Part shown: in pieces, positions 1 to 64,000 of the stretch
How positions within the stretch are numbered: position 1 is the first letter of the stretch
How the letters are laid out: each line of letters begins with the position of its first letter
Assembly: GCF_900087015.1 (NCBI RefSeq)
Contig: NZ_FLKP01000002.1
Coordinates: 248,001-312,000, forward strand
Direction: 5' to 3'
Length of the DNA stretch: 64,000 nucleotides
From: Christensenella timonensis
GTDB lineage: Bacteria > Bacillota > Clostridia > Christensenellales > Christensenellaceae
The notes under the pieces: model-generated
The model's database searches: none
What the model was told of the DNA's origin: nothing
The model's input: the letters and a program-made list of their open reading frames with translations, nothing else
Made by a program: the position numbers and the translations under genes

Positions 1-504
1 CTCCTGCATGATACGCGCCGCAACCCCGGGGTCGGTATGCATACCCGATACGACTTCGACCAATTTCATAATATTCGCCGGATTAAAAAAATGCATACCC
101 AGGAAACGTTCTTTATGGCAAAGCGCGTTCCCGATCGCCGTGATGGAAAGCGACGAGGTGTTGGTCGCGAGGATCGTATCCTCCTCTACGACCTGTTCCA
201 ATGCCTTGAAAATTTCCTGCTTTGCTTCCATGCTTTCATAGATTGCTTCAATAACAAGTTCGCTGCCTGCGCATACGCCAAGTTGATCCGTGAAAACGAT
301 TTGCGAAAGGATTTTTTCCTTTTGCCGTTCGCTGATTTTTTCTTTTTTCACCATATACTGCAGGGAACCTTCTATAATCCCCTTTCCCCGTTCAACATAT
401 TCCATCCCTCTGTCGCAAAGCGCTACCTCACAGTCCGCCATTGCAAAAACCTGTGCAATGGAAGCTCCCATCGTGCCCGCACCGATCACTGATATTTTTT
501 TCAT
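1..504 (-). CDS. hbd: 3-hydroxyacyl-CoA (3-hydroxybutyryl-CoA) dehydrogenase, C-terminus cut by window edge
   Basis: Catalyses NAD(P)-dependent interconversion of acetoacetyl-CoA and 3-hydroxybutyryl-CoA. The visible 168 residues begin MKKISVIGAGTMG, with the Rossmann GxGxxG at residues 8-13. Later come the family patterns ATNTSSLSI and GMHFFNPANIMKLVE, which hold the substrate-binding Ser/Asn/His region. The ATG lies 3 bp after the stop of the upstream crotonase gene, whose last codons carry a GGGGGA ribosome site, so translation is probably coupled. The C-terminal substrate domain lies outside the window. The order thiolase-crotonase-dehydrogenase is the usual clostridial C4 (butyrate) module; bcd and etfBA could follow to the left. 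Confidence 0.93.
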   Translation of the reverse strand, partial: MKKISVIGAGTMGASIAQVFAMADCEVALCDRGMEYVERGKGIIEGSLQYMVKKEKISERQKEKILSQIVFTDQLGVCAGSELVIEAIYESMEAKQEIFKALEQVVEEDTILATNTSSLSITAIGNALCHKERFLGMHFFNPANIMKLVEVVSGMHTDPGVAARIMQE

Positions 505-507
505 ATG

Positions 508-1269
508 TTATTCCCCCGAAAAATATTCTGTTTTTTCCTTACGGTTGAAACTACGCATGCCCCTCTTCTGGTCATTCGTCAAAAACAACTGTGCAAAATA
601 CATGTTTTCCGTTTCATAGTCGTGACGCTTCATAGATTTTTTGGCGTTGCGTATCCCGAGCGGCGCATTTGCGCACAAGTTTTGAGCCAGTTCCATCACC
701 CGCTCCTCAAACGCATCTTTTCCAAAACATGCATTAACCAATCCACATGCCGCAGCCTCCTGCGCCCCTAATTTTTTCCCTGTGAAAATCAATTCCGCAG
801 CGCGTCCATAGCCAATCAACTCTTTCAGGCGTACCGTACCGCCAAACCCCGGCATGACGCCGAGCGTCGTTTCCGGCAGCCCGAATACCGCGCTCTCGTC
901 GGCAATGCGGATGTCGCACGCCAGCGCGAGCTCCATTCCGCCGCCCAGCGCATACCCGTTTACCGCCGCGATGACAGGCTGTTCCAGCTGCTCGACCATA
1001 TGAAACGCCTCGCATCCCAAACGCGCAAAGGCGTTCGCTTGCTGATACGTCATATTTTCCATCGCGGCAATGTCCGCACCCGCCGCAAAAGCCTTTCCCT
1101 CTTTGCTGCCCGTAACGACCACGCACCGTACATCCTTTTGGCCGTTTATTTTCCTGCATATTTCCTGCAATTCATGCAGCATCCGTTCATTGATTGCGTT
1201 TCTTTGCTTCGGGCGGTCAAGCGTAATCAGCGCAATACCGCCTTTCTTTTCCAGTCTGATTGTTTCCAT
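508..1269 (-). CDS. crt: Enoyl-CoA hydratase/crotonase (3-hydroxybutyryl-CoA dehydratase)
   Basis: Hydrates crotonyl-CoA to 3-hydroxybutyryl-CoA or the reverse. The protein has 253 residues, normal for the family. The two catalytic glutamates are present: E113 in GGGMEL and E133 in GLPETTLG, followed by PGFGGT. The oxyanion-hole segment AFAAGADI is near residue 60. A GTG start 15 bp upstream is possible, but the ATG at 1269 sits 4 bp after an AGGTGAG site and gives the standard N-terminus METIRLEKKG. The thiolase stop codon at 1275-1277 is only 5 bp upstream, so the three genes form one tight operon. Confidence 0.92.
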   Translation of the reverse strand: METIRLEKKGGIALITLDRPKQRNAINERMLHELQEICRKINGQKDVRCVVVTGSKEGKAFAAGADIAAMENMTYQQANAFARLGCEAFHMVEQLEQPVIAAVNGYALGGGMELALACDIRIADESAVFGLPETTLGVMPGFGGTVRLKELIGYGRAAELIFTGKKLGAQEAAACGLVNACFGKDAFEERVMELAQNLCANAPLGIRNAKKSMKRHDYETENMYFAQLFLTNDQKRGMRSFNRKEKTEYFSGE

Positions 1270-1274
1270 ACCGC

Positions 1275-2462
1275 TCACCTGCACAGGGAATCCCGCTCAA
1301 AAACCGTCGCTTCGCCCATTCCGCCGCCGATACAAAGCGTTGCCAGTCCATACCTGCCGTCCCGCTTTTCCAGCTCGTGCAGCAGCGTCACCGCAATGCG
1401 CGCTCCGGATGCGCCGATCGGATGCCCGAGCGCGATCGCCCCGCCGTTAACGTTAACCCTGTCCCTGTTTGCGCCGATCTCCTGCATAACTGCGATCGCC
1501 TGCGACGCAAAGGCCTCGTTCGCTTCGATCAAGTCCATGTCATCTATACCTAGGCCCGTATTTTCAAGAAGCTTCTTTACCGTAGGAATTGGCCCTGTCC
1601 CCATGACCTGCGGGTCGACCCCGCATGACGCGCATCCCAGCCATTTGGCCTGTGGAACCAACCGGTGTTCCCTGACAAAATCCCCGGACGCAACCACCAT
1701 CGCCGCCGCCCCGTCGTTTAAACCGGAGGCATTTCCCGCCGTAACCGTTCCTTCCTTTAAAAACGCCGGGCGCAGCTTGCCGAGCGCCTCTTTCGATGTT
1801 TCCCTGATGTATTCGTCCCGCGCAAAGAAAAGCGGGCCGCCCTTTTTCTGCGGGATCTCCACAGGCAGTATCTCGTTTTGAAAGCGGCCTGTTTGTGTGG
1901 CGCGAAGCGCTTTTTCCTGCGATTCCAACGCGAATTCGTCCTGCATCTGACGCGTGATGCCGTATTGCTGCGCAACGTTTTCCGCCGTCATTCCCATGTG
2001 GCAATCATAAAACGCATCCCATAGTCCCTCGTGTACCATGGAATCCACCGCCTTCATATCGCCCATTTTCTGCCCCCAGCGGATATCCATCGTATGCGGC
2101 GCACGCGACATGTTTTCCATACCGCCGGCAATGATACACTGTGCCTGGCCCGCGCGCAAAAGTGCCGCCGCGAGGTTTATGGCATTGAGGCCCGATCCGC
2201 ATACTTTGTTGATCGTCATGGCCGGGCTTTCCTGCGGGATGCCCGCACGCATCGCCGCCTGGCGGGCCGGGTTCTGCCCGAGCCCCGCCTGCAATACGTT
2301 ACCCATCAAAACCTGGTCGATTTGTCCCGCTCCGATTCCCGCACGCTCATACGCGCTTTGAATGACCAGTGCGCCAAGCTTTATCGCCTCTGTATTTTTA
2401 AGGCTTCCCCCAAATGAACCGATCGCCGTGCGAACGCTTCCTAAAATGTAAATATCCTGCAT
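1275..2462 (-). CDS. thlA: Acetyl-CoA acetyltransferase (thiolase)
   Basis: Condenses two acetyl-CoA to acetoacetyl-CoA or cleaves 3-ketoacyl-CoA. It has 395 residues. The nucleophilic Cys is C88 in NKVCGSGLNAI, the catalytic His is in GGAIALGHPIGASGAR, and the second Cys is in TLCIGGGMG near the C-terminus. The longest frame adds 10 residues, but the ATG at 2462 has AAAGGA upstream and matches the family N-terminus (MQDIYILGSVRTAIG). It is the first gene of the thl-crt-hbd set and is preceded by a 148-bp structured spacer after livM. Confidence 0.94.
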   Translation of the reverse strand: MQDIYILGSVRTAIGSFGGSLKNTEAIKLGALVIQSAYERAGIGAGQIDQVLMGNVLQAGLGQNPARQAAMRAGIPQESPAMTINKVCGSGLNAINLAAALLRAGQAQCIIAGGMENMSRAPHTMDIRWGQKMGDMKAVDSMVHEGLWDAFYDCHMGMTAENVAQQYGITRQMQDEFALESQEKALRATQTGRFQNEILPVEIPQKKGGPLFFARDEYIRETSKEALGKLRPAFLKEGTVTAGNASGLNDGAAAMVVASGDFVREHRLVPQAKWLGCASCGVDPQVMGTGPIPTVKKLLENTGLGIDDMDLIEANEAFASQAIAVMQEIGANRDRVNVNGGAIALGHPIGASGARIAVTLLHELEKRDGRYGLATLCIGGGMGEATVFERDSLCR

Positions 2463-2490
2463 GATTTTTTCCTTTCTTTGCCGGGTAAAC

Positions 2491-2523
2491 AAAACCCGCT
2501 TATCTTTTGGTTAAGCGGGTTTT
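2491..2523 (-). terminator. Intrinsic terminator or attenuator hairpin ahead of thlA
   Basis: A perfect 12-bp stem (arms AAAACCCGCTTA at 2491-2502 and TAAGCGGGTTTT at 2512-2523) closes a 9-base loop. On the minus strand it ends in a T-rich stretch. It lies between livM and thlA, but only 28 bp before the thlA start, leaving little room for a promoter after it. It may therefore reduce readthrough into thlA conditionally rather than separate two operons. Confidence 0.7.
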
Positions 2524-2534
2524 CCTGGGCATCC

Positions 2535-2566
2535 CGTGTGGTCTGCTCCCCACTCAGACGAACACG
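2535..2566 (-). promoter_or_regulatory. Second hairpin of a structured leader upstream of thlA
   Basis: On the minus strand CGTGT-(2 nt)-GTCTG pairs with CAGAC-(1 nt)-ACACG around a 9-base loop that reads AGTGGGGAG. The flanks are C/G rich and could extend the fold. With the adjacent terminator-like hairpin this makes a two-hairpin leader in the livM-thlA gap. I could not match it to a known riboswitch class. Confidence 0.4.
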
Positions 2567-2610
2567 CCGACACCACTGGAGGGTTATTTTCTATTCTGCT
2601 GTTGCCCTGG

Positions 2611-3618
2611 TCATTCTGTCATATTCGCAGTTTTTTCAGTGTCTTTTCCTGTAATTTTAGCAAATAATTTTTTGAAGCCCTTGACGATCGGCTGAATCAC
2701 CCCGTTGGGCAGTACAAATACGATGACGACAACCAGGATGCCGAATACAAGCTGTCTGTACAGCTCCGCAGCACGCAACAATTCCGGCAGGAAGGTTACG
2801 ACCACCGACCCGACGATCGGCCCGATCACCGTTCCGCATCCGCCGATCATAACCGCAAGGATCGCGTTCATGCCGATTCCCGCGGCGAAGGTCGTCGGAT
2901 TTACGAAATTCATATAATGCGCATACAGTACGCCGCCGATGCATCCCAGAACCGCGCTTAATTCAAAAGCCAGCAGTTTTGTACCGGTGGTATTGATCCC
3001 CACAGCTTTTGCCAGGTCTTCGTTTTCGCGCAAGGTTACAATTGCCCTGCCTGTTTTGGATTTAAACAGCCTGTAAACAAACAACAGCGTCAGCACGGCG
3101 GCAATGAGCACGATGTAAAAATATCCTTCCCGGGAGGAAAGCGGCAGCCCCAGAAAATCGCCCTTTAAAGGCGGGATGGAGAAACCCTGCACGCCTCCGG
3201 TTACCTCTTGCCATGCTTTCATGACCGTAAACACAAGCATGGTAAACGCCAGGGTAACGATTGAGAAATAGTGCCCCTTTGTTCTAAGCGACGGGATCCC
3301 GATCGCTGCTCCGACCACCAAACCGATCGCGACCGCCATCAGCATGCCCACCGGCATGGAAAGCCCCAACTTGCTCATGAGCAGGCCCGAAACATATGCG
3401 CCTATCCCATAAAATGCAACCTGGCACATCGATACATACCCTGCATAGCCCTGGATAATGTTGAGGCCAGAGGTCATCACGATCCAGATCAACGTCACAA
3501 TGATCAAATGCAGATAATAGGACGTAGTAACGATCTGCGGCATCAGTAACATGACCACCAATACGATTATTGCGACCAGGCCGGTGATCAGCGACCTCTT
3601 TTTCGATTTTTTCAACAT
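2611..3618 (-). CDS. livM: LIV-type ABC importer permease LivM
   Basis: One of the two membrane permeases of a branched-chain amino-acid-type importer. It has 335 residues and about 8-10 hydrophobic segments. It carries the LivM family patterns GLNIIQGYAGYVSMCQVAFYG, GIPSLRTKGHYFSIVTLAF and, near the C-terminus, MIGGCGTVIGPIVGS. The start has GGAGAAATTCT upstream. It lies apart from the other importer genes, downstream of the first FAD oxidoreductase gene (98 bp gap), so the transporter is interleaved with the enzymes rather than forming one block. The real substrate is unknown: LIV-type systems also carry aromatic acids, amides and other small organics. Confidence 0.9.
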   Translation of the reverse strand: MLKKSKKRSLITGLVAIIVLVVMLLMPQIVTTSYYLHLIIVTLIWIVMTSGLNIIQGYAGYVSMCQVAFYGIGAYVSGLLMSKLGLSMPVGMLMAVAIGLVVGAAIGIPSLRTKGHYFSIVTLAFTMLVFTVMKAWQEVTGGVQGFSIPPLKGDFLGLPLSSREGYFYIVLIAAVLTLLFVYRLFKSKTGRAIVTLRENEDLAKAVGINTTGTKLLAFELSAVLGCIGGVLYAHYMNFVNPTTFAAGIGMNAILAVMIGGCGTVIGPIVGSVVVTFLPELLRAAELYRQLVFGILVVVIVFVLPNGVIQPIVKGFKKLFAKITGKDTEKTANMTE

Positions 3619-3716
3619 AGAATTTCTCCTTCCTTATGATACAATGCGGACGGTTGCCGCCTTAAGTTCTTTCATGAATCAGTCGTGTAAAATCATAAGG
3701 GCTTTTGCGCAATGAA

Positions 3717-5165
3717 CTACTCGCTGATTTTAAAGCCGTCGCCCCATTCTTCCGCGCGGCGCGCATATTCCGCCACCACTTCCGGCGGCACCTGCTTATT
3801 GGTCGTCAGCATGCCCTGATTGTTAAGCTGCCTTTGTACCTTCCGCACGTCCACATCCTTTGGCGATACGCCGTCCTTGACCGCGATCGCCGCAGCGGCT
3901 CCCGCCGCCTGTCCCGTCGTCAGGCTGGGCGTACAATAACGGATCGCGCCCCACGTGATGAAATCGAGCGAGGATGTACCGCCTGCCGCGAGCAGGTTGT
4001 CGAAATCTTTGGAAAGAAGACAACGGTATGGGATATCGTACGGCGTCACATTAAACTTAAAATGATGTGACCCGTCCGGGAAGAAAAGATCCGGCGGCAT
4101 ATTGCAGATGGATACGGAATCCTCAAATGTCCTCGCACCATACATATCTTCTTCCTTCAATGTATATTCGCCGACAATACGGTGTCCGTCCCGAAGAAGC
4201 GCGCACGACGGCGTCTGCTCGATGCGGGAATTTTCAAAGCCGGGAACGTTGTCTTTTAAGAGTTCCCAACACGACCATGCCTGCTTGCGCATATCCTTTT
4301 CCGCATGCGAGACGACTTCTACCTGCCACGGGTGCTGTCCCTTTTCCAATTTATAATAAGGATTGATGATCCATGCGCGTCCGTCCTCATATTCCGTCAG
4401 CAGGCAGGAATTGCGCGGGGAATACAGCTTTCCCTCTGCGCGTGCTTTCGTAAAGAGCTCCTTCCCTTTGACCCAATAATCCCATTGCTCCGGGTTCGCC
4501 TGCGCGAATTCACGGAACTTGTGGTAATCGATATTACGGACGAAAAATCCGTATCCGAGGCCCATGTGCATGCCCTCAAACGGGCCGAACCTGTTGTCCG
4601 GATAACCATTTTCGCCGGTCACACTGGCGCCCGATTTCCATGCGATGTGCGCGATGCCCGTGCAGTCGATGATCGTCTTGCCGAGAACGGCCTGGCGCCC
4701 TTCCAGGCTTTCAATGATTACGCCCTTTAAAGAGTCGCCGTCCACGATCGCGTCTGCTGCCAGCGCATGGAACACAACCTTCACACCCGCCTTCTCCATC
4801 AGGTTATCCACTAAATATTTATAATATTCTCCGTCAAAGAAGATGCTTCCAAATTCATTGGCCCAGTGGTCGCGTACCTGACCCGGGCTGTTCTTATGAT
4901 TCATACCGGCCGCGATGATATCATCCATGATCTCCTGTACGATACCGCCCTGGATCCGGTCGTCCACCCATGCAAAGGAATCATCAAAGGCTGCCGTCTG
5001 GCTTCCGCCAAAAAAACCAAAGCGTTCGATAATGATCGTTTTAGCGCCGTTGCGTGCCGCCGAGATCGCTGCGCCGATGCCCGCCGCGCCGCCGCCGATT
5101 ACAATTACATCCATTTCTTCGCAAAGCAGCGGAACCTCCCGCGAGCTTTCCTGAATCGTTTTCAT
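3717..5165 (-). CDS. FAD-dependent oxidoreductase, paralogue 1 (PF12831-like)
   Basis: A 482-residue flavoprotein of the FAD_oxidored type. The N-terminal dinucleotide site is IVIGGGAAGIGAA (GGG at 24-26), followed by the acidic end of strand 2 (IIIERFGFFGG) and a GGSQTAAF motif. A second conserved block, VDDRIQGG, follows. The C-terminus has the FAD-closing pattern FDNLLAAGG ... GQAAGAAAA (about residue 418). There is no signal peptide, so it is probably cytosolic. It is clearly homologous along its whole length to the genes at 9206-10645 and 10665-12104. The ATG has AAGGAG 9 bp upstream. The substrate cannot be read from sequence; the importer neighbours suggest it acts on an imported compound. 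Confidence 0.85.
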   Translation of the reverse strand: MKTIQESSREVPLLCEEMDVIVIGGGAAGIGAAISAARNGAKTIIIERFGFFGGSQTAAFDDSFAWVDDRIQGGIVQEIMDDIIAAGMNHKNSPGQVRDHWANEFGSIFFDGEYYKYLVDNLMEKAGVKVVFHALAADAIVDGDSLKGVIIESLEGRQAVLGKTIIDCTGIAHIAWKSGASVTGENGYPDNRFGPFEGMHMGLGYGFFVRNIDYHKFREFAQANPEQWDYWVKGKELFTKARAEGKLYSPRNSCLLTEYEDGRAWIINPYYKLEKGQHPWQVEVVSHAEKDMRKQAWSCWELLKDNVPGFENSRIEQTPSCALLRDGHRIVGEYTLKEEDMYGARTFEDSVSICNMPPDLFFPDGSHHFKFNVTPYDIPYRCLLSKDFDNLLAAGGTSSLDFITWGAIRYCTPSLTTGQAAGAAAAIAVKDGVSPKDVDVRKVQRQLNNQGMLTTNKQVPPEVVAEYARRAEEWGDGFKISE

Positions 5166-5239
5166 TGTTTGGTTTCTCCTTGCATTTATATTTGGTTCTC
5201 GTAAAGCTTAAGCCTGTCGTGTTCTTTGTTTTGCTCCGG

Positions 5240-5260
5240 AGGCCCCGCATGGCGGGGCCT
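5240..5260 (-). other. GC-rich hairpin between binding-protein gene and FAD paralogue 1
   Basis: A 9-bp stem (AGGCCCCGC / GCGGGGCCT, 3-base loop) lies 42 bp after the stop of the binding-protein gene. No long U-tract follows on the minus strand, so it is more likely a partial terminator or an RNA-stabilising element. Such hairpins commonly raise binding-protein mRNA over distal genes. Confidence 0.45.
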
Positions 5261-5301
5261 TCCGAAACAGGTCTATATGATGGTGACAATGTGGACTTTG
5301 A

Positions 5302-6681
5302 TTAAGCTCCCGGATAGGTGATCCCTTCCTGTGCGCAATATTCTTTCAGGTAATTGTGCAGGAATTCCGGCCCGATCTCTTTGCCGATCGTGCTTTCGTA
5401 TGCCCAGTTCTGCTCATCCATGCTCCACTTGGAAACCGTGTACGGATGGTAAGCCTGGCCAATGTCGTCAAAGAGCAGTCCGCCGTCAAGAGCCGTATAT
5501 TCTACGATCACCCGCGGGTCAAGGTCTTCCACTTTTACTTCCTTCAGCGCGTCGTTTACCGCTTTCCAGTCCGTTGTACCGGCGTTCTGCATTGCCGCCA
5601 TCAGGATCCAGAAGTTGTCGTATGTGTTTGTCGCCGTCTGGCTCGGGTTCTCCCCAAACTTCGCTTCATACTTGGCAATGAATTCATCGGACTGTTTGCC
5701 GTTTTCGCCGCCTGCTTCCGCAACCTGCGGACGGATCGCATAGCTGCCGTCCATCTGCTCGTTCGTGCAGACTTCCAGCCACTGCGGGCCCGTGCCGGAG
5801 GAATAGGTAACCATCGGCATCGTGGAGCCGAGCTCACGCAGCTGGCGCAGCGCCATAGCGGATTCTTCAATGTTGCCGGCCATATACAGGCCGTTTGCCC
5901 CTGAGTTTGCAATGTTCGTCATCTGTGCGAGCAAATCGAGATCCCCCGCGTTCATCGTTTCCTGCGCCACCACTTCTACGCCAATGCTTTCAAACGCCTT
6001 GATGACGTTATTCGCATGGACACTGTATCCGGTGTCGTTGAAGAATGCCAGGACAGCAACCTTGTCAACGCCCAGTTCGTCTTTGATGTATGTGCAGTCT
6101 GCCACAGGATCATAGCAGTTTGCCGTCGCGCTGCGGAACGTGTTTTCCGGCGAATACAGCAGGATCTGCGGCGAACGCGCGTTGCCGACCAGCATCGTGA
6201 CTTCTTTGCCGGGGATCTGCTGTACGGCGGAGAGCGTCGGTGTGCTGGAGCTCCAGCCCAGGATAAACTGCACCTGGTCAACGTCCATCAGCTTCTGAAG
6301 CGTGGAAACGCCTTCTGTCGCGTCGCTCTTGTTGTCATAGGTCACGACCTCGATGTTGTACATGTCGTCGCCGATTTTGATTCCGCCCGCTTCGTTGACT
6401 TCCGACGCGGCCAGCTCTACGCCGTGCGACGCCGGCAGCCCGTAAGGAGCGCTCGTCCCTGTCAGCGAATCGTCTACGCCGATCTTAAGGACTTTGTTAT
6501 CGCTGTTACCGGCATCCGCAGCGGGCGATGCATCGCCTCCGGACGATGCCGCCGCACCGCCTTCGCTTGCTGCCGGGGCACCGCTTCCCTGTTCCGCCGG
6601 TGCGCCGCATCCACCAACCAGTGCGACGACCATCAGTACAGCCACAAGTATAGCCAATACTTTCAAGTTTCCTTTTTTCAT
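5302..6681 (-). CDS. ABC transporter substrate-binding lipoprotein, LIV/LivK type
   Basis: The extracytoplasmic ligand-binding protein of the importer, 459 residues. The signal peptide is Lys-rich, then hydrophobic, ending in a lipobox (LVGGC), with a low-complexity Ala/Ser/Gly linker after it. The mature part is a type I periplasmic-binding fold (VLKIGVDDSLTGTSAPYG; later AVQQIPGKEVTMLVGNARSP). At 459 residues it is longer than typical LivK (about 370), because of the linker and insertions. A TTG start 9 bp upstream touches the GGAGG, so the ATG at 6681 is preferred. It is encoded between livH and FAD paralogue 1. Confidence 0.9.
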   Translation of the reverse strand: MKKGNLKVLAILVAVLMVVALVGGCGAPAEQGSGAPAASEGGAAASSGGDASPAADAGNSDNKVLKIGVDDSLTGTSAPYGLPASHGVELAASEVNEAGGIKIGDDMYNIEVVTYDNKSDATEGVSTLQKLMDVDQVQFILGWSSSTPTLSAVQQIPGKEVTMLVGNARSPQILLYSPENTFRSATANCYDPVADCTYIKDELGVDKVAVLAFFNDTGYSVHANNVIKAFESIGVEVVAQETMNAGDLDLLAQMTNIANSGANGLYMAGNIEESAMALRQLRELGSTMPMVTYSSGTGPQWLEVCTNEQMDGSYAIRPQVAEAGGENGKQSDEFIAKYEAKFGENPSQTATNTYDNFWILMAAMQNAGTTDWKAVNDALKEVKVEDLDPRVIVEYTALDGGLLFDDIGQAYHPYTVSKWSMDEQNWAYESTIGKEIGPEFLHNYLKEYCAQEGITYPGA

Positions 6682-6742
6682 TCCTTTCAATCCTCCTGTA
6701 TTTTTATTTACTCTTTTCTTTTCAGAAAACTGTTTAACTCAT

Positions 6743-7621
6743 TTATTTGGTAGTCGCGCCGCGTTTGCCGAACAAACCGTTCGGTTTGAAGATCAGCACC
6801 AGGATAATAATGATGAATCCAAACAGGTCTTTATACCCGGCAGAGATAAAGCCTGCGCCCAGGCTCTCGACAATACCCATGATGAGGCCGCCGACAATAA
6901 CGCCGGGAATACTCCCGAGGCCGCCCAGGATCATAACCGCGAAACCCTTCATAACGATATCGCCGCCATAGGACGGGAACATTTGCAGCAAGCTTGTTAC
7001 AAAGATACCGCACAGCCCCGCAAGCGCGCTGCCGATTGCGAATACGGCGCCGCTCGTTTTGTTTACGTTTACGCCGACCATCGTAGCCGCTTCCCTGTTC
7101 TGCGCCATTGCGCGGATGGAACGCCCCAGTTTGGTCTTTTTCATCATAAAGGCCAGCACGCCCATCAACGCCAGGTTGATAATAATGACGTACAGGCGAA
7201 ACGTGGTGATCGAAATCGGCCCAATTTGGATCGACGTATTCCCTACCGCCTGGATGGACACCGGGTCAGGCCCCCAAATCAGCTGGCAGAGATTTTCAAA
7301 GATGAAGAGCAGCCCCAGTGCCAGGATAAAGATATTGATCGGCGGCCCTTTGATGATGACCCGATAACAGTATTTTTCCAAAAACATTCCTAAGAGCGCG
7401 CATCCGGCGATTGCAAGAACTGCGGCGAGGATCCACGGTACGCCGAGCATCCTGGCGAAGGTATATCCGATATATCCCCCTACCATAACGACAGAACCAT
7501 GGGCAAAGTGCGAAATCCCGAGGATTCCGTAAATCTGCGATAATCCCATACCGATCAAGGTGTAAATACTTCCTGTAACGATGCCGTTCACGATTTGCTG
7601 AAGAAGTATAGCATTATCCAT
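6743..7621 (-). CDS. livH: LIV-type ABC importer permease LivH
   Basis: The 292-residue membrane permease that pairs with LivM. It begins with the typical LivH N-terminus (QQIVNGIVTGSIYTLIGMGL) and carries GRSIRAMAQNREAATMVGVNV, the cytoplasmic loop that contacts the ATPases. It ends FKPNGLFGKRG. It has about 8 hydrophobic segments. The ATG has AAAGGAGGG upstream. It lies 49 bp after livF and 61 bp before the binding-protein gene. Confidence 0.92.
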   Translation of the reverse strand: MDNAILLQQIVNGIVTGSIYTLIGMGLSQIYGILGISHFAHGSVVMVGGYIGYTFARMLGVPWILAAVLAIAGCALLGMFLEKYCYRVIIKGPPINIFILALGLLFIFENLCQLIWGPDPVSIQAVGNTSIQIGPISITTFRLYVIIINLALMGVLAFMMKKTKLGRSIRAMAQNREAATMVGVNVNKTSGAVFAIGSALAGLCGIFVTSLLQMFPSYGGDIVMKGFAVMILGGLGSIPGVIVGGLIMGIVESLGAGFISAGYKDLFGFIIIILVLIFKPNGLFGKRGATTK

Positions 7622-7670
7622 AATTTCCCTCCTTTAATATTGATCTGTTTCCTGTCCCCGGAGGGACGTG

Positions 7671-8375
7671 TCAGATACCGAGATATGTTTCCTGAATCTT
7701 CTGGTCCTTGGATAATTCTTCCGCTGTGCCTTCGATTACAATATTTCCGGTCTCCAACACATAAACGTAATCAGCCAGATCCAGCGCCATCTGCGTATTC
7801 TGTTCCACAAGCAGCACCGATTTGCCGCGGCTGTTTATATTCCTGATAATTTCTCCTACTTCTTCCACCAGGATCGGCGCAAGTCCCCAGGACGGTTCGT
7901 CCAGCATCAGCATGTCCGGCCTTGCCATCAGCGCCCGCGCGATGGCAAGCATTTCCTGCTCGCCGCCGGAAAGGGTGCCCGCCTGTTGGTTTGTCCTGTC
8001 CTTGAGCCTCGGGAACCAGCCGAATACCTCTTCGATGGAATCGGAGATCTCATTCTTATCCGTGCGCGTATATGCGCCCATGATCAGGTTTTCATATACC
8101 GTCATCTCAGGGAAAAGCTGCCTTCCTTCCGGGCATAGGGATAACCCGCTTTTGGTGACCTCGTGCGACTTCATTTTATTGAGCTCCGTACCATTCCACT
8201 CAATGCTGCCGCTTTTCGCACGCATCATCCCCATGATCGTTTTCATGGTCGTCGTTTTTCCGGCCCCGTTTGTCCCGATGAGTACCGTGATTTTCCCTGT
8301 CTGCGCAGTGAAGGACAATCCATGCAATACTTCAATGCTTCCATAGCAGGTTACAAGGTCTTTGACTTTAAGCAT
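7671..8375 (-). CDS. livF: LIV-type ABC importer ATPase LivF
   Basis: A 234-residue ATP-binding subunit. It has Walker A GTNGAGKTT, signature LSGGEQEML, Walker B MLMLDEPSWGL and the family ending. A longer frame exists, but the ATG at 8375 follows GGAAGGAG by 8 bp and gives the standard [13 protein letters not shown] start. It overlaps the end of livG by 8 bp, which implies translational coupling of the two ATPases. Confidence 0.93.
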   Translation of the reverse strand: MLKVKDLVTCYGSIEVLHGLSFTAQTGKITVLIGTNGAGKTTTMKTIMGMMRAKSGSIEWNGTELNKMKSHEVTKSGLSLCPEGRQLFPEMTVYENLIMGAYTRTDKNEISDSIEEVFGWFPRLKDRTNQQAGTLSGGEQEMLAIARALMARPDMLMLDEPSWGLAPILVEEVGEIIRNINSRGKSVLLVEQNTQMALDLADYVYVLETGNIVIEGTAEELSKDQKIQETYLGI

Positions 8376-9135
8376 GTTTTGTACTCCTTCCCAGGTAAGC
8401 TTCGATAACAGCTTCATCCTTTTGTATTTCTTCCGGCCTTCCCTCGGCTATCTTCTCGCCCAGGTTCAAAACGACGACATGGTGGCATACTTCCATGATC
8501 ATTTTCATATGGTGCTCTACCAGCAATACGGGAATCCCCCCGTCGCACACCTTACGGATCAGTTGTACCAGGTCGGCGCGTTCGTCCTCGATCATGCCTG
8601 CGCACGGTTCGTCCAGCATCAAAAGCTTGGGATCGGTAGCCATGGCAATGGCAATCATCAGCCTTCTTTGATCAGCGCTGGTAAGCGATCCAGCGCGCAC
8701 TGCCATTTTTTCCTTCAGCCCGACAAATTCCAACAGCTCTTCGCTGTGCTGTACAACGCGCTTTTCTTCCTTGAGCGTACCCGCGATCCCGAAAACCCCT
8801 GTGACGAAATTTGATTTCATCCTGCAATGGTGCGCCGTCACAACGTTTTCCACTGCGGAAAGATCCGGAAACACACTGCTGATCTGGAATGTCCGCGCGA
8901 CACCCATACGCGCGATCTTGTGGGAAGGCATGCCGCTGATATCCTTATCTTCAAATATGATTTTTCCGCTCGTGGGTTTGTGTACGCCCGTGATCAGATT
9001 AAAGCAGGTTGTCTTGCCCGATCCGTTCGGGCCGATGAGTCCCAATATCTGGTTTTCCTCGACATTGAAGGACACATCCTTTACTGCGGCCAGACCGCCA
9101 AAGTATTTTGTTACATTCTCAAAACGGAGAATCAT
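8368..9135 (-). CDS. livG: LIV-type ABC importer ATPase LivG
   Basis: A 255-residue ATP-binding subunit. Walker A is GPNGSGKTT and Walker B is [11 protein letters not shown]. The ABC signature is unusual: where LivG proteins have a YGQQRRLEIARAL-like stretch, this one reads [15 protein letters not shown], keeping QRRL but not the usual S/Y-G-Q core. The start follows GGAGGAATGGTTAA. It lies 70 bp downstream of FAD paralogue 2. Function is probably intact, because the rest of the domain is canonical. Confidence 0.9.
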
Positions 9136-9205
9136 TTAACCATTCCTCCAAATCATTTAGTCTTATGGGCAGCAGATTTGTCGTAGCCAGCTCCTTTCGC
9201 CTGCA

Positions 9206-10645
9206 TCACAGCTTAAGGCCCCTGTTCCACGTCTTTGTCCGCCATTTATATTCCTCTATCACCTCCGGCGACAGTTGTTTGTTCGTCGTGACCATCCCCT
9301 GCTCATGCAGCGTATCCTGCACCTGCTTTACATCGATCTCCTTAGGAGCGATCCCCTGCCTTGCGGCAAGCGCCGCCGCTGTTCCGGCCGCCTGTCCTGT
9401 GCAGATGCTCGGCGTGCAATACCGAAGGGCCGCCCAGGTGACCAGGTCCATCGATGCCGATCCGCCGGCTGCCAGCAGGTTGTCAAAATCCTTGGACAGC
9501 ATAGAGCGGTACGGGATATCGTACGGCGTTACATTATAAACGAACTGGTGGCTTGCATTGGGAAAAAACGGATCCTGCGGCATGTTGCAGCACGCGATGG
9601 AATCGTCGAAGCTGCGCGCGCTTTTCATGTCGTCGTCCGTAATCGTATATTCCCCTACGATCCTGTGACCGTCGCGCAGCAAAAGCCTGACCGGTGTCTG
9701 CTCGATTTTCGCATTTTCAAAGCCCGGGACATTTTTCTTGAACGTTTCCAAAATAGACCATGCCTGCTTACGCTGGTCGATCTCCGCTTCGCTCAAATCC
9801 TCTTCCATCCACGGGTGGCGGCCCTTTTCGATGGGCTTATATGCGCCGATAAACCAGCAGCGTCCGTTTGCATATTCGATCATGAGCGTACTGTTACGCG
9901 GTGTATAAAGCCTGCCCGCTTCCTTTTCCTGTACGAACAGCTTCCTTCCCTTGACCCAATAATCCCATTCATCCACGTTCTGTTCCGCGAATTCGCGGAA
10001 TTTTTTGTAATCCACGCCGCACATCCAAAAGCCATAGCCGAATCCCATGTGCATGCCCTTGAAAGGCCCGAAACTGTTGTCCGGATATCCTTCTTCTCCC
10101 GTCACGGAAGCCCCCGAGAGCCACGCGATGTGCGCAATACCCGTACAATCGATCACCGATTTTGCAAGGATCGCCTGACGGCCTTCATGCGTTTCCACCA
10201 TGATGCCCTTGAGGGAATTTCCGTCCGCGATCCCCGTTGCCGCCGACGCATGGTAAAGCAGTGTTACCCCCGCTTCTTCCATCATCGCTTCAAGCATCAG
10301 TTTGTAATATTCTTCGTCAAAGTAAATGCAGCCCGTTCCCGGATTCCAGTTGTCGCGCATCAACGCCACGCTCGGGTTAAACGTCGCGCCCGCTTTTTTC
10401 AGGCGCTCAATGATCTCCGCAACAATGCCACCCTGGATGCGGTCGTCTACGAATGTATAATTATCGTTATGCGTCAGCGTCTGGTTTCCGCCCAGGCAGC
10501 CGTACTTTTCGACCAATACCGTTTTAGCGCCGTTGCGCGCCGCCGCAAGCGCCGCGCCGATCCCCGCAGGGCCGCCGCCGATCACAACTACGTCAACATC
10601 ATATAAAACCGGTACTTCCTTAGAAGCTTCCAATATTGTTTTCAT
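9206..10645 (-). CDS. FAD-dependent oxidoreductase, paralogue 2 (PF12831-like)
   Basis: 479 residues, colinear with the copies at 3717 and 10665. It has the GGGPAGIGAAL dinucleotide site, LVEKYGCLGGNQTLTHND (motif GGNQT where paralogue 1 has GGSQT and paralogue 3 GGCQT), VDDRIQGG, and the C-terminal FDNLLAAGGSASMD ... GQAAGTAAAL. The open frame extends 49 residues further into the upstream gene, but the ATG at 10645 has GGAAGGAG upstream and aligns with the other two starts (MKTI.EAS.EVPVL). It is 19 bp downstream of paralogue 3. No signal peptide is seen. Reaction and substrate are unknown. Confidence 0.85.
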   Translation of the reverse strand: MKTILEASKEVPVLYDVDVVVIGGGPAGIGAALAAARNGAKTVLVEKYGCLGGNQTLTHNDNYTFVDDRIQGGIVAEIIERLKKAGATFNPSVALMRDNWNPGTGCIYFDEEYYKLMLEAMMEEAGVTLLYHASAATGIADGNSLKGIMVETHEGRQAILAKSVIDCTGIAHIAWLSGASVTGEEGYPDNSFGPFKGMHMGFGYGFWMCGVDYKKFREFAEQNVDEWDYWVKGRKLFVQEKEAGRLYTPRNSTLMIEYANGRCWFIGAYKPIEKGRHPWMEEDLSEAEIDQRKQAWSILETFKKNVPGFENAKIEQTPVRLLLRDGHRIVGEYTITDDDMKSARSFDDSIACCNMPQDPFFPNASHQFVYNVTPYDIPYRSMLSKDFDNLLAAGGSASMDLVTWAALRYCTPSICTGQAAGTAAALAARQGIAPKEIDVKQVQDTLHEQGMVTTNKQLSPEVIEEYKWRTKTWNRGLKL

Positions 10646-10664
10646 ATCTGATTCTCCTTCCTCG

Positions 10665-12104
10665 TTACATCCCGAAGCCGTTGCCCCATTCCTCTGCCCG
10701 GCGCGCATATTCCTCGACGACGGATGACGGCAAATCCTTGTTTGTCGTAACCAATCCTTGGCTATGCAGCTCTTTCTGGAGCTCCGGGACATTTAATTCG
10801 CTTGGCATGATTCCCTGCTTGGCGGCCATCGCCGCCGCAGTTCCTGCCGCCTGCCCCGTGCATACGCTCGGCGTACAATACCGAAGCGCCGCCCAGGTGA
10901 TCAGGTCCATAGAGCTTGCGCCGCCCGCTGCCATCAGGTTTCCGAAGTCCTTGGAAACAAGCGAGCGGTATGGGATATCGTATGGCGTTACGTCAAATTT
11001 GAAGTGGTGTCCACCGTCCGGGAAAAACGGATCCGGCGGCATGTTGCAGCATGTAATCGCATCTTCAAAGGTCGTACCGCCGCGCATATCATCTTCTGTG
11101 ATCGTATACTCCCCGACGATCCTGTGCCCGTCCCTATGCAAAAGCTTGCTTGCCGTCTGTTCGATGGTCGCGTTTTCAAAGCCGGGAACATGCTTTTTGA
11201 GGAGCTCCAGGATGGAAAATGCCTGCTTGCGGATATCCACCGTTGCCAGCGAAATTTGTTCCGCTTCCCACGGGTGGTTGCCTGCCGGGATTGGATAGCC
11301 CGGGCTCAGCATCCACACGCGTCCATCTTCGTATTCCTGGAAAATACAACTGTTGCGGAAGGAATAAAGCTTTCCTGACGCCTTGGCTTCCGTAAACAGT
11401 TTCCTGCCCTTGACCCAGTCGTCCCATTCTTCGGGATTGGCCTGTGCGAATTCACGGAATCTCTTATAGTCCATTCCCCGTACGAAGTAGCCATAGCCAA
11501 AGGCCATGTGCCTGCCTTTATACGGGCCGTATTTATTGTCCTTATAGCCTTCTTCACCCGTACACTCCGCGCCGGCCTTCCATGCGAGATCCGCAATACC
11601 CGTACAATCGATTACCGTTTTGGCGAGGATCGCATGGCGGCCCTGCCAGCTCTCAATGATCACGCCCTTAAGCTCGTCTCCCTCGTGGATGCCGTCTACT
11701 GCAAACGCATGGTACAAAAGCTGTACGCCCGCATCCTTCATCATGTTTTCGAGCATGAATTTGTAATATTCCGGGTCAAAATAAAAGCAGCCTTCTTTTT
11801 CACTCCAATGCGCCTTGTGGGAACCGACGCTCGATTTGTATACCGCGCCGCCCTCATGTAATTTATCGATGATCTCCTGTATCAGCCCGCCCTGGATACG
11901 ATCGTCCACAAACGAGAATGAGTCGTTGAAAGTAAGGGTCTGGCATCCGCCCAAGCAGCCAAAACGTTCGATCAGAATCGTCTTTGCCCCCGCGCGTCCT
12001 GCTCCCAGCGCTGCGCCGATCCCCGCTGCCCCGCCGCCGATCACGACAACGTCCGCTTCGCATAAAACCGGTACTTCCCTGCTTGCTTCCGTAACTGTTT
12101 TCAT
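10665..12104 (-). CDS. FAD-dependent oxidoreductase, paralogue 3 (PF12831-like)
   Basis: 479 residues, the promoter-proximal member of the trio. The N-terminus is VVVIGGGAAGIGAALGAGRAG; the motif after strand 2 is GGCQTLTFND; the C-terminus has FGNLMAAGGASSMD ... GQAAGTAAAM. Paralogues 2 and 3 resemble each other more than paralogue 1 near the C-terminus, suggesting stepwise duplication. The ATG at 12104 is preferred over one 24 bp upstream because AGGAAAGGAAG precedes it and the trio then start alike. It is first in the long minus-strand run with the LIV importer. Confidence 0.85.
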   Translation of the reverse strand: MKTVTEASREVPVLCEADVVVIGGGAAGIGAALGAGRAGAKTILIERFGCLGGCQTLTFNDSFSFVDDRIQGGLIQEIIDKLHEGGAVYKSSVGSHKAHWSEKEGCFYFDPEYYKFMLENMMKDAGVQLLYHAFAVDGIHEGDELKGVIIESWQGRHAILAKTVIDCTGIADLAWKAGAECTGEEGYKDNKYGPYKGRHMAFGYGYFVRGMDYKRFREFAQANPEEWDDWVKGRKLFTEAKASGKLYSFRNSCIFQEYEDGRVWMLSPGYPIPAGNHPWEAEQISLATVDIRKQAFSILELLKKHVPGFENATIEQTASKLLHRDGHRIVGEYTITEDDMRGGTTFEDAITCCNMPPDPFFPDGGHHFKFDVTPYDIPYRSLVSKDFGNLMAAGGASSMDLITWAALRYCTPSVCTGQAAGTAAAMAAKQGIMPSELNVPELQKELHSQGLVTTNKDLPSSVVEEYARRAEEWGNGFGM

Positions 12105-12255
12105 TTTTTTCTTCCTTTCCTGCGACATTTTTCGCTTGGTTTCTCCGTATAATGTGTAACAGAAAGAACACTGTAGTGATGTCTTGCCTTTTGCTACAAT
12201 CCCACGGGCTTTTCCTTATGCAAATTACTATAATGTGTGCTCTTGAAAAACTGCT
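12105..12255 (-). promoter_or_regulatory. Promoter region of the FAD/LIV operon with a repeated motif
   Basis: This 151-bp gap separates dhaL from the FAD/LIV run. The 10-mer TATAATGTGT occurs twice on the plus strand (12148-12157 and 12229-12238), 81 bp apart; on the minus strand it reads ACACATTATA. The copies could be operator sites or include a -10 element for the leftward promoter. No clear terminator for dhaL is visible, so readthrough from the dha genes is possible. Confidence 0.4.
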
Positions 12256-12873
12256 TTATACAAAGCTCCTGAAAATAACGCCGATGGCCACAGCCCCTGC
12301 GTCAGGCCAGTCAATACTCCTGTCCCCAAGGTATGACGCGCGGCCCTTGCTCGCCACGATCTCCTTCGTTTTTTCCGCTCCTTCTTCCGCGCTCTGTGCA
12401 GCCGCTTCCACCGCTTCCTTAAAACTCTTGCCGTCCGCGATCGCCGCTTCCATCGCCTCCTGCGCCGGAATCAGCGCGTCAAGAAGCGTCTTGTCCCCTT
12501 GCTTCGCTCCCCCACGTTTCTGTATCCCCTCGATTGCCGCTTTCAGCATCACCGGTACATCTTTTTCCGTGATCGTCTCCTGCCCCTTTACGGAAAGTGC
12601 AGCCGCCCGGAACGCGGATCCCCATATCGGTCCCGAAGCGCCGCCGCAGTATTCCGTGATGATCATCGCGCAGCCCCTCACAAACTGGCTTACATCCGCC
12701 GTATCAATCTCGTCTATTTCTTTCTTTACTTCTTTGAAACCCTTGGACAGCGACATACCGAAATCCCCATCGCCTGCCGCACTGTCCAGTTCACAAAAAT
12801 ATACCTCATTTTCGATCACAACGTCGCAAAGTTTTGCAATGACCTTCTTTACTTCTAAAGCAGTAATCTCCAT
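12256..12873 (-). CDS. dhaL: Dihydroxyacetone kinase ADP-binding subunit DhaL
   Basis: 205 residues. DhaL holds the nucleotide in PEP-dependent dihydroxyacetone kinases. The three Mg-binding aspartates are at the standard positions (D30, D35, D37 in LDSAAGDGDFG), and GGASGPIWGSAF supplies the adenosine site. It lies 13 bp downstream of dhaK. The third partner DhaM, which brings phosphate from the PTS, is not in the window, so it must be elsewhere or another phosphodonor is used. Confidence 0.92.
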   Translation of the reverse strand: MEITALEVKKVIAKLCDVVIENEVYFCELDSAAGDGDFGMSLSKGFKEVKKEIDEIDTADVSQFVRGCAMIITEYCGGASGPIWGSAFRAAALSVKGQETITEKDVPVMLKAAIEGIQKRGGAKQGDKTLLDALIPAQEAMEAAIADGKSFKEAVEAAAQSAEEGAEKTKEIVASKGRASYLGDRSIDWPDAGAVAIGVIFRSFV

Positions 12874-12886
12874 CCTCTTACTCCCC

Positions 12887-13876
12887 TCATACCTTAAGCG
12901 CCAGCGTATCCGCCGGGCTGTCTAAAAGCGCTTTCAGTTCTTCGTCCAGCCTCAATATTGAAACGGATGCCCCCGCCATATCAAGGGACGTCATATAGTT
13001 GCCCACCAGCGCCTTATGGATGCCAACGCCTTTTTGCTTCAATTCCCTGTGCACGTCCTTATTTAAGATATACAGCTCCATCAGCGGCGTACCCCCAAGG
13101 CCGTTTATAAGCACCGCACATTCCTCGCCGGACTGTAACTTCAGTTCTTCGCAGAGCATATCCGCCATCCGTTTCGCAAGCTTCTGCGACTGCTCCGTTT
13201 CCGTCCTCTCGATTCCCGGTTCCCCGTGGATGCCCACGCCAAATTCCATCTCGCCCTCCGCGATCTCAAAAGTCGGCGTACCTTTAGCCGGTACCGTACA
13301 CGACGTCAATGCAAACCCGATCGTCTTTACGTTCGCGATTACCTTTTCCGCGATGCGCTTTACTTCCCTTAAGTCCTTGCCCGCTTCCGCTGCGGCGCCC
13401 GCGATCTTATGTACGAACATCGTGCCCGCGACGCCGCGGCGGCCGATCGTATAAAGGCTGTCCTGCACCGCGATATCGTCGTTCACATATACGCACTCTA
13501 CTTCGATCCCGTCTTCTGCTGCCATTTCCGCTGCAGCATCAAAATTCATGCAGTCTCCCGAATAATTTTTGATGATCAGCAGCGTTCCCGCATCGCTTTC
13601 CGTCTGCAGGATCGCGTTGTATACCTGAATCGTCGACGGCGATGCAAATACGTCGCCGCATACCGCCGCGCTGAGCATCCCCTTGCCCACAAAGCCTGCG
13701 TGTGCCGGCTCATGGCCGCTGCCCCCGCCCGAGATCAGGCACACCTTGCCCTTGTCAAGCTCCCTGCGCTTTACCACGCGGTAGCGCTCGTTAAGCTCCA
13801 GATCGCCGTCTGCAAGGATGATACCCTCGCACATCTCATCCACTACCGATACGACCTCGTTCATGATCTTTTTCAT
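12887..13876 (-). CDS. dhaK: Dihydroxyacetone kinase substrate-binding subunit DhaK
   Basis: 329 residues. It binds dihydroxyacetone covalently through a histidine: H217 in GVGIHGEPG corresponds to the hemiaminal His. The second active-site His is in GGGSGHEPAHAG (H55). The ATG directly follows the stop of gldA (TAA-ATG), so translation is coupled. Together gldA, dhaK and dhaL convert glycerol to dihydroxyacetone phosphate. Confidence 0.93.
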   Translation of the reverse strand: MKKIMNEVVSVVDEMCEGIILADGDLELNERYRVVKRRELDKGKVCLISGGGSGHEPAHAGFVGKGMLSAAVCGDVFASPSTIQVYNAILQTESDAGTLLIIKNYSGDCMNFDAAAEMAAEDGIEVECVYVNDDIAVQDSLYTIGRRGVAGTMFVHKIAGAAAEAGKDLREVKRIAEKVIANVKTIGFALTSCTVPAKGTPTFEIAEGEMEFGVGIHGEPGIERTETEQSQKLAKRMADMLCEELKLQSGEECAVLINGLGGTPLMELYILNKDVHRELKQKGVGIHKALVGNYMTSLDMAGASVSILRLDEELKALLDSPADTLALKV

Positions 13877-14959
13877 TTACCAGGTACCCCCAATGATGTC
13901 GGCCGCGCGGATTGCCGCCGCTACATCAGCCGGCCGCACCTCAAACGGCATGTTGTCCATCGTCTCCAGATCCGAGCACGCATGTGTCGCCACCCGCATC
14001 AATCTTTCTTCATCCAGTTCCTTTACCCCCAGGTCTGCAAGGCATACCGGCAATCCCAGTGAGCGGCAGAACGCAAGTACCTCAATGATCGTTTCTTCCT
14101 CTGCGTTCTCCAGTACCAGCTGCACCAATGTCCCGAACGCTACCTTCTCCCCGTGGAAATAATGATGTGTTTCTTCAAGTACCGTCAGCCCGTCGTGTAC
14201 CGCATGCGCCGCCGCCAGCCCGCTGCTCTCGAATCCAAGGCCGGAAAGCAGGATATTTGTTTCTATGATGTTCTCCAGTGCGATCGTTACTACGTTCGCG
14301 TCGCATGCCGCTTTTGCCTTGTGCGCATCCTCCAGCAACGTCGCATAGCATGTTTCCGCAATCGCCAGCGCTGCCTTTGTGCTCATACCGCCCGACATGT
14401 TCGGCTTGTTTGCCTTGATACAGGCCCGCGCCTCGAATACCGTTGCCAGCGCATCTCCCATGCCTGAGATCAAAAACCGCGTCGGCGCCTTGGCGATGAC
14501 CCCGGAATCCACCAATACCAGATCCGGGTTCTTCGGCAGGTGCATATACCGCTCAAACTCTCCTGTTTCCGTATAGATGATCGCCAGCGCACTTGTAGGG
14601 GCGTCCGTCGACGCGATCGTCGGCACGATGATTACCGGCTTTTTCGTCAGCGTCCCTGTCGCTTTTGCCGTGTCCAGGGCTTTTCCGCCACCCAGGCCGA
14701 TCACTACATCTGCTTTTTCCTGTTCCGTGAGCTTTACGATCCTGTTTATTTCCTTGTCGCACGACTCTCCGCAAAATGCCGCGTGCACATAATCCGTTCC
14801 TTTCAGCCCCTCGTCCAATATATCTTTCACGCGTTCAAAATCTTCCGGATGCGCGATCAGGACTGCCTTCTTTCCCAATCCTGCTACGTGTTCGCCCAGT
14901 TTCTTCAGCTCGCCTTCTCCCAGTACAAACTTCGATGGGGATATATACGTCCTTGCCAT
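13877..14959 (-). CDS. gldA: Glycerol dehydrogenase (iron/zinc-type alcohol dehydrogenase family)
   Basis: 360 residues. It oxidises glycerol to dihydroxyacetone with NAD. The NAD site is GLGGGKALDTAK; metal ligands are D169 (SGMGDALA), a His in AAAHAVHDGL and a His in HHYFHGEKVAFG. The frame is open 61 residues further upstream, but the ATG at 14959 follows AAAAAGGAGAGACAGGAA and matches the family start. It is the first gene of gldA-dhaK-dhaL, with the PocR/AraC regulator gene directly upstream. Confidence 0.92.
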   Translation of the reverse strand: MARTYISPSKFVLGEGELKKLGEHVAGLGKKAVLIAHPEDFERVKDILDEGLKGTDYVHAAFCGESCDKEINRIVKLTEQEKADVVIGLGGGKALDTAKATGTLTKKPVIIVPTIASTDAPTSALAIIYTETGEFERYMHLPKNPDLVLVDSGVIAKAPTRFLISGMGDALATVFEARACIKANKPNMSGGMSTKAALAIAETCYATLLEDAHKAKAACDANVVTIALENIIETNILLSGLGFESSGLAAAHAVHDGLTVLEETHHYFHGEKVAFGTLVQLVLENAEEETIIEVLAFCRSLGLPVCLADLGVKELDEERLMRVATHACSDLETMDNMPFEVRPADVAAAIRAADIIGGTW

Positions 14960-15284
14960 TTCCTGTCTCTCCTTTTTACTTATTTTGTTCGTGATTTTTA
15001 TATCGCGATTTTTCATTAAAAACCTGATATTACATATACGAATGAAATAGAAGATGTTATCTGTTGCGTATGCTATTTTTTTATCTGTAAATATTTTGGG
15101 GATTCCTGAATAACCGGCTTTGCAAAATTGTAAATGCGGCATTCAGATTCTCTTTTATTGATGTAACGCCATTATAACCTTTAAAATTTTAAATGGCATT
15201 ATACACACATGACCTCATTTTGTATTTATTGATCGTAAAATATTGTCCTTCGCGCATGCCATGGTATTTTTTTGACCGTACCAT
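14960..15284 (-). promoter_or_regulatory. gldA promoter region with direct repeats and an AT palindrome
   Basis: This 325-bp AT-rich gap holds no gene. Two direct repeats of G(C/G)CATTATA occur at 15168-15179 and 15195-15206, 27 bp apart, around the 14-bp palindrome TTTAAAATTTTAAA (15180-15193). Direct half-sites are what AraC-family dimers bind, so this is the likely operator of the adjacent regulator. On the minus strand a TATAAT is present next to the right repeat (GTGTGTATAATGCC), with a poor -35, as expected for an activated promoter. Confidence 0.45.
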
Positions 15285-16322
15285 TTATCGCTTCATATAC
15301 TTTCTGAACATGGCCGGCGTAACGCCTTCATGCTTTTTGAACTGTTTGATGAAATATCCCGAATCGCTGAACCCAAGATCATTTGAAATATCGGTAACCG
15401 ACAGGTTGGTCGTTTCCAGCATCTCTTTTGCAAGGGTGATTTTGAAATCAGTAACATAATCCGAGAAATTTTTTCCCATTTCTTTTTTAAACAGCCTGCT
15501 TAAATAGCTGGGGCTTGTGTGCGAAAGCTTAGCCATCTGCGAGAGCATGATATTCTCATGCTTATTATTGTAGATATATTCGATGACCGGTTTTAAGATC
15601 GGATGTTTGGATGAACTCAAATCCTTCGGTTCCGTGGATTTGATCTGTTTACTCATGATCGCCTTTAAGACCTGATCCTTGATATTGATCATCGCGTCCA
15701 GCGAGGTATCCGTAAAATCCGTTTCCACATGCGTACTTTCGGCTACATTTCCCAGTATTTTCCCATAAGTTTCATTCATTGCATTTTTACTGACCGCTTC
15801 TCCTACAATATAATTGCATAAATGAAATAACAGGTTGGTTATCGCGATGATACGCCGGATGGAAAAGCGGGGGATCTTTTCAAATTTTTCTTTCAGCAAA
15901 TCGCTCTCGCTTATGAAGCTGTTTTCGTAGGATGACATCAGGATTTTTTCCAGATTATCCGCTATCTGCGCACGCTCCGCCATCACCTGTCCCGCCATCA
16001 CGGCGCCGATATACTTTTCGTCTATCACAATCGGGATCGCTACGTCCACGATATTGCAGTGGCATAAATACATAAAGGGTTTATTGAGCCTTGCTGCCTC
16101 GATCCCACCCCTGGAATCACATTTTTGGCAATACTTTGCCGTCTCCGGATTTCTTCTGACAGTCGCACAAAATTCTGTGCAGCTGCTATGCTTTGTCACC
16201 GGTACACCTTTGTAATCCACAATCAGGATTGCCATTCCGGTGACGGACGCCAGTTCATCCTGTATTCTTTGCCATTGCTCCAAATCCAGGATGCTGCGAA
16301 TATTTAATAAATTACTGTTCAA
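15285..16322 (-). CDS. PocR-domain AraC-family transcription regulator
   Basis: 345 residues. The N-terminal half is a PocR ligand-sensing domain (IQDELASVTGMAILIVDYKG, CQKCDSRGG, and AVMAGQVMAER); such domains sense small diols and related hydrocarbons. The C-terminal 100 residues form the double helix-turn-helix of AraC (LSQMAKLSHTSPSYLSRLFKKE; DISNDLGFSDSGYFIKQFKKHEGVTPAMFRK). The frame is open 30 codons upstream, but a TTG at 16322 preceded by GGAGG at 8 bp gives the natural start of the PocR domain. It probably activates gldA-dhaKL in response to glycerol or a related diol. Confidence 0.85.
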   Translation of the reverse strand: MNSNLLNIRSILDLEQWQRIQDELASVTGMAILIVDYKGVPVTKHSSCTEFCATVRRNPETAKYCQKCDSRGGIEAARLNKPFMYLCHCNIVDVAIPIVIDEKYIGAVMAGQVMAERAQIADNLEKILMSSYENSFISESDLLKEKFEKIPRFSIRRIIAITNLLFHLCNYIVGEAVSKNAMNETYGKILGNVAESTHVETDFTDTSLDAMINIKDQVLKAIMSKQIKSTEPKDLSSSKHPILKPVIEYIYNNKHENIMLSQMAKLSHTSPSYLSRLFKKEMGKNFSDYVTDFKITLAKEMLETTNLSVTDISNDLGFSDSGYFIKQFKKHEGVTPAMFRKYMKR

Positions 16323-16830
16323 TTGTCCTACCTCCAAACGTTTTGTACAACAAAACAAACTGTGATGCGCAATTTGTTTCCACCCAGAAAGCACGAATTC
16401 ATATGAAAGCAAAGTATTGTTTTGAAATCCAGTGGAGTTGTTGAAGGGGATCTGTCTTATAAAAATTTAATTTTTACGTTCTTTTTCCATTATAAACCAA
16501 CTGCTTTTTAAAGTATTCGTATACAAATGACAAAAAAAAGTAGTTTTGGATCGTATTTTTATGCTTTTTTTAAAAATGACGGTAATATTTTTACCATCTT
16601 TGATACAGAAATGCCACATCAAAATTCAAAACCCACATATACTGCCTAAACGACATTTCCTTTCATAGTACATCATGAAATTATTTTGTTGAAATCCAAA
16701 CAAAATGACTTTATGGCTTCTTTCATTAATGCTATAGACCATTATACTGTTTTTTTGCAACATCTAATCATAAAATTGTAAATTCCTATGCTGAAACTAT
16801 TTTTTCGTTCACAGTTCCCCTTGATATGAC
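16323..16830. other. AT-rich intergenic region
   Basis: About 500 bp with no open frame of note. It is much more AT-rich than neighbouring genes and must hold the promoter of the PocR/AraC gene. I see no RNA gene or repeat in it. Confidence 0.6.
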
Positions 16831-16873
16831 AAAAGCCGCTTTATGCAGTTAATAAATGCATAAAGCGGCTTTT
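16831..16873 (-). terminator. Bidirectional intrinsic terminator after the EAL gene
   Basis: Arms AAAAGCCGCTTTATGCA and TGCATAAAGCGGCTTTT form a perfect 17-bp stem, with T-runs in both directions. It lies 28 bp past the stop of the EAL gene. Confidence 0.85.
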
Positions 16874-16900
16874 CTTCCATACAACAGTATTTTTTACATT

Positions 16901-18757
16901 TTATTTTTTGCCCTGTGTGCTCATCAATGTTTCAAAATCAGCGATCGGCATAGGCTTGTAATAATAATATCCCTGAACAAAATCACAGCCTTCCGTTTTA
17001 AGAAACGCTACCTGTTCCTCATATTCCACACCTTCCGCAACCGTTTGGATATGTAACTCCCTTGCGATAGAGATCACGCCGCGAAGTACTGTATAATCTT
17101 TCTCGATCTCCGGATCCTTGGCAAAAAAAGCCGCATCCAGCTTTAAAGCATCGATGGGCAGATCCTTTAACATACCCAGCGAAGAGTATCCTTTCCCGAA
17201 GTCATCCAGCGAACAAAGGAACCCTTGTGCGCGCAAATCCTTTACCGTCTGGATCATATAGTCCTGGTTCTCAAATGCGACCGATTCGGTAATTTCAATC
17301 TCTACCAGCTTATCCGGGATCCCATAGCGCTTCTTGATATTCGCATAAATCTGCACAAAATCAGGATCGTAAAGCTGGATGCGGGATACGTTCACGGAAA
17401 TAGGCAGGATTTTAAGCCCCTGCTCCAGCCGTTCACGCATCCAGATACAAATCTTTTCAAACACATATTGATCGACCGCGCTGATAAAATGATACCGTTC
17501 AAACACAGGGATAAATGCATCCGGAAACACAAGCCCTTTATCCGGCATATTCCAGCGTACCAATGCTTCCGCACATTCCACACGTCCGCTGTGCAAACTG
17601 ACCTTCGGCTGCAGATGTACCACAAATTCGCCCTGCTTGAGCGCTTCCTGCATCCTGCCCATGATCGTGGCTTCCTCGATCATTTTGTCCCGTATACTCT
17701 CGTCATAAAAAGCGTAGTATTTCTTACCCGCCTGGTTTTTGATTGTTTTCTGTGCAAAGTTGGCGCAATTGAGCAACATGTCGATTTCCCGCGTCCTTTC
17801 CACGTCCTCCACACAGCAAAATCCGTATACCAGAGTGATCATGTATTTATTTTTTACAGCCTCCGCCCCGTCGATCAAATCCAGCACGATCCGTTTGCGC
17901 CTAAGGGTCAGGTCTTCTTTGTCCGAATAGCGGTACAAGGCCACAAACTGGTCGGCAACATTGCGTCCAAAGACTTCGTTTTCCCCGAGGTCGGCTTTCA
18001 TCAGTCCGGCATATGTTTTTAAAATATCATCGCCACATTCATAGCCGAAAACATCGTTAACATACCTGAAATTTTCAAAGTCAATATAGGCGACTGCGAA
18101 TTTTTCCGTCGGATTCTGCTTCAGAATGTTCTTTGCTTTCTCCTTGAAACGTTCCATGGTGTAAGCGCCCGTCAATTCGTCCCTTGCGGCGATGTCCTGC
18201 AGGGTTTCATTTTTTCGCCTTAACTCCAGCATCCTTTTGATATAAATCGTCACTACAATAACGCAGGCCACAATGCAGGCCGCGGTCATCACAAAAATCA
18301 ACTTTGACAAGTCCGCTGTTTGCCGGCTGGCATAATCTTCTATTGCAAAAACCGTGTTGTTGGCAACTTCAAATAATTTTTCGCTCTCCGAAAGCAGCTG
18401 CGCCGGGGATGCCCCGTTTCTGACATCCCGTATCCCTTCTTTTGCAAGATCCCACTGCTTTGATAAAACGGACAGGTCGTTTTGATAGGTGGCGTCTTGG
18501 GGTATCACAAGGCCATATTCCCCGTTTCCCGTTTCCAGCTCCTTAAGGATCTCATCCACATATTGGATCAGTTCATCGTTGGGCATATGGTTTGTCTCCA
18601 GCTTGATGACACGCTGCGATGCGCCGCGTACGATCCCTACATAGTTAATCAAGCGGCCATAATTACTGATGTTAGAAACCAACTTGACCGCAGATAAACT
18701 GATGACTACCAATAATACCAAAAGAATTGGAATAAATATCTTTGCAGAGCGCTTCAT
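16901..18757 (-). CDS. Membrane c-di-GMP phosphodiesterase: sensor domain, degenerate GGDEF, EAL
   Basis: 618 residues. A membrane helix (8-30) and a second one near 155-180 flank an extracytoplasmic helical region with GASQRV, reminiscent of PilJ/NarX-type sensors. A GGDEF-like domain follows, but its signature reads VADQF, so it should not make c-di-GMP. The EAL domain looks active: AEALVRW, NVSRIQL, EITESVAF, LDDFGKGYSSL, KLDAAF and AEGVE are all there. The expected activity is hydrolysis of c-di-GMP, with the GGDEF part perhaps sensing GTP. The start at 18757 follows AAGGTGGAAAGAA. Confidence 0.88.
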   Translation of the reverse strand: MKRSAKIFIPILLVLLVVISLSAVKLVSNISNYGRLINYVGIVRGASQRVIKLETNHMPNDELIQYVDEILKELETGNGEYGLVIPQDATYQNDLSVLSKQWDLAKEGIRDVRNGASPAQLLSESEKLFEVANNTVFAIEDYASRQTADLSKLIFVMTAACIVACVIVVTIYIKRMLELRRKNETLQDIAARDELTGAYTMERFKEKAKNILKQNPTEKFAVAYIDFENFRYVNDVFGYECGDDILKTYAGLMKADLGENEVFGRNVADQFVALYRYSDKEDLTLRRKRIVLDLIDGAEAVKNKYMITLVYGFCCVEDVERTREIDMLLNCANFAQKTIKNQAGKKYYAFYDESIRDKMIEEATIMGRMQEALKQGEFVVHLQPKVSLHSGRVECAEALVRWNMPDKGLVFPDAFIPVFERYHFISAVDQYVFEKICIWMRERLEQGLKILPISVNVSRIQLYDPDFVQIYANIKKRYGIPDKLVEIEITESVAFENQDYMIQTVKDLRAQGFLCSLDDFGKGYSSLGMLKDLPIDALKLDAAFFAKDPEIEKDYTVLRGVISIARELHIQTVAEGVEYEEQVAFLKTEGCDFVQGYYYYKPMPIADFETLMSTQGKK

Positions 18758-18828
18758 TTCTTTCCACCTTATTATAATACTTTTATTGTAGCATACTTTT
18801 ACACTAAAAATTTTAAAATATGCAAAAA

Positions 18829-18856
18829 ACCCTTGCAAATACATATTTACAAGGGT
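18829..18856 (-). terminator. Terminator of the broken tRNA-Arg
   Basis: Arms ACCCTTG and CAAGGGT (18829-18835, 18850-18856) with a T6 run on the minus strand, directly after the CCA end of the tRNA remnant. The intact tRNA-Arg at 29931 also has a terminator right after its CCA. Confidence 0.65.
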
Positions 18857-18950
18857 CTGGTGTGCCAGAAGGGATAGCTCGCCCTTCGCTTGCAGCTCGT
18901 GCTTGCATGAACCCCCCGGCCTTGATTCGTAACGACTCCCGAACTATTTC
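18857..18950 (-). pseudogene. tRNA-Arg pseudogene, interrupted in the T-loop
   Basis: Nineteen bases (18857-18875, CTGGTGTGCCAGAAGGGAT) are identical to 29930-29948, the 3' end of the intact tRNA-Arg(ACG). Then 33 unrelated bases (18876-18908) interrupt the T-loop. The match resumes at 18909-18931 through the T-stem, variable region and ACG anticodon arm (GATTCGTA). The D-arm and 5' acceptor strand are rearranged or missing, so it cannot fold as a tRNA. It could be the remnant left at one end of an integrated element or a decayed duplicate. Confidence 0.75.
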
Positions 18951-19107
18951 ACGGTGTATCATAGTATCATATTATGTCATGAAACCGCTGTATTATGCGG
19001 TTTATGATGTTTTCTTTCTGCTCGGTTCAGTTGTTCTCATATCCTCTTTTTGAGGTGTCTGGATAGCTGGTTAGTGGCAGAATCACCTTTTTTTATTCAT
19101 TTTCGTT
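18951..19107. other. Intergenic region, no gene seen
   Basis: The region holds AT-rich sequence after the tRNA remnant, including a TATGAT stretch upstream of the remnant on the minus strand. No supportable gene is present. Confidence 0.5.
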
Positions 19108-19356
19108 TTGCTACTAAGACCTCGTTCAATCCCTTATGGGAAGGGGGGCGGGCTGCTCACATGGAAAACGTCGGCCATAGGCCTGATCGAGGCGGCGACC
19201 GTCGTCCTGCGCGGGGTGACCGCGCAAACGGTCAGCGGGGAAAACATCGCCATCGATCCCCACTGCAAGATCAAAACCGTCGATTGCAGCGGCATGCTCT
19301 GCATCGACAAAAAAGCAAAGGTCGAAACGATGACCGGGGACTATACGATGAAATAA
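19108..19356 (+). pseudogene. Orphan C-terminal gene fragment, unknown
   Basis: An open frame of up to 82 codons ends in GDYTMK at a TAA. From about 19150 it has the GC content and codon use of real genes (ATVVLRGVTAQTVSG, KIKTVDCSGMLCIDKKAK), while the part before it is low-complexity. There is no ribosome site for any start. It looks like the 3' end of a larger gene whose beginning was lost at the junction near 19130. Family not recognised. Confidence 0.35.
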
Positions 19357-19366
19357 CGCGTCCTGC

Positions 19367-19404
19367 AAAAAGCGCAGCCAATTTGCACATCGGCCGCGCT
19401 TTTT
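19367..19404. terminator. Bidirectional terminator after the giant surface-protein gene
   Basis: Arms AAAAAGCGC-a-GCC and GGC-c-GCGCTTTTT form a stem with A- and T-runs at both ends. It serves the leftward giant gene (stop at 19432) and the fragment ending at 19356. Confidence 0.7.
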
Positions 19405-19431
19405 ATCCTCTTTTAACGCAAGATTCAATCA

Positions 19432-22400
19432 TTAACTGCGGCGGTTTCTTCGGAGCAGCGCCACGACGGCCGCAGCGGCAATAACGGCGATCACGATCCA
19501 TATCCAGAGCGGCATGGCCGTATCTCCCGTTTTTGCAGCCTTTCCGGTTTGTCCCGGGCCGCCTATCCCCTGTTCACCGTTTCCGTTTTCCTGTTGTTTT
19601 GTGAACACAGCTGAAACCCTTACGTCTTCGTCCGGCATGGTGAAGGTGCCGCCCGTAATCGCCGTCCCGTTCACGCGGATTTCAGAAAGTGCGTATCCTC
19701 CCTCCGCCACAGCCGTCACGGTCACGGTTTCACCCTTGATCGCCTGCGTTTTATCCGTGCCCAGCGTACCGTGCTCCGGCTGCTCCACCGTTATATTGCG
19801 CAAAATGTCATATGCGGAGGCGTACGTGCTGAATAGGTCGCTCGCAAACACGTACGCCCCGTCCTTTTCGATCGCGCGCAGGATGTCCACCTCACCGTCG
19901 TGCAGGCGGAGCATCCGTTCGTTCACAAATTCAGGCGCGTCGTCGCCAAACAAAACGGAGATCACGACCGGGTTCTGCGTCACGGAAATAAATTCGCCCC
20001 GGAGCTTTACCGACGGGTCGTTTTTCTCGAAAATATCCACCGACAGCTCGATGGAAAGGTAATGGCCGATCACCCCGTCGTCCGCGCCCAAAAGCAACGC
20101 CCGCTCGCTCGGGTCTACCTTCGCTTCGCCAAGCTCGGTGATGTGGAGCCTTACGATTGCGATTTCATTGTCTGCGATCGTATAATCGTCCGGGACGATC
20201 GCTTCCAGCAGGTTTGAGGTCTGCACGTCAAACCCCGTCTCATTATCAATGACCGCCGCGCCCCAGCCGGTGCATACCAGCCGGATCGTCGCGGAATCGC
20301 TTTCGACCTGCCCGTGCGCGTCCACCTGCAGCGTCACGGAACGGACGCCCGTGCCGATGAAAACGTGCGTGCCGTTTATGGATACTTTGCCCACGGAAGA
20401 CGCCGCCGGGTCTTCCATGACGACGGCTTTCAGGGTAAGCGAAACCGTCTCTTCCGATACCACGCCGCTCACCTTGGGCGAGACCGTAAGCTCTTCCGTC
20501 CCGTCCGCGCGTGGAACGACGGCCGCCGTGTAATCCGCGTCCGGTTTCCCGGTATAGACCGCCTTGCGTTCGGCGCTTTCGCCCTCCACGGCGAGGATCA
20601 GGTCCGTGATGCGCACCGTATCGCTGGAAGGAGCCGTTTCAAACTGCCAGTCCCCTTTTTTGAGGCCTGCAAACCGGTACCCCCACTGGCTGTAAAGCGT
20701 TCCCGCGCCCGCTGTCACATAATATGCGGTATTGGGGGCAAAGGAATCGGGCAGGCGCAGCGTCACGGTTTTCCCGTCAAGGGATATCCGCACGCGCAGC
20801 GCGTGCACGTTGAGCTGCGCAAATTCAGCGCCGTCCGTGTCGTATATCGTGAAATATCCCCGGCCCTTTTCCACGGGCTGGCTGAATCTGAGCGTCAGCG
20901 TGGCGTCCGAAGGATCGTAGGCCGCCGTGCCGTTTGCGGGGGAAAGGCTTTCCAGCGCAAGCGGCGTGCTGTACACGTTCAGCGTTTCCGTGGCGGCAGA
21001 GGTGATTGCGCCCGTCGCCGATTTTTTGAGCAGTATCGTTTTGCTTACCTGCTGCGGCGTATCGCTTGTTATGGTAAGCATGGATTTCCATGTCACGCCG
21101 CCGTCGTCCGAGATGAGGTCATAGCCCTCGCGCCCGTTTGGACGGATGGTGGCTTCGCCGACATACCAGTCGTCGTGGCCGTTTCCGCCCTTCGGGCCGC
21201 TGATCACGTACCTGCCGCCCGCGCCGTCCTGCTTCACGCTCAGCGTGCCTTCCGTTCCCGACAGGATATCGTAATTATTGTCTGCGGCCTCCTTGAGCGT
21301 GATCGGGTATGCCCCGACAGCCGATTGTTCGTTTGCTGTCGTCTCCCATATCACCTTGTCGAGATCCGCGACAGCTTCGCCCGCAGCAAGCCCGGCCGCC
21401 GTAAAGGTGAACGCCGGGTTTTGCTCGCCCACCAGACGCTGCTGATCGTCCGCTGCCAGTGTGATCGTTTTCTTTCCTATGGTAAGCGTGCACGTATCGG
21501 ACGCCGCCTCGTAATCCGGGTCGTCCACCGTTGCCGCCGCTTGATAAGTTCCTGCGTTTTTGGGCGGCGTTTTTGTTTTGGGATAGACCGTTTCCCCTGT
21601 GCCCTCGTAGGTAACGGTATAGCCCGGCTTTACGACGCCCGCAGCCGTCGTCACCGTCGGCGTGACCGCGTGCGCGGCTCCATTGTATGTGGCGGTCAGG
21701 TCGGTAAGAGAGAGCGTGACCCCGTATTTCCCCGTGGTAAACATCCACTCCCCCTTGGCGATGGGCACGGCCGACGCGCCCGTTTTGCTGTTGCACACCG
21801 CTCCGGTCTCGTCCGTTTCCACGCTGATCCGCGCGTTCGTCGGCAGGGGTTTTGAAGGCTTGATCGTAAGCGTGCCCTTCCCGCCCGTATTTTCGATTGT
21901 AATCTGCGCGGAAGCAAGGGGGATTTCCTCAAACAGCGTATCTCCCGCGTATATCCGTATCCATTTCCCGTCGCTGCGCTTTTCGATCCCGTCGCCATAC
22001 CCGATGCTGAAAACCGTATTTTCCGGCGACTGCCCTGCGCTCCCCTTCACGGGAGAATACGACTCCGCCCCAAGCGGCCTGCTGACCGGCAGCGAGATCG
22101 TATCCAGCGACGTATAGGCGCCGGTTGCGGATTTTTTCAGGGCGAGCGTAACGCTTTTATTTTCCTCCACAGTGTCCGTGGAAACAGTCAATTCCTCTTT
22201 CCAGCTTTGGCCGTCGGCGGAGATCAAGTCGTACCCGTCCGTGCCGTTCGGGCGGATCGTGACCGGGCTAAGATACCAGCCGTCGTGGCCGTTTACGCCT
22301 TTTTGTCCGTCGATCTCGTACCGCCCCTGCGTGCTGTTCTGCTTCACGGTCAGTTTGCCGGGCGTTCCCTCCGTGATCTCGTAATTGTTGTCGGCGGCCT

Positions 22401-25400
22401 CCTTGAGCGTGATCGGATAAGTCCCCGCAGCCGATTGTTCGTTTGCCGTTGTCTCCCAGACCACCTTGTCGAGATCCGCGACAGTTTCGCCCGAAGCAAG
22501 CCCGGTCGCCGTAAAGGTGAACGCCGGGTTTTGCTCGCCCACCAAGCGCTCCGCGTCTTTCACCGTCACGACGGCCTGCGCTTTTTCGATGGTGAGCGCG
22601 GCATACCAAAGCCTGGGCGTAACGATCGGGTCGCTGACTGTAAGGAACGCGTAATAGCTGCCCGCATCCGTGGGCGGCTGCATGGTAAGGTCATATTCCG
22701 TGCCGTCTTTCCCTGCGTACAGCGCCGAATAGGCCGGGCTGCCCACGGTCTCGAGCGGCTGGGTATAGGGAACGGGCAGGCCGTTGTACGCCGCCCGTAG
22801 GGGGGACGCCTGATGCTCCGTAGACTGCGCCACGGTTTCCTGCGGCCACGGGACGCCCATGTCTTTCAGCGCCGTTGGGAGCGGGTAATACACGGTCTGC
22901 GTGTAGGACGTATCCGTCACCACGGGCGCTTCCGATCCTTTGGCCGTCCATTCACCCGAGGTGTCCGTGATACGAAGCTTTTCCATTTTTCCCGCGCCAA
23001 GCGCGTCGGCCCCCGTCATTTCGGCTGTTTCAAGGCCGATTATATAGTCCCCATCTCTGTAAAGGTATCCGTCCTCATCCAACGCACTGGGCCTTTTGCA
23101 AAGGTCCGTGTTGTGATAGCAACCGTAGAACCTGCCGCCGTACTGTTTCTCCGTGAGCACCGCAATGGCGGCCACGCATTTCAGCGTGTCCGGCGCCTCG
23201 ATCTTCCCTGCAAAAAAGCAATATTTCAGCGTGTCGCCATTCCATGTGTTAAGGCGCCCCGTAAGCCCGCCGATCTGCATACCATCCTGGCCTTCCTCCA
23301 CCTTGACCTCTTTACTTACGGAAATGGTTCCCGTGCTGGCGGAGTAGGCAATAGCAAGGCCGCCTAAATCCGGCCCTCTCCCCACCAGGCCGCCCGTATA
23401 GCGGGCGCTGGTCATGATATCCCCCGCGTTAAAGCACGATTGCACCTCCGCGTAGTCCAGGCAGCCCGCGATCCCGCCGATGCACGAGGAAGCATTCAGG
23501 CGATCCCCGCCCGATACCTCACCCGCGTTAAAGCTCGCGGAAATCTGCACGTTATCACTACCATATCCCCCATGCCCCACAATGCCGCCGATTTCCGTAT
23601 CCCTGCCCGAGACCGCGCCCTTGTTGACGCACCCGGAAAGCGCGCGATAGCCTTGGTACCCCGCAATACCGCCCACCGATTCATCGCCGCTGACGGCGGC
23701 GCTGTTGCTGCAGCCGGTTATGTTCCCGTCGCTTCTTCCTACGATGCCGCCCACATAATGATTTTTGCCGACGACGGAGGCGCTCTCGTTGTTGATGCAG
23801 TCTATTACGTCCCCGTAGATGCCTCCCGCGATTCCTCCGATATCGTGGCTCGCCGACACCATTGCATTATTCACACAGTTCGAGGTGACGCAATACTCGT
23901 CCAGCTGGCCGACGATACCGCCCACATAAGAGGAGCCTTCCAGTTCCCCGGTATTCGAGCAGCCGCTGATCACGACCGCGTTTGCCGCCCCCACCCTGTT
24001 TATATCCACGCACTGGCCCACGATACCGCCGACTTGACTGCTGCCTACGATCTTCGCCCTGTTTTCGCACTCCAACATGCGGATGTTCGTCCCGTAGGCC
24101 GTCGACACGATGCCGCCCACAAAATCGCCCTTATCCACGTACTCGCTGTCGTTTTTGGTGTATCCTACGCCTCCTATTTCGACATTGTTGATACAGTTGT
24201 ATAGCACCGAGCCGTCGGCCGCCCTGTCCACAAACGCGGCGATCCCGTCCTGCGCGCACCAGATATTTCCGGAAAGCGTCAGGTTCATGACCCTGCCGCC
24301 GTTTAAAAAGCGCACCAGCGCGTTGCCGCTTGCTTCCTCCGTCTTGTTTTCCTGATCCACATGTTCGTAGCCGGAGCTGATCCCGCTGACCGTATGCCCC
24401 AGGCCGTCCAGCTTGCGGCCGAAGCCCGCGTCCCCGCCCAGCACGGGCAGGTTGTCCTCCCCGCTTAAAATGATGTCGTTTGCCAGCACATAGTTCTGGT
24501 TCGGGTTTTGCGCGGCCGCGTATAGGTCGTCCGCGGTTTCGATATAGGAAAACCTCTCGTACACCGGCTCCTGAACGCCGTCCAGCGTCTGGCTCTCAAA
24601 ATCGTGCTTGCGCACGGAGGGATGCTGCCTCTGTACGACTTCGATGCCCGGCGTGACCGCGAAGTCGGTCTGGAACGGATACCAGAAGACCCGGGTCGTG
24701 TAGTCGTCTTCATAGTCCGGTGTCGTGTTGTAATGCCACACATCGTCCCCCAACTCGTCCCGCAGGCCTTCGCCGGTCATTTGGTCTGTCGTGCGACCCT
24801 CGATCCGGCTGTCGTGTCCACCGACGTCCCGGTTGCCGAACGGCGGGAGGCTGCCCGTAAGATCGGTGTTGTAGTAAACGTCGTGCGAATAGCTGCTTGA
24901 CCTGTTGCCGTTGTATGTGCCGATCAGCGCGCCCACGTCTTCCCTGCCCGAGACGCGCCCAGCCGTATAAGAATTTTTCAGGCCGTTTACTTCCGGCGTG
25001 CCGCTCATATCGCCCGCGAGGCCGCCCACGACCTCGCTGCCGGAGATGTTTCCCGTATTGAGGCAATCGGTCACGTCGCAATCCGAATCGCCCGTGATTC
25101 CGCCCACCCGGATGTTGCCCGAAACGTTGCCCATGTTGAAGAAAAGCTCTACATAGTGCCCGCGCGTCGCGCCCGCCACGCCGCCGCAGCAGTCTCCCGT
25201 TCCCACAACGGCGCCGTAGTTGCCGCTCAGAGCGATGGCATGGGTAAGTCCGATGGGCGCTTTGAAGACGAAGCCGTTCGCGGATGTTTCTCCCACAACG
25301 CCGCCCACATAGTCGACGCCCGTAACGTCGCCGTAGTTGTAAAGCCCCTGCGCGTTCCCAAGGTTCCCGTTGTTGCCGATCACGCCGCCCACATGGTCCT

Positions 25401-26787
25401 TGCCCGTGACGGCGGCGTAATTGCTGCAATCCATCACGCCGCAGCGGCTGAGCCCCACAATGCCGCCCACCTCGCCGCCAGTACCTGTGACGGGGGCCGT
25501 TTCCCAGTTGGTACAATTTTTCACATAGCATTCGTACGAATCTGTCGGCCCGATATAGCCCACGATACCGCCGACTTTGTCCGTACCGGAGACCGGGGCG
25601 AAGTTGGCGCTGTCTATGATCGAGGCTTTGCCATCCAGCTCTCCCGCAATGCCGCCCGCTTCTTCGTTCGGGTACCCGGTGCTCGACGTTTCGACCACGC
25701 CGCGGTTTTCGGCCCCGACTACGGTCGCTTTGTCCTGCACTACGTTAAAAACACCGGCCGCCGATCCTCCGGAGCTGATTTTTCCATAATTCTTACAGCC
25801 TGTACAGGCCGCCTCGCCGCCCACGATACCGGCGACGCCGGCCGCTGCGGTTGCTCCCGTGATCTCCGCGTGGTTCTCGCAGCCATACATCACGCCCTCG
25901 GAGTGGTAAACCAAACCGCATGCGTTCGTCCCCTTGACCTTGGCCGATTCGCCGGCCTCGCACGCGTTCATCGTGCCATAGTTGTACGAAACAAGGCCGC
26001 TCGCCACCATAGCGGAGTTTACCTCGCAGCTTGCGATGACGTGGTCGAGCGTACCGTAGTTTTCCAGCGCCAAAGCCGAGGCGATCCCGGAGTGTCCGTT
26101 AACCGGATCCACAGGAAAATTTACCGTGCTGGCAAGCACTAGGTTCTCGATGAAGGCGTCTTTGCCCAGTGTTTTAAACAGCGTCAGGTAGTACATACTA
26201 TACTTTTCGCTGTAGTTGACCACCATATCGTCGGCGTCCAGGTCCAGCATAAAATTTTTGCCACACCCGTCGATCCACCCGTTAAACTCGGTCGTCACCG
26301 TCTCGAATGTAGAAGAACTTACGTTGATCGGGCCGTTCAGGAAATACTTCCCGTCCGCCGGGTAAGCGGGATCGCTGCCGATTTTCGCAAGCTCATCGCC
26401 CGAATAAAGGACAATAGCCATGTGTTCGCCGCGCCCCTCGCCAAAGTCGTGCATCTGCGTGACAGGGGCGCTTGCGGCCTGCACATTGATCCCGTTTTCC
26501 GCCGCGGTTGCGGGCGGCGGCGTTTCATTTCCAACAGAAAAGCTTTCGCCCGCGGTGTCGCTTTTTTCCGGCGCGGAAGACTGCGTACCCGCAGACGACG
26601 AAGGCCCTGTCGTTTCTTCTCCGCCGGGCTCCGTTTCCCGCGGGGGTGAAGTCGCGTTCTGCGTCTCCTCCCGCACAGAAGCCGCCGGGGTCGCTCCCCC
26701 GCCGTCTTCAGCCAGGGCTGCCGGCGTCATACCTGTGACCATCAATACGGCAATCAAAAAAGCCGTAAACCGTTTTGCTTGTTTCAT
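19432..26787 (-). CDS. Giant secreted surface protein with GLUG, MBG and Ig-like repeats
   Basis: 2451 residues. A signal peptide (1-26, ending PAALAEDG) is followed by a Ser/Thr/Pro/Glu-rich linker to about residue 115. Two blocks of GLUG-type repeats (VGGIVG, IGGIAG, VGGVVG and similar) lie at roughly 315-590 and 880-1180, each preceded by a segment of the type YVLANDI ... LDGLGHTVSGIS. Then come MBG-type domains (about 1390-1470 and 1760-1850), Ig/SwmB-like domains (SPANGTAAYDPSDATLTLRF), and an InlB-B/Flg_new-like repeat (HGTLGTDKTQAIKGETVTVTA). The end is KTGDTAMPLW, a transmembrane helix, then RRNRRS: a sorting-signal layout in which the expected LPxTG is degenerate (KAAKTGD). A class B sortase gene lies at 31528. 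Start: AGGGGG 8 bp upstream. It is probably an adhesin-like wall or membrane protein. Confidence 0.85.
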   Translation of the reverse strand: MKQAKRFTAFLIAVLMVTGMTPAALAEDGGGATPAASVREETQNATSPPRETEPGGEETTGPSSSAGTQSSAPEKSDTAGESFSVGNETPPPATAAENGINVQAASAPVTQMHDFGEGRGEHMAIVLYSGDELAKIGSDPAYPADGKYFLNGPINVSSSTFETVTTEFNGWIDGCGKNFMLDLDADDMVVNYSEKYSMYYLTLFKTLGKDAFIENLVLASTVNFPVDPVNGHSGIASALALENYGTLDHVIASCEVNSAMVASGLVSYNYGTMNACEAGESAKVKGTNACGLVYHSEGVMYGCENHAEITGATAAAGVAGIVGGEAACTGCKNYGKISSGGSAAGVFNVVQDKATVVGAENRGVVETSSTGYPNEEAGGIAGELDGKASIIDSANFAPVSGTDKVGGIVGYIGPTDSYECYVKNCTNWETAPVTGTGGEVGGIVGLSRCGVMDCSNYAAVTGKDHVGGVIGNNGNLGNAQGLYNYGDVTGVDYVGGVVGETSANGFVFKAPIGLTHAIALSGNYGAVVGTGDCCGGVAGATRGHYVELFFNMGNVSGNIRVGGITGDSDCDVTDCLNTGNISGSEVVGGLAGDMSGTPEVNGLKNSYTAGRVSGREDVGALIGTYNGNRSSSYSHDVYYNTDLTGSLPPFGNRDVGGHDSRIEGRTTDQMTGEGLRDELGDDVWHYNTTPDYEDDYTTRVFWYPFQTDFAVTPGIEVVQRQHPSVRKHDFESQTLDGVQEPVYERFSYIETADDLYAAAQNPNQNYVLANDIILSGEDNLPVLGGDAGFGRKLDGLGHTVSGISSGYEHVDQENKTEEASGNALVRFLNGGRVMNLTLSGNIWCAQDGIAAFVDRAADGSVLYNCINNVEIGGVGYTKNDSEYVDKGDFVGGIVSTAYGTNIRMLECENRAKIVGSSQVGGIVGQCVDINRVGAANAVVISGCSNTGELEGSSYVGGIVGQLDEYCVTSNCVNNAMVSASHDIGGIAGGIYGDVIDCINNESASVVGKNHYVGGIVGRSDGNITGCSNSAAVSGDESVGGIAGYQGYRALSGCVNKGAVSGRDTEIGGIVGHGGYGSDNVQISASFNAGEVSGGDRLNASSCIGGIAGCLDYAEVQSCFNAGDIMTSARYTGGLVGRGPDLGGLAIAYSASTGTISVSKEVKVEEGQDGMQIGGLTGRLNTWNGDTLKYCFFAGKIEAPDTLKCVAAIAVLTEKQYGGRFYGCYHNTDLCKRPSALDEDGYLYRDGDYIIGLETAEMTGADALGAGKMEKLRITDTSGEWTAKGSEAPVVTDTSYTQTVYYPLPTALKDMGVPWPQETVAQSTEHQASPLRAAYNGLPVPYTQPLETVGSPAYSALYAGKDGTEYDLTMQPPTDAGSYYAFLTVSDPIVTPRLWYAALTIEKAQAVVTVKDAERLVGEQNPAFTFTATGLASGETVADLDKVVWETTANEQSAAGTYPITLKEAADNNYEITEGTPGKLTVKQNSTQGRYEIDGQKGVNGHDGWYLSPVTIRPNGTDGYDLISADGQSWKEELTVSTDTVEENKSVTLALKKSATGAYTSLDTISLPVSRPLGAESYSPVKGSAGQSPENTVFSIGYGDGIEKRSDGKWIRIYAGDTLFEEIPLASAQITIENTGGKGTLTIKPSKPLPTNARISVETDETGAVCNSKTGASAVPIAKGEWMFTTGKYGVTLSLTDLTATYNGAAHAVTPTVTTAAGVVKPGYTVTYEGTGETVYPKTKTPPKNAGTYQAAATVDDPDYEAASDTCTLTIGKKTITLAADDQQRLVGEQNPAFTFTAAGLAAGEAVADLDKVIWETTANEQSAVGAYPITLKEAADNNYDILSGTEGTLSVKQDGAGGRYVISGPKGGNGHDDWYVGEATIRPNGREGYDLISDDGGVTWKSMLTITSDTPQQVSKTILLKKSATGAITSAATETLNVYSTPLALESLSPANGTAAYDPSDATLTLRFSQPVEKGRGYFTIYDTDGAEFAQLNVHALRVRISLDGKTVTLRLPDSFAPNTAYYVTAGAGTLYSQWGYRFAGLKKGDWQFETAPSSDTVRITDLILAVEGESAERKAVYTGKPDADYTAAVVPRADGTEELTVSPKVSGVVSEETVSLTLKAVVMEDPAASSVGKVSINGTHVFIGTGVRSVTLQVDAHGQVESDSATIRLVCTGWGAAVIDNETGFDVQTSNLLEAIVPDDYTIADNEIAIVRLHITELGEAKVDPSERALLLGADDGVIGHYLSIELSVDIFEKNDPSVKLRGEFISVTQNPVVISVLFGDDAPEFVNERMLRLHDGEVDILRAIEKDGAYVFASDLFSTYASAYDILRNITVEQPEHGTLGTDKTQAIKGETVTVTAVAEGGYALSEIRVNGTAITGGTFTMPDEDVRVSAVFTKQQENGNGEQGIGGPGQTGKAAKTGDTAMPLWIWIVIAVIAAAAVVALLRRNRRS
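21170..21432. repeat. Intragenic repeat, copy 1 (MBG/Ig module)
   Basis: About 260 bp that is nearly identical at the DNA level to 22281-22551, both inside the giant gene. Shared blocks include the stretch encoding ANEQSA and the one encoding QNPAFTFTA. The codons are still conserved at silent positions, so the duplication is recent or maintained by recombination. Confidence 0.7.
22281..22551. repeat. Intragenic repeat, copy 2 (MBG/Ig module)
   Basis: The second copy of the repeat at 21170-21432, about 1.1 kb away in the same orientation. Unequal crossing-over between the copies would delete or add one module in frame. Confidence 0.7.
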
Positions 26788-26884
26788 ATAGGTGTCCCCC
26801 TGCTGCCGCTTGCCATAGAGCGCGTCAGCACAGCTTTGTTTTTGTGTATCTCATGCGTTTTTTGTCTGGTATTATTTCGTAGTA

Positions 26885-26903
26885 ATTATATAACGAATTC
26901 GTT
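26885..26903 (-). promoter_or_regulatory. Likely promoter of the giant surface-protein gene
   Basis: On the minus strand TATAAT (26890-26885) lies about 100 bp upstream of the start codon. The perfect palindrome AACGAATTCGTT (26892-26903) occupies the spacer, and no good -35 hexamer is present. That layout suggests dependence on an activator. Confidence 0.5.
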
Positions 26904-26919
26904 CTGGAATGATTAAAAT

Positions 26920-26945
26920 GGCATGAAACGGCACTTTTTGGCACG
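26920..26945. promoter_or_regulatory. Three GGCA repeats at exact 10-bp spacing (candidate response-regulator sites)
   Basis: GGCATGAAAC, GGCACTTTTT and GGCACGAATT start at 26920, 26930 and 26940, on the same face of the helix. They sit between the two divergent promoters and just upstream of the -35 of the two-component operon. LytTR regulators bind phased direct repeats, so these are candidate sites for the product of 27005-27730. Confidence 0.45.
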
Positions 26946-26951
26946 AATTCT

Positions 26952-26980
26952 TTGCACGGGTCACGAAATCATGGCATAAT
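26952..26980 (+). promoter_or_regulatory. Sigma-A promoter of the two-component operon
   Basis: TTGCAC (26952-26957), 17-bp spacer, CATAAT (26975-26980). The predicted transcript start near 26987 leaves a leader of about 18 bases before the ATG at 27005. Confidence 0.65.
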
Positions 26981-27004
26981 AGGAAAAAAAGGAAACGGAA
27001 TTTG

Positions 27005-27730
27005 ATGGATATTGCAATTACGGATAATTGCGTCGCCGACCGGGCGGCGCTCAAAAATAAGATCAAAGAGGCTGCCGCTGCCGGGTCTTTTTTCGTCGGC
27101 ATAACGGAATTTGAAAGCGGGGAGGCCCTGCTTTCCGCCGTTCATGCAAAGGCGTTCGACCTGGTTTTTTTGGATATCTATATGGACGGGATCGACGGGA
27201 TCGAGACCGCGGAACGGCTGCGGAAGCTCTGTCCGCGCTGCCTCATCGTATTTGTCACAGTGAGCAGCGATCACGCGGTAGAGGGGTTTCGCGTACGCGC
27301 GCTCCATTACCTCGTCAAGCCCTTTACCGCCGGAGATATTGTATGTATTCTAAAGGAAGCTGCCGCCCGGCTTGGGAACGATATCGAAATCCTCGTGCGC
27401 GACGGCGGCGTCCCCGTACATCTTCCGCTGTCGCAGATCCACTATGCGCTGTGCGAAAGACATTACATACTGATCCATACGCCGTCTGGCGTGATCCGCT
27501 GGCGTCAGCCGTTTTCAAAATTTTGTGAGATCCTCGCGCCGTATGCCCAATTTTTCGTATGCAACCGGGGAACGCTTTTGAACCTTGGGCATGTGGAAAA
27601 ACTGTTGGAGGACAATGATTGCTTTTTGATGGATGACGGTACAAAGCTCCCTATCCGGCAGAGTTCGCATGCCCAGGCGCGCAGCCGTTACCTCGACCAT
27701 TTGTTTCGCACCATAAAAAAGGAAAAATAA
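27005..27730 (+). CDS. LytTR-family response regulator (AgrA-like)
   Basis: 241 residues. The receiver domain (1-120) has the acidic residue cluster at its start (ITDN), the phosphoacceptor D in LVFLDIYMDGIDG, T/S in VTVSSD and K in LVKPF. The C-terminal 100 residues are a LytTR DNA-binding domain (IHYALCERHYILIHTPSG; FFVCNRGTLLNLGHV). A TTG one codon upstream is an alternative start. It is followed 1 bp later by its kinase gene and transcribed divergently from the giant surface-protein gene, which is the obvious candidate target. No AgrD-like peptide or AgrB was found nearby. Confidence 0.9.
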   Translation: MDIAITDNCVADRAALKNKIKEAAAAGSFFVGITEFESGEALLSAVHAKAFDLVFLDIYMDGIDGIETAERLRKLCPRCLIVFVTVSSDHAVEGFRVRALHYLVKPFTAGDIVCILKEAAARLGNDIEILVRDGGVPVHLPLSQIHYALCERHYILIHTPSGVIRWRQPFSKFCEILAPYAQFFVCNRGTLLNLGHVEKLLEDNDCFLMDDGTKLPIRQSSHAQARSRYLDHLFRTIKKEK

Positions 27731-27731
27731 A

Positions 27732-29048
27732 ATGACATTTTTTGTCTATTCGCTGCTGATCAATCTGCCATTGTGGATACTGTCCCTGCTTTTGGTGCTC
27801 GCTCCCGTCAAAAACCGTATGCGGTTTTCCCGTCCGCGCACCTATGGGATCGCACTGGGCGCGGTCACTCTGGCATGCATTCTTTCTGCGCTGTGGGATC
27901 AGTTTATTGAGCTTGACGGAAATATCATCATGCTCCCCATTCTTCTTTTCTTTTTTTTCGTCTATTGCCGGATCGTGCGCGGAAAAATGGCCCAAAAGGC
28001 GTTCATCCTTCTCACCGGCGCGGTATTTGCGGCATTTTCCGTTCTTCTCAGCGACGTGATTTCCCAGGCGTTCTTCCGCGATCTTGGCGATTGGCCGGAT
28101 TATTTATGGGGAATCGCTTCTGACATCCTGGTATTTTTGGTGCTGCTTCCGCTCTTTTCCGGCAGGATACGCTGGATGGCGGAACAAAACGACGATGCGC
28201 GGGTATGGCGCACGCTGTGGGTCATCCCGTTTGTGTTTCTCGCCCTGTCCATCGCTTTTTACATAACGGTCGGCAATATCGGCGACCCTTTCCTGCTTAC
28301 CACTTACGGGGTATCCGTCGCATTGCTGATCGTCCTTCTGATTGTCATCTATAACAGCATCTTCCGCACCGTGCAGGAAATTTCCGAGAACGCATGCCTG
28401 CGCCAAAATATGCAGCTTGCCGACCTGCAGGCCGAACAATACGCATCCCTTCGGCGGCATATGGCCGAAACTGCGCAGGCCCGGCACGACTTTCGTCACC
28501 AGCTTCTCGTCATCCGCTCGCTGGCGGATCGGGAAAGCACGGAAGAACTGCGCCGCTATCTTGATCAATATGTGGAAGGACTTTCCGCCGACCGTCCCCC
28601 GCTCGCATCCAATTATGCGGTGGATGCGGTCGCAAAGCACTATCTGGAGCGAGCCGAAAAGGCCGATGTAAAAATAGATTTTTCGCTGCGGTTGCCCGAA
28701 AGGCTTGGGCTGCCCGAAGGGGAATTTTGCATGGTGTTCGCAAATTTGCTGGAAAACGCGCTGGAAGCGTGCCAGCGTATGCCGGACGGTCCGCGCTTCA
28801 TTTCGGTAGATGCGGAGCAGGCGGGCAACTTTCTTGTGGTCGTCGTGGAAAACAGCTTCGACGAAAGCACGATCCGGCATCAGGGCTGCCGTCTGCTGTC
28901 CTCCAAACGCGGAGGCAGAGGGCTTGGGCTTTCCTCTGTTGCAGCCACCACAGAAAAGTATCACGGAGAGCTTCGGCTTTCACAGGAAAACGGCGTGTTC
29001 CGCGCCGAAGCCGCTTTGTGCCTGCCCCGGGAAGAAAGCGCGATCTAG
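27732..29048 (+). CDS. GHKL sensor histidine kinase (AgrC-like)
   Basis: 438 residues. Six hydrophobic segments fill residues 1-215, then a coiled linker. The phosphoacceptor His is in AQARHDFRHQLLVIRSL, the N-box is FANLLENALEAC and the G-box is GRGLGLSSV. This is the layout of peptide-sensing AgrC/BlpH-type kinases. The gene starts 1 bp after the regulator's stop with AAGGAAAAATAA as ribosome site. The signal is unknown. Confidence 0.9.
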   Translation: MTFFVYSLLINLPLWILSLLLVLAPVKNRMRFSRPRTYGIALGAVTLACILSALWDQFIELDGNIIMLPILLFFFFVYCRIVRGKMAQKAFILLTGAVFAAFSVLLSDVISQAFFRDLGDWPDYLWGIASDILVFLVLLPLFSGRIRWMAEQNDDARVWRTLWVIPFVFLALSIAFYITVGNIGDPFLLTTYGVSVALLIVLLIVIYNSIFRTVQEISENACLRQNMQLADLQAEQYASLRRHMAETAQARHDFRHQLLVIRSLADRESTEELRRYLDQYVEGLSADRPPLASNYAVDAVAKHYLERAEKADVKIDFSLRLPERLGLPEGEFCMVFANLLENALEACQRMPDGPRFISVDAEQAGNFLVVVVENSFDESTIRHQGCRLLSSKRGGRGLGLSSVAATTEKYHGELRLSQENGVFRAEAALCLPREESAI

Positions 29049-29052
29049 CGGC

Positions 29053-29262
29053 CTATACTGCCTGTAAAAAAGGATGCTCGAGGTCGGCGTAGCATCCATT
29101 TTTGTATTCATATGAAGAAATTTTCGCTTTGTAGCAAGAAACGGTTAGTGTTCTGGTTGTCTTTACTATGCCCATACCGCCATTTTTGAGATTCATGCAC
29201 GCAAGCTTGAGTGTGACCCAGTTTTTCACCCTCTCAAGTCCTCTGTAGTACGTGTAGCGCAT
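29053..29262 (-). pseudogene. IS1182-type transposase, 3' fragment
   Basis: A frame of about 69 codons whose first part (MRYTYYRGLERVKNWVTLKL ... ACMNLK) is the conserved C-terminus of IS1182-family transposases. The rest of the transposase is missing; the fragment stops abruptly at about 29262, where another IS fragment begins on the opposite strand. Not functional. Confidence 0.7.
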
Positions 29263-29367
29263 GGGCAGAATGAGATTTTTGCCTATATTGAGGCTTTCTA
29301 CAACAATGTGCGTCCTCATTCTTCCATTGGATGGCTCTTGCCTGATGGGTTTGCATCCTCGGGTTAG
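29263..29367 (+). pseudogene. IS3-type transposase, 3' fragment
   Basis: About 34 codons reading EIFAYIEAFYNNVRPHSSIG and ending in TAG. This is the C-terminal end of IS3-family (rve) transposases, where YIE-FYN-RPHSSIG is conserved. It abuts the IS1182 fragment head-on near 29262. The sequence TGTCCACTAAATCGGG at about 29400 could be the IS terminal repeat. Confidence 0.7.
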
Positions 29368-29600
29368 CCCGCGTTTCACTTTGTTATTGGTATCATTTCC
29401 TGTCCACTAAATCGGGAATGCCTCACAAAACGCGAGAGCATACAACTCTCGCGCGGTGGCGCGCTCCGTCTGTCCCGCCCGCGCGTGGGCGTGCGGGTCT
29501 GCTGTGCGCGGTGGTCGCTGTTGGCGGCTATGTGGTCGAAATCCTGAAAAAAGGCGTAATCATAAAAAGCAAAATATGTTTGCAGGGATTCATAAGCGGG
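29368..29600. other. Patchwork intergenic region with a perfect hairpin
   Basis: It contains the hairpin CGCGAGAG/CTCTCGCG (29431-29453, loop 7) and a very GC-rich block (29450-29520) unlike the AT-rich flanks. The 73-codon frame from 29418 is Arg/Ala-rich without a ribosome site and is not called. The region looks assembled from mobile-element debris. Confidence 0.5.
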
Positions 29601-29607
29601 CGGTTAG

Positions 29608-29639
29608 CTACTTTTCCGTTTCTTACGGCTAGAAAGTAG
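29608..29639 (+). promoter_or_regulatory. Hairpin that hides the toxin ribosome site
   Basis: CTACTTT (29608-29614) pairs with AAAGTAG (29633-29639), and CCGT pairs with ACGG inside. The right arm is the AAAGTAGG ribosome site of the small peptide gene, so the leader can block its own translation, as in known type I toxin mRNAs. Confidence 0.65.
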
Positions 29640-29648
29640 GCGATGCCA

Positions 29649-29720
29649 ATGGAATATTTGGTTATACTTACAGTCATTTTGATTGTAGTATGTAAGATAC
29701 TTTCAGAAGCAAAAAAATAA
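29649..29720 (+). CDS. Small hydrophobic peptide, probable type I toxin
   Basis: 23 residues from the ATG at 29649 (25 if the in-frame ATG at 29643 is used). It is a single hydrophobic helix (YLVILTVILIVVCKIL) with a charged C-terminal tail (SEAKK), the form of Fst/TxpA/BsrG-like membrane toxins. Ribosome site AAAGTAGG is 8 bp before the second ATG and is caught in a hairpin. The stop codon runs straight into a terminator that is shared with an oppositely transcribed RNA. No homologue could be searched; the assignment rests on this arrangement. Confidence 0.65.
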   Translation: MEYLVILTVILIVVCKILSEAKK

Positions 29721-29791
29721 CCGCCCCTGTCCAAAGTAGCGGTTATTTTATAACAACTATGTAGGGCTAACCGCTTAGCGGCCGAATCCCT
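29712..29791 (-). ncRNA. Predicted antisense RNA (type I antitoxin)
   Basis: A consensus minus-strand promoter starts an RNA near 29791 that would stop at the shared terminator after about 80 bases. It is complementary to the 3' end of the toxin transcript, as in txpA/RatA and bsrG/SR4 pairs. A short stem (GGCCGCTAAGCGG region) is possible near its 5' end. Confidence 0.55.
29714..29749. terminator. Bidirectional terminator shared by toxin mRNA and antisense RNA
   Basis: AAAATAACCGC (29714-29724) pairs with GCGGTTATTTT (29739-29749). T-runs follow in both directions, seven T's on the minus strand. Confidence 0.8.
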
Positions 29792-29797
29792 GCTTTT

Positions 29798-29827
29798 ATT
29801 ATACCCCTTATGCATTATTTTATGCAA
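29798..29827 (-). promoter_or_regulatory. Promoter of the antisense RNA
   Basis: On the minus strand TTGCAT (29827-29822), 18-bp spacer, TATAAT (29803-29798). It is a much better match than anything upstream of the toxin gene, consistent with excess antitoxin RNA. Confidence 0.65.
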
Positions 29828-29892
29828 TAGCTTTTTTCTTTCTTTTGCTTCCTATCTATAATGTGTCACAAACAAACAGTCCTATAAAAACC

Positions 29893-29928
29893 AAAAACCG
29901 CTCAAACCCTATTGGTTAAGCGGTTTTT
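29893..29928 (-). terminator. Terminator of tRNA-Arg
   Basis: Arms AAAAACCGCT and AGCGGTTTTT, 16-base loop, directly after the CCA end of the tRNA. Confidence 0.8.
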
Positions 29929-29930
29929 GC

Positions 29931-30007
29931 TGGTGTGCCAGAAGGGATTCGAACCCCCGACCTTTTGATTCGTAGTCAAACACTCTATCCAGCTGAGCTA
30001 CTGGCAC
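29931..30007 (-). tRNA. tRNA-Arg (anticodon ACG)
   Basis: 77 bases with CCA encoded. Acceptor stem GTGCCAG/CTGGCAC, D-arm GCTC-AGCTGGATA-GAGT, anticodon arm TTTGA-CTACGAA-TCAAA, T-arm GGGGG-TTCGAAT-CCCTT. The ACG anticodon (read as ICG) decodes CGN. Its last 19 bases recur at 18857-18875. Confidence 0.97.
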
Positions 30008-30031
30008 AACTATAAAATTTAAAGCTTTATT

Positions 30032-30060
30032 ATTGTATAATAGAACACTCAAAAAGTCAA
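30032..30060 (-). promoter_or_regulatory. Promoter of tRNA-Arg
   Basis: On the minus strand TTGACT (30060-30055), 17-bp spacer, TACAAT (30037-30032), about 25 bp upstream of the tRNA 5' end. Confidence 0.7.
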
Positions 30061-30166
30061 TCATTGCAATAAAAAATGCAGGTATCGATTTCTTAAGAAA
30101 ATGTTTACTGTTTTTCTTGAAAAGATGCGGTATAATGTCCAAAGGCTTGGGAAGAGAGGTCTTTTA

Positions 30167-30721
30167 ATGCTGCAAAGCCTGGATAACATAATGCTATACG
30201 GCACGTCGGCTTTTTTGTCATGCAGCCTTTTGGACACGGTCATGCCCGCCTTTTCCGCCATCGGCAACAGCGGATTTATCTGGCTGCTTGCCTGCCTGCT
30301 TTTTTTACCGGACAAAAAGACGCGCAGGATTGGTTGGATGATGCTGCTTTCCATTGCCCTTGCATATATTCTCGGCAACCTTATTTTAAAAGAGCTTGTG
30401 ATGCGGCCCCGGCCGTTTGAGCAGTTTGGCCTCCAACGGCTTTTGGTTGTGCCGCCGGACGATCCTTCCTTTCCCTCCGGGCATACGTCCTCCTCCTTTG
30501 CCGCGACAGCCATGCTTTTCCTGACCAAACAAAAAGCGCGCATCCCCGCACTGGCCTACGCGCTCCTGATCTCTTTTTCACGGGTGTATGTGTTTGTGCA
30601 CTTCCCGTCCGACGTCCTGTTTGGCGAGCTGCTCGGCATCGCCTGTGCCTATGTAACGTTTCTTGCCTTTACCCATCGATCGAAACGACCTGGTATCCGG
30701 CGTTTTCCACCGTTTCTTTGA
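30167..30721 (+). CDS. PAP2-family membrane phosphatase
   Basis: 184 residues with about five membrane helices. The three phosphatase motifs are complete: KELVMRPRP, FPSGHTS and SRVYVFVHFPSDVL. Likely substrates are undecaprenyl pyrophosphate or phosphatidyl phosphates at the membrane. The frame is open further upstream, but a TATAAT at 30131-30136 would start the mRNA near 30143, and the ATG at 30167 has AGAGAGG 7 bp before it. Its last 53 bp overlap, tail to tail, the heavy-metal carrier gene. Confidence 0.88.
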   Translation: MLQSLDNIMLYGTSAFLSCSLLDTVMPAFSAIGNSGFIWLLACLLFLPDKKTRRIGWMMLLSIALAYILGNLILKELVMRPRPFEQFGLQRLLVVPPDDPSFPSGHTSSSFAATAMLFLTKQKARIPALAYALLISFSRVYVFVHFPSDVLFGELLGIACAYVTFLAFTHRSKRPGIRRFPPFL

Positions 30722-30878
30722 GAACCGCATCGCTTACGTCGCCCGTGATATCCACACTGGCTGTTTTGGCATCCAGGTCGACCTTGGCAGATACGCCGTC
30801 CAACCGGTTTAAGAGCATCTCGACCCGCCCGGAGCAATGGCTGCACGTCATTCCTTCGATTCTGATTGTTTTATGCAT
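30669..30878 (-). CDS. Heavy-metal-associated (CopZ-like) carrier protein
   Basis: 69 residues: one HMA ferredoxin-like domain with the metal-binding motif GMTCSHCSGRVE (both Cys present). It probably binds Cu(I) and passes it to a P-type ATPase not seen here. The ATG at 30878 follows AAAGGAGAAAAACC; an upstream start 21 bp away lacks a site. It converges with and overlaps the PAP2 gene by 53 bp. Confidence 0.88.
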   Translation of the reverse strand: MHKTIRIEGMTCSHCSGRVEMLLNRLDGVSAKVDLDAKTASVDITGDVSDAVLKETVENAGYQVVSIDG

Positions 30879-30969
30879 GGTTTTTCTCCTTTCGCTCAAT
30901 GATCCTTTGTTTTATTATACCAACTTCTATAGGGTTTTATCCAGTCTTTTTATTTTTTTATAAAACCCC

Positions 30970-31025
30970 TTGACATTTTTACAATCGTGTTTATAATAAT
31001 AATTAAGAATAGTTATTATTCTTAA
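30970..31025 (+). promoter_or_regulatory. Promoter and nested operators of the Fur/PerR-like gene
   Basis: TTGACA (30970-30975), 16-bp spacer, TATAAT (30992-30997). Downstream are two interlocked dyads: AATAATAA / TTATTATT (30995-31002, 31013-31020) and TTAAGAATA / TATTCTTAA (31003-31011, 31017-31025). Such AT-rich dyads resemble Per boxes and cover the transcript start, pointing to autorepression. Confidence 0.7.
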
Positions 31026-31037
31026 AAGGTGTGATAA

Positions 31038-31430
31038 ATGGCTTATTCAAAACAACGGGAATTGATTTTAAAGACAGTGCTCAATAACAGGATCCATCCG
31101 ACCGCAGATACTGTTTTCTCCCTCTTGAAGCCGGATCATCCGGAGCTGAGCCTGGCCACGGTCTACAGAAACTTAAACCAGCTGGCAAAACAAGGGCTCT
31201 TATTAAAGATTCCTGTACCAAACGGCGCTGATCATTTTGACGGAACGCTGGAAGCGCATTATCATATGATATGTGAGCAGTGCTCTCAGATGGTGGATGT
31301 GCCCAAAGAATATGTTCCTGAATTTGATTCCCAGATTGCTGAAAAAACCGGATGCGCAATACATTCTCACACCATTGTGTTTTACGGATTGTGCGAAAGT
31401 TGCAATCGCACGCCGCATGCTTCCTGTTAG
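31038..31430 (+). CDS. Fur-family regulator, PerR-like
   Basis: 130 residues, on the short side for Fur proteins. The winged helix (1-75) has HPTADTVFSLL and SLATVYRNLNQL, the recognition helix. The metal-binding half has FDGTLEAHYHMICEQCSQMVDV and a final CESCNRTPHASC; the two CxxC pairs form the structural zinc site. HYH and nearby Asp/His residues match the regulatory Fe/Mn site of PerR. It probably represses peroxide or metal genes. Start ATG at 31038 after AAAGGTGTGATAA. Confidence 0.85.
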   Translation: MAYSKQRELILKTVLNNRIHPTADTVFSLLKPDHPELSLATVYRNLNQLAKQGLLLKIPVPNGADHFDGTLEAHYHMICEQCSQMVDVPKEYVPEFDSQIAEKTGCAIHSHTIVFYGLCESCNRTPHASC

Positions 31431-31470
31431 GAAAGCTGCGAATCATTCAACATTATTTCTTCACTTTTAA

Positions 31471-31514
31471 GAAAGAACGTTTCCGCGTTGATTGGGGGTC
31501 GGAAACGTTCTTTC
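31471..31514. terminator. Bidirectional terminator between perR-like and sortase genes
   Basis: A perfect 15-bp stem (GAAAGAACGTTTCCG / CGGAAACGTTCTTTC) with a 14-base loop, followed by T-rich sequence. Confidence 0.85.
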
Positions 31515-31527
31515 TCGTTTTTCATAC

Positions 31528-32346
31528 TTATTTTTCCAATACGGCCTGTACCACATAGCGTTTTTCATCCTGCCCTTTGACGCAGGTGGAAAGGGTTATG
31601 ATCCTGTCCTGTGCGCTAAGCTCCGCATCTGTTTTGTAGGGCGAGCGGCCGCGCATTTTTTTGAGGTACTGCCCGTAGTCTTCGTCGCTTGCAAAGGTCA
31701 TGGTATATGTTTCGTCCACTTCGCTTACAACATATGCCGAGAATATCCGGTACTCTCTTACGCTGCCGTCCGGCAGGTAAAGGTATACCGTATCGTTTTC
31801 GCGGAAGAACGCATCCTCCTCGTAATCGTGCAGTGTCGCAAACATGGAGCCGTCGTTCATGCGGTGCCCGTAGATGATCGTATTCTGGTCGGAAAAATCC
31901 GGGGCGTTCTGGTAGTCGAGGAAAATCGCGCCTGCGCGGTTTTCCGACTTATCCGCATTGTGCGAAATATAATAATCGTTGTCGTCGCCGATCACCACCG
32001 GATAATCGATCTTGGTATTCGGCAGGTAAATCCAGCCGACGATATCGTCGTTTACAGCCTGCAAAGCCTCAAAGTCGATCTTCCTGTCGCGCGGGCCGCC
32101 GCTTTCCTGTCCGGGCTGCTGCGATGCCGCTGCCACTTCTTTCAGCTTGTCATACGCATCTTCGCTTGCCCAGTCCTCCCCTTTGATGCCAAATACCTGC
32201 ACAAGTGCAAAAACGAGAACCACAACAGCCGCCGCAATGACGATCCATGAAATCACCTTGCTGCGTTTTGGGGGCGCGGAAGGCGGCTGCGTCCCTGTAT
32301 CTTCCTGCTTCAGTTTTTCCGGTTCTTCGCCGATCTTCTTTGCCAT
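31528..32346 (-). CDS. srtB: Class B sortase
   Basis: 272 residues, anchored by one N-terminal helix (about 33-55) after a charged, Pro-rich cytoplasmic tail. The catalytic triad is visible: His in IIYGHRMNDGSMF, Cys in LSTCVKGQDEKR, and the Arg shortly after it. NTKIDYPVVIG and HNADKSENRAGAIFLDY are class B features. Its substrate is unknown: no protein with a clear NPQTN- or LPxTG-like motif is encoded nearby, but the giant protein at 19432-26787 has a degenerate sorting end. Start follows AAAAAAGGAG. Confidence 0.92.
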   Translation of the reverse strand: MAKKIGEEPEKLKQEDTGTQPPSAPPKRSKVISWIVIAAAVVVLVFALVQVFGIKGEDWASEDAYDKLKEVAAASQQPGQESGGPRDRKIDFEALQAVNDDIVGWIYLPNTKIDYPVVIGDDNDYYISHNADKSENRAGAIFLDYQNAPDFSDQNTIIYGHRMNDGSMFATLHDYEEDAFFRENDTVYLYLPDGSVREYRIFSAYVVSEVDETYTMTFASDEDYGQYLKKMRGRSPYKTDAELSAQDRIITLSTCVKGQDEKRYVVQAVLEK

Positions 32347-32418
32347 AAAACTCCTTTTTTCTGTCTGCTTACACTATATTAATAACCCAAAAGCCTGTTT
32401 TTCAAAAGGATGCATACA

Positions 32419-33183
32419 TTAAACTTCATAGGCATAAGCACTTCCCGACTGCGTATTGTCGTAAATAAAGTCAACGGCGTAACTGCCATCTCCGTCCAGG
32501 AAAAGCGTTGCATACACCAAATTGCCGCCGATCGTGTTCCATGCGTATTGGAACGCTGCCATCCGGCCATGCGTGACGGCATCCGTGACGTCTTCGTCCG
32601 TAAATTCGCCTACGAGCGACATGTCCTCATAAAACCCGGTCGGGCTTACCGACCACACGTGAAGGTTCGCCTTCCCGTATTTCTGCTGCGCAGCATCCAT
32701 GAGCACCGTGAATTCTTTTGCGACCAGCAGCGGCGTCAGGCCTTTTAATTGGCCCTCGTAGAAATAATCGACATAGTCGTTTTTCCCGGAAGCGCCAAAA
32801 TGCAGCATGACTCCGCCATCCTTGCCCATGAACGGCGTTTCCTTGAGGTACGTCCCGTCTTCCTGCGCAAAATAGGAAACGTCCGCCTGCACCTCCTCCA
32901 GCGTCACCACACGCCCGCCGGAAAGCAGGCTTTCCGTATCGACCAGCCTTTCAAACTCCGCGGTATCCCCTTCCGGTTCCGGCATGGAATCCCGGTCGTC
33001 CGTTTCTTCCGCTTGTGCCGGCGGCAGGCTCGGCCCCGCATGCTGCGCGGATTGCGGTACACGTTCCGCCTGCCGCGCGAGCAGGTCTTTCCCAAAATCC
33101 CGCAGCATGCCGCAGGAGCAGCAAAAAACGAGCATAGCCGCCACCATACCAAAAGCACATACCCGTTTTTTCCACTTTTCCAT
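32419..33183 (-). CDS. Secreted or membrane-anchored protein of unknown function
   Basis: 254 residues. The N-terminus is basic then hydrophobic (VCAFGMVAAMLVFCCSCG), either a lipoprotein signal with a non-standard lipobox or a signal anchor. A Pro/Glu/Asp-rich linker leads to a globular domain from about residue 85 (DAAQQKYGKANLHVWSVSP; GNLVYATLFLDGDGSYAVDF) with no family I recognise. A TTG start overlaps the decarboxylase stop, but the ATG at 33183 has a better site (AAAAGGCGG). It lies between the decarboxylase and sortase B on the same strand. Confidence 0.7.
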   Translation of the reverse strand: MEKWKKRVCAFGMVAAMLVFCCSCGMLRDFGKDLLARQAERVPQSAQHAGPSLPPAQAEETDDRDSMPEPEGDTAEFERLVDTESLLSGGRVVTLEEVQADVSYFAQEDGTYLKETPFMGKDGGVMLHFGASGKNDYVDYFYEGQLKGLTPLLVAKEFTVLMDAAQQKYGKANLHVWSVSPTGFYEDMSLVGEFTDEDVTDAVTHGRMAAFQYAWNTIGGNLVYATLFLDGDGSYAVDFIYDNTQSGSAYAYEV

Positions 33184-33200
33184 TTTTTCCGCCTTTTCCG

Positions 33201-34457
33201 TCAACCAAACAAGTTCATAAAATCAAAGGTCGCAAAATAATCTTCCGGCGTTTCGGCGCGGCGGATCAGCTGCGTGCTGCCATCCTCTTTTAAGAGAACC
33301 TCCGCACTCCGAAGCTTTCCATTGTAATTATACCCCATGGCAAAACCATGCGCACCCGTATCGTGGATCACGAGCAGGTCGCCGATATCGATCTTTGGAA
33401 GCATGCGGTCTATGGCAAATTTATCGTTGTTCTCGCAAAGGCCGCCCGTTACGTCATATTTATGGTCGCGGGGCTCGTTTTCCTTGCCCATGACCGTGAT
33501 ATGGTGATAGGAACCATACATCGCGGGACGCATCAGGTTGGCCGCACATGCATCCACCCCAATGTAGTCTTTGTAAGTATGTTTTTCGTGCAGCACTTTT
33601 GTCACCAGGCAACCGTACGGCCCGAGCATAAAGCGCCCCAGCTCCGTAAAAATGGCCACATCGCCCATGCCCGCGGGCACAAGCACAGCATCGAACGCTT
33701 TTTTGACGCCTGCGCCGACCCTTAGGATATCGACGGGCTTTCCCTCCGGCTCGTAAGGGATGCCGACGCCGCCCGACAAATTGATAAAGCGGATATCTGC
33801 ACCCGTTTCGTCCCTAAGCCTGACTGCCAGTTCAAACAGGATACGCGCCAGCTCCGGGTAATAGTCTTCCGTCTGTGTGTTGCTGGCCAAAAACGCATGG
33901 ATGCCGAATTTTTTTGCGCCCAATTCCAAAAGCTGCCGATAGGCCGTGACCATCTGGCCGTAGGTCATGCCGTATTTGGAATCCCCCGGGTTGTCCATGA
34001 TCCCGTTGGCGGTCTCAAACTTCCCGCCCGGATTATAACGACAGCAAATCGTTTCCGGGATGCCCGCCGCTTCATTCAAAAAGGCCACGTGTGTCAGGTC
34101 ATCCAAATTGATGATCGCCCCCATTTTTTTGGCAAGCCTGAAATCTGCCGCCGGGGTATCGTTAGAGGAAAACATGATCTCGTGCCCGGAAAAGCCGCAT
34201 GCACCGGAAAGCATCAGCTCTGTATCCGAAGAGCAATCCACCCCGCAGCCTTCCTCTTTGAGTATTTGCATGATGACCGGGTTTGGCGTCGCCTTAACCG
34301 CGAAATATTCCTTGAACCCTTTGTTCCATGAAAAGGCTTCGTTCATACGCCGCGCATTTTCGCGGATGCCCTTTTCATCGTACAGGTGAAAGGGCGTCGG
34401 GTATTCTGCCGTAATCTTTTCAAGCTGTCCTTTGGTCACAAACGGTCTTTTTTCCAT
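33201..34457 (-). CDS. lysA: Diaminopimelate decarboxylase-like PLP enzyme
   Basis: 418 residues, a fold-III PLP decarboxylase. The PLP lysine is in EYFAVKATPNP; NLSGGVGIPYEP is the glycine-rich phosphate loop; LGPYGCLVTKVL, CAANLMRPAMYGSYHHI and the C-terminal GAHGFAMGYNYNGKLR complete the family pattern. The active-site Cys segment reads CENND, slightly off the usual CESGD. Most likely it makes lysine from meso-diaminopimelate, but related enzymes act on other amino acids. Start: AAGGAG 8 bp before the ATG at 34457. Confidence 0.85.
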   Translation of the reverse strand: MEKRPFVTKGQLEKITAEYPTPFHLYDEKGIRENARRMNEAFSWNKGFKEYFAVKATPNPVIMQILKEEGCGVDCSSDTELMLSGACGFSGHEIMFSSNDTPAADFRLAKKMGAIINLDDLTHVAFLNEAAGIPETICCRYNPGGKFETANGIMDNPGDSKYGMTYGQMVTAYRQLLELGAKKFGIHAFLASNTQTEDYYPELARILFELAVRLRDETGADIRFINLSGGVGIPYEPEGKPVDILRVGAGVKKAFDAVLVPAGMGDVAIFTELGRFMLGPYGCLVTKVLHEKHTYKDYIGVDACAANLMRPAMYGSYHHITVMGKENEPRDHKYDVTGGLCENNDKFAIDRMLPKIDIGDLLVIHDTGAHGFAMGYNYNGKLRSAEVLLKEDGSTQLIRRAETPEDYFATFDFMNLFG

Positions 34458-34485
34458 CTTGTACTCCTTGACGTACTGAAAAATT

Positions 34486-35256
34486 TTATGCCAGATCCTT
34501 CGGATCGGGTTCGATATAGATCGCAACCAGCTCCGGCGGATTGTTGATCCTGATTTTCGGGTAGCCGCTTGAGCCGAGGCCGCGGCTGATGATCATGGTC
34601 GTGGCGCCGTCCGTAAATTCGCCCTCCACATACTTGGGCATAAAGCCCTGCCCGCTCATGGCAAAGGCGCCGATCTTGGGAAAGCGTATCTGCCCCGCAT
34701 GGGTATGCCCGGAAAGCACGAGGTCGATATTCTTGTGCAGGTAAAGCGGATAATATTCCGGCCTGTGCGCAAGAAAAATATTGAAGCCGCTCGTTTCGGA
34801 GAATACATTGACAGAATCCATGACATCGACCCCGTTAAACGAAATATCGTCCATACCCGCGATGTTGATCTCATTCCCGCCGGCACGCACCTTTTGGAGG
34901 TCGCCGCTCCGCAGCACCGTAACGCCGTATTCCTGCATAATATCTTCGATCTGCCCGTCAAAATTGCGTTCGTGGTTTCCTGTGACAAAATAGGCAGGCG
35001 CAATCCCCGCAAGGGTACGCGCAAACTGTTTGGTATAGCGTGCGTCGATCCCTTTCTGGTGTTCGTGGGCCACCATATCGCCGGTGACCGCAATGATATC
35101 CGGCATCAGCTTTTCCACCTTGCGGAACAGCTGCCCGTTGCGCGCGCCAAATTCCTTTTCGTGCAAGTCGGAAAGGTGCGCCACCACTACGCCGCTTGCC
35201 ACCTTATCGCTTAAAATCCCGTAGGATGTGATCTGTACCGTATTATTATTGAACAT
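34486..35256 (-). CDS. Membrane-type metallophosphoesterase (YkuE/YaeI-like)
   Basis: 256 residues with the full calcineurin-like metal set: HLSDLHEKEFG, VTGDMVAH, VTGNHE, and GHTHAGQIRFP. The N-terminus has no membrane helix. Such enzymes cleave UDP-diacylglucosamine-like or cyclic phosphodiester substrates; the actual one is unknown. It begins the run leading through the decarboxylase to sortase B. Confidence 0.87.
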   Translation of the reverse strand: MFNNNTVQITSYGILSDKVASGVVVAHLSDLHEKEFGARNGQLFRKVEKLMPDIIAVTGDMVAHEHQKGIDARYTKQFARTLAGIAPAYFVTGNHERNFDGQIEDIMQEYGVTVLRSGDLQKVRAGGNEINIAGMDDISFNGVDVMDSVNVFSETSGFNIFLAHRPEYYPLYLHKNIDLVLSGHTHAGQIRFPKIGAFAMSGQGFMPKYVEGEFTDGATTMIISRGLGSSGYPKIRINNPPELVAIYIEPDPKDLA

Positions 35257-35309
35257 TCCTTTTCCTTATCTGTGTTATCTTTAACTTCTTTCCCATGGAA
35301 ATTGATTTT

Positions 35310-35338
35310 ATTATAGTATAAAACAGGCCCGGATTCAA
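35310..35338 (-). promoter_or_regulatory. Promoter of the phosphoesterase-decarboxylase-sortase run
   Basis: On the minus strand TTGAAT (35338-35333), 17-bp spacer, TATAAT (35315-35310), about 50 bp before the ATG at 35256. Confidence 0.65.
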
Positions 35339-35388
35339 TCGATCGGCATGTACAGTGCATGAATATTTTGTAAAAAATATCGTTTTCC

Positions 35389-36537
35389 TTACCACAGGAA
35401 CGTGGAAGAAGCAAACCACAGGAAAACCAGGCCGCATTCCGCCGCAACGGATACCGCGGCGGCGGCAACGGCGACCCACTTTTTGTTCCACCGGAGCAGC
35501 AGGTCGGTAAAGGCCAGCATGAATACTGCATTACCCGCGATGTAACGCGGGATGGATTGGAGCCTTACAGAAACCGGGATCAACAAAAGTGCAAAAGCCA
35601 TGCCTGCCTCCGCATACCTTTTTTCAAGCACCAGAAAAACGCACAGCATAAGGCCCGCGACCGCGCAAACGGCAAAAAAGACCTGGCGCGCTTCTCCCGA
35701 AGCAAACCCGTTTATGATCGTGGCGAATGGATTGCCGACCGAGCCCTCCCACGCGCTCTGCGCATGCAGGAACGCAAGCGGGTCGCCCGTACGCATCCAC
35801 AGAAAAGCCATGAACAGGAGGAGCCCGGCAACTGTGAGCGCCGCTCCCAATACAGCCTCTTTGACCTTGCCCCGCCGTTCCCCGCTGCGGTGGTCGTATA
35901 TCAGCTGGATGAGCATACCCAGCAGCAATACGACGCCCGTGTTTTTGGTAAGCGCCAAAAAAAAGCCGAATCCGCCCGCCACAAGGTACTGCCTCCTGTG
36001 CAAAAACAGCAATCCGCCCGCAAAGAGGAACAAATACAACGATTCCGTATAATAGCTCGCAAAGTAAAAGGTGTAGCTGCCCAGCGCAAACAGCACGCAC
36101 AAAAGCACCGCCTGGCGGATATTTGCCCCCCGCGTCTCCAGTACATATTTCATCAGCAGGACGAGCCCCGCAGTCTGGAAAATGATGTTCAGAACAAATC
36201 CGAGGAGGTTGATATCGATACCCGTGAGAAAATTCGCCCCGCGGACGGCCAAGCTGAACAGCGGAAAAAACGCCCAGTTGACAAGCCCGCCGCTATAGTC
36301 CGCGCCCCAGGTATATCCATTTGTCGTGATTCCCTGGTACCATTCCGCGTCCCAGATATTGAGCGCCTGTAAAAATGTCCGCGTATCGCCGCAGCCCGCC
36401 GCATATGCGCAAAAGAGCACGAACAACAGCAAACGGGAAAGCAGGACGATGAGCAATGAAAAAAGGCAAATATTCCATATCGAATATTTGCTCTTTTCAA
36501 ACCAGTTGTAAAATCGCGCTTCCGCTTTGAGTTCCAT
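35389..36537 (-). CDS. PIG-V-like polytopic mannosyltransferase-type membrane protein
   Basis: 382 residues with about ten membrane helices. The first extracellular loop has WDAEWYQGITTNGYTWGAD and VNWAFFPLFSL, typical of bacterial PIG-V-like (GT-C) glycosyltransferases that use lipid-linked sugars. SYYTESLYLFLFAGGLLF follows. The acceptor is unknown. It lies 15 bp downstream of the pterin-binding methyltransferase gene. Confidence 0.75.
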   Translation of the reverse strand: MELKAEARFYNWFEKSKYSIWNICLFSLLIVLLSRLLLFVLFCAYAAGCGDTRTFLQALNIWDAEWYQGITTNGYTWGADYSGGLVNWAFFPLFSLAVRGANFLTGIDINLLGFVLNIIFQTAGLVLLMKYVLETRGANIRQAVLLCVLFALGSYTFYFASYYTESLYLFLFAGGLLFLHRRQYLVAGGFGFFLALTKNTGVVLLLGMLIQLIYDHRSGERRGKVKEAVLGAALTVAGLLLFMAFLWMRTGDPLAFLHAQSAWEGSVGNPFATIINGFASGEARQVFFAVCAVAGLMLCVFLVLEKRYAEAGMAFALLLIPVSVRLQSIPRYIAGNAVFMLAFTDLLLRWNKKWVAVAAAAVSVAAECGLVFLWFASSTFLW

Positions 36538-36552
36538 AGGCTTCCCCCGGTG

Positions 36553-37347
36553 TTACGCTTCCGTTTCCCGGTATGCCGTCAGGTAGTTCATACAGTATTC
36601 GTCTTGCCCCAGGAGCATTTCCGCAGCGCGCAGGTGCAGCTTCATCGCCGGATTTATAATATCCATGATGGGCGCGTCCATGCCCTGCGACATCGCGCAT
36701 GCAAGGAAGGCCTGGTTGATGATCCCCCGCTTGGGAAGCCCGAACGAAATGTTGGAAAGTCCCGCCAGAAGATGGATTTCAGGGTAGGCTTCGTGCAGGA
36801 TACGCGTTGCGGCGAGCGCTTCTTTGGGCGCATCCCAGCCCGTCGCCGCCGCTTCCACCACGATATCCACATAGATATCCCGGTCCGCTACGCCTTCGCC
36901 GCGCAGTATTTCGATCAGTTTCTGCGCATTTTGCACCCTGCGCTCCGCCGTTTTGGGAATCCCGTCCCCATCGAGCGGCATAGCCACGATACCTGTCCGG
37001 TACTGTTTTACGAGCGGCAGCACGCCTTCCATACGCTCGTCCTCCAGCGTCACGGAATTGATGATGGCATTTTTCAGTTCCACATGTTCAAACAAAAACG
37101 CGAGCGCTTTGGGATTGGTGGAATCCGCCATGATCCCGCAGTCTGGCGCGGCTTTCCCGGCAAGCGTTGCCGCCCACACGAGCATTTCTTCCTCGTCCTC
37201 GCACATGCCTGTGTTGATATCGAGATAGTGGGCGCCTGCCGCTGCCTGGCGCGCCGCGAGGCCGGCCACGAAATTTTCATCCTTCGCATTCATCGCTTCG
37301 AGCGTCGAGGGGATCGAGCTGTTTAATTTCTCTCCGATAATGATCAT
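36553..37347 (-). CDS. Pterin-binding methyltransferase (MeTr/MetH pterin domain type)
   Basis: 264 residues forming one TIM barrel of the methyltetrahydrofolate-binding family: IIGEKLNSSIPST, AAGAHYLDINTG (pterin-binding Asp), IMADSTNP, NSVTLED, MPLDGDGIP and LAGLSNISFGLP. It moves a methyl group between tetrahydrofolate and a corrinoid protein. It overlaps the preceding homocysteine-methyltransferase/MTHFR gene by 4 bp (ATGA), so the two products are probably made together, like separated domains of MetH. The corrinoid-binding partner is not in the window. Confidence 0.85.
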   Translation of the reverse strand: MIIIGEKLNSSIPSTLEAMNAKDENFVAGLAARQAAAGAHYLDINTGMCEDEEEMLVWAATLAGKAAPDCGIMADSTNPKALAFLFEHVELKNAIINSVTLEDERMEGVLPLVKQYRTGIVAMPLDGDGIPKTAERRVQNAQKLIEILRGEGVADRDIYVDIVVEAAATGWDAPKEALAATRILHEAYPEIHLLAGLSNISFGLPKRGIINQAFLACAMSQGMDAPIMDIINPAMKLHLRAAEMLLGQDEYCMNYLTAYRETEA

Positions 37348-39089
37348 GCTTTCAACTCCTTTATAATCTCCCGGACGATATCCGCACGCTTTAAGGGCGT
37401 GATGATGTAATAACCGTCCGCGATGTCTTTTACCAATTCTATCGTATCCAGCGCTGTCTCAACAGCGATCTTTGCCGCCTGCTGCCTGTCCGCCTCTTTG
37501 AAGCGTTCACAAATTTCGGCGGGGATATCGATGCCCGCAAGTTCGTTATTGATAAAGCAGGCGTTTTTGTAGCTCACGACCGGCATGACGCCCGCCCAGA
37601 CCGGCGCATGGAGCTCCCGCTTTGCGCGCGTTATGTTTCCGGCGGCGCGCTGATCGTAGACCGGCTGCGTCAGGAAGCAGCTCATGCCAGCCTCTTCTTT
37701 TCTCTTTGCTTTTGCAAGCTCCGCGTCAAAGTTCTGTGCGTTCACATTGAGCGCGCCCATCACGGTAAAGGGCGCTTCCGCAAAGATCGTGCGGTTTAAA
37801 TCCCGGATAAATTCCGCATACAACACGGAATTAAACTGGAACACGCTTTTGATCTCGCCCCTGCGGTTGTTGGGAATGGGGTCGCCCGTCACCACCAGCA
37901 CATTGCGTACCCCCTGCATATGCAGCCCCAGCAAAAGCGCCTTGGACGCATTCAGGTTCCTGTCCCTGCACGTCAGGTGCGGCAAGGCCCTGATGCCGTA
38001 CTTTGTCTTGAGCATGGCCGCGAGCATACTGCTGTCCGCACGTGCCCGCCCGATCGGGCAGTCCGCGATCGTAATATAATCCGCGCCCGCACGGGCAAGG
38101 TTTTGGGCGGCTTCCGTAAAAAACGCGCCGTCCGCGTCGAGCGGGGAATCCAGCTCCACCGCGATGGGTTTCCCTGTCCCCCATTCCTGTCCGCCGTCTC
38201 TTTGCGGGACGCGTATCCGGCTTCCCGTTTTGACGGAGGTATCTTTTAATGCGGGCAGCGCTTTCAAGGCTTGCGCCGCTGCGCGGATATGTTCGGGCGT
38301 TGTACCGCAGCAGCCGCCGAGGATCTTAACGCCTGCCTGCGCGATCTTGATAAGCTGCTCCGCAAAATAATCGGGCGTACTTTTGAACACCGTCCTGCCG
38401 CCCACGACCGTCGGATACCCGGCATTCGGCATGATGCACACCGGTTTCCCGTAAAATTCCGTACTCTTTACGACGCGAACCATATGCAACGGGCCGCACG
38501 TACAATTGAAGCCATATGCGTCGATCTCCGGCACATCGCGCAGCGCGTCGATAATGCTTTGCGCGGACACGCCGCTTTGCGTATACAGATCCGGCGCGAC
38601 CGAACACTCCGTGATCACATATGCATCCGGGCATACGCTCTTTACATAGCGGGCCGCTTCTTTCAGCGCCGGCGCTTCACCGAACGTCTCGAACAGGAAA
38701 TGGGTGACGCCGTTCCTGAGGAACCTGTCGATCAGGGCATGCCGTTCTTCGTCACATTTTTGCTGGTCATCATGCAGGATCGGCCCCATGCTCGCGAAAA
38801 CCAGCGTATCTTCTTCCGCTGCCTCCTGCGCGCATTTGCAGCCAGCGTCCACCACTGCCAGCACATCGTCAAGGTTCGTCCCCATGGAAAAGGTATTGGC
38901 CGCGAACGTATTTGTTTTGATCGCACCCGCGCCCGCTTCAATATATTCCCGGTGCGCCTTTATCACGCGCTGCGGATATTGTATATTCGATAATTCGCAC
39001 CGCACCACGCTGTCTTCGTATTTTGCTGCAAGGTATGTCCCCATGGCGCCGTCGAAGAGCAGGATAGGGCCGTTTTTTGGTTCTTTCAT
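37344..39089 (-). CDS. Bifunctional homocysteine S-methyltransferase / methylenetetrahydrofolate reductase
   Basis: 581 residues. The N-terminal half is a homocysteine-binding barrel: LLFDGAMGTYLA, a first Cys in YGFNCTCGP, and the zinc pair in GGCCGTTPEH. The C-terminal half is MTHFR-like: DYITIADCPIGRAR, PHLTCRDRN, NVLVVTGDPIPN and FLTQPVYD. This fusion supplies methyl-THF and binds homocysteine for methionine synthesis. The ATG at 39089 has GGGAGAAAAC before it, better than the one 12 bp upstream. No SAM riboswitch is seen in the 136-bp gap before it. Confidence 0.9.
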   Translation of the reverse strand: MKEPKNGPILLFDGAMGTYLAAKYEDSVVRCELSNIQYPQRVIKAHREYIEAGAGAIKTNTFAANTFSMGTNLDDVLAVVDAGCKCAQEAAEEDTLVFASMGPILHDDQQKCDEERHALIDRFLRNGVTHFLFETFGEAPALKEAARYVKSVCPDAYVITECSVAPDLYTQSGVSAQSIIDALRDVPEIDAYGFNCTCGPLHMVRVVKSTEFYGKPVCIMPNAGYPTVVGGRTVFKSTPDYFAEQLIKIAQAGVKILGGCCGTTPEHIRAAAQALKALPALKDTSVKTGSRIRVPQRDGGQEWGTGKPIAVELDSPLDADGAFFTEAAQNLARAGADYITIADCPIGRARADSSMLAAMLKTKYGIRALPHLTCRDRNLNASKALLLGLHMQGVRNVLVVTGDPIPNNRRGEIKSVFQFNSVLYAEFIRDLNRTIFAEAPFTVMGALNVNAQNFDAELAKAKRKEEAGMSCFLTQPVYDQRAAGNITRAKRELHAPVWAGVMPVVSYKNACFINNELAGIDIPAEICERFKEADRQQAAKIAVETALDTIELVKDIADGYYIITPLKRADIVREIIKELKA

Positions 39090-39225
39090 GTTTTCTCCCA
39101 TGCAATTTTTTTCTATTATATCATAAACAGTTTCTTTTTTTGCAAAAATACGGTAAACTATTCTTGGCTAAACAACTTAACTTTTGAGGCTCTACCGGTC
39201 TGTTATATTTACGAAAGGTGAAAAA

Positions 39226-41133
39226 ATGACGCGAACGAATCTCAAATATTTAGAACTTTTGTCAGAGCAATATCCAACCATCCAGTCGGCATGCACCGAG
39301 ATCATCAACCTGCAGGCGATCCTCAACCTGCCCAAAGGAACAGAGCATTTTGTAAGCGATATCCACGGCGAGGCGGAAGCCTTTACGCATATCCTCAACA
39401 ATGCTTCGGGGGTCATCCGCGAAAAAGTGGATATCCTGTTTGAAAAAAGCTTGTCCTCCGCTGTGCGTACGGAGCTTTGTACGCTTATTTATTATCCGGA
39501 GCGCAAACTGGAGGAGATCAAGCAAAATGAAGAGGATATGTACGAATGGTACCGCATCACGCTTTACCGGCTGATCGACGTGTGCCGCCTGTGCGCCTCC
39601 AAATATACCCGTTCCAAGGTCAGGAAAGCGTGCCCGCAGGATTTCTCCTACATCATCGACGAGCTTTTGCATACCGACAGCTCGGATAAGAACAAGCAAA
39701 ATTATTATGAAAACATCATTAAAACCATCCTCGACGTTGAGCGCGCGGATGCGTTCATCATCGCCCTGACCGGGGTGATCAAACGGCTGGTCGTCGACCG
39801 GCTGCACGTTGTGGGCGACGTATTCGACCGCGGCCCGCATGCGGACGTGATCTTAGATAAGCTGATGAATCATCATGCCGTGGATATCCAGTGGGGAAAC
39901 CACGACATCCTCTGGATGGGCGCGGCGGCAGGTAGCGCGGCGTGCATTGCCTGCGTCCTCAATATCAGTACCAAATATTCCAACATTGACTTTGTGGAAA
40001 ACGCGTACGGCATCAATTTGCGTCCGCTGGCGCTGTTTGCGCAGCAGACGTATACGGACGACACCGACCTGCTCGACCACATGCACAAGGCCATCGCCAT
40101 CATCCAGTTCAAGCTGGAGGGGCAGGTCATACTTCGCCATCCGGAATTCGGCATGGAAGACCGCCTGCTTTTGGACAAGATCGATTTTGACGACATGACC
40201 GTGCTTGTGGACGGACAGCGCTACGCATTGAACGACAACGATTTTCCCACCATCGACCCAAAGCATCCTTACGAGCTGACGGGCGAGGAAGCGGAGGTCG
40301 TCACACAGCTGATCTCTTCCTTTGCGCAAAGCGAAAAGCTGCAGCGGCATGTGAAATTCCTGTATTCGCAGGGCAGCTTATACAAGGTTTTTAACGGCAA
40401 CCTGTTGTTCCACGGCTGCATCCCCATGACGGAGGAGGGCGGCTTTTACGCGTTGACCTTTGGCGAAACGCCGCGCGGCGGCAAGGCGCTGATGGATTAT
40501 GCGGATTCGCTCGCACGGCAGGGCTATTATGGGCAGGCTGGGTCGGATATCCGCAAATACGGCCAGGATTTTCTCTGGTATTTATGGTGCGGCAAACGTT
40601 CCCCGCTTTTCGGGCGCAGTAAGATCGCTACTTTCGAGCGCATGTTTATCGACGACAAGGAATCGTGGAAAGAGGAAAAGGATCCTTATTATAAGCATGT
40701 GGAAAGCCAGGAAATGTGCGAAAAGATATTGCGGGAATTCGGATTGACAGACCAATATTCACACATCGTCAACGGCCACGTGCCCGTGCGCTTCAAGGAC
40801 GGGGAGTTCCCCGTGCGCGGCGGGGGGAAAATGATCGTCATTGACGGCGGGTTCTGCCGTGCGTACCAAACGCAGACGGGCATTGCCGGGTATACGATGT
40901 TTTACAGCTCGTACGGCATCCGGCTTGTGTCCCACGAGCCCTTTTCCGGCCTGGCAGATGCAATCCAATACAATAAGGATATCCTTTCTACTTATGTGGT
41001 ATTCGACACGGCGCAGACGCGCATTACCGTCGGGGAAACGGATGTAGGTCTTAAGCTGCAGGCAGACATCGACGACCTGAACATGCTTTTGGCTGCGTAC
41101 CGCAACGGTACTATCAAGGAAAAGCATCTGTAG
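39226..41133 (+). CDS. fbp: Fructose-1,6-bisphosphatase, class III
   Basis: 635 residues, the long Firmicute-type gluconeogenic phosphatase, a metallophosphoesterase relative: FVSDIHGEAEAF, GDVFDRGPHADVILD, WGNHDILWMGAAAGS, and later NGHVPVRFKDGE and GGKMIVIDGGFCRAYQ. An upstream in-frame start lacks a site; the ATG at 39226 follows GAAAGGTGAAAAA. It is transcribed divergently from the methionine genes. Confidence 0.95.
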   Translation: MTRTNLKYLELLSEQYPTIQSACTEIINLQAILNLPKGTEHFVSDIHGEAEAFTHILNNASGVIREKVDILFEKSLSSAVRTELCTLIYYPERKLEEIKQNEEDMYEWYRITLYRLIDVCRLCASKYTRSKVRKACPQDFSYIIDELLHTDSSDKNKQNYYENIIKTILDVERADAFIIALTGVIKRLVVDRLHVVGDVFDRGPHADVILDKLMNHHAVDIQWGNHDILWMGAAAGSAACIACVLNISTKYSNIDFVENAYGINLRPLALFAQQTYTDDTDLLDHMHKAIAIIQFKLEGQVILRHPEFGMEDRLLLDKIDFDDMTVLVDGQRYALNDNDFPTIDPKHPYELTGEEAEVVTQLISSFAQSEKLQRHVKFLYSQGSLYKVFNGNLLFHGCIPMTEEGGFYALTFGETPRGGKALMDYADSLARQGYYGQAGSDIRKYGQDFLWYLWCGKRSPLFGRSKIATFERMFIDDKESWKEEKDPYYKHVESQEMCEKILREFGLTDQYSHIVNGHVPVRFKDGEFPVRGGGKMIVIDGGFCRAYQTQTGIAGYTMFYSSYGIRLVSHEPFSGLADAIQYNKDILSTYVVFDTAQTRITVGETDVGLKLQADIDDLNMLLAAYRNGTIKEKHL

Positions 41134-41175
41134 CAGTTAAGTATTTAGTTCTGCAATAATAAAAGGAGTTAAATT

Positions 41176-41541
41176 ATGGGAGCTACGGTTGTAATAATCT
41201 ATCTCATGATCATCATTATTGTAATAATAAGCGTGATTCTCCGGTCAATCATGAAGAAAACTCCGCAATTCTCCAAGCCGCACACTACATTGTGGACGAT
41301 TTTGGGGGCGGTATTTGGTTTTTTTATAGTAACGATAGTATACAATCTTGACTACTATTTATCGAAATTTGGTTTCCCGGAATTAAATGACTCATATATA
41401 TACATATCATTGGGAATCATCTCCCTTGTTTTGGGGATTTTCTTATTTGGCGTTGGCGTTAAAAAAATGGACAAGCCAATGATTGCGGTAGGTTCTGGTT
41501 TATTGGGTTTTACAAGCATGGCATGGTTCTTTGTATATTAG
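41176..41541 (+). CDS. Small integral membrane protein of unknown function
   Basis: 121 residues with four hydrophobic stretches (about 5-25, 40-60, 75-95, 100-120). The gene is visibly more AT-rich than fbp and ydcF around it. The start follows AAAAGGAGTTAAATT. No family recognised; base composition suggests a foreign origin. Confidence 0.65.
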   Translation: MGATVVIIYLMIIIIVIISVILRSIMKKTPQFSKPHTTLWTILGAVFGFFIVTIVYNLDYYLSKFGFPELNDSYIYISLGIISLVLGIFLFGVGVKKMDKPMIAVGSGLLGFTSMAWFFVY

Positions 41542-41558
41542 CCAGATAGACGTACAAC

Positions 41559-41588
41559 TTGAACTGACCATGATCGAGTTCAACTTTT
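41559..41588 (+). terminator. Terminator after the small membrane-protein gene
   Basis: TTGAACT (41559-41565) pairs with AGTTCAA (41577-41583), and a T-run follows. Confidence 0.7.
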
Positions 41589-41702
41589 TCTCCTCTTCTG
41601 AAGCTACCATTACAGCCTCAAGTTTATACAGTGTGAAGGCTTATGCCCAGGCGGAGGCTTTCGGTCTCCCTTTCAAGGCTGCCTGAAACGGCTGTTTTCC
41701 GT

Positions 41703-41731
41703 TTGACAAACTTCTTTGTTCTGGGTATCAT
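41703..41731 (+). promoter_or_regulatory. Promoter of ydcF-like gene, almost touching the start codon
   Basis: TTGACA (41703-41708), 17-bp spacer, TATCAT (41726-41731). The start codon is at 41739, where transcription would begin, so the mRNA may lack a leader. Confidence 0.6.
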
Positions 41732-41738
41732 ACGTGAT

Positions 41739-42527
41739 ATGAAGAAAACAACCGCGAAAATCCTGCGCATTGTGCTGCTCGTCCTGGGAATTTTCCTCGT
41801 CGGATATTCCGGGTTTTTGCTCATACGCAACAACTTCAACTTAGGAAACGTCCTGCCCGCCCTGCTGGGCATCCCGCTTTTGCTTTACGGTGTGTTTGCG
41901 CCGCGCCTCAACCCCTGGTTTGCAAAGGGGGTCGGCAAGGCCGTCAAATGGGTCTTTATCATCGGTTATGCTTTTCTGGCCGCCGTATTCACGGTATTCG
42001 GCATCATGATGGTGCAGGCGGCGAATACCACACCGCCCGCAGATGCGGATGTCGTGCTCGTTTTAGGGGCTGCGCTCAAGGGCAAAGAGCCTTCGGACAC
42101 GCTCGCGCGGCGGCTGGATACGGCGATGGAATATGCACGGGAAAACCCGGGCGCGCTCGTTCTTGTTTCCGGCGGGCAGGGCGCGCAGGAGGAAATCCCC
42201 GAATCGCACGCGATGCGAAAGTACCTGATTTCGCATGGCATCGATGAAAACCGTATTGTGGTCGAGGAGCAGTCGACGAGCACGCGCGAAAATTTTTTAA
42301 ATTCCAAAAAAATATTAGACGAAATATTCGGTGAAAATAATTATACTACGGTGTTTGTGACAAACGACTACCATATCTTGCGCGCGCAAATCACCGCGCA
42401 GGCGGCAGGCATGAGCGACGTACACGGTATGGCATGGCGCACGCTCCTTTATACCGCGCCGCCTTCCTATATGCGCGAATCGTTGGCGCTGCTCGCCACA
42501 TATGTGTTTGGCGTGGTATTTGATTGA
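41739..42527 (+). CDS. ydcF: YdcF/SanA-like DUF218 membrane protein
   Basis: 262 residues. Three N-terminal membrane helices are followed by a DUF218 domain: VVLVLGAALKGKEPSDTLARRL, VLVSGGQGAQEEIPES, EEQSTSTRENF and FVTNDYHILRA. The family is linked to envelope metabolism. No ribosome site precedes the ATG, while a near-consensus promoter ends 7 bp before it, so initiation may be leaderless. Confidence 0.82.
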   Translation: MKKTTAKILRIVLLVLGIFLVGYSGFLLIRNNFNLGNVLPALLGIPLLLYGVFAPRLNPWFAKGVGKAVKWVFIIGYAFLAAVFTVFGIMMVQAANTTPPADADVVLVLGAALKGKEPSDTLARRLDTAMEYARENPGALVLVSGGQGAQEEIPESHAMRKYLISHGIDENRIVVEEQSTSTRENFLNSKKILDEIFGENNYTTVFVTNDYHILRAQITAQAAGMSDVHGMAWRTLLYTAPPSYMRESLALLATYVFGVVFD

Positions 42528-42528
42528 A

Positions 42529-42557
42529 TTGACAAAACCCCGCGTATCTATTACCAT
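42529..42557 (+). promoter_or_regulatory. Promoter of the feo operon
   Basis: TTGACA (42529-42534), 17-bp spacer, TACCAT (42552-42557). A leader of about 90 bases follows, with a hairpin CATGTGCC/GGCACGTG near 42604-42625. Confidence 0.6.
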
Positions 42558-42597
42558 AAATATGTTGTTATGATTTTAAAAATGGGGTAGTAGGCTT

Positions 42598-42639
42598 ATG
42601 TTGCATGTGCCGCAGCAGGCACGTGTTTGGAAGGACTGA
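42598..42639 (+). CDS. Possible 13-residue leader peptide upstream of feoA
   Basis: A short frame (MLHVPQQARVWKD) begins after GTAGTAGG and ends 12 bp before feoA. It overlaps the leader hairpin, and feoA itself has a weak ribosome site, so coupling through this frame is possible. Nothing else supports it. Confidence 0.25.
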   Translation: MLHVPQQARVWKD

Positions 42640-42651
42640 GCGAAAAGCGGT

Positions 42652-42927
42652 ATGCAGACATTGGATCAATTAAGGCCCGGGGAATCCGGAACCATACACA
42701 CAGTAGGCGGGCAGGGTGCGCTGCGCAGGAGACTCCTTGAGATGGGACTGACACCGGGAACCCGCGTCATGGTACAGAAGATGGCGCCGTCCGGCGACCC
42801 GATCGAGCTGCACATCAGGGGATACCAGCTCACGCTGCGCAAGGAAGATGCCGCGCGTATCGCGCTCGATGCTGTTGAGCGGCGTTCGCGGCATATCGTT
42901 CCCCGCAGGTTCGGAGGGCAGCCATGA
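42652..42927 (+). CDS. feoA: Ferrous iron transport protein A
   Basis: 91 residues, an SH3-like small cytosolic protein: LDQLRPGESGTIHTVGG, RRRLLEMGLTPGTRV and YQLTLRKEDAARI. It assists FeoB. The last 4 bp (ATGA) overlap the feoB start. Confidence 0.92.
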   Translation: MQTLDQLRPGESGTIHTVGGQGALRRRLLEMGLTPGTRVMVQKMAPSGDPIELHIRGYQLTLRKEDAARIALDAVERRSRHIVPRRFGGQP

Positions 42928-44915
42928 GCATATTGATCGCGCTGGCCGGCAACCAAAACTGCGGTAAGACCACCCTTTTTAACCAATTGACAGGCTCAAA
43001 CCAGCACGTTGGGAACTTTCCCGGCGTTACCGTGGAACACAAGGAAGGAAAAGTGAAGGGCGAAAAGGCGATGTCCGTCGTGGATTTGCCCGGTATTTAT
43101 TCGCTTTCGCCGTATACGCCCGAAGAAATCGTTTCGCGGGATTTCATTATCAAGCAAAATCCGGACGCCATCCTAAACATCGTGGACGCGACCAACCTGC
43201 AGCGCAATTTGTATTTGACGCTGCAGCTTTTGGAGCTTAATAAACCCATGGTCATCGCGCTTAACATGATGGACGAAGTGCGCGCCAACGATATCACGAT
43301 CGATATCAAAAAGTTGAGCGCGGAGATCGGCGTACCCGTTGTACCCATTTCCGCCGCCAAAAACCAAGGTGTGGAGGAGCTCGTCGAAGAACTGCGCCGC
43401 GTGATCAAAAGCAAGGAGCTGCCCCGCCGCACGGATTTTTGCGAGGGCGAGGTGCACAAGGCGCTGCATGCGGCCAAGCATTTGATCGAGGATCATGCGG
43501 CGGCGGCCGGATACCCGGCGCGTTTTGCCGCTTCCAAGCTGATCGAGGGCGACGAGCCTTTGGAAAGAGCGCTGGAGCTTGACGAATCGGACAAGGATAT
43601 TTTGCAACACATCATCGACCAGATGGAGGAAGGCACGGGCACCGACCGCGAGGCTGCGCTTGCAGATATGCGCTACCGGTTCATCGAAAAGCTTTTTGAA
43701 GAGGTCGTTTCCAAAAAGAGCTCGACGCGGGAGATGCAGCGCTCTGTGAAGATCGACCGCGTTCTGACGCATAAAATCTGGGCCATCCCGATCTTTATCG
43801 GCATCATGGCGTTTATTTTTTACCTGACGTTCGGGCCGATCGGCGGGTTTTTGTCGGGCGCTTTTGAGGACGGCATCGCTTTTGTGACGGATGTGACCAA
43901 CAACGCCCTTGTTGATGCGGGCGTTTCCGAATGGATGCGTTCGTTCGTCATTGACGGCGCGTTTACAGGCGTGGGCACCGTGCTTTCGTTTTTGCCCATT
44001 ATTTTGATTTTGTTTTTTTTCCTGTCTATTCTCGAAGACTCCGGGTATATGGCGCGCGTGGCCTTTGTGATGGACAGCTCGCTTCGGAAAATCGGGCTTT
44101 CGGGGCGGTCGTTCGTGCCTATGCTCATCGGCTTTGGGTGCAGCGTCCCGGCGATCATGTCGGCGCGGACGCTGGCGAGCGAGCGGGACAGGAAGCTTAC
44201 CATCCTCATTACGCCGTTCATGTCGTGCGGCGCGAAGGTGCCCATTTACGCACTGTTCACCGCGGCGTTTTTCGCGCAGTACCAGGGGCTTGTGATGACC
44301 TCCCTTTATGTCCTCGGTATCCTGGTCGCGATTTTGACAGGGCTTATCTTCAAAAAGACGCTGTTCCGCGGGAACCCGGTACCCTTTGTGCTGGAGCTGC
44401 CCGCTTACCGCCTGCCCTCCATCAAGAGCGTGCTGCTGCACATGTGGGACAAGGCGAAGGACTTTTTGGTGCGCGCGTTCACGATTATCTTTTTGGCCAG
44501 CATCGTCATTTGGTTTTTGCAGTCCTTTGACCTCCGCTTCAACTTTGTGACGGACAATTCCACCAGCATTTTAGCGGACATCGGCAGGGCTGTCTCCCCG
44601 ATATTCGCGCCGCTCGGTTTTGGCACGTGGCAGGCTTCCACCGCGCTCATTACCGGTTTAACCGCCAAGGAAACGGTTATAAGTACATTGTCAGTGCTTA
44701 CCGGGGGCGAGCAAATGCTGACGTCGCTTTTTACGCCGCTGGCCGCATATTCTTTCCTGGCTTTTGTGCTTCTCTATATGCCGTGCATCGCGGCGGTAGC
44801 GACAACCAAGCGCGAACTGGGAACCAAAAATGCGGTCTTTACGATCATTTACCAGACGCTCAGCGCGTGGGTGGTCGCATTCCTGATTTTCCAGATCGGT
44901 TCGCTGCTCTTATGA
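42924..44915 (+). CDS. feoB: Ferrous iron transporter B
   Basis: 663 residues. The N-terminal GTPase has G1 GNQNCGKTTLFN, G2 around FPGVTVEHKEG, G3 VDLPGIYSLSPY, and G4 LNMMDE. A helical spacer follows, then two Gate domains with many helices (GFGCSVPAIMSARTL is the conserved Cys pore motif; GLTAKETVISTL). It takes up Fe(II) across the membrane. Confidence 0.96.
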   Translation: MSILIALAGNQNCGKTTLFNQLTGSNQHVGNFPGVTVEHKEGKVKGEKAMSVVDLPGIYSLSPYTPEEIVSRDFIIKQNPDAILNIVDATNLQRNLYLTLQLLELNKPMVIALNMMDEVRANDITIDIKKLSAEIGVPVVPISAAKNQGVEELVEELRRVIKSKELPRRTDFCEGEVHKALHAAKHLIEDHAAAAGYPARFAASKLIEGDEPLERALELDESDKDILQHIIDQMEEGTGTDREAALADMRYRFIEKLFEEVVSKKSSTREMQRSVKIDRVLTHKIWAIPIFIGIMAFIFYLTFGPIGGFLSGAFEDGIAFVTDVTNNALVDAGVSEWMRSFVIDGAFTGVGTVLSFLPIILILFFFLSILEDSGYMARVAFVMDSSLRKIGLSGRSFVPMLIGFGCSVPAIMSARTLASERDRKLTILITPFMSCGAKVPIYALFTAAFFAQYQGLVMTSLYVLGILVAILTGLIFKKTLFRGNPVPFVLELPAYRLPSIKSVLLHMWDKAKDFLVRAFTIIFLASIVIWFLQSFDLRFNFVTDNSTSILADIGRAVSPIFAPLGFGTWQASTALITGLTAKETVISTLSVLTGGEQMLTSLFTPLAAYSFLAFVLLYMPCIAAVATTKRELGTKNAVFTIIYQTLSAWVVAFLIFQIGSLLL

Positions 44916-44931
44916 GAAGGAGGCGAAGCGT

Positions 44932-45099
44932 ATGGCGGAGATCATCGTTGGTATCATCATTGCAGCAGCTGTTGCCGCTGCCGTGGCCTATATCGTGAAA
45001 AAGCGAAAAAAAGGGGAATGCATCGGCTGCAGCGAGTGTAACAGGGCGAATGGCTGTGACGGATGTCCTTATGCAGGGAAAGAAAAGCCTCCGAAATGA
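44932..45099 (+). CDS. FeoB-associated Cys-rich membrane protein
   Basis: 55 residues, 16 bp after feoB with AAGGAGG upstream. One helix (IIVGIIIAAAVAAAVAYIV), a Lys-rich stretch, and five Cys in CIGCSECNRANGCDGCPYAG. This matches the small FeoB-associated (p12-like) family and is probably the FeoC-like accessory of Clostridia. Confidence 0.85.
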   Translation: MAEIIVGIIIAAAVAAAVAYIVKKRKKGECIGCSECNRANGCDGCPYAGKEKPPK

Positions 45100-45123
45100 T
45101 ATTTGATTTCAGGAGGTTTTTTT
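45088..45123 (+). terminator. feo terminator that contains the ribosome site of the next gene
   Basis: CCTCC-GAAAT pairs with ATTTC-a-GGAGG around an 8-base loop, followed by T7. The stem's right arm is also the AGGAGG site of the gene starting at 45127. Confidence 0.65.
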
Positions 45124-45126
45124 ATT

Positions 45127-46047
45127 ATGACACCGATCTTAACGTATGACACATGGACGGATACCGCGTATACGCTGCACATGATCGCGCAGATGATGGG
45201 CAAGGTAAAGCTTGTCCGCATGCCAGCGCAGCCCGAATGGGGGCATATCGTGCTGCATTTTACCCCGCAGGGACTCACCACGGGGCTGATCCCCAATGGG
45301 GAGCGCAGCTTTGCCATCAATTTGAACCTCGATACTTCAACCGTCTTTACGCAGACCGTATCGGGCGATACGGCCGGGTTTTCGCTGCGCAACAATACAT
45401 CGGTCAGCGAATATTATAACGATTTCAAAAAAATGCTCGCCACACTTGTGTGCGACACAGTGATCAACGAAGTACCGCAGGAGATGGGCACAAGGATCCC
45501 TTTTTACGACGATACGCAAAAGCACGATTATGACAGCTGTGCAGCCCGCGACTTTTTCCAGATGTATGTATATGCGCGCAACACGCTGCTTGACTTTGCA
45601 TCGCCTTTCCGCGGCAAAAAGATACTGCCCTCTTTCTTCTGGGGAACGTTCGATGTTTCCACCGTCCTGTTCTCAGGCAAGCCCAGCCCCTTTCCCGGCA
45701 GCGGCGTGATCGAGGTCAACGGCTTTGACGAGCAATTCATTGAAGCAGGCTTCTGGGCGGGAGACCCAAGCCTTGCCGACCCCTCGTTCTTTATCATGCC
45801 TTACCCGTTTATCAGGGACGATTTGGGCGCCCAGCCGGTAAAGCCGGACAAGGCTGTATGGAGCACCGTAAAAATGGAATATTTCCTTTCATTGAAGGAC
45901 GCGCTTTCCTACCCCGACCCGCGGGCGGCGATACGGGAATTCTTTGAACATTCGTTCCATGTGGTAACCAAACGCGAAAGCTGGGCATGCGTCGACTGGT
46001 TCACACAGCCGTTGACTATTCCAGTCCATGAAAATCAAGGATTTTAA
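45127..46047 (+). CDS. DUF5996-family protein
   Basis: 306 residues. The opening YDTWTDTAYTLHMIAQMMGK and EWGHIVLHFTPQGLTTGLIP are DUF5996 features; the end has SFFIMPYPFIRDD. Function unknown. The ATG at 45127 is 10 bp after AGGAGG. The last 32 bp overlap the Crp/Fnr gene tail to tail. Confidence 0.75.
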   Translation: MTPILTYDTWTDTAYTLHMIAQMMGKVKLVRMPAQPEWGHIVLHFTPQGLTTGLIPNGERSFAINLNLDTSTVFTQTVSGDTAGFSLRNNTSVSEYYNDFKKMLATLVCDTVINEVPQEMGTRIPFYDDTQKHDYDSCAARDFFQMYVYARNTLLDFASPFRGKKILPSFFWGTFDVSTVLFSGKPSPFPGSGVIEVNGFDEQFIEAGFWAGDPSLADPSFFIMPYPFIRDDLGAQPVKPDKAVWSTVKMEYFLSLKDALSYPDPRAAIREFFEHSFHVVTKRESWACVDWFTQPLTIPVHENQGF

Positions 46048-46693
46048 AGCTGTTTTTCCAGTAGTCTACAACCCCTTCGCTTCGCATGCGCGACAGTTCG
46101 CGCGACATAGCGCTGCGGTCTACGCTCAAATAATCGGCGAGTTCGTTCCTGTTGAGATCAATGAGGAACGGATTCGCTTTTTTTTGGCCGTATTCACTGA
46201 GCAAATAGGCGCTCAGCTTTTCACGCGTCGTACGCCTGCTCAAAAAATCCATCTTGCGGTTGAGCACGAGGTTCTTCCTCGCCAGCATGCGGACGAGCCG
46301 CCGGATGAGCTCGCTGTGGAAAACGCATGCGTTCCCGCAGGAGGTCAAAATTTTATCGACCTGCAAAAACAGGATCTCGCTTGCTTCCCCCGCGCTTACG
46401 GCAAGGGGACTTTCCAAAAGCCCCGCACAGGCAAAAGCCTCGCCGAACACTTCGCCGGGATGGATGGTCGCGATGATGCTGCGCTTCCCGAAATAATCTT
46501 CCTTTATGATCTGCACCTGCCCGGAAAGGATCAGTCCAAAGCCGCCGATCTGCGAACCGACGCGCCACACCATATCGCCTTTGGGATATTTCCTGGCGTG
46601 ATAGCCAAGGCACGAAAGCATGGAACCGATATCCTTTGGGTCCATGCCGCTGAACAATTCGTTTTTTTGAAGGATCGTAAAATCAATTTCCAT
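46016..46693 (-). CDS. Crp/Fnr-family regulator (HcpR-like)
   Basis: 225 residues: a cyclic-nucleotide-like sensor barrel (PKGDMVWRVGSQIGGFGLILSGQVQI; IHPGEVFGEAFA) and a winged-helix DNA-binding domain (LNRNELADYLSVDRSAMSRELSRM). There is no N-terminal Fe-S Cys set as in Fnr. It is divergent from hcp, so it is probably the nitrosative-stress regulator of that gene. Start: AAAGGCGG 6 bp before the ATG at 46693. Confidence 0.87.
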   Translation of the reverse strand: MEIDFTILQKNELFSGMDPKDIGSMLSCLGYHARKYPKGDMVWRVGSQIGGFGLILSGQVQIIKEDYFGKRSIIATIHPGEVFGEAFACAGLLESPLAVSAGEASEILFLQVDKILTSCGNACVFHSELIRRLVRMLARKNLVLNRKMDFLSRRTTREKLSAYLLSEYGQKKANPFLIDLNRNELADYLSVDRSAMSRELSRMRSEGVVDYWKNSFKILDFHGLE

Positions 46694-46748
46694 ATCTTCC
46701 GCCTTTCGTTGCAAATGCAACATATCTTTCAAGGTTATTGTACTATCC

Positions 46749-46760
46749 TTGTGATTACAA
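46749..46760. promoter_or_regulatory. Candidate Crp/Fnr-type operator
   Basis: TTGTGATTACAA, arms TTGT and ACAA around 4 bp, in the 116-bp divergent promoter region between the regulator and hcp. Confidence 0.45.
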
Positions 46761-46809
46761 ATCAAATAAATGTTTATCAATCTCTCAAAGGACAAGGAGG
46801 TATCACGGA

Positions 46810-48360
46810 ATGGAAATGTTTTGTTTTCAATGCGAACAGACCGCTAAGGGCACGGGGTGCACGATGGGCGGCGTATGCGGTAAAAAAGTTGAGACCGCAA
46901 ATTTACAGGACGCTTTAACGGATAAAATGGTGGAGCTTGCATGTGCGGCACAGGGAAAGCCCCATGACGCACAAACGGATGCAGCCATCGTGGACGGGCT
47001 TTTTACCACCGTCACCAACGTGAGCTTTGACGACGCGGCGATCAGTAAACGCGTGGATGCGCTGGGCGAGCTGGCCGCAAGGTACGGCGGCGGATGCACA
47101 TTCGACGCAAAAAGCATCTGGCATAACGACGAGGACATGCGCAGCCTGCAGGCCCTCCTGCTTTTCGGCATGCGCGGCATGGCCGCTTACGCACACCATG
47201 CGCGTGTCCTCGGCAAAACAAACCCTGAGGTCAACGAATTTTTCTACCGCGGACTTTCCTCTCTGGCAAAGGATCTTTCCATTGACGAACGCCTTGCGCT
47301 CGTGATGGAATGCGGACAGGTAAACCTCAAATGCATGGAGCTTTTGAACGATGCGAACGTAGGAACCTACGGAAAACCAACGCCCACACAGGTGAGCACG
47401 GATATCGAAGCCGGGCCGTTTATCATCGTTACAGGACACGACCTGCACGATCTGAAATTGCTGCTCGAACAGGCGGACGGCAAGGGCGTCAATATCTATA
47501 CCCACGGCGAAATGCTGCCCGCCCACGCCTATCCGGAGCTTAAAAAATACAGCCACCTGAAAGGCAACTTCGGCACGGCATGGCAAAACCAGAAAAAGGA
47601 ATTCGACAATGTTCCCGCGCCTATCCTGTTTACCACCAACTGCCTGATGCCGCCGCAGCCTTCTTATTCCGACAGGGTATTCACCACTTCCGTGGTCGGT
47701 TACCCGGAGATGCGGCACATCGATGAAAACAAGGATTTCGGCCCGGTGATCGAAAAGGCGCTCGCGCTGGGCGGCTATGGCGGGAAAAAGGAAATGAGCG
47801 GCATCAACGGCGGACATGTTTTGAGCGTCGGCTTTGGCGTGGATACCGTGCTTTCCGTTGCGGACCAGGTCATTGACGCGGTCAGGGGCGGCAAGATCAG
47901 CCATTTCTTCCTCGTGGGCGGCTGCGACGGCGCGAAGCCCGGACGCAACTACTATACCGATTTTGTCAAACAGACACCGGAGGATTCCGTAATCCTGACG
48001 CTGGCATGCGGTAAATTCCGCTTCAATGACTTAGACCTTGGCACGGTCGCGGGGCTGCCGCGCCTGATGGATATGGGGCAATGCAACGACGCGTATTCCG
48101 CAATCCAAGTCGCATTGGCACTGGCAGACGCCTTTGACTGCGGCGTAAACGACCTGCCGCTGTCCCTCGTGCTTTCGTGGTACGAACAAAAGGCGGTGTG
48201 CATCCTGCTGACGTTGTTGGCACTGGGCATCAAAAATATTTATTTAGGGCCAACGCTTCCCGCGTTTGTCTCGCCAAACGTACTCAATATCCTTGTTGAG
48301 AAATTCAACATCAGCCCGATCTCTACACCGGAGGAAGACCTGAAAAAAATCCTCGGATAG
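46810..48360 (+). CDS. hcp: Hydroxylamine reductase / hybrid cluster protein, class I
   Basis: 516 residues. The N-terminal Cys set C-x2-C-x8-C-x5-C (C5, C8, C17, C23) binds a [4Fe-4S] cluster, as in anaerobes' class I proteins. Hybrid-cluster ligands appear later in GHDLHDL, NCLMPPQPSYSDR, GGCDGAKPGR and ACGKFRF. It reduces NO or hydroxylamine. The ATG at 46810 is 9 bp after AAGGAGG; the open frame upstream is inside the promoter region. Confidence 0.95.
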   Translation: MEMFCFQCEQTAKGTGCTMGGVCGKKVETANLQDALTDKMVELACAAQGKPHDAQTDAAIVDGLFTTVTNVSFDDAAISKRVDALGELAARYGGGCTFDAKSIWHNDEDMRSLQALLLFGMRGMAAYAHHARVLGKTNPEVNEFFYRGLSSLAKDLSIDERLALVMECGQVNLKCMELLNDANVGTYGKPTPTQVSTDIEAGPFIIVTGHDLHDLKLLLEQADGKGVNIYTHGEMLPAHAYPELKKYSHLKGNFGTAWQNQKKEFDNVPAPILFTTNCLMPPQPSYSDRVFTTSVVGYPEMRHIDENKDFGPVIEKALALGGYGGKKEMSGINGGHVLSVGFGVDTVLSVADQVIDAVRGGKISHFFLVGGCDGAKPGRNYYTDFVKQTPEDSVILTLACGKFRFNDLDLGTVAGLPRLMDMGQCNDAYSAIQVALALADAFDCGVNDLPLSLVLSWYEQKAVCILLTLLALGIKNIYLGPTLPAFVSPNVLNILVEKFNISPISTPEEDLKKILG

Positions 48361-48373
48361 TTCCAGTTATCGC

Positions 48374-48411
48374 AAAAGCCCCCATTCCCGTTCCGGGAAA
48401 TGGGGGCTTTT
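48374..48411. terminator. Terminator between hcp and ogt
   Basis: AAAAGCCCCCATT(T)CCC-type stem with arms ending in GGGAAATGGGGGCTTTT; A- and T-runs at both sides make it bidirectional for these convergent genes. Confidence 0.8.
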
Positions 48412-48422
48412 ACATGCTCCGC

Positions 48423-48962
48423 TTAAAGCGCGGTACCTTTTTTAGGGACACAAAGCCGGGACATATCGACGCCTTCCAAGGCCAGCAATTTTATTTTTGC
48501 CCCGATGCCGCCGGCAAACCCTGTCAGGCTGCCGTTGGCACCAACGACCCGGTGACAGGGGATGATAATGGAAATGGGGTTATGCCCGACCGCTCCGCCC
48601 ACCGCCTGGCCGGACATACTTTCCCGGTTGTTTTTGGCAGCGATCCTTTTCGCGATCTCGCCGTAGGTAGTGACCGTACCATAAGGGATCCCGCGCAAAA
48701 CCTGCCATACATCCTGCCGGAAGGCGCTGCCCATCGGACGGAGCGGCAGTTCCGAGGCCGCAGGTTTTTCCCCTGCGAAATACCTGTCCAGCCACTCTTT
48801 TGCTACGGCAAACACCGGTATTTCATTTCGTTCCGTCATTTCCCCGCGGATCGTACTCCCAAAATATTTTTGCCCTTCCAGCCACAGGCCGACCAGGTTT
48901 TCCCCGTCGCACGCAAGCGTGAGCATACCGACAGGGGATGGATAAACCGTTGAATAATACAT
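48423..48962 (-). CDS. ogt: Methylated-DNA-protein-cysteine methyltransferase
   Basis: 179 residues. It removes alkyl groups from O6-alkylguanine onto its own cysteine in the IIIPCHRVVGANGSLTGFAGG motif. The helix-turn-helix part has FRQDVWQVLRGIPYGTVTTYGEIA and the Asn hinge GGAVGHNPI. Confidence 0.93.
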   Translation of the reverse strand: MYYSTVYPSPVGMLTLACDGENLVGLWLEGQKYFGSTIRGEMTERNEIPVFAVAKEWLDRYFAGEKPAASELPLRPMGSAFRQDVWQVLRGIPYGTVTTYGEIAKRIAAKNNRESMSGQAVGGAVGHNPISIIIPCHRVVGANGSLTGFAGGIGAKIKLLALEGVDMSRLCVPKKGTAL

Positions 48963-49131
48963 GTTTTTACTCCTTAATAGAGGCGGCCGTTCCCCACCGT
49001 CTTTCCTGCATCGATCTCATTATACCATATCCCTTGCGGAAAGCCGGATAAACTTTTTATGTGGAAAAATATGACTTTGCGCCATGGGGATGGTATGATA
49101 TCTTTATCAAGGAAATTTCGGAGGAAACGCC

Positions 49132-49611
49132 ATGCGTGAAATGAGAAGGAAAGAACGTGCCACCCCAAAGGAAGATGCCCTCGCATTGCTCAAGGACTGC
49201 GAATATGCCGTCCTGTGCATGACCGACCCTGACGGCAATCCACATGCCGTACCCGTTTCCCCCGCGCTTGACGGGGAAGTTGTTTATATCCACAGCGCAC
49301 ACAAAGGATTTAAAATCGATTGTATCGGGCATCATGCGCAGGTATGCCTTGTATGCGCGGGCAATATCACCCGTTTGCCCGAACGTTTTTCCACCGCATA
49401 CCAGAGCACAATCGCTTATGGCAGGGCGCGCCTGGTCGAAGAAAGGGACGAGAAGGTTCACGCGCTTGACCTGATCTGCCGGAAATATGCGCTCTCCAAC
49501 ATGGACAATTTTGAGGCCGAGATGGAAAAATCGTTTGCGCGCACGGCAATCATCCGCATCGACCTAGAAAATGTCAGCGGCAAGCAGAGAAAATTGCCTG
49601 AAAATAGATAA
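49132..49611 (+). CDS. Pyridoxamine 5'-phosphate oxidase-like flavoprotein (Nim-like)
   Basis: 159 residues, a split-barrel FMN-binding protein: EYAVLCMTDPDGNPHAVPVS, VVYIHSAHKGFKIDCI and AYQSTIAYGRARLV. This subgroup includes 5-nitroimidazole reductases (Nim), but resistance cannot be inferred from sequence alone. GGAGGAAACGCC precedes the ATG. Confidence 0.82.
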   Translation: MREMRRKERATPKEDALALLKDCEYAVLCMTDPDGNPHAVPVSPALDGEVVYIHSAHKGFKIDCIGHHAQVCLVCAGNITRLPERFSTAYQSTIAYGRARLVEERDEKVHALDLICRKYALSNMDNFEAEMEKSFARTAIIRIDLENVSGKQRKLPENR

Positions 49612-49657
49612 ACACTTAAAAAATGGGTATCAATATTTTGAAAGTGAGGGTCGCCGT

Positions 49658-50572
49658 ATGGCACGGATTTCTGCCAAATCCATAAGAGGATATATCATAG
49701 ACGGACTGCTGTTCTTTTTAGGCAGTTTGATTTATGCTGCGGCGATCAACATCTTTACTGCGCCCAACAACATTGCGCCGGGCGGGCTCACCGGTGTGGC
49801 GACGATGCTGAACTTTTTGTTCGGCCTGCCCATCGGTACGATGATCCTGCTTATGAACGTACCTCTTTTTATTTTGGGGTTCATTTATTTTGGCTGGAAG
49901 TTTATTATCAAGACCATCATTGCGACCGCGCTTTCTTCCGTCGTGATCGACGCGACCGCAGGCATCTTCCCACAATACCACGGCGAACCGCTCATCACCG
50001 TCGTATTCGGCGGGCTGCTGTCCGGCGTGGGCCTGGCGCTGATTTTGATGCGCGGCGGCACGTCCGGCGGCACGGAGCTGGCGGCAAACCTCATCGCGCT
50101 CAAATTCCCGCACATTTCCATCGGCAAGCTGATTTTGGTGCTCGACGTGATCGTCGTACTGGTTTCCGCATGGGTATACAAGGATTTTGAAAGCCCGCTT
50201 TATGCCATGATCGTCATCTTCATCACTTCGTGGATCATTGACGCGATCCTTTACGGGACAAGTATCGGTACGGGTAAAATGATGTTTATCGTTTCACCCA
50301 AAAATAAGGAGATCGCTTCCTTAATCATCACCAAAATGGCGCGCGGCGTGACGGCTTTAAAATCGCGCGGCGTTTACAGCAACAAGGAGGGCGAGATCCT
50401 CTTGTGCGCGGTGCGCAGGCAGGAGGTATACCGCATTTACCACCTGATCCACGAAATCGACCCGAGCGCATTCATCATCGTGGGCGACGCGGGCGAGATC
50501 AGCGGCGAGGGGTTCCGCAACATCGCGGCAAGCGAAATGACGCGAAAACGGCGCGAGAAGAAAAACAAATGA
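49658..50572 (+). CDS. YitT-family membrane protein
   Basis: 304 residues. Six hydrophobic segments (DUF161 repeats: NIFTAPNNIAPGGLTGVATM and MRGGTSGGTELAANLIA) and a cytosolic DUF2179 C-terminal domain (GVTALKSRGVYSNKEGEILL). Function uncertain; some relatives have been linked to metabolite export. The ATG at 49658 follows GTGAGGG; the frame upstream overlaps the previous gene and is not used. Confidence 0.87.
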   Translation: MARISAKSIRGYIIDGLLFFLGSLIYAAAINIFTAPNNIAPGGLTGVATMLNFLFGLPIGTMILLMNVPLFILGFIYFGWKFIIKTIIATALSSVVIDATAGIFPQYHGEPLITVVFGGLLSGVGLALILMRGGTSGGTELAANLIALKFPHISIGKLILVLDVIVVLVSAWVYKDFESPLYAMIVIFITSWIIDAILYGTSIGTGKMMFIVSPKNKEIASLIITKMARGVTALKSRGVYSNKEGEILLCAVRRQEVYRIYHLIHEIDPSAFIIVGDAGEISGEGFRNIAASEMTRKRREKKNK

Positions 50573-50821
50573 TCACTCGTGCGGCGCGATCCCTTTGAAA
50601 AACTCCGCGAAATCGACATGGTAGACCTGCTGCAGCGCGACCAGGTCTGTCACTTTGATATTGCGCGTGCCCAGTTCAATTTTGGTATAAGTATTTCGAT
50701 CAATCGTACTTCCCAATAAATTCATTTTTGAAGTCAGTTCTCTTTGTGACAAGCCAGCTTCGGCACGCAGCCTTCTTAAATTTGTCTGTAAACTAGCATT
50801 TTGCAAAATCAACCCTTTCAT
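50573..50821 (-). CDS. Small XRE-type helix-turn-helix regulator
   Basis: 82 residues: LQTNLRRLRAEAGLSQRELTSKM and YTKIELGTRNIKVTDLVALQQVY form a Cro/C1 helix-turn-helix. The stop abuts the yitT stop (convergent). The ATG follows TTGGAGGCGATT. It is divergent from the gene at 50933 and probably represses it and itself. Confidence 0.83.
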   Translation of the reverse strand: MKGLILQNASLQTNLRRLRAEAGLSQRELTSKMNLLGSTIDRNTYTKIELGTRNIKVTDLVALQQVYHVDFAEFFKGIAPHE

Positions 50822-50840
50822 AATCGCCTCCAAAATAAAA

Positions 50841-50895
50841 ATGTGACCCATAAGCACATATTTTTCTTGATTATATCCCTTAAAGACAATATAAT
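50841..50895 (+). promoter_or_regulatory. Divergent operator and promoter
   Basis: An inverted repeat ATGTG-N9-CACAT (50841-50859) lies next to a promoter TTGATT (50867-50872), 17-bp spacer, TATAAT (50890-50895). The dyad is placed to be bound by the adjacent XRE protein. Confidence 0.55.
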
Positions 50896-50932
50896 AGGTG
50901 CTAAGAGGTCATCTTATTAAGGAGGAATCATT

Positions 50933-51289
50933 ATGTCAAACCAAAAAGTCCTGGAATGCCTGGAGCAAAATGTGGATGGGTTGGAGATCATCCAAAACCT
51001 GATGCGCTACGACGACCCGCTCGTATACGGCGACCTGATGCTGGAGATCGATATCGACCACTTTGAAGGCTATGAAGCCCTTTTGCCCGTCATGCTGCTT
51101 TCCACCGGCGACGCGGTCATCGAGCGGACGTGCAAGCGGCTCTTGCTACAGCTTTACAGCGAGAAATTACAGGAAATCGGCGGGCGGCAGATCGTGGAAT
51201 ACGTCAAGGATATCCTCCTTGAGGAACAAGCCCGCTGGGAAAAACACCTTGGGCGGCTTCGGAAACTGCGCAAGCAAAATAAAATATAA
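50933..51289 (+). CDS. Small helical protein of unknown function
   Basis: 118 residues, acidic N-terminal half (VYGDLMLEIDIDHFEGYEALL), basic C-terminus (HLGRLRKLRKQNK). Predicted mostly helical, no membrane helix, no family recognised. AAGGAGGAATCATT precedes the ATG. A consensus promoter lies 38 bp upstream. Confidence 0.7.
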   Translation: MSNQKVLECLEQNVDGLEIIQNLMRYDDPLVYGDLMLEIDIDHFEGYEALLPVMLLSTGDAVIERTCKRLLLQLYSEKLQEIGGRQIVEYVKDILLEEQARWEKHLGRLRKLRKQNKI

Positions 51290-51292
51290 AAA

Positions 51293-51323
51293 AAACGGTA
51301 CCGCCCTTACAGCGATACCGTTT
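51293..51323. terminator. Terminator between the small gene and rho
   Basis: AAACGGTA (51293-51300) pairs with TACCGTTT (51316-51323); A-run on the left serves the leftward rho gene, T's on the right are short. Confidence 0.65.
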
Positions 51324-51340
51324 GAAAACCAGCCTGTATT

Positions 51341-52963
51341 TTAGTAGCGGCTATTCCCGCCGGAATTATAGCCTTCCTTTTCCCAGATGCGGAACCACTC
51401 ATGGAGCCGTGCAAGAAATTCTTCGTTTGTCTGCGTGCGCACGAGCATACCGATCAGCTGCTCCGTCACCTCCGTCGTGTTCCCTGACGACAGCGCCTTG
51501 CGGAGCGCCCACGTGCCTTCCAGCTCCTTTTGCGATAAGAGCAGGTCTTCACGCCGCGTACCCGACTTGGCGAGATCCACCGCCGGGAAAATGCGTTTTT
51601 CCGAGAGCTTACGGTCAAGATGAATTTCCATGTTGCCCGTGCCCTTGAACTCTTCGTAGATGATCTCATCCATACGCGAGCCCGTATCCACAAGCGCTGT
51701 GGCAATGATCGTCAGCGACCCGCCGCCTTCGATATTCCTTGCCGCGCCGAAGAAGCGTTTCGGCTTATAAAGCGACGCCGGATCGAGACCGCCGGAAAGC
51801 GTCCTGCCGGAAGGCGGTACCACAAGGTTGTGCGCCCGCCCGAGGCGCGTCAGGCTATCGAGCAGAATGACGACGTCGCGGCCGTGTTCCACCAGCCTTT
51901 TCGCACGCTCGATGACCATATCCGCAACGCGGGCATGGTTTTCCGGGCGTTCGTCAAAGGTGGAATAGACCACTTCGCCCGCGATGGAGCGCTGCATGTC
52001 CGTAACTTCCTCCGGGCGTTCGTCGATCAGCAGCACGATCATTTCCACCTCCGGGTAGTTGGTGGTAATGCTGTTGGCGATTTTCTTCAGGAGGATCGTT
52101 TTACCGGCCTTGGGCGGCGCCACGATCAGGCCGCGCTGGCCTTTTCCGATGGGAGAAATCAGGTCGATCATACGGATCGCCAGGTCGCGCGACGCGCGCA
52201 CGTTTTCCAGCGTGAACCGTTCTTCCGGATAAATGGGCGTCAGCGTTTCAAACGCCGGACGGCTCTGGCATTTTTCCACGGGCTCGCCGTTGACCGTTTC
52301 GATATACAAAAGCGCCAGCAAACGTTCCCCGTCCTTTGACGGACGCGTTTTGCCGCACACCTTGTCCCCTGTCTTTAGGTTGAATTTACGGATCTGCGCC
52401 TGCGACACATAAACGTCTTTGGTGCCGGGCAGGTAGTTCTCGCTCCGCAGGAACCCATATCCTTCGGAATGTACCTCTAAGATGCCGTTGGCATCTTTAC
52501 ATTCGCCTGTGTTCAGGATCTCGTTGACCGCGTCGTTGTTGGGCACATATTCGATGATGCGCCTGCGGCCGGAGCCGGTCTGGCCCTCGTCTTCTTCCGC
52601 ATCCCCGAGATCGTCAAGCTTGATCTCCTGCTGCGCGCCGGCCTTGGCATCCGTTTCCGGGGCCGCTTCTGCGGCGGCGGGCTCTTCTGCCTTTTTGCGC
52701 GGCCGTACGGCGCGCTTGGGTTTTTCTTCCGCTATCTTCTCTTCCGGCTTTTCGGGTTTTGGTTTGGGCGCGGGCATGCTTGCCATGCCAAAAATATCCA
52801 CAGCCTGTTCTTCAGCCTGTTTTTCTTCGCCCTGCTGCTCTAATTCTAAGAGCATTGACAGAAGTTCCGCCTTTTTGTATTTTGTAGGCGATTTGACTCC
52901 TGCCAGTTTTGCGATCTCCCTCAGATCAGCCAGACTCTTGTCTTCAAGTAAACTGGTATTCAC
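51341..52963 (-). CDS. rho: Transcription termination factor Rho
   Basis: 540 residues against about 420 in E. coli. The extra length is a low-complexity Glu/Lys/Pro/Ala insert (about 45-130) between the N-terminal Rho_N helix bundle ([20 protein letters not shown]) and the RNA-binding cold-shock-like domain ([18 protein letters not shown]). The ATPase has Walker [12 protein letters not shown], Walker [17 protein letters not shown], and [20 protein letters not shown]. Hexameric RNA-DNA helicase. Confidence 0.96.
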
Positions 52964-53263
52964 GAATCGTACTCCTTTGGTATGTTAAAAATTCAAAATA
53001 ATTAGACACAATAGTAACAAACAGCTTCAAATAAAAACTTTGAATATGTTGGGGAGCAATGAAATTATATATACACAAAATTGATACAGGAAAAACTGTT
53101 ATATATCCGATTGCTACAAATTTCCATTTCTACCATCTTTATTATGCGCAAAAATCCTATGTTTGTCAACGATTTTAGATATATTTATACAAAAATATTA
53201 CATTTATTACCCTTCCTGTCACAAAGCGTCAAAATCCGTGCCTTTTCCCCGCCCGCCTACATC
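52964..53263. other. AT-rich leader region of rho
   Basis: About 300 bp without a gene. It holds the rho promoter and a long leader on the minus strand; rho genes are commonly autoregulated in such leaders. No specific structure stood out. Confidence 0.5.
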
Positions 53264-53302
53264 AAAAAAGGGCGTTCCCATACCCGGGAAACGCCCTTTT
53301 TT
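53264..53302 (-). terminator. Terminator of the DUF1846 gene
   Basis: Perfect 13-bp stem AAAAAAGGGCGTT / AACGCCCTTTTTT, 13-base loop. Confidence 0.85.
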
Positions 53303-53309
53303 ACAAAAT

Positions 53310-54794
53310 TCAGATATAATATAAATCTTTGGAAGGATAAACCGGCTCGCACGTTAGGTTGATATTCAGTTTCTTGAGCACCGATTCGTCCGCCTGCGTG
53401 AGCATGCATGTGGAATGCACCTCGCACCCGGCAAGCATCTTCAGCTTGGTCATGCCCACCTCTGCCGTGGGGTTCATGGCCGCGCTGATGGAAAGCGCCG
53501 CAAGCACATCCTCGATATTGAGGATCGGATCGAGCTCCTTTAAGATTGCGCTTTTCAGCTTGAGGATGGGCTCTAAGGCGATGGGCGAAATGAGGCGTAT
53601 CTCGTCAGAGATATTGCCCAGCTGCTTGACGGCGTTCAGGATCATGCTCGACACGTTGTTCATCAGTTCCGTCGTTTTCCCGGTGATGATGGTTCCGTCC
53701 GGCAGCTCAAGCGCTGCCGACGGCACGCCCGTCAGCTGTTCCTTTTCGAGCGCCGGCGCGACGACCTTGCGGTCATTTGGTTCCAGTTCCAGCTGCTTCA
53801 TGAGCATCAGGTTTTTCTGCAGCGCTTCAGCCGTGGTATTGCCCTTTTTGTAATCGCACTGGGCATTGTAATAGCGGCGGATCACTTCCTGGCAGGCCGC
53901 CTGCCTGCATACTTCGTCGTCGATAATGGCGTAGCCCGCCATGTTGACGCCCATATCCGTCGGGGACTGGTAATATTCCTTGCTGCCCGTGATTTTCGCA
54001 AGGATCGTTTTGACGATGGGGAATGCGTCGATATCTCGGTTGTAGTTGACCGCCGTTTTTCCATAGGCTTCCAGATGGAACGGATCGATCATGTTGACGT
54101 CGTTAAGATCCGACGTTGCCGCTTCGTAGGCCATGTTGACCGGATGCTTGAGCGGTAAATTCCAAATGGGGAAGGTCTCGAACTTCGCATAGCCCGCCAT
54201 ATTACCACGGCGGTATTCGTGGTAGAGCTGCGACAAGCACGTCGCCAGCTTCCCGCTGCCCGGGCCGGGCGCGGTCACGACCACGAGCGGGCGCTGCGTT
54301 TCGATATATGGGTTCATGCCGTATCCTTCGTCGCTCACGATGAGCTCGATCTCGGACGGATACCCTTTGGTATGGCGGTGGATGTAGGTCTTGATGCCGC
54401 GCCGCTCCAGCCTCTGGCGGAAAACGTCCGCCGCATACTGTTCCGTATACTGCGTGATGACAACGCTGCCCACGTAAAGGCCCATGCCACGCAGGTTATC
54501 GATCAGCCGCAGCACGTCAAGGTCGTAAGTAATACCGAGGTCTGCCCGCACCTTGTTTTTTTCAATGTCGCCGGCGTTGATGCAAAAAATGATCTCCGCC
54601 TGGTCTTTTAAACTTTGCAGAAGCTTAGCCTTGCCGTTGACGTCAAACCCGGGAAGCACGCGCGACGCATGGTAGTCGTCGAACAGCTTGCCGCCGAATT
54701 CCAAATATAATTTCCCTTTGAACTGGTCGATCCGCTCAAGGATCTTCTCCGTTTGTTTTTTGATGTACAGGCCATTGTCAAAACCGATCTTCAT
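53310..54794 (-). CDS. DUF1846-family protein
   Basis: 494 residues, full length for this conserved Firmicute family. Features are LYLEFGGKLFDDYHASRVLPGF at the start, VVVTAPGPGSGKLATCLSQ (a P-loop-like stretch) in the middle and SPTDMGVNMAGYAI later. Biochemical role unproven. Well separated from its neighbours, with its own terminator. Confidence 0.88.
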   Translation of the reverse strand: MKIGFDNGLYIKKQTEKILERIDQFKGKLYLEFGGKLFDDYHASRVLPGFDVNGKAKLLQSLKDQAEIIFCINAGDIEKNKVRADLGITYDLDVLRLIDNLRGMGLYVGSVVITQYTEQYAADVFRQRLERRGIKTYIHRHTKGYPSEIELIVSDEGYGMNPYIETQRPLVVVTAPGPGSGKLATCLSQLYHEYRRGNMAGYAKFETFPIWNLPLKHPVNMAYEAATSDLNDVNMIDPFHLEAYGKTAVNYNRDIDAFPIVKTILAKITGSKEYYQSPTDMGVNMAGYAIIDDEVCRQAACQEVIRRYYNAQCDYKKGNTTAEALQKNLMLMKQLELEPNDRKVVAPALEKEQLTGVPSAALELPDGTIITGKTTELMNNVSSMILNAVKQLGNISDEIRLISPIALEPILKLKSAILKELDPILNIEDVLAALSISAAMNPTAEVGMTKLKMLAGCEVHSTCMLTQADESVLKKLNINLTCEPVYPSKDLYYI

Positions 54795-54920
54795 ACGATA
54801 CCTCCGAATCTACGCGCCCAAAACACTTCCCAACAAAAAATACCCCGGGAGACCCGCAGTATTTCCTGTTTTCAAAATATATACCATCATCCTCCGCCCG
54901 GAGGGCGTTTTACCCACTTC

Positions 54921-55589
54921 TTACGGACAATGCGTACATTCCATGACAACGATCCTGTTGCGCTTTTTCAGGTTGTCGGACGTAATATCAAAAAGCCCCC
55001 CGCCAATGCGGGAAACGTCGTATTCCCTGCTTGCGGCACGCGCGAGGAAATCGTGCGAGCCAGCGATATCCAGCTTGAGCCCCGGCGTTAAATAGTGCAT
55101 GGGGATCGTGATATTGGGATGAATCCTGTCCATGATGTTGAGCGCGCCCTTGGCGTCCACCGTATAAGTCCCGCCGACCGGGATCATCAAAATATCGATC
55201 TTTCCGATCGCTTCAAAAAAGCTGTCCGGCGGCATCGCGCCCACATCTCCCATGTGCAGAAGGCGCATCCCGTCCGTTTCGATCAGGTATGCGACCACCT
55301 TGCCGCGCTGCGCGCCGCCCTCTTCGTCGTGGTCAAGCTCGATCCCCCTGATCTTGACGCCGTCCACTATATTGTCGCCGGGTTTCTCGATCAGCGTATA
55401 GCCGGGCTTTAGCCCATCCACATATTCATGGTTATAGTGATCAAAATGATCATGCGTAATAAGCAGGATATCCGGCGCTTTCTCCGGTACCTTCAGCCCG
55501 ATCGTATTATCGTACGGGTCGATCATAATCGTTTTTCCATCTTGCGTCGTAATATAGAAACAAGAATGCCCAATCCATTCAATCAACAT
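54921..55589 (-). CDS. Metallo-beta-lactamase-fold hydrolase (UPF0173-like)
   Basis: 222 residues. The metal motif is THDHFDHYNH; further ligands are in LLHMGDVGAM and IPMHYLTPGLK. WIGHSCFYI at the start is typical of the UPF0173 subgroup. Substrate unknown. It lies 47 bp downstream of the DUF1934 gene on the same strand. Confidence 0.85.
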   Translation of the reverse strand: MLIEWIGHSCFYITTQDGKTIMIDPYDNTIGLKVPEKAPDILLITHDHFDHYNHEYVDGLKPGYTLIEKPGDNIVDGVKIRGIELDHDEEGGAQRGKVVAYLIETDGMRLLHMGDVGAMPPDSFFEAIGKIDILMIPVGGTYTVDAKGALNIMDRIHPNITIPMHYLTPGLKLDIAGSHDFLARAASREYDVSRIGGGLFDITSDNLKKRNRIVVMECTHCP

Positions 55590-55636
55590 AAAAATATCCT
55601 CCTCAAAAATACAAAACTTGTGTCAAAGGCATAGTG

Positions 55637-56065
55637 CTATGCCTTGGGTATCGATTTATAATTGATATTCAGCTTGTTCACGGCCTGCTGGTCTCCCACG
55701 CGTATCACGTATTCCAGGTCGATGTTGCCCTTGTCGGCAGAGAGCTCGCTTAATACCTGCGTCGGCAACACGGACATCTCCATCATGCCGAACGGCGTAT
55801 CGTAAGCCGCCGCGAATACACGGCTTTTTAAAAACACAAATTCCGTCTCGACAAGGCCCGTACGCTTCAGCTGTACGCGATCCCCGTCGATGATCAGGCT
55901 TGTCCTCGTATTTTCCATGCCTGATAATTCGCTCTCGTCGTATTCTATGGTATATTTACCGTTGTCGCATGTCAGCATGCCCTCGGTGAACAGTTCCATC
56001 TCATGGTTATCTTCTTCATCGGCCTGATATCCACGGACATTCAGCAGAATGTTATTTTGAACCAT
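55637..56065 (-). CDS. DUF1934-family calycin-like protein
   Basis: 142 residues, beta-rich (YTIEYDESELSGMENTRTSL; GNIDLEYVIRVGDQ). It matches the small YwiB/DUF1934 family; function unknown. The ATG at 56065 was chosen over TTG one codon upstream; GGAGG precedes both. Confidence 0.8.
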   Translation of the reverse strand: MVQNNILLNVRGYQADEEDNHEMELFTEGMLTCDNGKYTIEYDESELSGMENTRTSLIIDGDRVQLKRTGLVETEFVFLKSRVFAAAYDTPFGMMEMSVLPTQVLSELSADKGNIDLEYVIRVGDQQAVNKLNINYKSIPKA

Positions 56066-56348
56066 CAAAACCGCCTCCTCTCGCTATACCCACTGGTATG
56101 AGCTTGTGTCGTCTTTTCCACACGATATAGTACTTAATAAATTATTATACCACAGAATCGGCGCCTGCAAAAATATTTTATTGAAAAAAACCTTTGATTT
56201 CGTAAAAAAATGTTGTCTCTTTCCCATTTACTGTGTTAAAATACAAGCAGAAAATAGCCCGCCAATGAAAACTTGCCTTCGAAAATTATTTGGGGGAATT
56301 CTTTGATCAGGTCTGTTTTCCCAAAAATTTTTCAGGAGGATGTCAATA

Positions 56349-56522
56349 ATGGCAGACAAAACATTAATCTGCAAGGATTGCGGAGCGGAGTTTGTGTTTA
56401 CAGAGGGCGAGCAGGAATTTTTCAGGGAAAAAGGATTCGATAATGAACCCGTCCGCTGCCCGGCTTGCAGGAAAGCAAAGAAACAGCAGCGCAATAATTT
56501 CAGGAGAGATTACGAGGACTAA
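56349..56522 (+). CDS. Zinc-ribbon domain protein
   Basis: 57 residues with two zinc pairs, CKDCG and CPACR, around EQEFFREKGF. This is the small zf-trcl-type family widespread in Firmicutes. AGGAGG directly precedes an ATG at 56340 with no spacing, so the second ATG, 9 bp after the site, is the likely start. Confidence 0.82.
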   Translation: MADKTLICKDCGAEFVFTEGEQEFFREKGFDNEPVRCPACRKAKKQQRNNFRRDYED

Positions 56523-56536
56523 GCAACGATTAAAAG

Positions 56537-56558
56537 AGCCGCCATAAGGCGGCTTTTT
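56537..56558. terminator. Terminator between zinc-ribbon and MATE genes
   Basis: AGCCGCC-ATAA-GGCGGCT followed by T-run; A-rich on the other side, so it may serve both convergent genes. Confidence 0.8.
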
Positions 56559-56571
56559 TTATACATATCTA

Positions 56572-57963
56572 TCAGCATCCGGCAAACGCATCTTTATCTT
56601 TGTTTGCGCGCGTCACATTGTTGAGCCATTTCCCGCTCTTTAGGCGCCACAGGCATATAAACACCTTCACCACCTCGTCAAAACGCAGGAATAAAAACAC
56701 AACCGGTATGGATAAATGCCAAACAAAGCCGCCAAGCGCGCCGAGCGGCAGGGCCATCGCCCACATGGTTATGATATCCAAAATCATGCAGAACATCGTA
56801 TCCCCGCCGCCGCGGAACACTCCCACGACGCAAGAAAGGCCGATGGCCTGCATGATCACGATAAACGCGGCGACATACATTGTCGCATCAAGCGCGGCAT
56901 AGGTTTCGGGCGTAAGCGTATAAAGGCCCATAAATACATTCTTCAAAAGCAGCAGCGCCGCCGCCGATAGTCCGGCGATCAATATGTTTGCCCATACGAG
57001 GGCATTGGCCGATTTGCGGGCGGTATCGTATTGCTGTTCCCCGATATATTTTCCAATGATCACCAGCGTCGCAGAGGCGGAGCCATATACGAAAATCGTT
57101 GTAACGCGCATAACCGTCGAAATAATACCCACGGTTGTGACGGCGGTAACGCCCATATGCCCGAGGATCGAGGTCTGTACGGACATCCCGACAGACCATG
57201 CCATCTCGTTGACCACAACCGGCAGGGCATAGCGCAGGTAATCCTTCCACAGCAATTTATCATTTTGCACCAGGCACTTGAACGACAGTTTGACGCGCTG
57301 CTCTTTTTTGGCATAAACCAGTACGATGGCAAGTTCGCTGAGGCGCGCGATCACCGTACCCATGGCCGCACCCGCAACGCCCATCGCCGGGGCGCCGAAT
57401 TTTCCAAAAATAAACACATAGTTGAAAAACACGTTGACCGCGAAAGAAATGCTGTATGTTATGACTGCGATTTTTACGCGTTCTACGCTGCGCACGCACG
57501 TCAGGTATGTATTGGTAAACGCATACGGCAGAAAGGAGAGCCCTACCAGCGGCAAATATTGTGCGCCATATTCGATCACCTGATGATCGTTGGTATACAT
57601 TGCCATGACCTGATACGGGGCGGCGATCACACTTACCGTCGCAACCGCGCCCGCGAGCAGCGAAAGGCGCAGTACGATACCAAATACTTTGGCGATCGTG
57701 CGCGTATCTTTTTCACCCCAATATTGCGAGATCAATACGCTTGCGCCCGTTGCCAACCCATAGATGCAGATCATCAGCAGGAAAAAGGTCTGGTTCGCGA
57801 TCGTGACGGCCGATAGCTGCACCTCTCCCAGCGATCCGACCATGATGGAATCCATCAGCGCAACCGAATAGGTCAGGAGGTTTTGCAGCCCTACGGGAAT
57901 GGCAAGCGACAAAAACCACCGGAATAAAAATTTATTATTAGACTTCAGCTTAAGTCTTTCCAT
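56572..57963 (-). CDS. MATE-family efflux transporter
   Basis: 463 residues, 12 helices. Patterns LAIPVGLQNLLTYSVALMDSIMVGSLGE, ISQYWGEKDTRTIAK and, in the second half, WSVGMSVQTSILGHMG with GKYIGEQQYDTARKSAN are typical. It exports drugs or metabolites using a Na+ or H+ gradient. Substrate unknown. Confidence 0.9.
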   Translation of the reverse strand: MERLKLKSNNKFLFRWFLSLAIPVGLQNLLTYSVALMDSIMVGSLGEVQLSAVTIANQTFFLLMICIYGLATGASVLISQYWGEKDTRTIAKVFGIVLRLSLLAGAVATVSVIAAPYQVMAMYTNDHQVIEYGAQYLPLVGLSFLPYAFTNTYLTCVRSVERVKIAVITYSISFAVNVFFNYVFIFGKFGAPAMGVAGAAMGTVIARLSELAIVLVYAKKEQRVKLSFKCLVQNDKLLWKDYLRYALPVVVNEMAWSVGMSVQTSILGHMGVTAVTTVGIISTVMRVTTIFVYGSASATLVIIGKYIGEQQYDTARKSANALVWANILIAGLSAAALLLLKNVFMGLYTLTPETYAALDATMYVAAFIVIMQAIGLSCVVGVFRGGGDTMFCMILDIITMWAMALPLGALGGFVWHLSIPVVFLFLRFDEVVKVFICLWRLKSGKWLNNVTRANKDKDAFAGC

Positions 57964-58107
57964 TACGCCCTCGCTAAAAAATAAAAAACCGCTGCGCCAG
58001 TCCTGACCTGTACAGCCGTTCGTATCATATCATATTTTCGTTTTTCCAAAAAGGTTTTTTAAAAAAGCGGGCAAAATCGTCAGATAAAACGGCAAAAAAA
58101 TCCACTC

Positions 58108-59025
58108 TCAATCCATGTGGTACCGCGCTTTGAATACTTTGAGCCCCGCACGCGCAAACGGGTTTTTTGCCAGTTTCCACAGCGCTCTTTTCTTGTCGCC
58201 TTCCGCACAGACGGCGCCGTAGAATTCATCCGCATAATCCGGGTTTTCGAGGATCACACGGTTTTTGACGTTTCCCTTTTGCACCTCGCGGTAAAACTCC
58301 AGCCACACCACGCGGTTTTCGCGCACGCCTTCTTCGTGCAGGGACAGAAAGGAATTCCCGCCGTGCAGGCGGTAAAGATAGGCTGTTTTGTCGGTATAGG
58401 CCGGTTCGTCATACAGGCACGCGCGCAGGAAGAAATCGTAATCGTGCACGTATTTATAATTTTTAAAACCTCCAACCGCTTCGTAAAGGCTGCGTTCAAA
58501 AAGCAGGTTGCCGGTGGAAATACTCACGTTTTCCGCCACCGCACTAAGCGCGATGAACCGTTTGCCCGCGATCTTGTCCTGTATTTTTTCAAAAGCCGTT
58601 GCCTGCCCGCTTTCCAATCGCCGTCCGTCCGCATCGATGCAGCGCACTTTGGAAAACCCCCACATGCTGCCTTTTTCCCGTATGGCCTGCATCATCGCAG
58701 TGAAGCGGTTTTCTTCAAACAGGTCGTCCGCGTTCAATATGGCGATATACTGTCCGGAAGCCGCCGCGATCCCTGCGTTGATCGTGGCGTGCGCGCCCAT
58801 ATTCCGTTCGTTTCGGGAGATCACGATACGGCCAGGGAAACGCTCTCGGAAAAGTTCGTCCTGCGCAACCGACAAAATCTCCTGCCAGCTGTTATCCTGC
58901 GAGCAATCGTCGACCACCACAAGCTCAATATTCCTGTACGTTTGCGCAGCAACACAGCCGAGCGCCTGCCGGATATATTTTTCGTAGTTATAGGATGGGA
59001 TGACGACGGAAACCAGCGGCTGCAT
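58108..59025 (-). CDS. Glycosyltransferase family 2
   Basis: 305 residues, GT-A fold: VSVVIPSYNYEKYIRQAL, VVVDDCSQDNSWQEI, and the metal-binding ILNADDLFEENRF. Last gene of the rhamnose operon, starting 1 bp after the rfbD stop. It probably adds a sugar to a cell-wall glycan. Cytosolic. Confidence 0.87.
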   Translation of the reverse strand: MQPLVSVVIPSYNYEKYIRQALGCVAAQTYRNIELVVVDDCSQDNSWQEILSVAQDELFRERFPGRIVISRNERNMGAHATINAGIAAASGQYIAILNADDLFEENRFTAMMQAIREKGSMWGFSKVRCIDADGRRLESGQATAFEKIQDKIAGKRFIALSAVAENVSISTGNLLFERSLYEAVGGFKNYKYVHDYDFFLRACLYDEPAYTDKTAYLYRLHGGNSFLSLHEEGVRENRVVWLEFYREVQKGNVKNRVILENPDYADEFYGAVCAEGDKKRALWKLAKNPFARAGLKVFKARYHMD

Positions 59026-59026
59026 A

Positions 59027-59881
59027 TCAAATCTCTTTTAAATAACGCGCGACCGCGTCTTTATAGTCCGGCAAACGCGCAAAGCCGCCGTCAATAAGCG
59101 TCTGCTTGGAAAGGCGCGAGTTTTTGGGGCGCGCCGCCGCAGTGGGATGTTCTTTCGCATATTCTTCCGATGTCACGGGAACCACCTTCGTCTGCCGGCC
59201 CGCCTGCGCAAAAATTTCTTTCGCAAAATCGTACCAGGTGATGTCGCCTTCGTTGGACGCCTGGTATACGCCGTATTTGCGCGAACCGAGCATGTCGCAA
59301 ATGAGGGATGCCACATCAAACGTATAGGTGGGCGCGCCGTGCTGGTCGCATACCACAGAAATTTCGTCGAGCGTTTCGGACAGGCGCAGCATCGTTTTTA
59401 CAAAATTACCACCGTTTTTCCCGAACACCCAGCAGATGCGCAGGATATAAGAATCGTTTAACAGCTTTTGCACCTCAAGCTCGCCGCCGTATTTGGTTTC
59501 ACCGTAAACATTCTGTGGATTTTTGGGGTCGTCGGCCTCCCACGGTGTATCCTTGGAAAACCCGTCGAACACGTAATCCGTACTGATGTACATCATTTCC
59601 GCTTGGACGGCTTTTGCCGCGAGCGCAACGTTCTTGGTGCCCATGACGTTAACCGCAAAGCAGGTATCGCGGTCGCTTTCCGCTTTATCCACCGCCGTAT
59701 AGGCCGCGCAGTGCACGATGCTCGTGGGCGCGTATTCCCTGATATACGAAAGTACGGCCTTCTCGTCCGTCAGGTCGAAGTCGGCGATATCCACGCCGCG
59801 GTTTTCGATGCCGCGCAAGTCAAGGTGCCGCACCACGTCATAGCCGAGCTGTCCCTTTACCCCTGTCACCAATACTTTCAT
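59027..59881 (-). CDS. rfbD: dTDP-4-dehydrorhamnose reductase
   Basis: 284 residues, extended SDR: VTGVKGQLGYDVV (NADPH site), HCAAYTAVDKAESD, and the catalytic YGETKYGGE (YxxxK). Final step to dTDP-L-rhamnose. ATG is 9 bp after the rfbB stop. Confidence 0.94.
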   Translation of the reverse strand: MKVLVTGVKGQLGYDVVRHLDLRGIENRGVDIADFDLTDEKAVLSYIREYAPTSIVHCAAYTAVDKAESDRDTCFAVNVMGTKNVALAAKAVQAEMMYISTDYVFDGFSKDTPWEADDPKNPQNVYGETKYGGELEVQKLLNDSYILRICWVFGKNGGNFVKTMLRLSETLDEISVVCDQHGAPTYTFDVASLICDMLGSRKYGVYQASNEGDITWYDFAKEIFAQAGRQTKVVPVTSEEYAKEHPTAAARPKNSRLSKQTLIDGGFARLPDYKDAVARYLKEI

Positions 59882-59890
59882 CGTTTGCTC

Positions 59891-60910
59891 CTATCTGTCC
59901 GCGTACATCTTCTGGTAATAATTCTGGTAATCGCCGCTTACAATATTCTTCCACCAGCCTTCGTTGGCAAGATACCAATCCACTGTCTGCGCGATCCCCT
60001 CGTCAAACGTCGTCGTGGGTTCCCAGCCGAGTTCATTCATCATCTTGGTCGGGTCGATCGCATAGCGCAGGTCGTGACCCGCGCGGTCTTTTACATACGT
60101 GATCAGGCTTTCCGGCTTGTTAAGCTGCTTTAAGATCGTCTTTACGACCTGCAGGTTCGTACGCTCGTTATGCCCGCCGATATTATATACCTCGCCCACG
60201 CGTCCGCCATGGATAATCCTGTCGATAGCCGCGCAGTGGTCACGCACATAAAGCCAGTCGCGCACATTTTCCCCCGTTCCGTATACCGGCAGGCTCTCGT
60301 CCGCCAGCGCGCGGGAAATAATGAGCGGAATCAGCTTTTCCGGAAAATGGTACGGCCCGTAGTTGTTCGAGCAGCGCGAAATCGTAACCGGCAAATGGAA
60401 CGTCCTGTGGTACGCCTGCACCAGTAAATCTGCGCCGGCCTTGGACGCCGAATAGGGAGAGGATGTATGAATGGGCGTTTCTTCCGTAAAGAACAAATCT
60501 GGGCGGTCGAGCGGCAAATCGCCGTAAACCTCGTCTGTCGAAACCTGATGGTAACGCTTGACGCCGTATTCGCGCGATGCATCCATCAGCACCTGCGTTC
60601 CCAGAATATTCGTACGCAGGAAGATTCCCGGGTCTTTGATCGAGCGGTCGACATGGGACTCCGCCGCGAAGTTTACTACGATGTCCGGGTGTTCTTCCCC
60701 GAACAGCGCAAACACCGCTTCCCGATCCGCGATATCTGCCTTGACGAACTTCACATTCGGCCGGTCAAGGACATCCTTTAAGGTTTCCAGATTGCCCGCA
60801 TAGGTGAGCAGATCCAGTATCACGATTTCATAGTCCGGATGGTTTTCCAGCATGTGAAACACAAAGTTGCTGCCAATAAAACCTGCCCCGCCTGTTACCA
60901 GTATCTTCAT
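59891..60910 (-). CDS. rfbB: dTDP-glucose 4,6-dehydratase
   Basis: 339 residues: VTGGAGFIGSNFVFHML (NAD site), NFAAESHVDRSI, STDEVYGDLP (catalytic T-D-E) and YSASKAGADLLV (YxxxK). The ATG at 60910 has AAGGAGAAGTTAAGTAAG upstream, and the ybaK stop is 1 bp before it. Confidence 0.95.
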   Translation of the reverse strand: MKILVTGGAGFIGSNFVFHMLENHPDYEIVILDLLTYAGNLETLKDVLDRPNVKFVKADIADREAVFALFGEEHPDIVVNFAAESHVDRSIKDPGIFLRTNILGTQVLMDASREYGVKRYHQVSTDEVYGDLPLDRPDLFFTEETPIHTSSPYSASKAGADLLVQAYHRTFHLPVTISRCSNNYGPYHFPEKLIPLIISRALADESLPVYGTGENVRDWLYVRDHCAAIDRIIHGGRVGEVYNIGGHNERTNLQVVKTILKQLNKPESLITYVKDRAGHDLRYAIDPTKMMNELGWEPTTTFDEGIAQTVDWYLANEGWWKNIVSGDYQNYYQKMYADR

Positions 60911-60911
60911 C

Positions 60912-61400
60912 TTACTTAACTTCTCCTTCTGCCTGCCAGTTTTTGCAGACGTCGATCCATCCTGCCGCCTTTGCATATTGCATCAGTTCGCCGCACGTAA
61001 GCTCGATCGCGCTGTTTGCGCTCCCGCATGCGGGGAACACGGTGTCAAACCTTTTGAGGGATTCATCCAGATACACCTTTACTTCCTTTGGCACGGCAAA
61101 CGGGCATACGCCGCCCACCGGATGCCCGGTCAACTCCGGCACTTCCTGCGCTGTGAGCATCTTTGCCTTCGTGCCAAAATACGCCTTGTACCGTGCATTA
61201 TCGATCTTGGCATCGCCCGCGGCCACGATAAGCACACACCGATCCCCCACCTTGAAGGACAACGTCTTTGCGATACGCGCGCCCTGCACCCCCAGGGCCA
61301 ATGCCGCCAGCTCTACCGTCGCGCTGGAGTCTTCCAGCTCGCGCACCCTGCCGTCTATGCCGAACTGCTTAAAATATTGCTTTACCGTTTCTACCGACAT
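60912..61400 (-). CDS. YbaK/EbsC-type aminoacyl-tRNA deacylase
   Basis: 162 residues. ARIAKTLSFKVGDRCVLIVAAGD carries the catalytic-site Lys, and GHPVGGVCPFAVP is the family glycine-rich loop. These proteins clear mischarged Cys- or Ala-tRNA(Pro). It is embedded in the rhamnose operon: its ATG follows the rfbC stop by 3 bp and its stop is 1 bp before rfbB. A GTG one codon earlier is possible. Confidence 0.88.
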   Translation of the reverse strand: MSVETVKQYFKQFGIDGRVRELEDSSATVELAALALGVQGARIAKTLSFKVGDRCVLIVAAGDAKIDNARYKAYFGTKAKMLTAQEVPELTGHPVGGVCPFAVPKEVKVYLDESLKRFDTVFPACGSANSAIELTCGELMQYAKAAGWIDVCKNWQAEGEVK

Positions 61401-61403
61401 CAC

Positions 61404-61949
61404 TTAAAAATCCACATCACTGTCTTTGAGCAGCGGCGCCTGCAAATCTTTTTGCGAGAGGATCGGGTTTTCGATGCCCCATTCAACGCCGATCTCCGGG
61501 TCGTCGAAACGGATAGAACGGTCACATTCCGGCGAATAGACCTCATCCACCTTGTATTGTACTTCTACATCATCACTGAGCGTCAAAAAACCGTGCCCCA
61601 TGCCCTTGGGCATAAAGAACATGCGTTTATTCTCTGCCGAAAGTTCCACCGCGTACCATTTTTTATACGTTGGGGAATCCTTTCTCAGATCCACCGCCAC
61701 ATCGAGGATCTTCCCGCGGGTGCAGCGCAGCAGCTTTGCTTGCGCCATTGGGTTTTTCTGGAAATGCAGCCCGCGCAACGTCCCTTTTTGTGCGGAAAAC
61801 GACTGGTTGTCCTGTACGAATTCACAGGTGATGTCCAGCTCTTCAAACTTTGGTTTGCTGTATGTCTCCATGAACCATCCGCGATGGTCTCCGTGTACGT
61901 CCGGCTCTATGACGACCAGGCCTTCGATGCCTGTTTCTTTGAGCTTCAT
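61404..61949 (-). CDS. rfbC: dTDP-4-dehydrorhamnose 3,5-epimerase
   Basis: 181 residues, cupin fold: [15 protein letters not shown] (with the active-site His region), [19 protein letters not shown], and [14 protein letters not shown]. The long open frame upstream lies inside rfbA; the ATG at 61949 overlaps the rfbA stop by 4 bp (ATGA). Confidence 0.94.
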
Positions 61950-62833
61950 ATATCGAGCACCTTCCCTTCCGCAACTGCATTGAGATGCTCCCCGTACGGC
62001 GATTTGCCGTATTTTGCGGCGCTGCTGCGAAGCGTGTCGCAGTCGATCCACCCTTTGCGAAACGCGATCTCCTCCGGCGCGGACATGACGATGCCTTGCC
62101 GCTTTTGCAGCATGCGTACAAATTCCGCCGCCTCGATCAGCGAATCGAACGTCCCGGTGTCCAGCCACGCATAGCCGCGCCCCATCAGCTTGACGTCAAG
62201 ATCGCCCTCTTTTAAATAGACTGCGTTCAGGTCTGTCACTTCGAGCTCGCCGCGCGCGCTTGGCTTTAACGCCTTGGCATATTTCGATACGCGGTTGTCG
62301 TAGAAGTAAAGGCCGGTAATCGCATAGTTGGATTTTGGATCCTGCGGTTTTTCTTCCACAGAAAGCGCCTTGCCGTCCTGGTCGAACTCCACGATGCCAA
62401 AACGCTCCGGGTCGTCCACGTAGTAACCAAATACGGTAGCCCGGCCGCTGTCCGCATTGGCTACCGCCTCCGCCATCAACTGGGAAAGCCCGTTCCCGTA
62501 AAAGATATTGTCGCCTAAGATCATCGCGCACGTATCGCCCGCGATAAATTCCTCACCGATAATGAAGGCTTGCGCAAGGCCGTCCGGCGACGGCTGCTCC
62601 TTATAGGAAAGCGAAATCCCGAACTGCGAACCGTCCCCCAGCAGGCTTTTAAAGCGCGGCAGGTCGACAGGCGTCGAAATGATCAGGATATCCTTGATGC
62701 CCGCCAGCATGAGCGTGGAAAGCGGATAATAAATCATCGGCTTGTCGTAAACCGGCAAAAGTTGTTTGCTGGACATGATCGTGAGCGGATACAGGCGCGT
62801 TCCCGAGCCTCCCGCAAGTATAATTCCCTTCAT
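61946..62833 (-). CDS. rfbA: Glucose-1-phosphate thymidylyltransferase
   Basis: 295 residues: [14 protein letters not shown] (nucleotide loop), [17 protein letters not shown], and [10 protein letters not shown] (metal Asp). First committed step to dTDP-rhamnose. The ATG at 62833 follows AAAGGGGGAAGCT. Confidence 0.95.
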
Positions 62834-62870
62834 AGCTTCCCCCTTTTTCCATGGGTATTTTACTGCATTA

Positions 62871-63668
62871 TCATAACTTTTTTTGCTTCCCTGTGTCAAG
62901 CGGCTGCGCTTTGCCGCGCCACTTCCAGAAGTACTTGAACATGGAACCGATGTGGATCAGTAAATAGCGCAAGCTGTGCGCGCTGCTGCGTGCATAATCG
63001 TGCACCACGTAATCGTACGGGTAAAAGACGACGCGCGCGATCTGAAGCGCCATGCGCGACAAATCCGCATCTTCAAAATACATGAAATACCGTTCGTCAA
63101 ATCCGCCGATCTGCTTAAAAAGCTCTGTGCGGACTAATAAAAAGCACCCGCTGGCAAATTCGATATCCGTGACCTCCGTGAGGTCTTCATCCAGCATCTT
63201 ATAATGCCTGCGCAGGTTCTCCCATTTTTTCCCGGGCGTACGGTTTGCGATCAAATATTTCAACTTGGGATTGCGTTTGGGCAAATACTGCGGGTCGCCG
63301 TTTGTGTAGCGTACCGCCGGGGTACACAGCCCGATATCCGGGTTTTTACGCAGGAAGCCCGTGAGCTCCGCCAGGATGTCGCTGTGCAGGATGATATCCG
63401 GGTTGACGATCGCGTGGAAATCCGAATCGATCAGGTCAAGAACCAGGTTATGTCCCGCGCCAAACCCCAGGTTTTTATCGCTGAACACAACGCCGATCGC
63501 CGAAAACTCATCCGCCAGGCGCACCGCGCTGTCGTCCTTGGACGCATTGTCGACCAAATAGATCTTCATGCGCACGCCGTGCGTATATTCAAGAAGCGTC
63601 CGGATGGCCTGGCGCGCTTTCTCATAGTTGTTATAGTTTACGATGCTGACCGTTACGTCATATTTCAA
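62871..63668 (-). CDS. Glycosyltransferase family 2, rhamnosyltransferase-like
   Basis: 265 residues: [37 protein letters not shown], and NPDIILHSD where the metal site lies; later [14 protein letters not shown] and [12 protein letters not shown]. The open frame reaches an ATG at 63695, but that is only about 6 bases after the predicted transcript start. A TTG at 63668, 9 bp after GGAGG, gives the natural fold start (KYDVTVSIV). First gene of the rhamnose operon. Confidence 0.85.
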
Positions 63669-63707
63669 ATTCGCTACCCTCCGGCGAGCCTTCATGAACT
63701 CTGTAAT

Positions 63708-63736
63708 ATTATATCAATAAACCGCGGTATTTTCCA
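63708..63736 (-). promoter_or_regulatory. Promoter of the rhamnose operon
   Basis: On the minus strand TGGAAA (63736-63731), 17-bp spacer, TATAAT (63713-63708). Predicted start near 63701, which supports the TTG start of the first gene at 63668. Confidence 0.6.
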
Positions 63737-63759
63737 TCTGTAATTTACGGGGATATGGA

Positions 63760-63788
63760 TTGCGTATTCCGCAGGGCCGGTGTATAAT
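63760..63788 (+). promoter_or_regulatory. Promoter of the gene at the right edge
   Basis: TTGCGT (63760-63765), 17-bp spacer, TATAAT (63783-63788), about 30 bp before the ATG at 63820. Confidence 0.6.
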
Positions 63789-63819
63789 AAAGGCAGGATC
63801 CAAAAAGGGTGGATTACTT

Positions 63820-64000
63820 ATGGAAAACGATTCAAAGAAACAAAAAAAGATACGCGGCAATGTGATCACGGTCGTTGTTGTGACGGCGTTGATTGTATTT
63901 TTTGTGCTCAGCATGGTGCAAATGTTCAATACAAAGGTAGCGGAGTACAAGTTATCGCCCCAGTATCAGGCATTCCAGGAGCGCTGGGCACAGCAGCACG
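63820..64000 (+). CDS. Membrane-anchored protein, N-terminal part only
   Basis: 60 residues visible. A Lys-rich cytosolic start (NDSKKQKKIRG) is followed by one membrane helix (VITVVVVTALIVFFVLSMV) and then an outside region beginning FNTKVAEYKLSPQYQAF. AAAAAGGGTGG precedes the ATG. Too short to name. Confidence 0.7.
   Translation, partial: MENDSKKQKKIRGNVITVVVVTALIVFFVLSMVQMFNTKVAEYKLSPQYQAFQERWAQQH

Follow-up and report, generated by a model that had tools for sequence, protein, structure and literature searches.

Gene content of the locus

The window analysed here, a 64,000-nucleotide stretch of the Christensenella timonensis genome, begins within a minus-strand unit of 15 genes, recognised from open reading frames and family matches and lying in the order pocR-gldA-dhaK-dhaL-FAD3-FAD2-livG-livF-livH-binding protein-FAD1-livM-thl-crt-hbd. 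The features are these:

15285..16412, minus strand: pocR-type regulator, PocR sensor domain plus AraC HTH (PF10114 3e-46, PF12833 8e-22); in the unit of all three species that have it
14960..15284, minus strand: pocR-gldA intergenic region, with a conserved promoter-like block (three-species alignment) and an imperfect direct repeat resembling TACGGTCA (by eye)
13877..14959, minus strand: gldA, glycerol dehydrogenase subfamily (NF006941, 515 bits against a cut-off of 336)
12887..13876, minus strand: dhaK, dihydroxyacetone kinase subunit (TIGR02363, 460.5 bits against 406.25; GIHGEPG motif)
12256..12873, minus strand: dhaL, dihydroxyacetone kinase subunit (TIGR02365, 184 bits against 138.3)
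12105..12255, minus strand: dhaL-FAD3 intergenic region, conserved element (three-species alignment), with a TTGTAGCAA ... TTGCTACA dyad in C. hongkongensis (by eye)
10665..12104, minus strand: FAD3, PF12831 flavoprotein, 479 aa (2.2e-84); no signal peptide apparent by eye
9206..10645, minus strand: FAD2, PF12831 flavoprotein, 479 aa (3.5e-88); ATG at 10645, the FAD3 stop 19 nt before
8368..9135, minus strand: livG ATPase (PF00005 and BCA_ABC_TP_C)
7671..8375, minus strand: livF ATPase (PF00005)
6743..7621, minus strand: livH permease (PF02653 2.4e-41)
5302..6690, minus strand: LIV-type binding protein (PF13458 2.3e-46), N-terminus lipobox-like by eye
5232..5269, minus strand: strong hairpin 3' of the binding-protein gene, lacking a U-tract (z -5.5)
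3717..5165, minus strand: FAD1, PF12831 flavoprotein, 482 aa (1.9e-84)
2611..3618, minus strand: livM permease (PF02653 5.6e-47)
2485..2523, minus strand: intrinsic terminator in the livM-thl leader, stem 2523-2491 (AAAACCCGCTTA/TAAGCGGGTTTT), thl ATG 28 nt further on (63-nt piece, z -3.6)
1275..2462, minus strand: thl, thiolase (TIGR01930, acetyl-CoA C-acyltransferase, 475 bits against 240.55; best match PRK05656, 514.8, below its cut-off of 688)
508..1284, minus strand: crt, enoyl-CoA hydratase (PF00378 7e-61; best NCBIfam match PRK05809, 246.7 bits, below 394)
1..504, minus strand: hbd, 3-hydroxyacyl-CoA dehydrogenase, first 168 codons (best NCBIfam match PRK05808, 383.6 bits, slightly below 408); it leaves the window edge and is complete, at 282 aa, in the fetched stretch L006

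A preliminary description of this DNA, confined to 508-12104, had the gene order from FAD3 to hbd right, but the unit is wider in both directions. Beyond its far end lie dhaL, dhaK, gldA and pocR (12256-16412), which are part of the conserved unit; the genes pointing to glycerol or dihydroxyacetone were thus missing from that account.

Conservation in Christensenella and transcription signals

The gene order recurs in two more Christensenella species, completely in genome G002 (15 of 15 genes) and with 14 of 15 genes in C. hongkongensis. The latter keeps no more than a remnant of FAD1, which would therefore not be indispensable if the unit is still used in that species. Because the order matches in both, chance adjacency is a poor explanation, as the preliminary description had held in proposing co-selection. 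The flavoenzyme and binding-protein genes, also said there to be held together, co-occur in the same three of six genus genomes, while in the other three the unit is absent from the 20 kb that adjoin the shared upstream neighbours; these three presences and three absences may amount to only one or two evolutionary events. Purifying selection is evident in dN/dS values against G002 of 0.009-0.158 across the 15 genes (FAD3 0.058, FAD2 0.016, FAD1 0.032); the C. hongkongensis row labelled FAD1, which matched another FAD gene, was left out. Identity to C. hongkongensis is 87-92% for the liv genes and FAD2/FAD3, 78% for the binding protein, 74% for PocR and 61-75% for thl, crt and hbd, and the last three stay beside livM in all three species, even in C. 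hongkongensis, which has a different downstream flank. Origin of the FAD block as a mobile island by way of a nearby tRNA-Arg was considered and rejected, as no copy of a tRNA-end repeat was found beyond hbd in the stretches fetched (L006, L025, L027). No relative was found in the viral contigs searched, and among the matches listed from the literature searched there was no description of this unit; transporter words had no match in PMC9795900.

The intrinsic terminator between livM and thl has the same stem in all three species, and the block is therefore not a single operon free of internal terminators, though read-through is possible. Together with the conserved dhaL-FAD3 spacer, a possible second promoter or operator, the terminator would permit the block to be transcribed in two or three separate pieces. 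The direct repeat seen by eye between pocR and gldA is a candidate PocR operator; a promoter-like match lies in the same region at 15199-15171, in a scan whose match count was not above that of shuffles. Nothing in Rfam came near its gathering score on the livM-thl leader. The hairpin at 5232..5269 is probably an mRNA-stabilising element. Inspection by eye shows a hairpin at this place, 3' of the binding-protein gene, in both other species too.

The importer and its binding protein

The LIV (HAAT) ABC importer is complete, with two BPD_transp_2 permeases, two ATPases and one Peripla_BP_6 binding protein. In LIV binding proteins for alpha-amino acids, a threonine and an acidic residue presumably hold the alpha-carboxylate and alpha-ammonium groups; sequence alignment to PDB 3ipc/3ip5 places an arginine at the threonine position here and, beside a gap, a serine at the aspartate position. 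With these two ligand positions changed, we set aside import of amino acids as the default interpretation. AlphaFold2 models of two binding-protein sequences (pLDDT 38) were too poor for use.

The four relatives of the binding protein with the top bit scores in plasmid records, from Pseudorhodobacter, Paracoccus, Bosea and Cereibacter (31-35% identical), belong to importers accompanied by genes for acyl-CoA synthetase and for acyl-CoA dehydrogenase or enoyl-CoA hydratase (three annotated, one by eye). The preliminary description's point that a LIV importer need not carry amino acids is borne out both by the ligand positions and by these CoA-ligase neighbours. Relatives at 27-28% identity adjoin aspartate transaminase and hydantoinase genes, which shows that kin linked to amino acids exist at greater distance. 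All five importer components are related to those of the alphaproteobacterial plasmid clusters (livF 46-53%), but the Christensenella unit lacks their CoA ligase, and no match to FAD1-3 was found in the plasmid stretches fetched. The Bosea and Cereibacter clusters presumably resemble the ali/bad clusters for cyclohexanecarboxylate, which we take to comprise a CoA ligase, an acyl-CoA dehydrogenase, an SDR and a ring-opening hydrolase; none of these enzymes was recognised in the block.

The flavoenzymes

All three flavoproteins match PF12831 (FAD_oxidored) along the whole profile (1-416 of 416), at 284.6-297.1 bits against a gathering score of 27. As judged by sequence, FAD1-3 represent one lineage-specific triplication, under purifying selection; outside the genus the closest relative found, with about 40% identity, is a solitary gene. 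A sequence search of the PDB with FAD3 gave 19 matches, with E values of 1.5e-4 at best, all of them confined to the N-terminal FAD-binding region, and AlphaFold2 models of five FAD sequences (pLDDT 42) were too poor for use. PF12831 is a large family for which we know of no reaction. No functional study under the names PF12831 or FAD_oxidored was found in the literature searched; each name occurs there in one paper, PMC9045290, where the text deals with sarcosine oxidase and MTHFR domains.

The preliminary description had suggested looking in other genomes for the same gene order, which does recur within the genus. Outside it, however, none of the 15 flavoenzyme loci examined has LIV permease or binding-protein genes, and the FAD-LIV pairing is thus seen in Christensenella only; sugar-type importer parts occur in eight of the 15. 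The multi-PF12831 loci scanned hold dehydrogenases and importer parts, and one a sugar kinase. Clostridia cassettes L106, L108, L110, L111 and L117 have at least three PF12831 genes beside dehydrogenases, with sugar-type ABC importer parts in the first four, an FGGY kinase in L110, and SDR genes (by eye) in L108 and L117. Their paralogues fall into several deep clades, whereas the Christensenella trio forms one young clade and, unlike them, is found with a LIV importer and DhaKL.

Glycerol, dihydroxyacetone and acyl-CoA genes

GldA, DhaK and DhaL all score above curated NCBIfam cut-offs for a glycerol dehydrogenase and dihydroxyacetone kinase route. Presumed metal-ligand motifs are present in gldA. 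GldA and DhaKL are shared with fermentative glycerol (dha) utilisation; in contrast to that system, the block has no recognised dhaM or glycerol facilitator and is joined to the FAD-LIV unit. The genome has four dhaK genes, the other three in two further loci. According to PMC7937921, C. intestinihominis did not use glycerol in API tests; the genome of that species was not identified among those compared.

In sequence, thl is nearest to acetyl-CoA C-acetyltransferases, crt to short-chain enoyl-CoA hydratases and hbd to 3-hydroxybutyryl-CoA dehydrogenases, all short of the specific cut-offs. In gene set and nearest families they resemble the clostridial butyrate module; unlike it, they follow a LIV gene and a leader that contains a terminator, and they do not reach those cut-offs. 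Because the nearest families are those leading from acetyl-CoA to crotonyl-CoA, an electron sink appears likelier than substrate-specific beta-oxidation. In C. hongkongensis the block's thl and crt are the only ones in the genome at E<=1e-20, and an acyl-CoA dehydrogenase is encoded elsewhere, with etf genes (by eye) beside it; the window's genome has further thl copies. Acyl-CoA dehydrogenase genes occur in all six genus genomes, including two without the block (G001, G004) that have no crt at E<=1e-20, so that in those two the enzyme does not go with a butyrate route.

Proposed function and alternatives

The reading that we favour, tentatively and at a probability of roughly 0.45, is that of a catabolic island in some Christensenella, converting a small compound, other than an alpha-amino acid, to glycerol or dihydroxyacetone, with a butyrate-type sink. 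The LIV-type importer would take up the small organic compound, and three cytosolic PF12831 flavoenzymes, arisen by triplication and then kept distinct, would oxidise, reduce or rearrange it. Glycerol or dihydroxyacetone, as its three-carbon polyol part, would pass through GldA and DhaKL to glycolysis, and the PocR-AraC protein would sense the substrate or the polyol. Thl-Crt-Hbd would carry acetyl-CoA to crotonyl-CoA and Bcd-EtfBA, encoded elsewhere, crotonyl-CoA to butyryl-CoA; these steps would serve as an electron sink with separate transcriptional control. Gene-order conservation, joint occurrence, purifying selection, the GldA and DhaKL scores, the changed ligand positions and, in C. hongkongensis, the acyl-CoA dehydrogenase beside etf genes speak for it; the possible division into several transcripts, the negative glycerol tests of C. 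intestinihominis, the acyl-CoA dehydrogenases of G001 and G004 and the small number of evolutionary events speak against it. Also counted in favour were the occurrence of at least three PF12831 genes in five of the 15 outside loci and, in the two further dhaK loci, importer genes (by eye) with an iron alcohol dehydrogenase or FGGY kinase; counted against were the want of a recognised DhaM, CoA ligase or CoA transferase in the block and the finding that the importer's nearest relatives found sit in CoA-ligase rather than polyol clusters.

Those CoA-ligase clusters speak for the route of the preliminary description, in which an imported carboxylic acid would become a CoA thioester, be changed by the flavoenzymes and be cut by thl-crt-hbd as true beta-oxidation. 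It is also favoured by the constant place of thl-crt-hbd beside livM despite the different C. hongkongensis flank, but is unlikely on balance: besides the missing ligase and transferase, no acyl-CoA dehydrogenase was recognised in the block, thl, crt and hbd are less conserved than the liv genes and FAD2/FAD3 (pocR and the binding protein are low too), their best matches are to C4 butyrate-route families, below the cut-offs, and the terminator splits livM from thl. That terminator and the conserved spacer 5' of FAD3, together with the additional dhaK and thl copies in the genome, would suit three independent neighbours without a shared pathway, namely a glycerol unit (pocR-gldA-dhaKL), a FAD-LIV unit and a butyrate unit; the order kept in three species, and the unit's absence from the equivalent site in the three others, make this rather improbable.

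The flavoenzymes might instead be reductases and the imported compound an electron acceptor, serving as an anaerobic sink for glycerol oxidation and not as a carbon source. The genus is anaerobic, C. intestinihominis reportedly so as well, and three FAD proteins, with GldA as a likely supplier of NADH on family grounds, would fit; the frequent sugar-type importer parts beside relatives and the lack of a recognised electron-transfer partner gene in the block leave it a poor prospect. An equally speculative reading is that the three flavoenzymes together make up a pathway of flavin chemistry, which may be redox-neutral, with oxidation, elimination and re-reduction. In the cytosol of a strict anaerobe it would split a conjugate that carries glycerol, for example a polyol-substituted acid or an ether or ester of glycerol. 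The glycerol or dihydroxyacetone half would go to GldA/DhaKL, and other Clostridia cassettes would do the same on glycosides; if true, this would be the first chemistry for the PF12831 family.

Little is known of the diets of the Christensenellaceae, a much-studied group of gut bacteria, and the block offers a self-contained, testable unit of importer, sensor and end route. It is also a possible handle on PF12831 chemistry, which may be more general, to judge by the cassettes with several PF12831 genes in other Clostridia.

Organization and conservation of the unit

The genome holding the window, of 2.65 Mb, carries the unit as 15 genes on the minus strand, given here by descending coordinate:

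pocR, gldA, dhaK and dhaL
FAD3 and FAD2, PF12831 flavoproteins
livG and livF, ATPases
livH, permease
the binding-protein gene
FAD1, PF12831 flavoprotein
livM, permease
thl, crt and hbd

The order from FAD3 to hbd in the preliminary description was correct, with pocR-gldA-dhaK-dhaL left out and the hbd end lying beyond the window. All 15 genes were matched in the same order in a second Christensenella genome (G002), and 14 of 15 were matched in order in C. hongkongensis, where only a short remnant of FAD1 is left, lying between the binding-protein gene and livM (positions 16947-17237 of that locus, L023); unlike FAD1, the FAD2, FAD3 and LIV genes there are matched over almost their full length. 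Values of dN/dS against G002 range from 0.009 to 0.158 across the 15 genes (FAD3 0.058, FAD2 0.016, FAD1 0.032). The FAD and binding-protein genes co-occur, in an identical three of six genus genomes, and the unit gave no match within the 20 kb fetched at the shared upstream neighbours in the other three. Phosphoesterase, diaminopimelate-decarboxylase-like and sortase-like genes (names by eye) are the upstream neighbours kept in these unit-less genomes, with a Fur-like gene (also named by eye) in two of the three stretches; upstream genes are common, and the downstream flank is common to the window and G002 only. Because the three unit-less genomes have other local genes in common, one or two events may underlie the distribution of the unit.

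Elsewhere in the window, an 11.07-kb stretch (18857-29948) is bracketed by a 19-nt perfect repeat of the 3' end of tRNA-Arg(acg) and encodes, by eye, a surface-type protein of 2451 aa and a histidine kinase paired with a LytTR response regulator. G002 and C. hongkongensis lack it at the corresponding position. It looks like a tRNA-integrated island, and no integrase was recognised.

Transcription signals

An identical terminator stem occurs in the livM-thl gap of all three species, ending in the window 28 nt before the thl start. The leader (window 2463-2610) is arranged as a variable hairpin followed by the conserved terminator directly ahead of thl. The whole leader forms a more stable fold than its shuffles in G002 (z -5.1) and C. 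hongkongensis (z -4.2); in the window this excess is weak (z -1.8, with 12 of 200 shuffles equally good), and the 63-nt terminator piece there gave z -3.6. The leader matched no Rfam family, and a possible role is attenuation or read-through control. This terminator was missing from a generic scan, whose counts were not above shuffles; its loop is probably too long for the limit of that scan. A strong hairpin lacking a U-tract (z -5.5) lies 3' of the binding-protein gene, and conserved blocks occur in the dhaL-FAD3 and pocR-gldA spacers.

Relatives of the flavoenzymes and their neighbourhoods

FAD1 and FAD2 share 62-63% identity with FAD3. Of five matches in the genome, these three alone are full-length, the remaining two being short. 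In a tree of 67 sequences, the eight genus FAD copies form one set (support 100/98), with a lone gene from genome G819, outside the genus and flagged by the tree program as a long branch, as sister (support 100/100). This gene is about 40% identical and adjoins a sigma-54 regulator, and no LIV genes were matched in the 40 kb fetched around it; the remaining outside relatives are more remote. With at most four candidates scored per genome, 22 of 391 genomes drawn from the class matched at E<=1e-60, own genome included (best other 4.5e-78), as did 3 of 398 drawn from the phylum at E<=1e-75, again own included. A pattern scan of genome contigs, a set that may omit records very close to the window's genome, confirmed one of 36 candidate stretches, that of C. 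hongkongensis.

Neighbourhoods were fetched for 15 loci outside the genus, a subset of those matched and some ending at contig ends. At E<=1e-6 none of them showed a counterpart of livH, livM or the binding protein, and L106 has a single 30% match to the livG ATPase. Sugar-type (CUT1-like) ABC parts, defined as a permease of PF00528 or a binding protein of PF01547, were found in eight of the 15 (L105, L106, L108, L109, L110, L111, L113, L118) by an importer scan of L105-L111, L113, L117 and L118; L110 also has one permease candidate with no family match, L107 a TRAP transporter, and the fragment tested in L117 scored below cut-off. A Microvirga plasmid relative also adjoins a sugar ABC importer. 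At least three PF12831 genes occur in five of the 15 loci (L106, L108, L110, L111, L117); these hold three to five apiece, with sugar-type ABC parts confirmed in four of the five. Among the neighbours scanned are dehydrogenases of the SDR or zinc-dependent type (L106, L110, L111), a kinase of the FGGY family in L110 and, in L108, a xylose-isomerase-like barrel. From these 15 neighbourhoods, multiple PF12831 enzymes per sugar-type cassette are therefore a recurrent theme, and the FAD-LIV pairing is, as far as seen, a Christensenella variant.

The other DhaK copies of the genome lie in two further stretches of the window's contig, at 312001-320000 and 522001-536000. Since these copies adjoin sugar-importer-like genes (by eye) and an iron alcohol dehydrogenase or FGGY kinase, the arrangement suggests several polyol/ketose modules.

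The importer and its ligand

In alignments, the binding protein has Arg and Ser in place of the Thr and the acidic residue with which amino-acid binders anchor the carboxylate and amino group of their ligands. Among plasmid records, its nearest relatives are those of Pseudorhodobacter and Paracoccus (both 35%; E 4e-56 and 7e-56), followed by Bosea and Cereibacter (31%). In all four, acyl-CoA synthetase genes lie in the vicinity together with genes for an acyl-CoA dehydrogenase or an enoyl-CoA hydratase, as annotated except for one set identified by eye. A fifth relative, from Fusobacterium (30%), is on a record lacking annotation, and no CoA-type neighbours were recognised there. Among three weaker relatives, two adjoin aspartate transaminase and hydantoinase genes and the third a xanthine-dehydrogenase-like set. 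Among the 391 genomes drawn from the class, with up to four candidates scored per genome, no further binding protein reached 1e-60. A non-amino-acid ligand is favoured. It may be carboxylated, as the importer kin would suggest, polyol-like, as the enzyme kin and GldA/DhaKL would suggest, or both.

The CoA genes and the proposed pathway

Thl scores above the general thiolase cut-off, and the top C4-specific matches (PRK05656 for Thl, PRK05809 for Crt, PRK05808 for Hbd) fall under their own cut-offs. At E<=1e-20, the unit's thl and crt are the only ones in C. hongkongensis, crt is absent in genus genomes G001 and G004, and thl is absent in G004. Acyl-CoA dehydrogenase genes are found in all six genus genomes, one in C. 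hongkongensis lying with etf genes (by eye) elsewhere in the genome, and PMC7937921 describes butyrate formation from glucose by C. intestinihominis. A butyryl-CoA electron sink would therefore account for thl-crt-hbd without invoking an unknown acyl-CoA. The position of these genes next to an importer is also expected if the substrate itself undergoes beta-oxidation, and that reading has a candidate CoA ligase in an acyl-CoA synthetase-like gene beyond the hbd end of the window. It lies together with a cupin-type XRE regulator (by eye) at 7933-10147 of stretch L006, about 6 kb past hbd; the pair is retained in G002, and neither was seen in the 12-kb stretch fetched in C. hongkongensis.

An imported compound would most likely be processed by the three flavoenzymes, its C3 polyol part most likely entering glycolysis via GldA and DhaKL, and surplus reducing power would most likely exit as butyrate.
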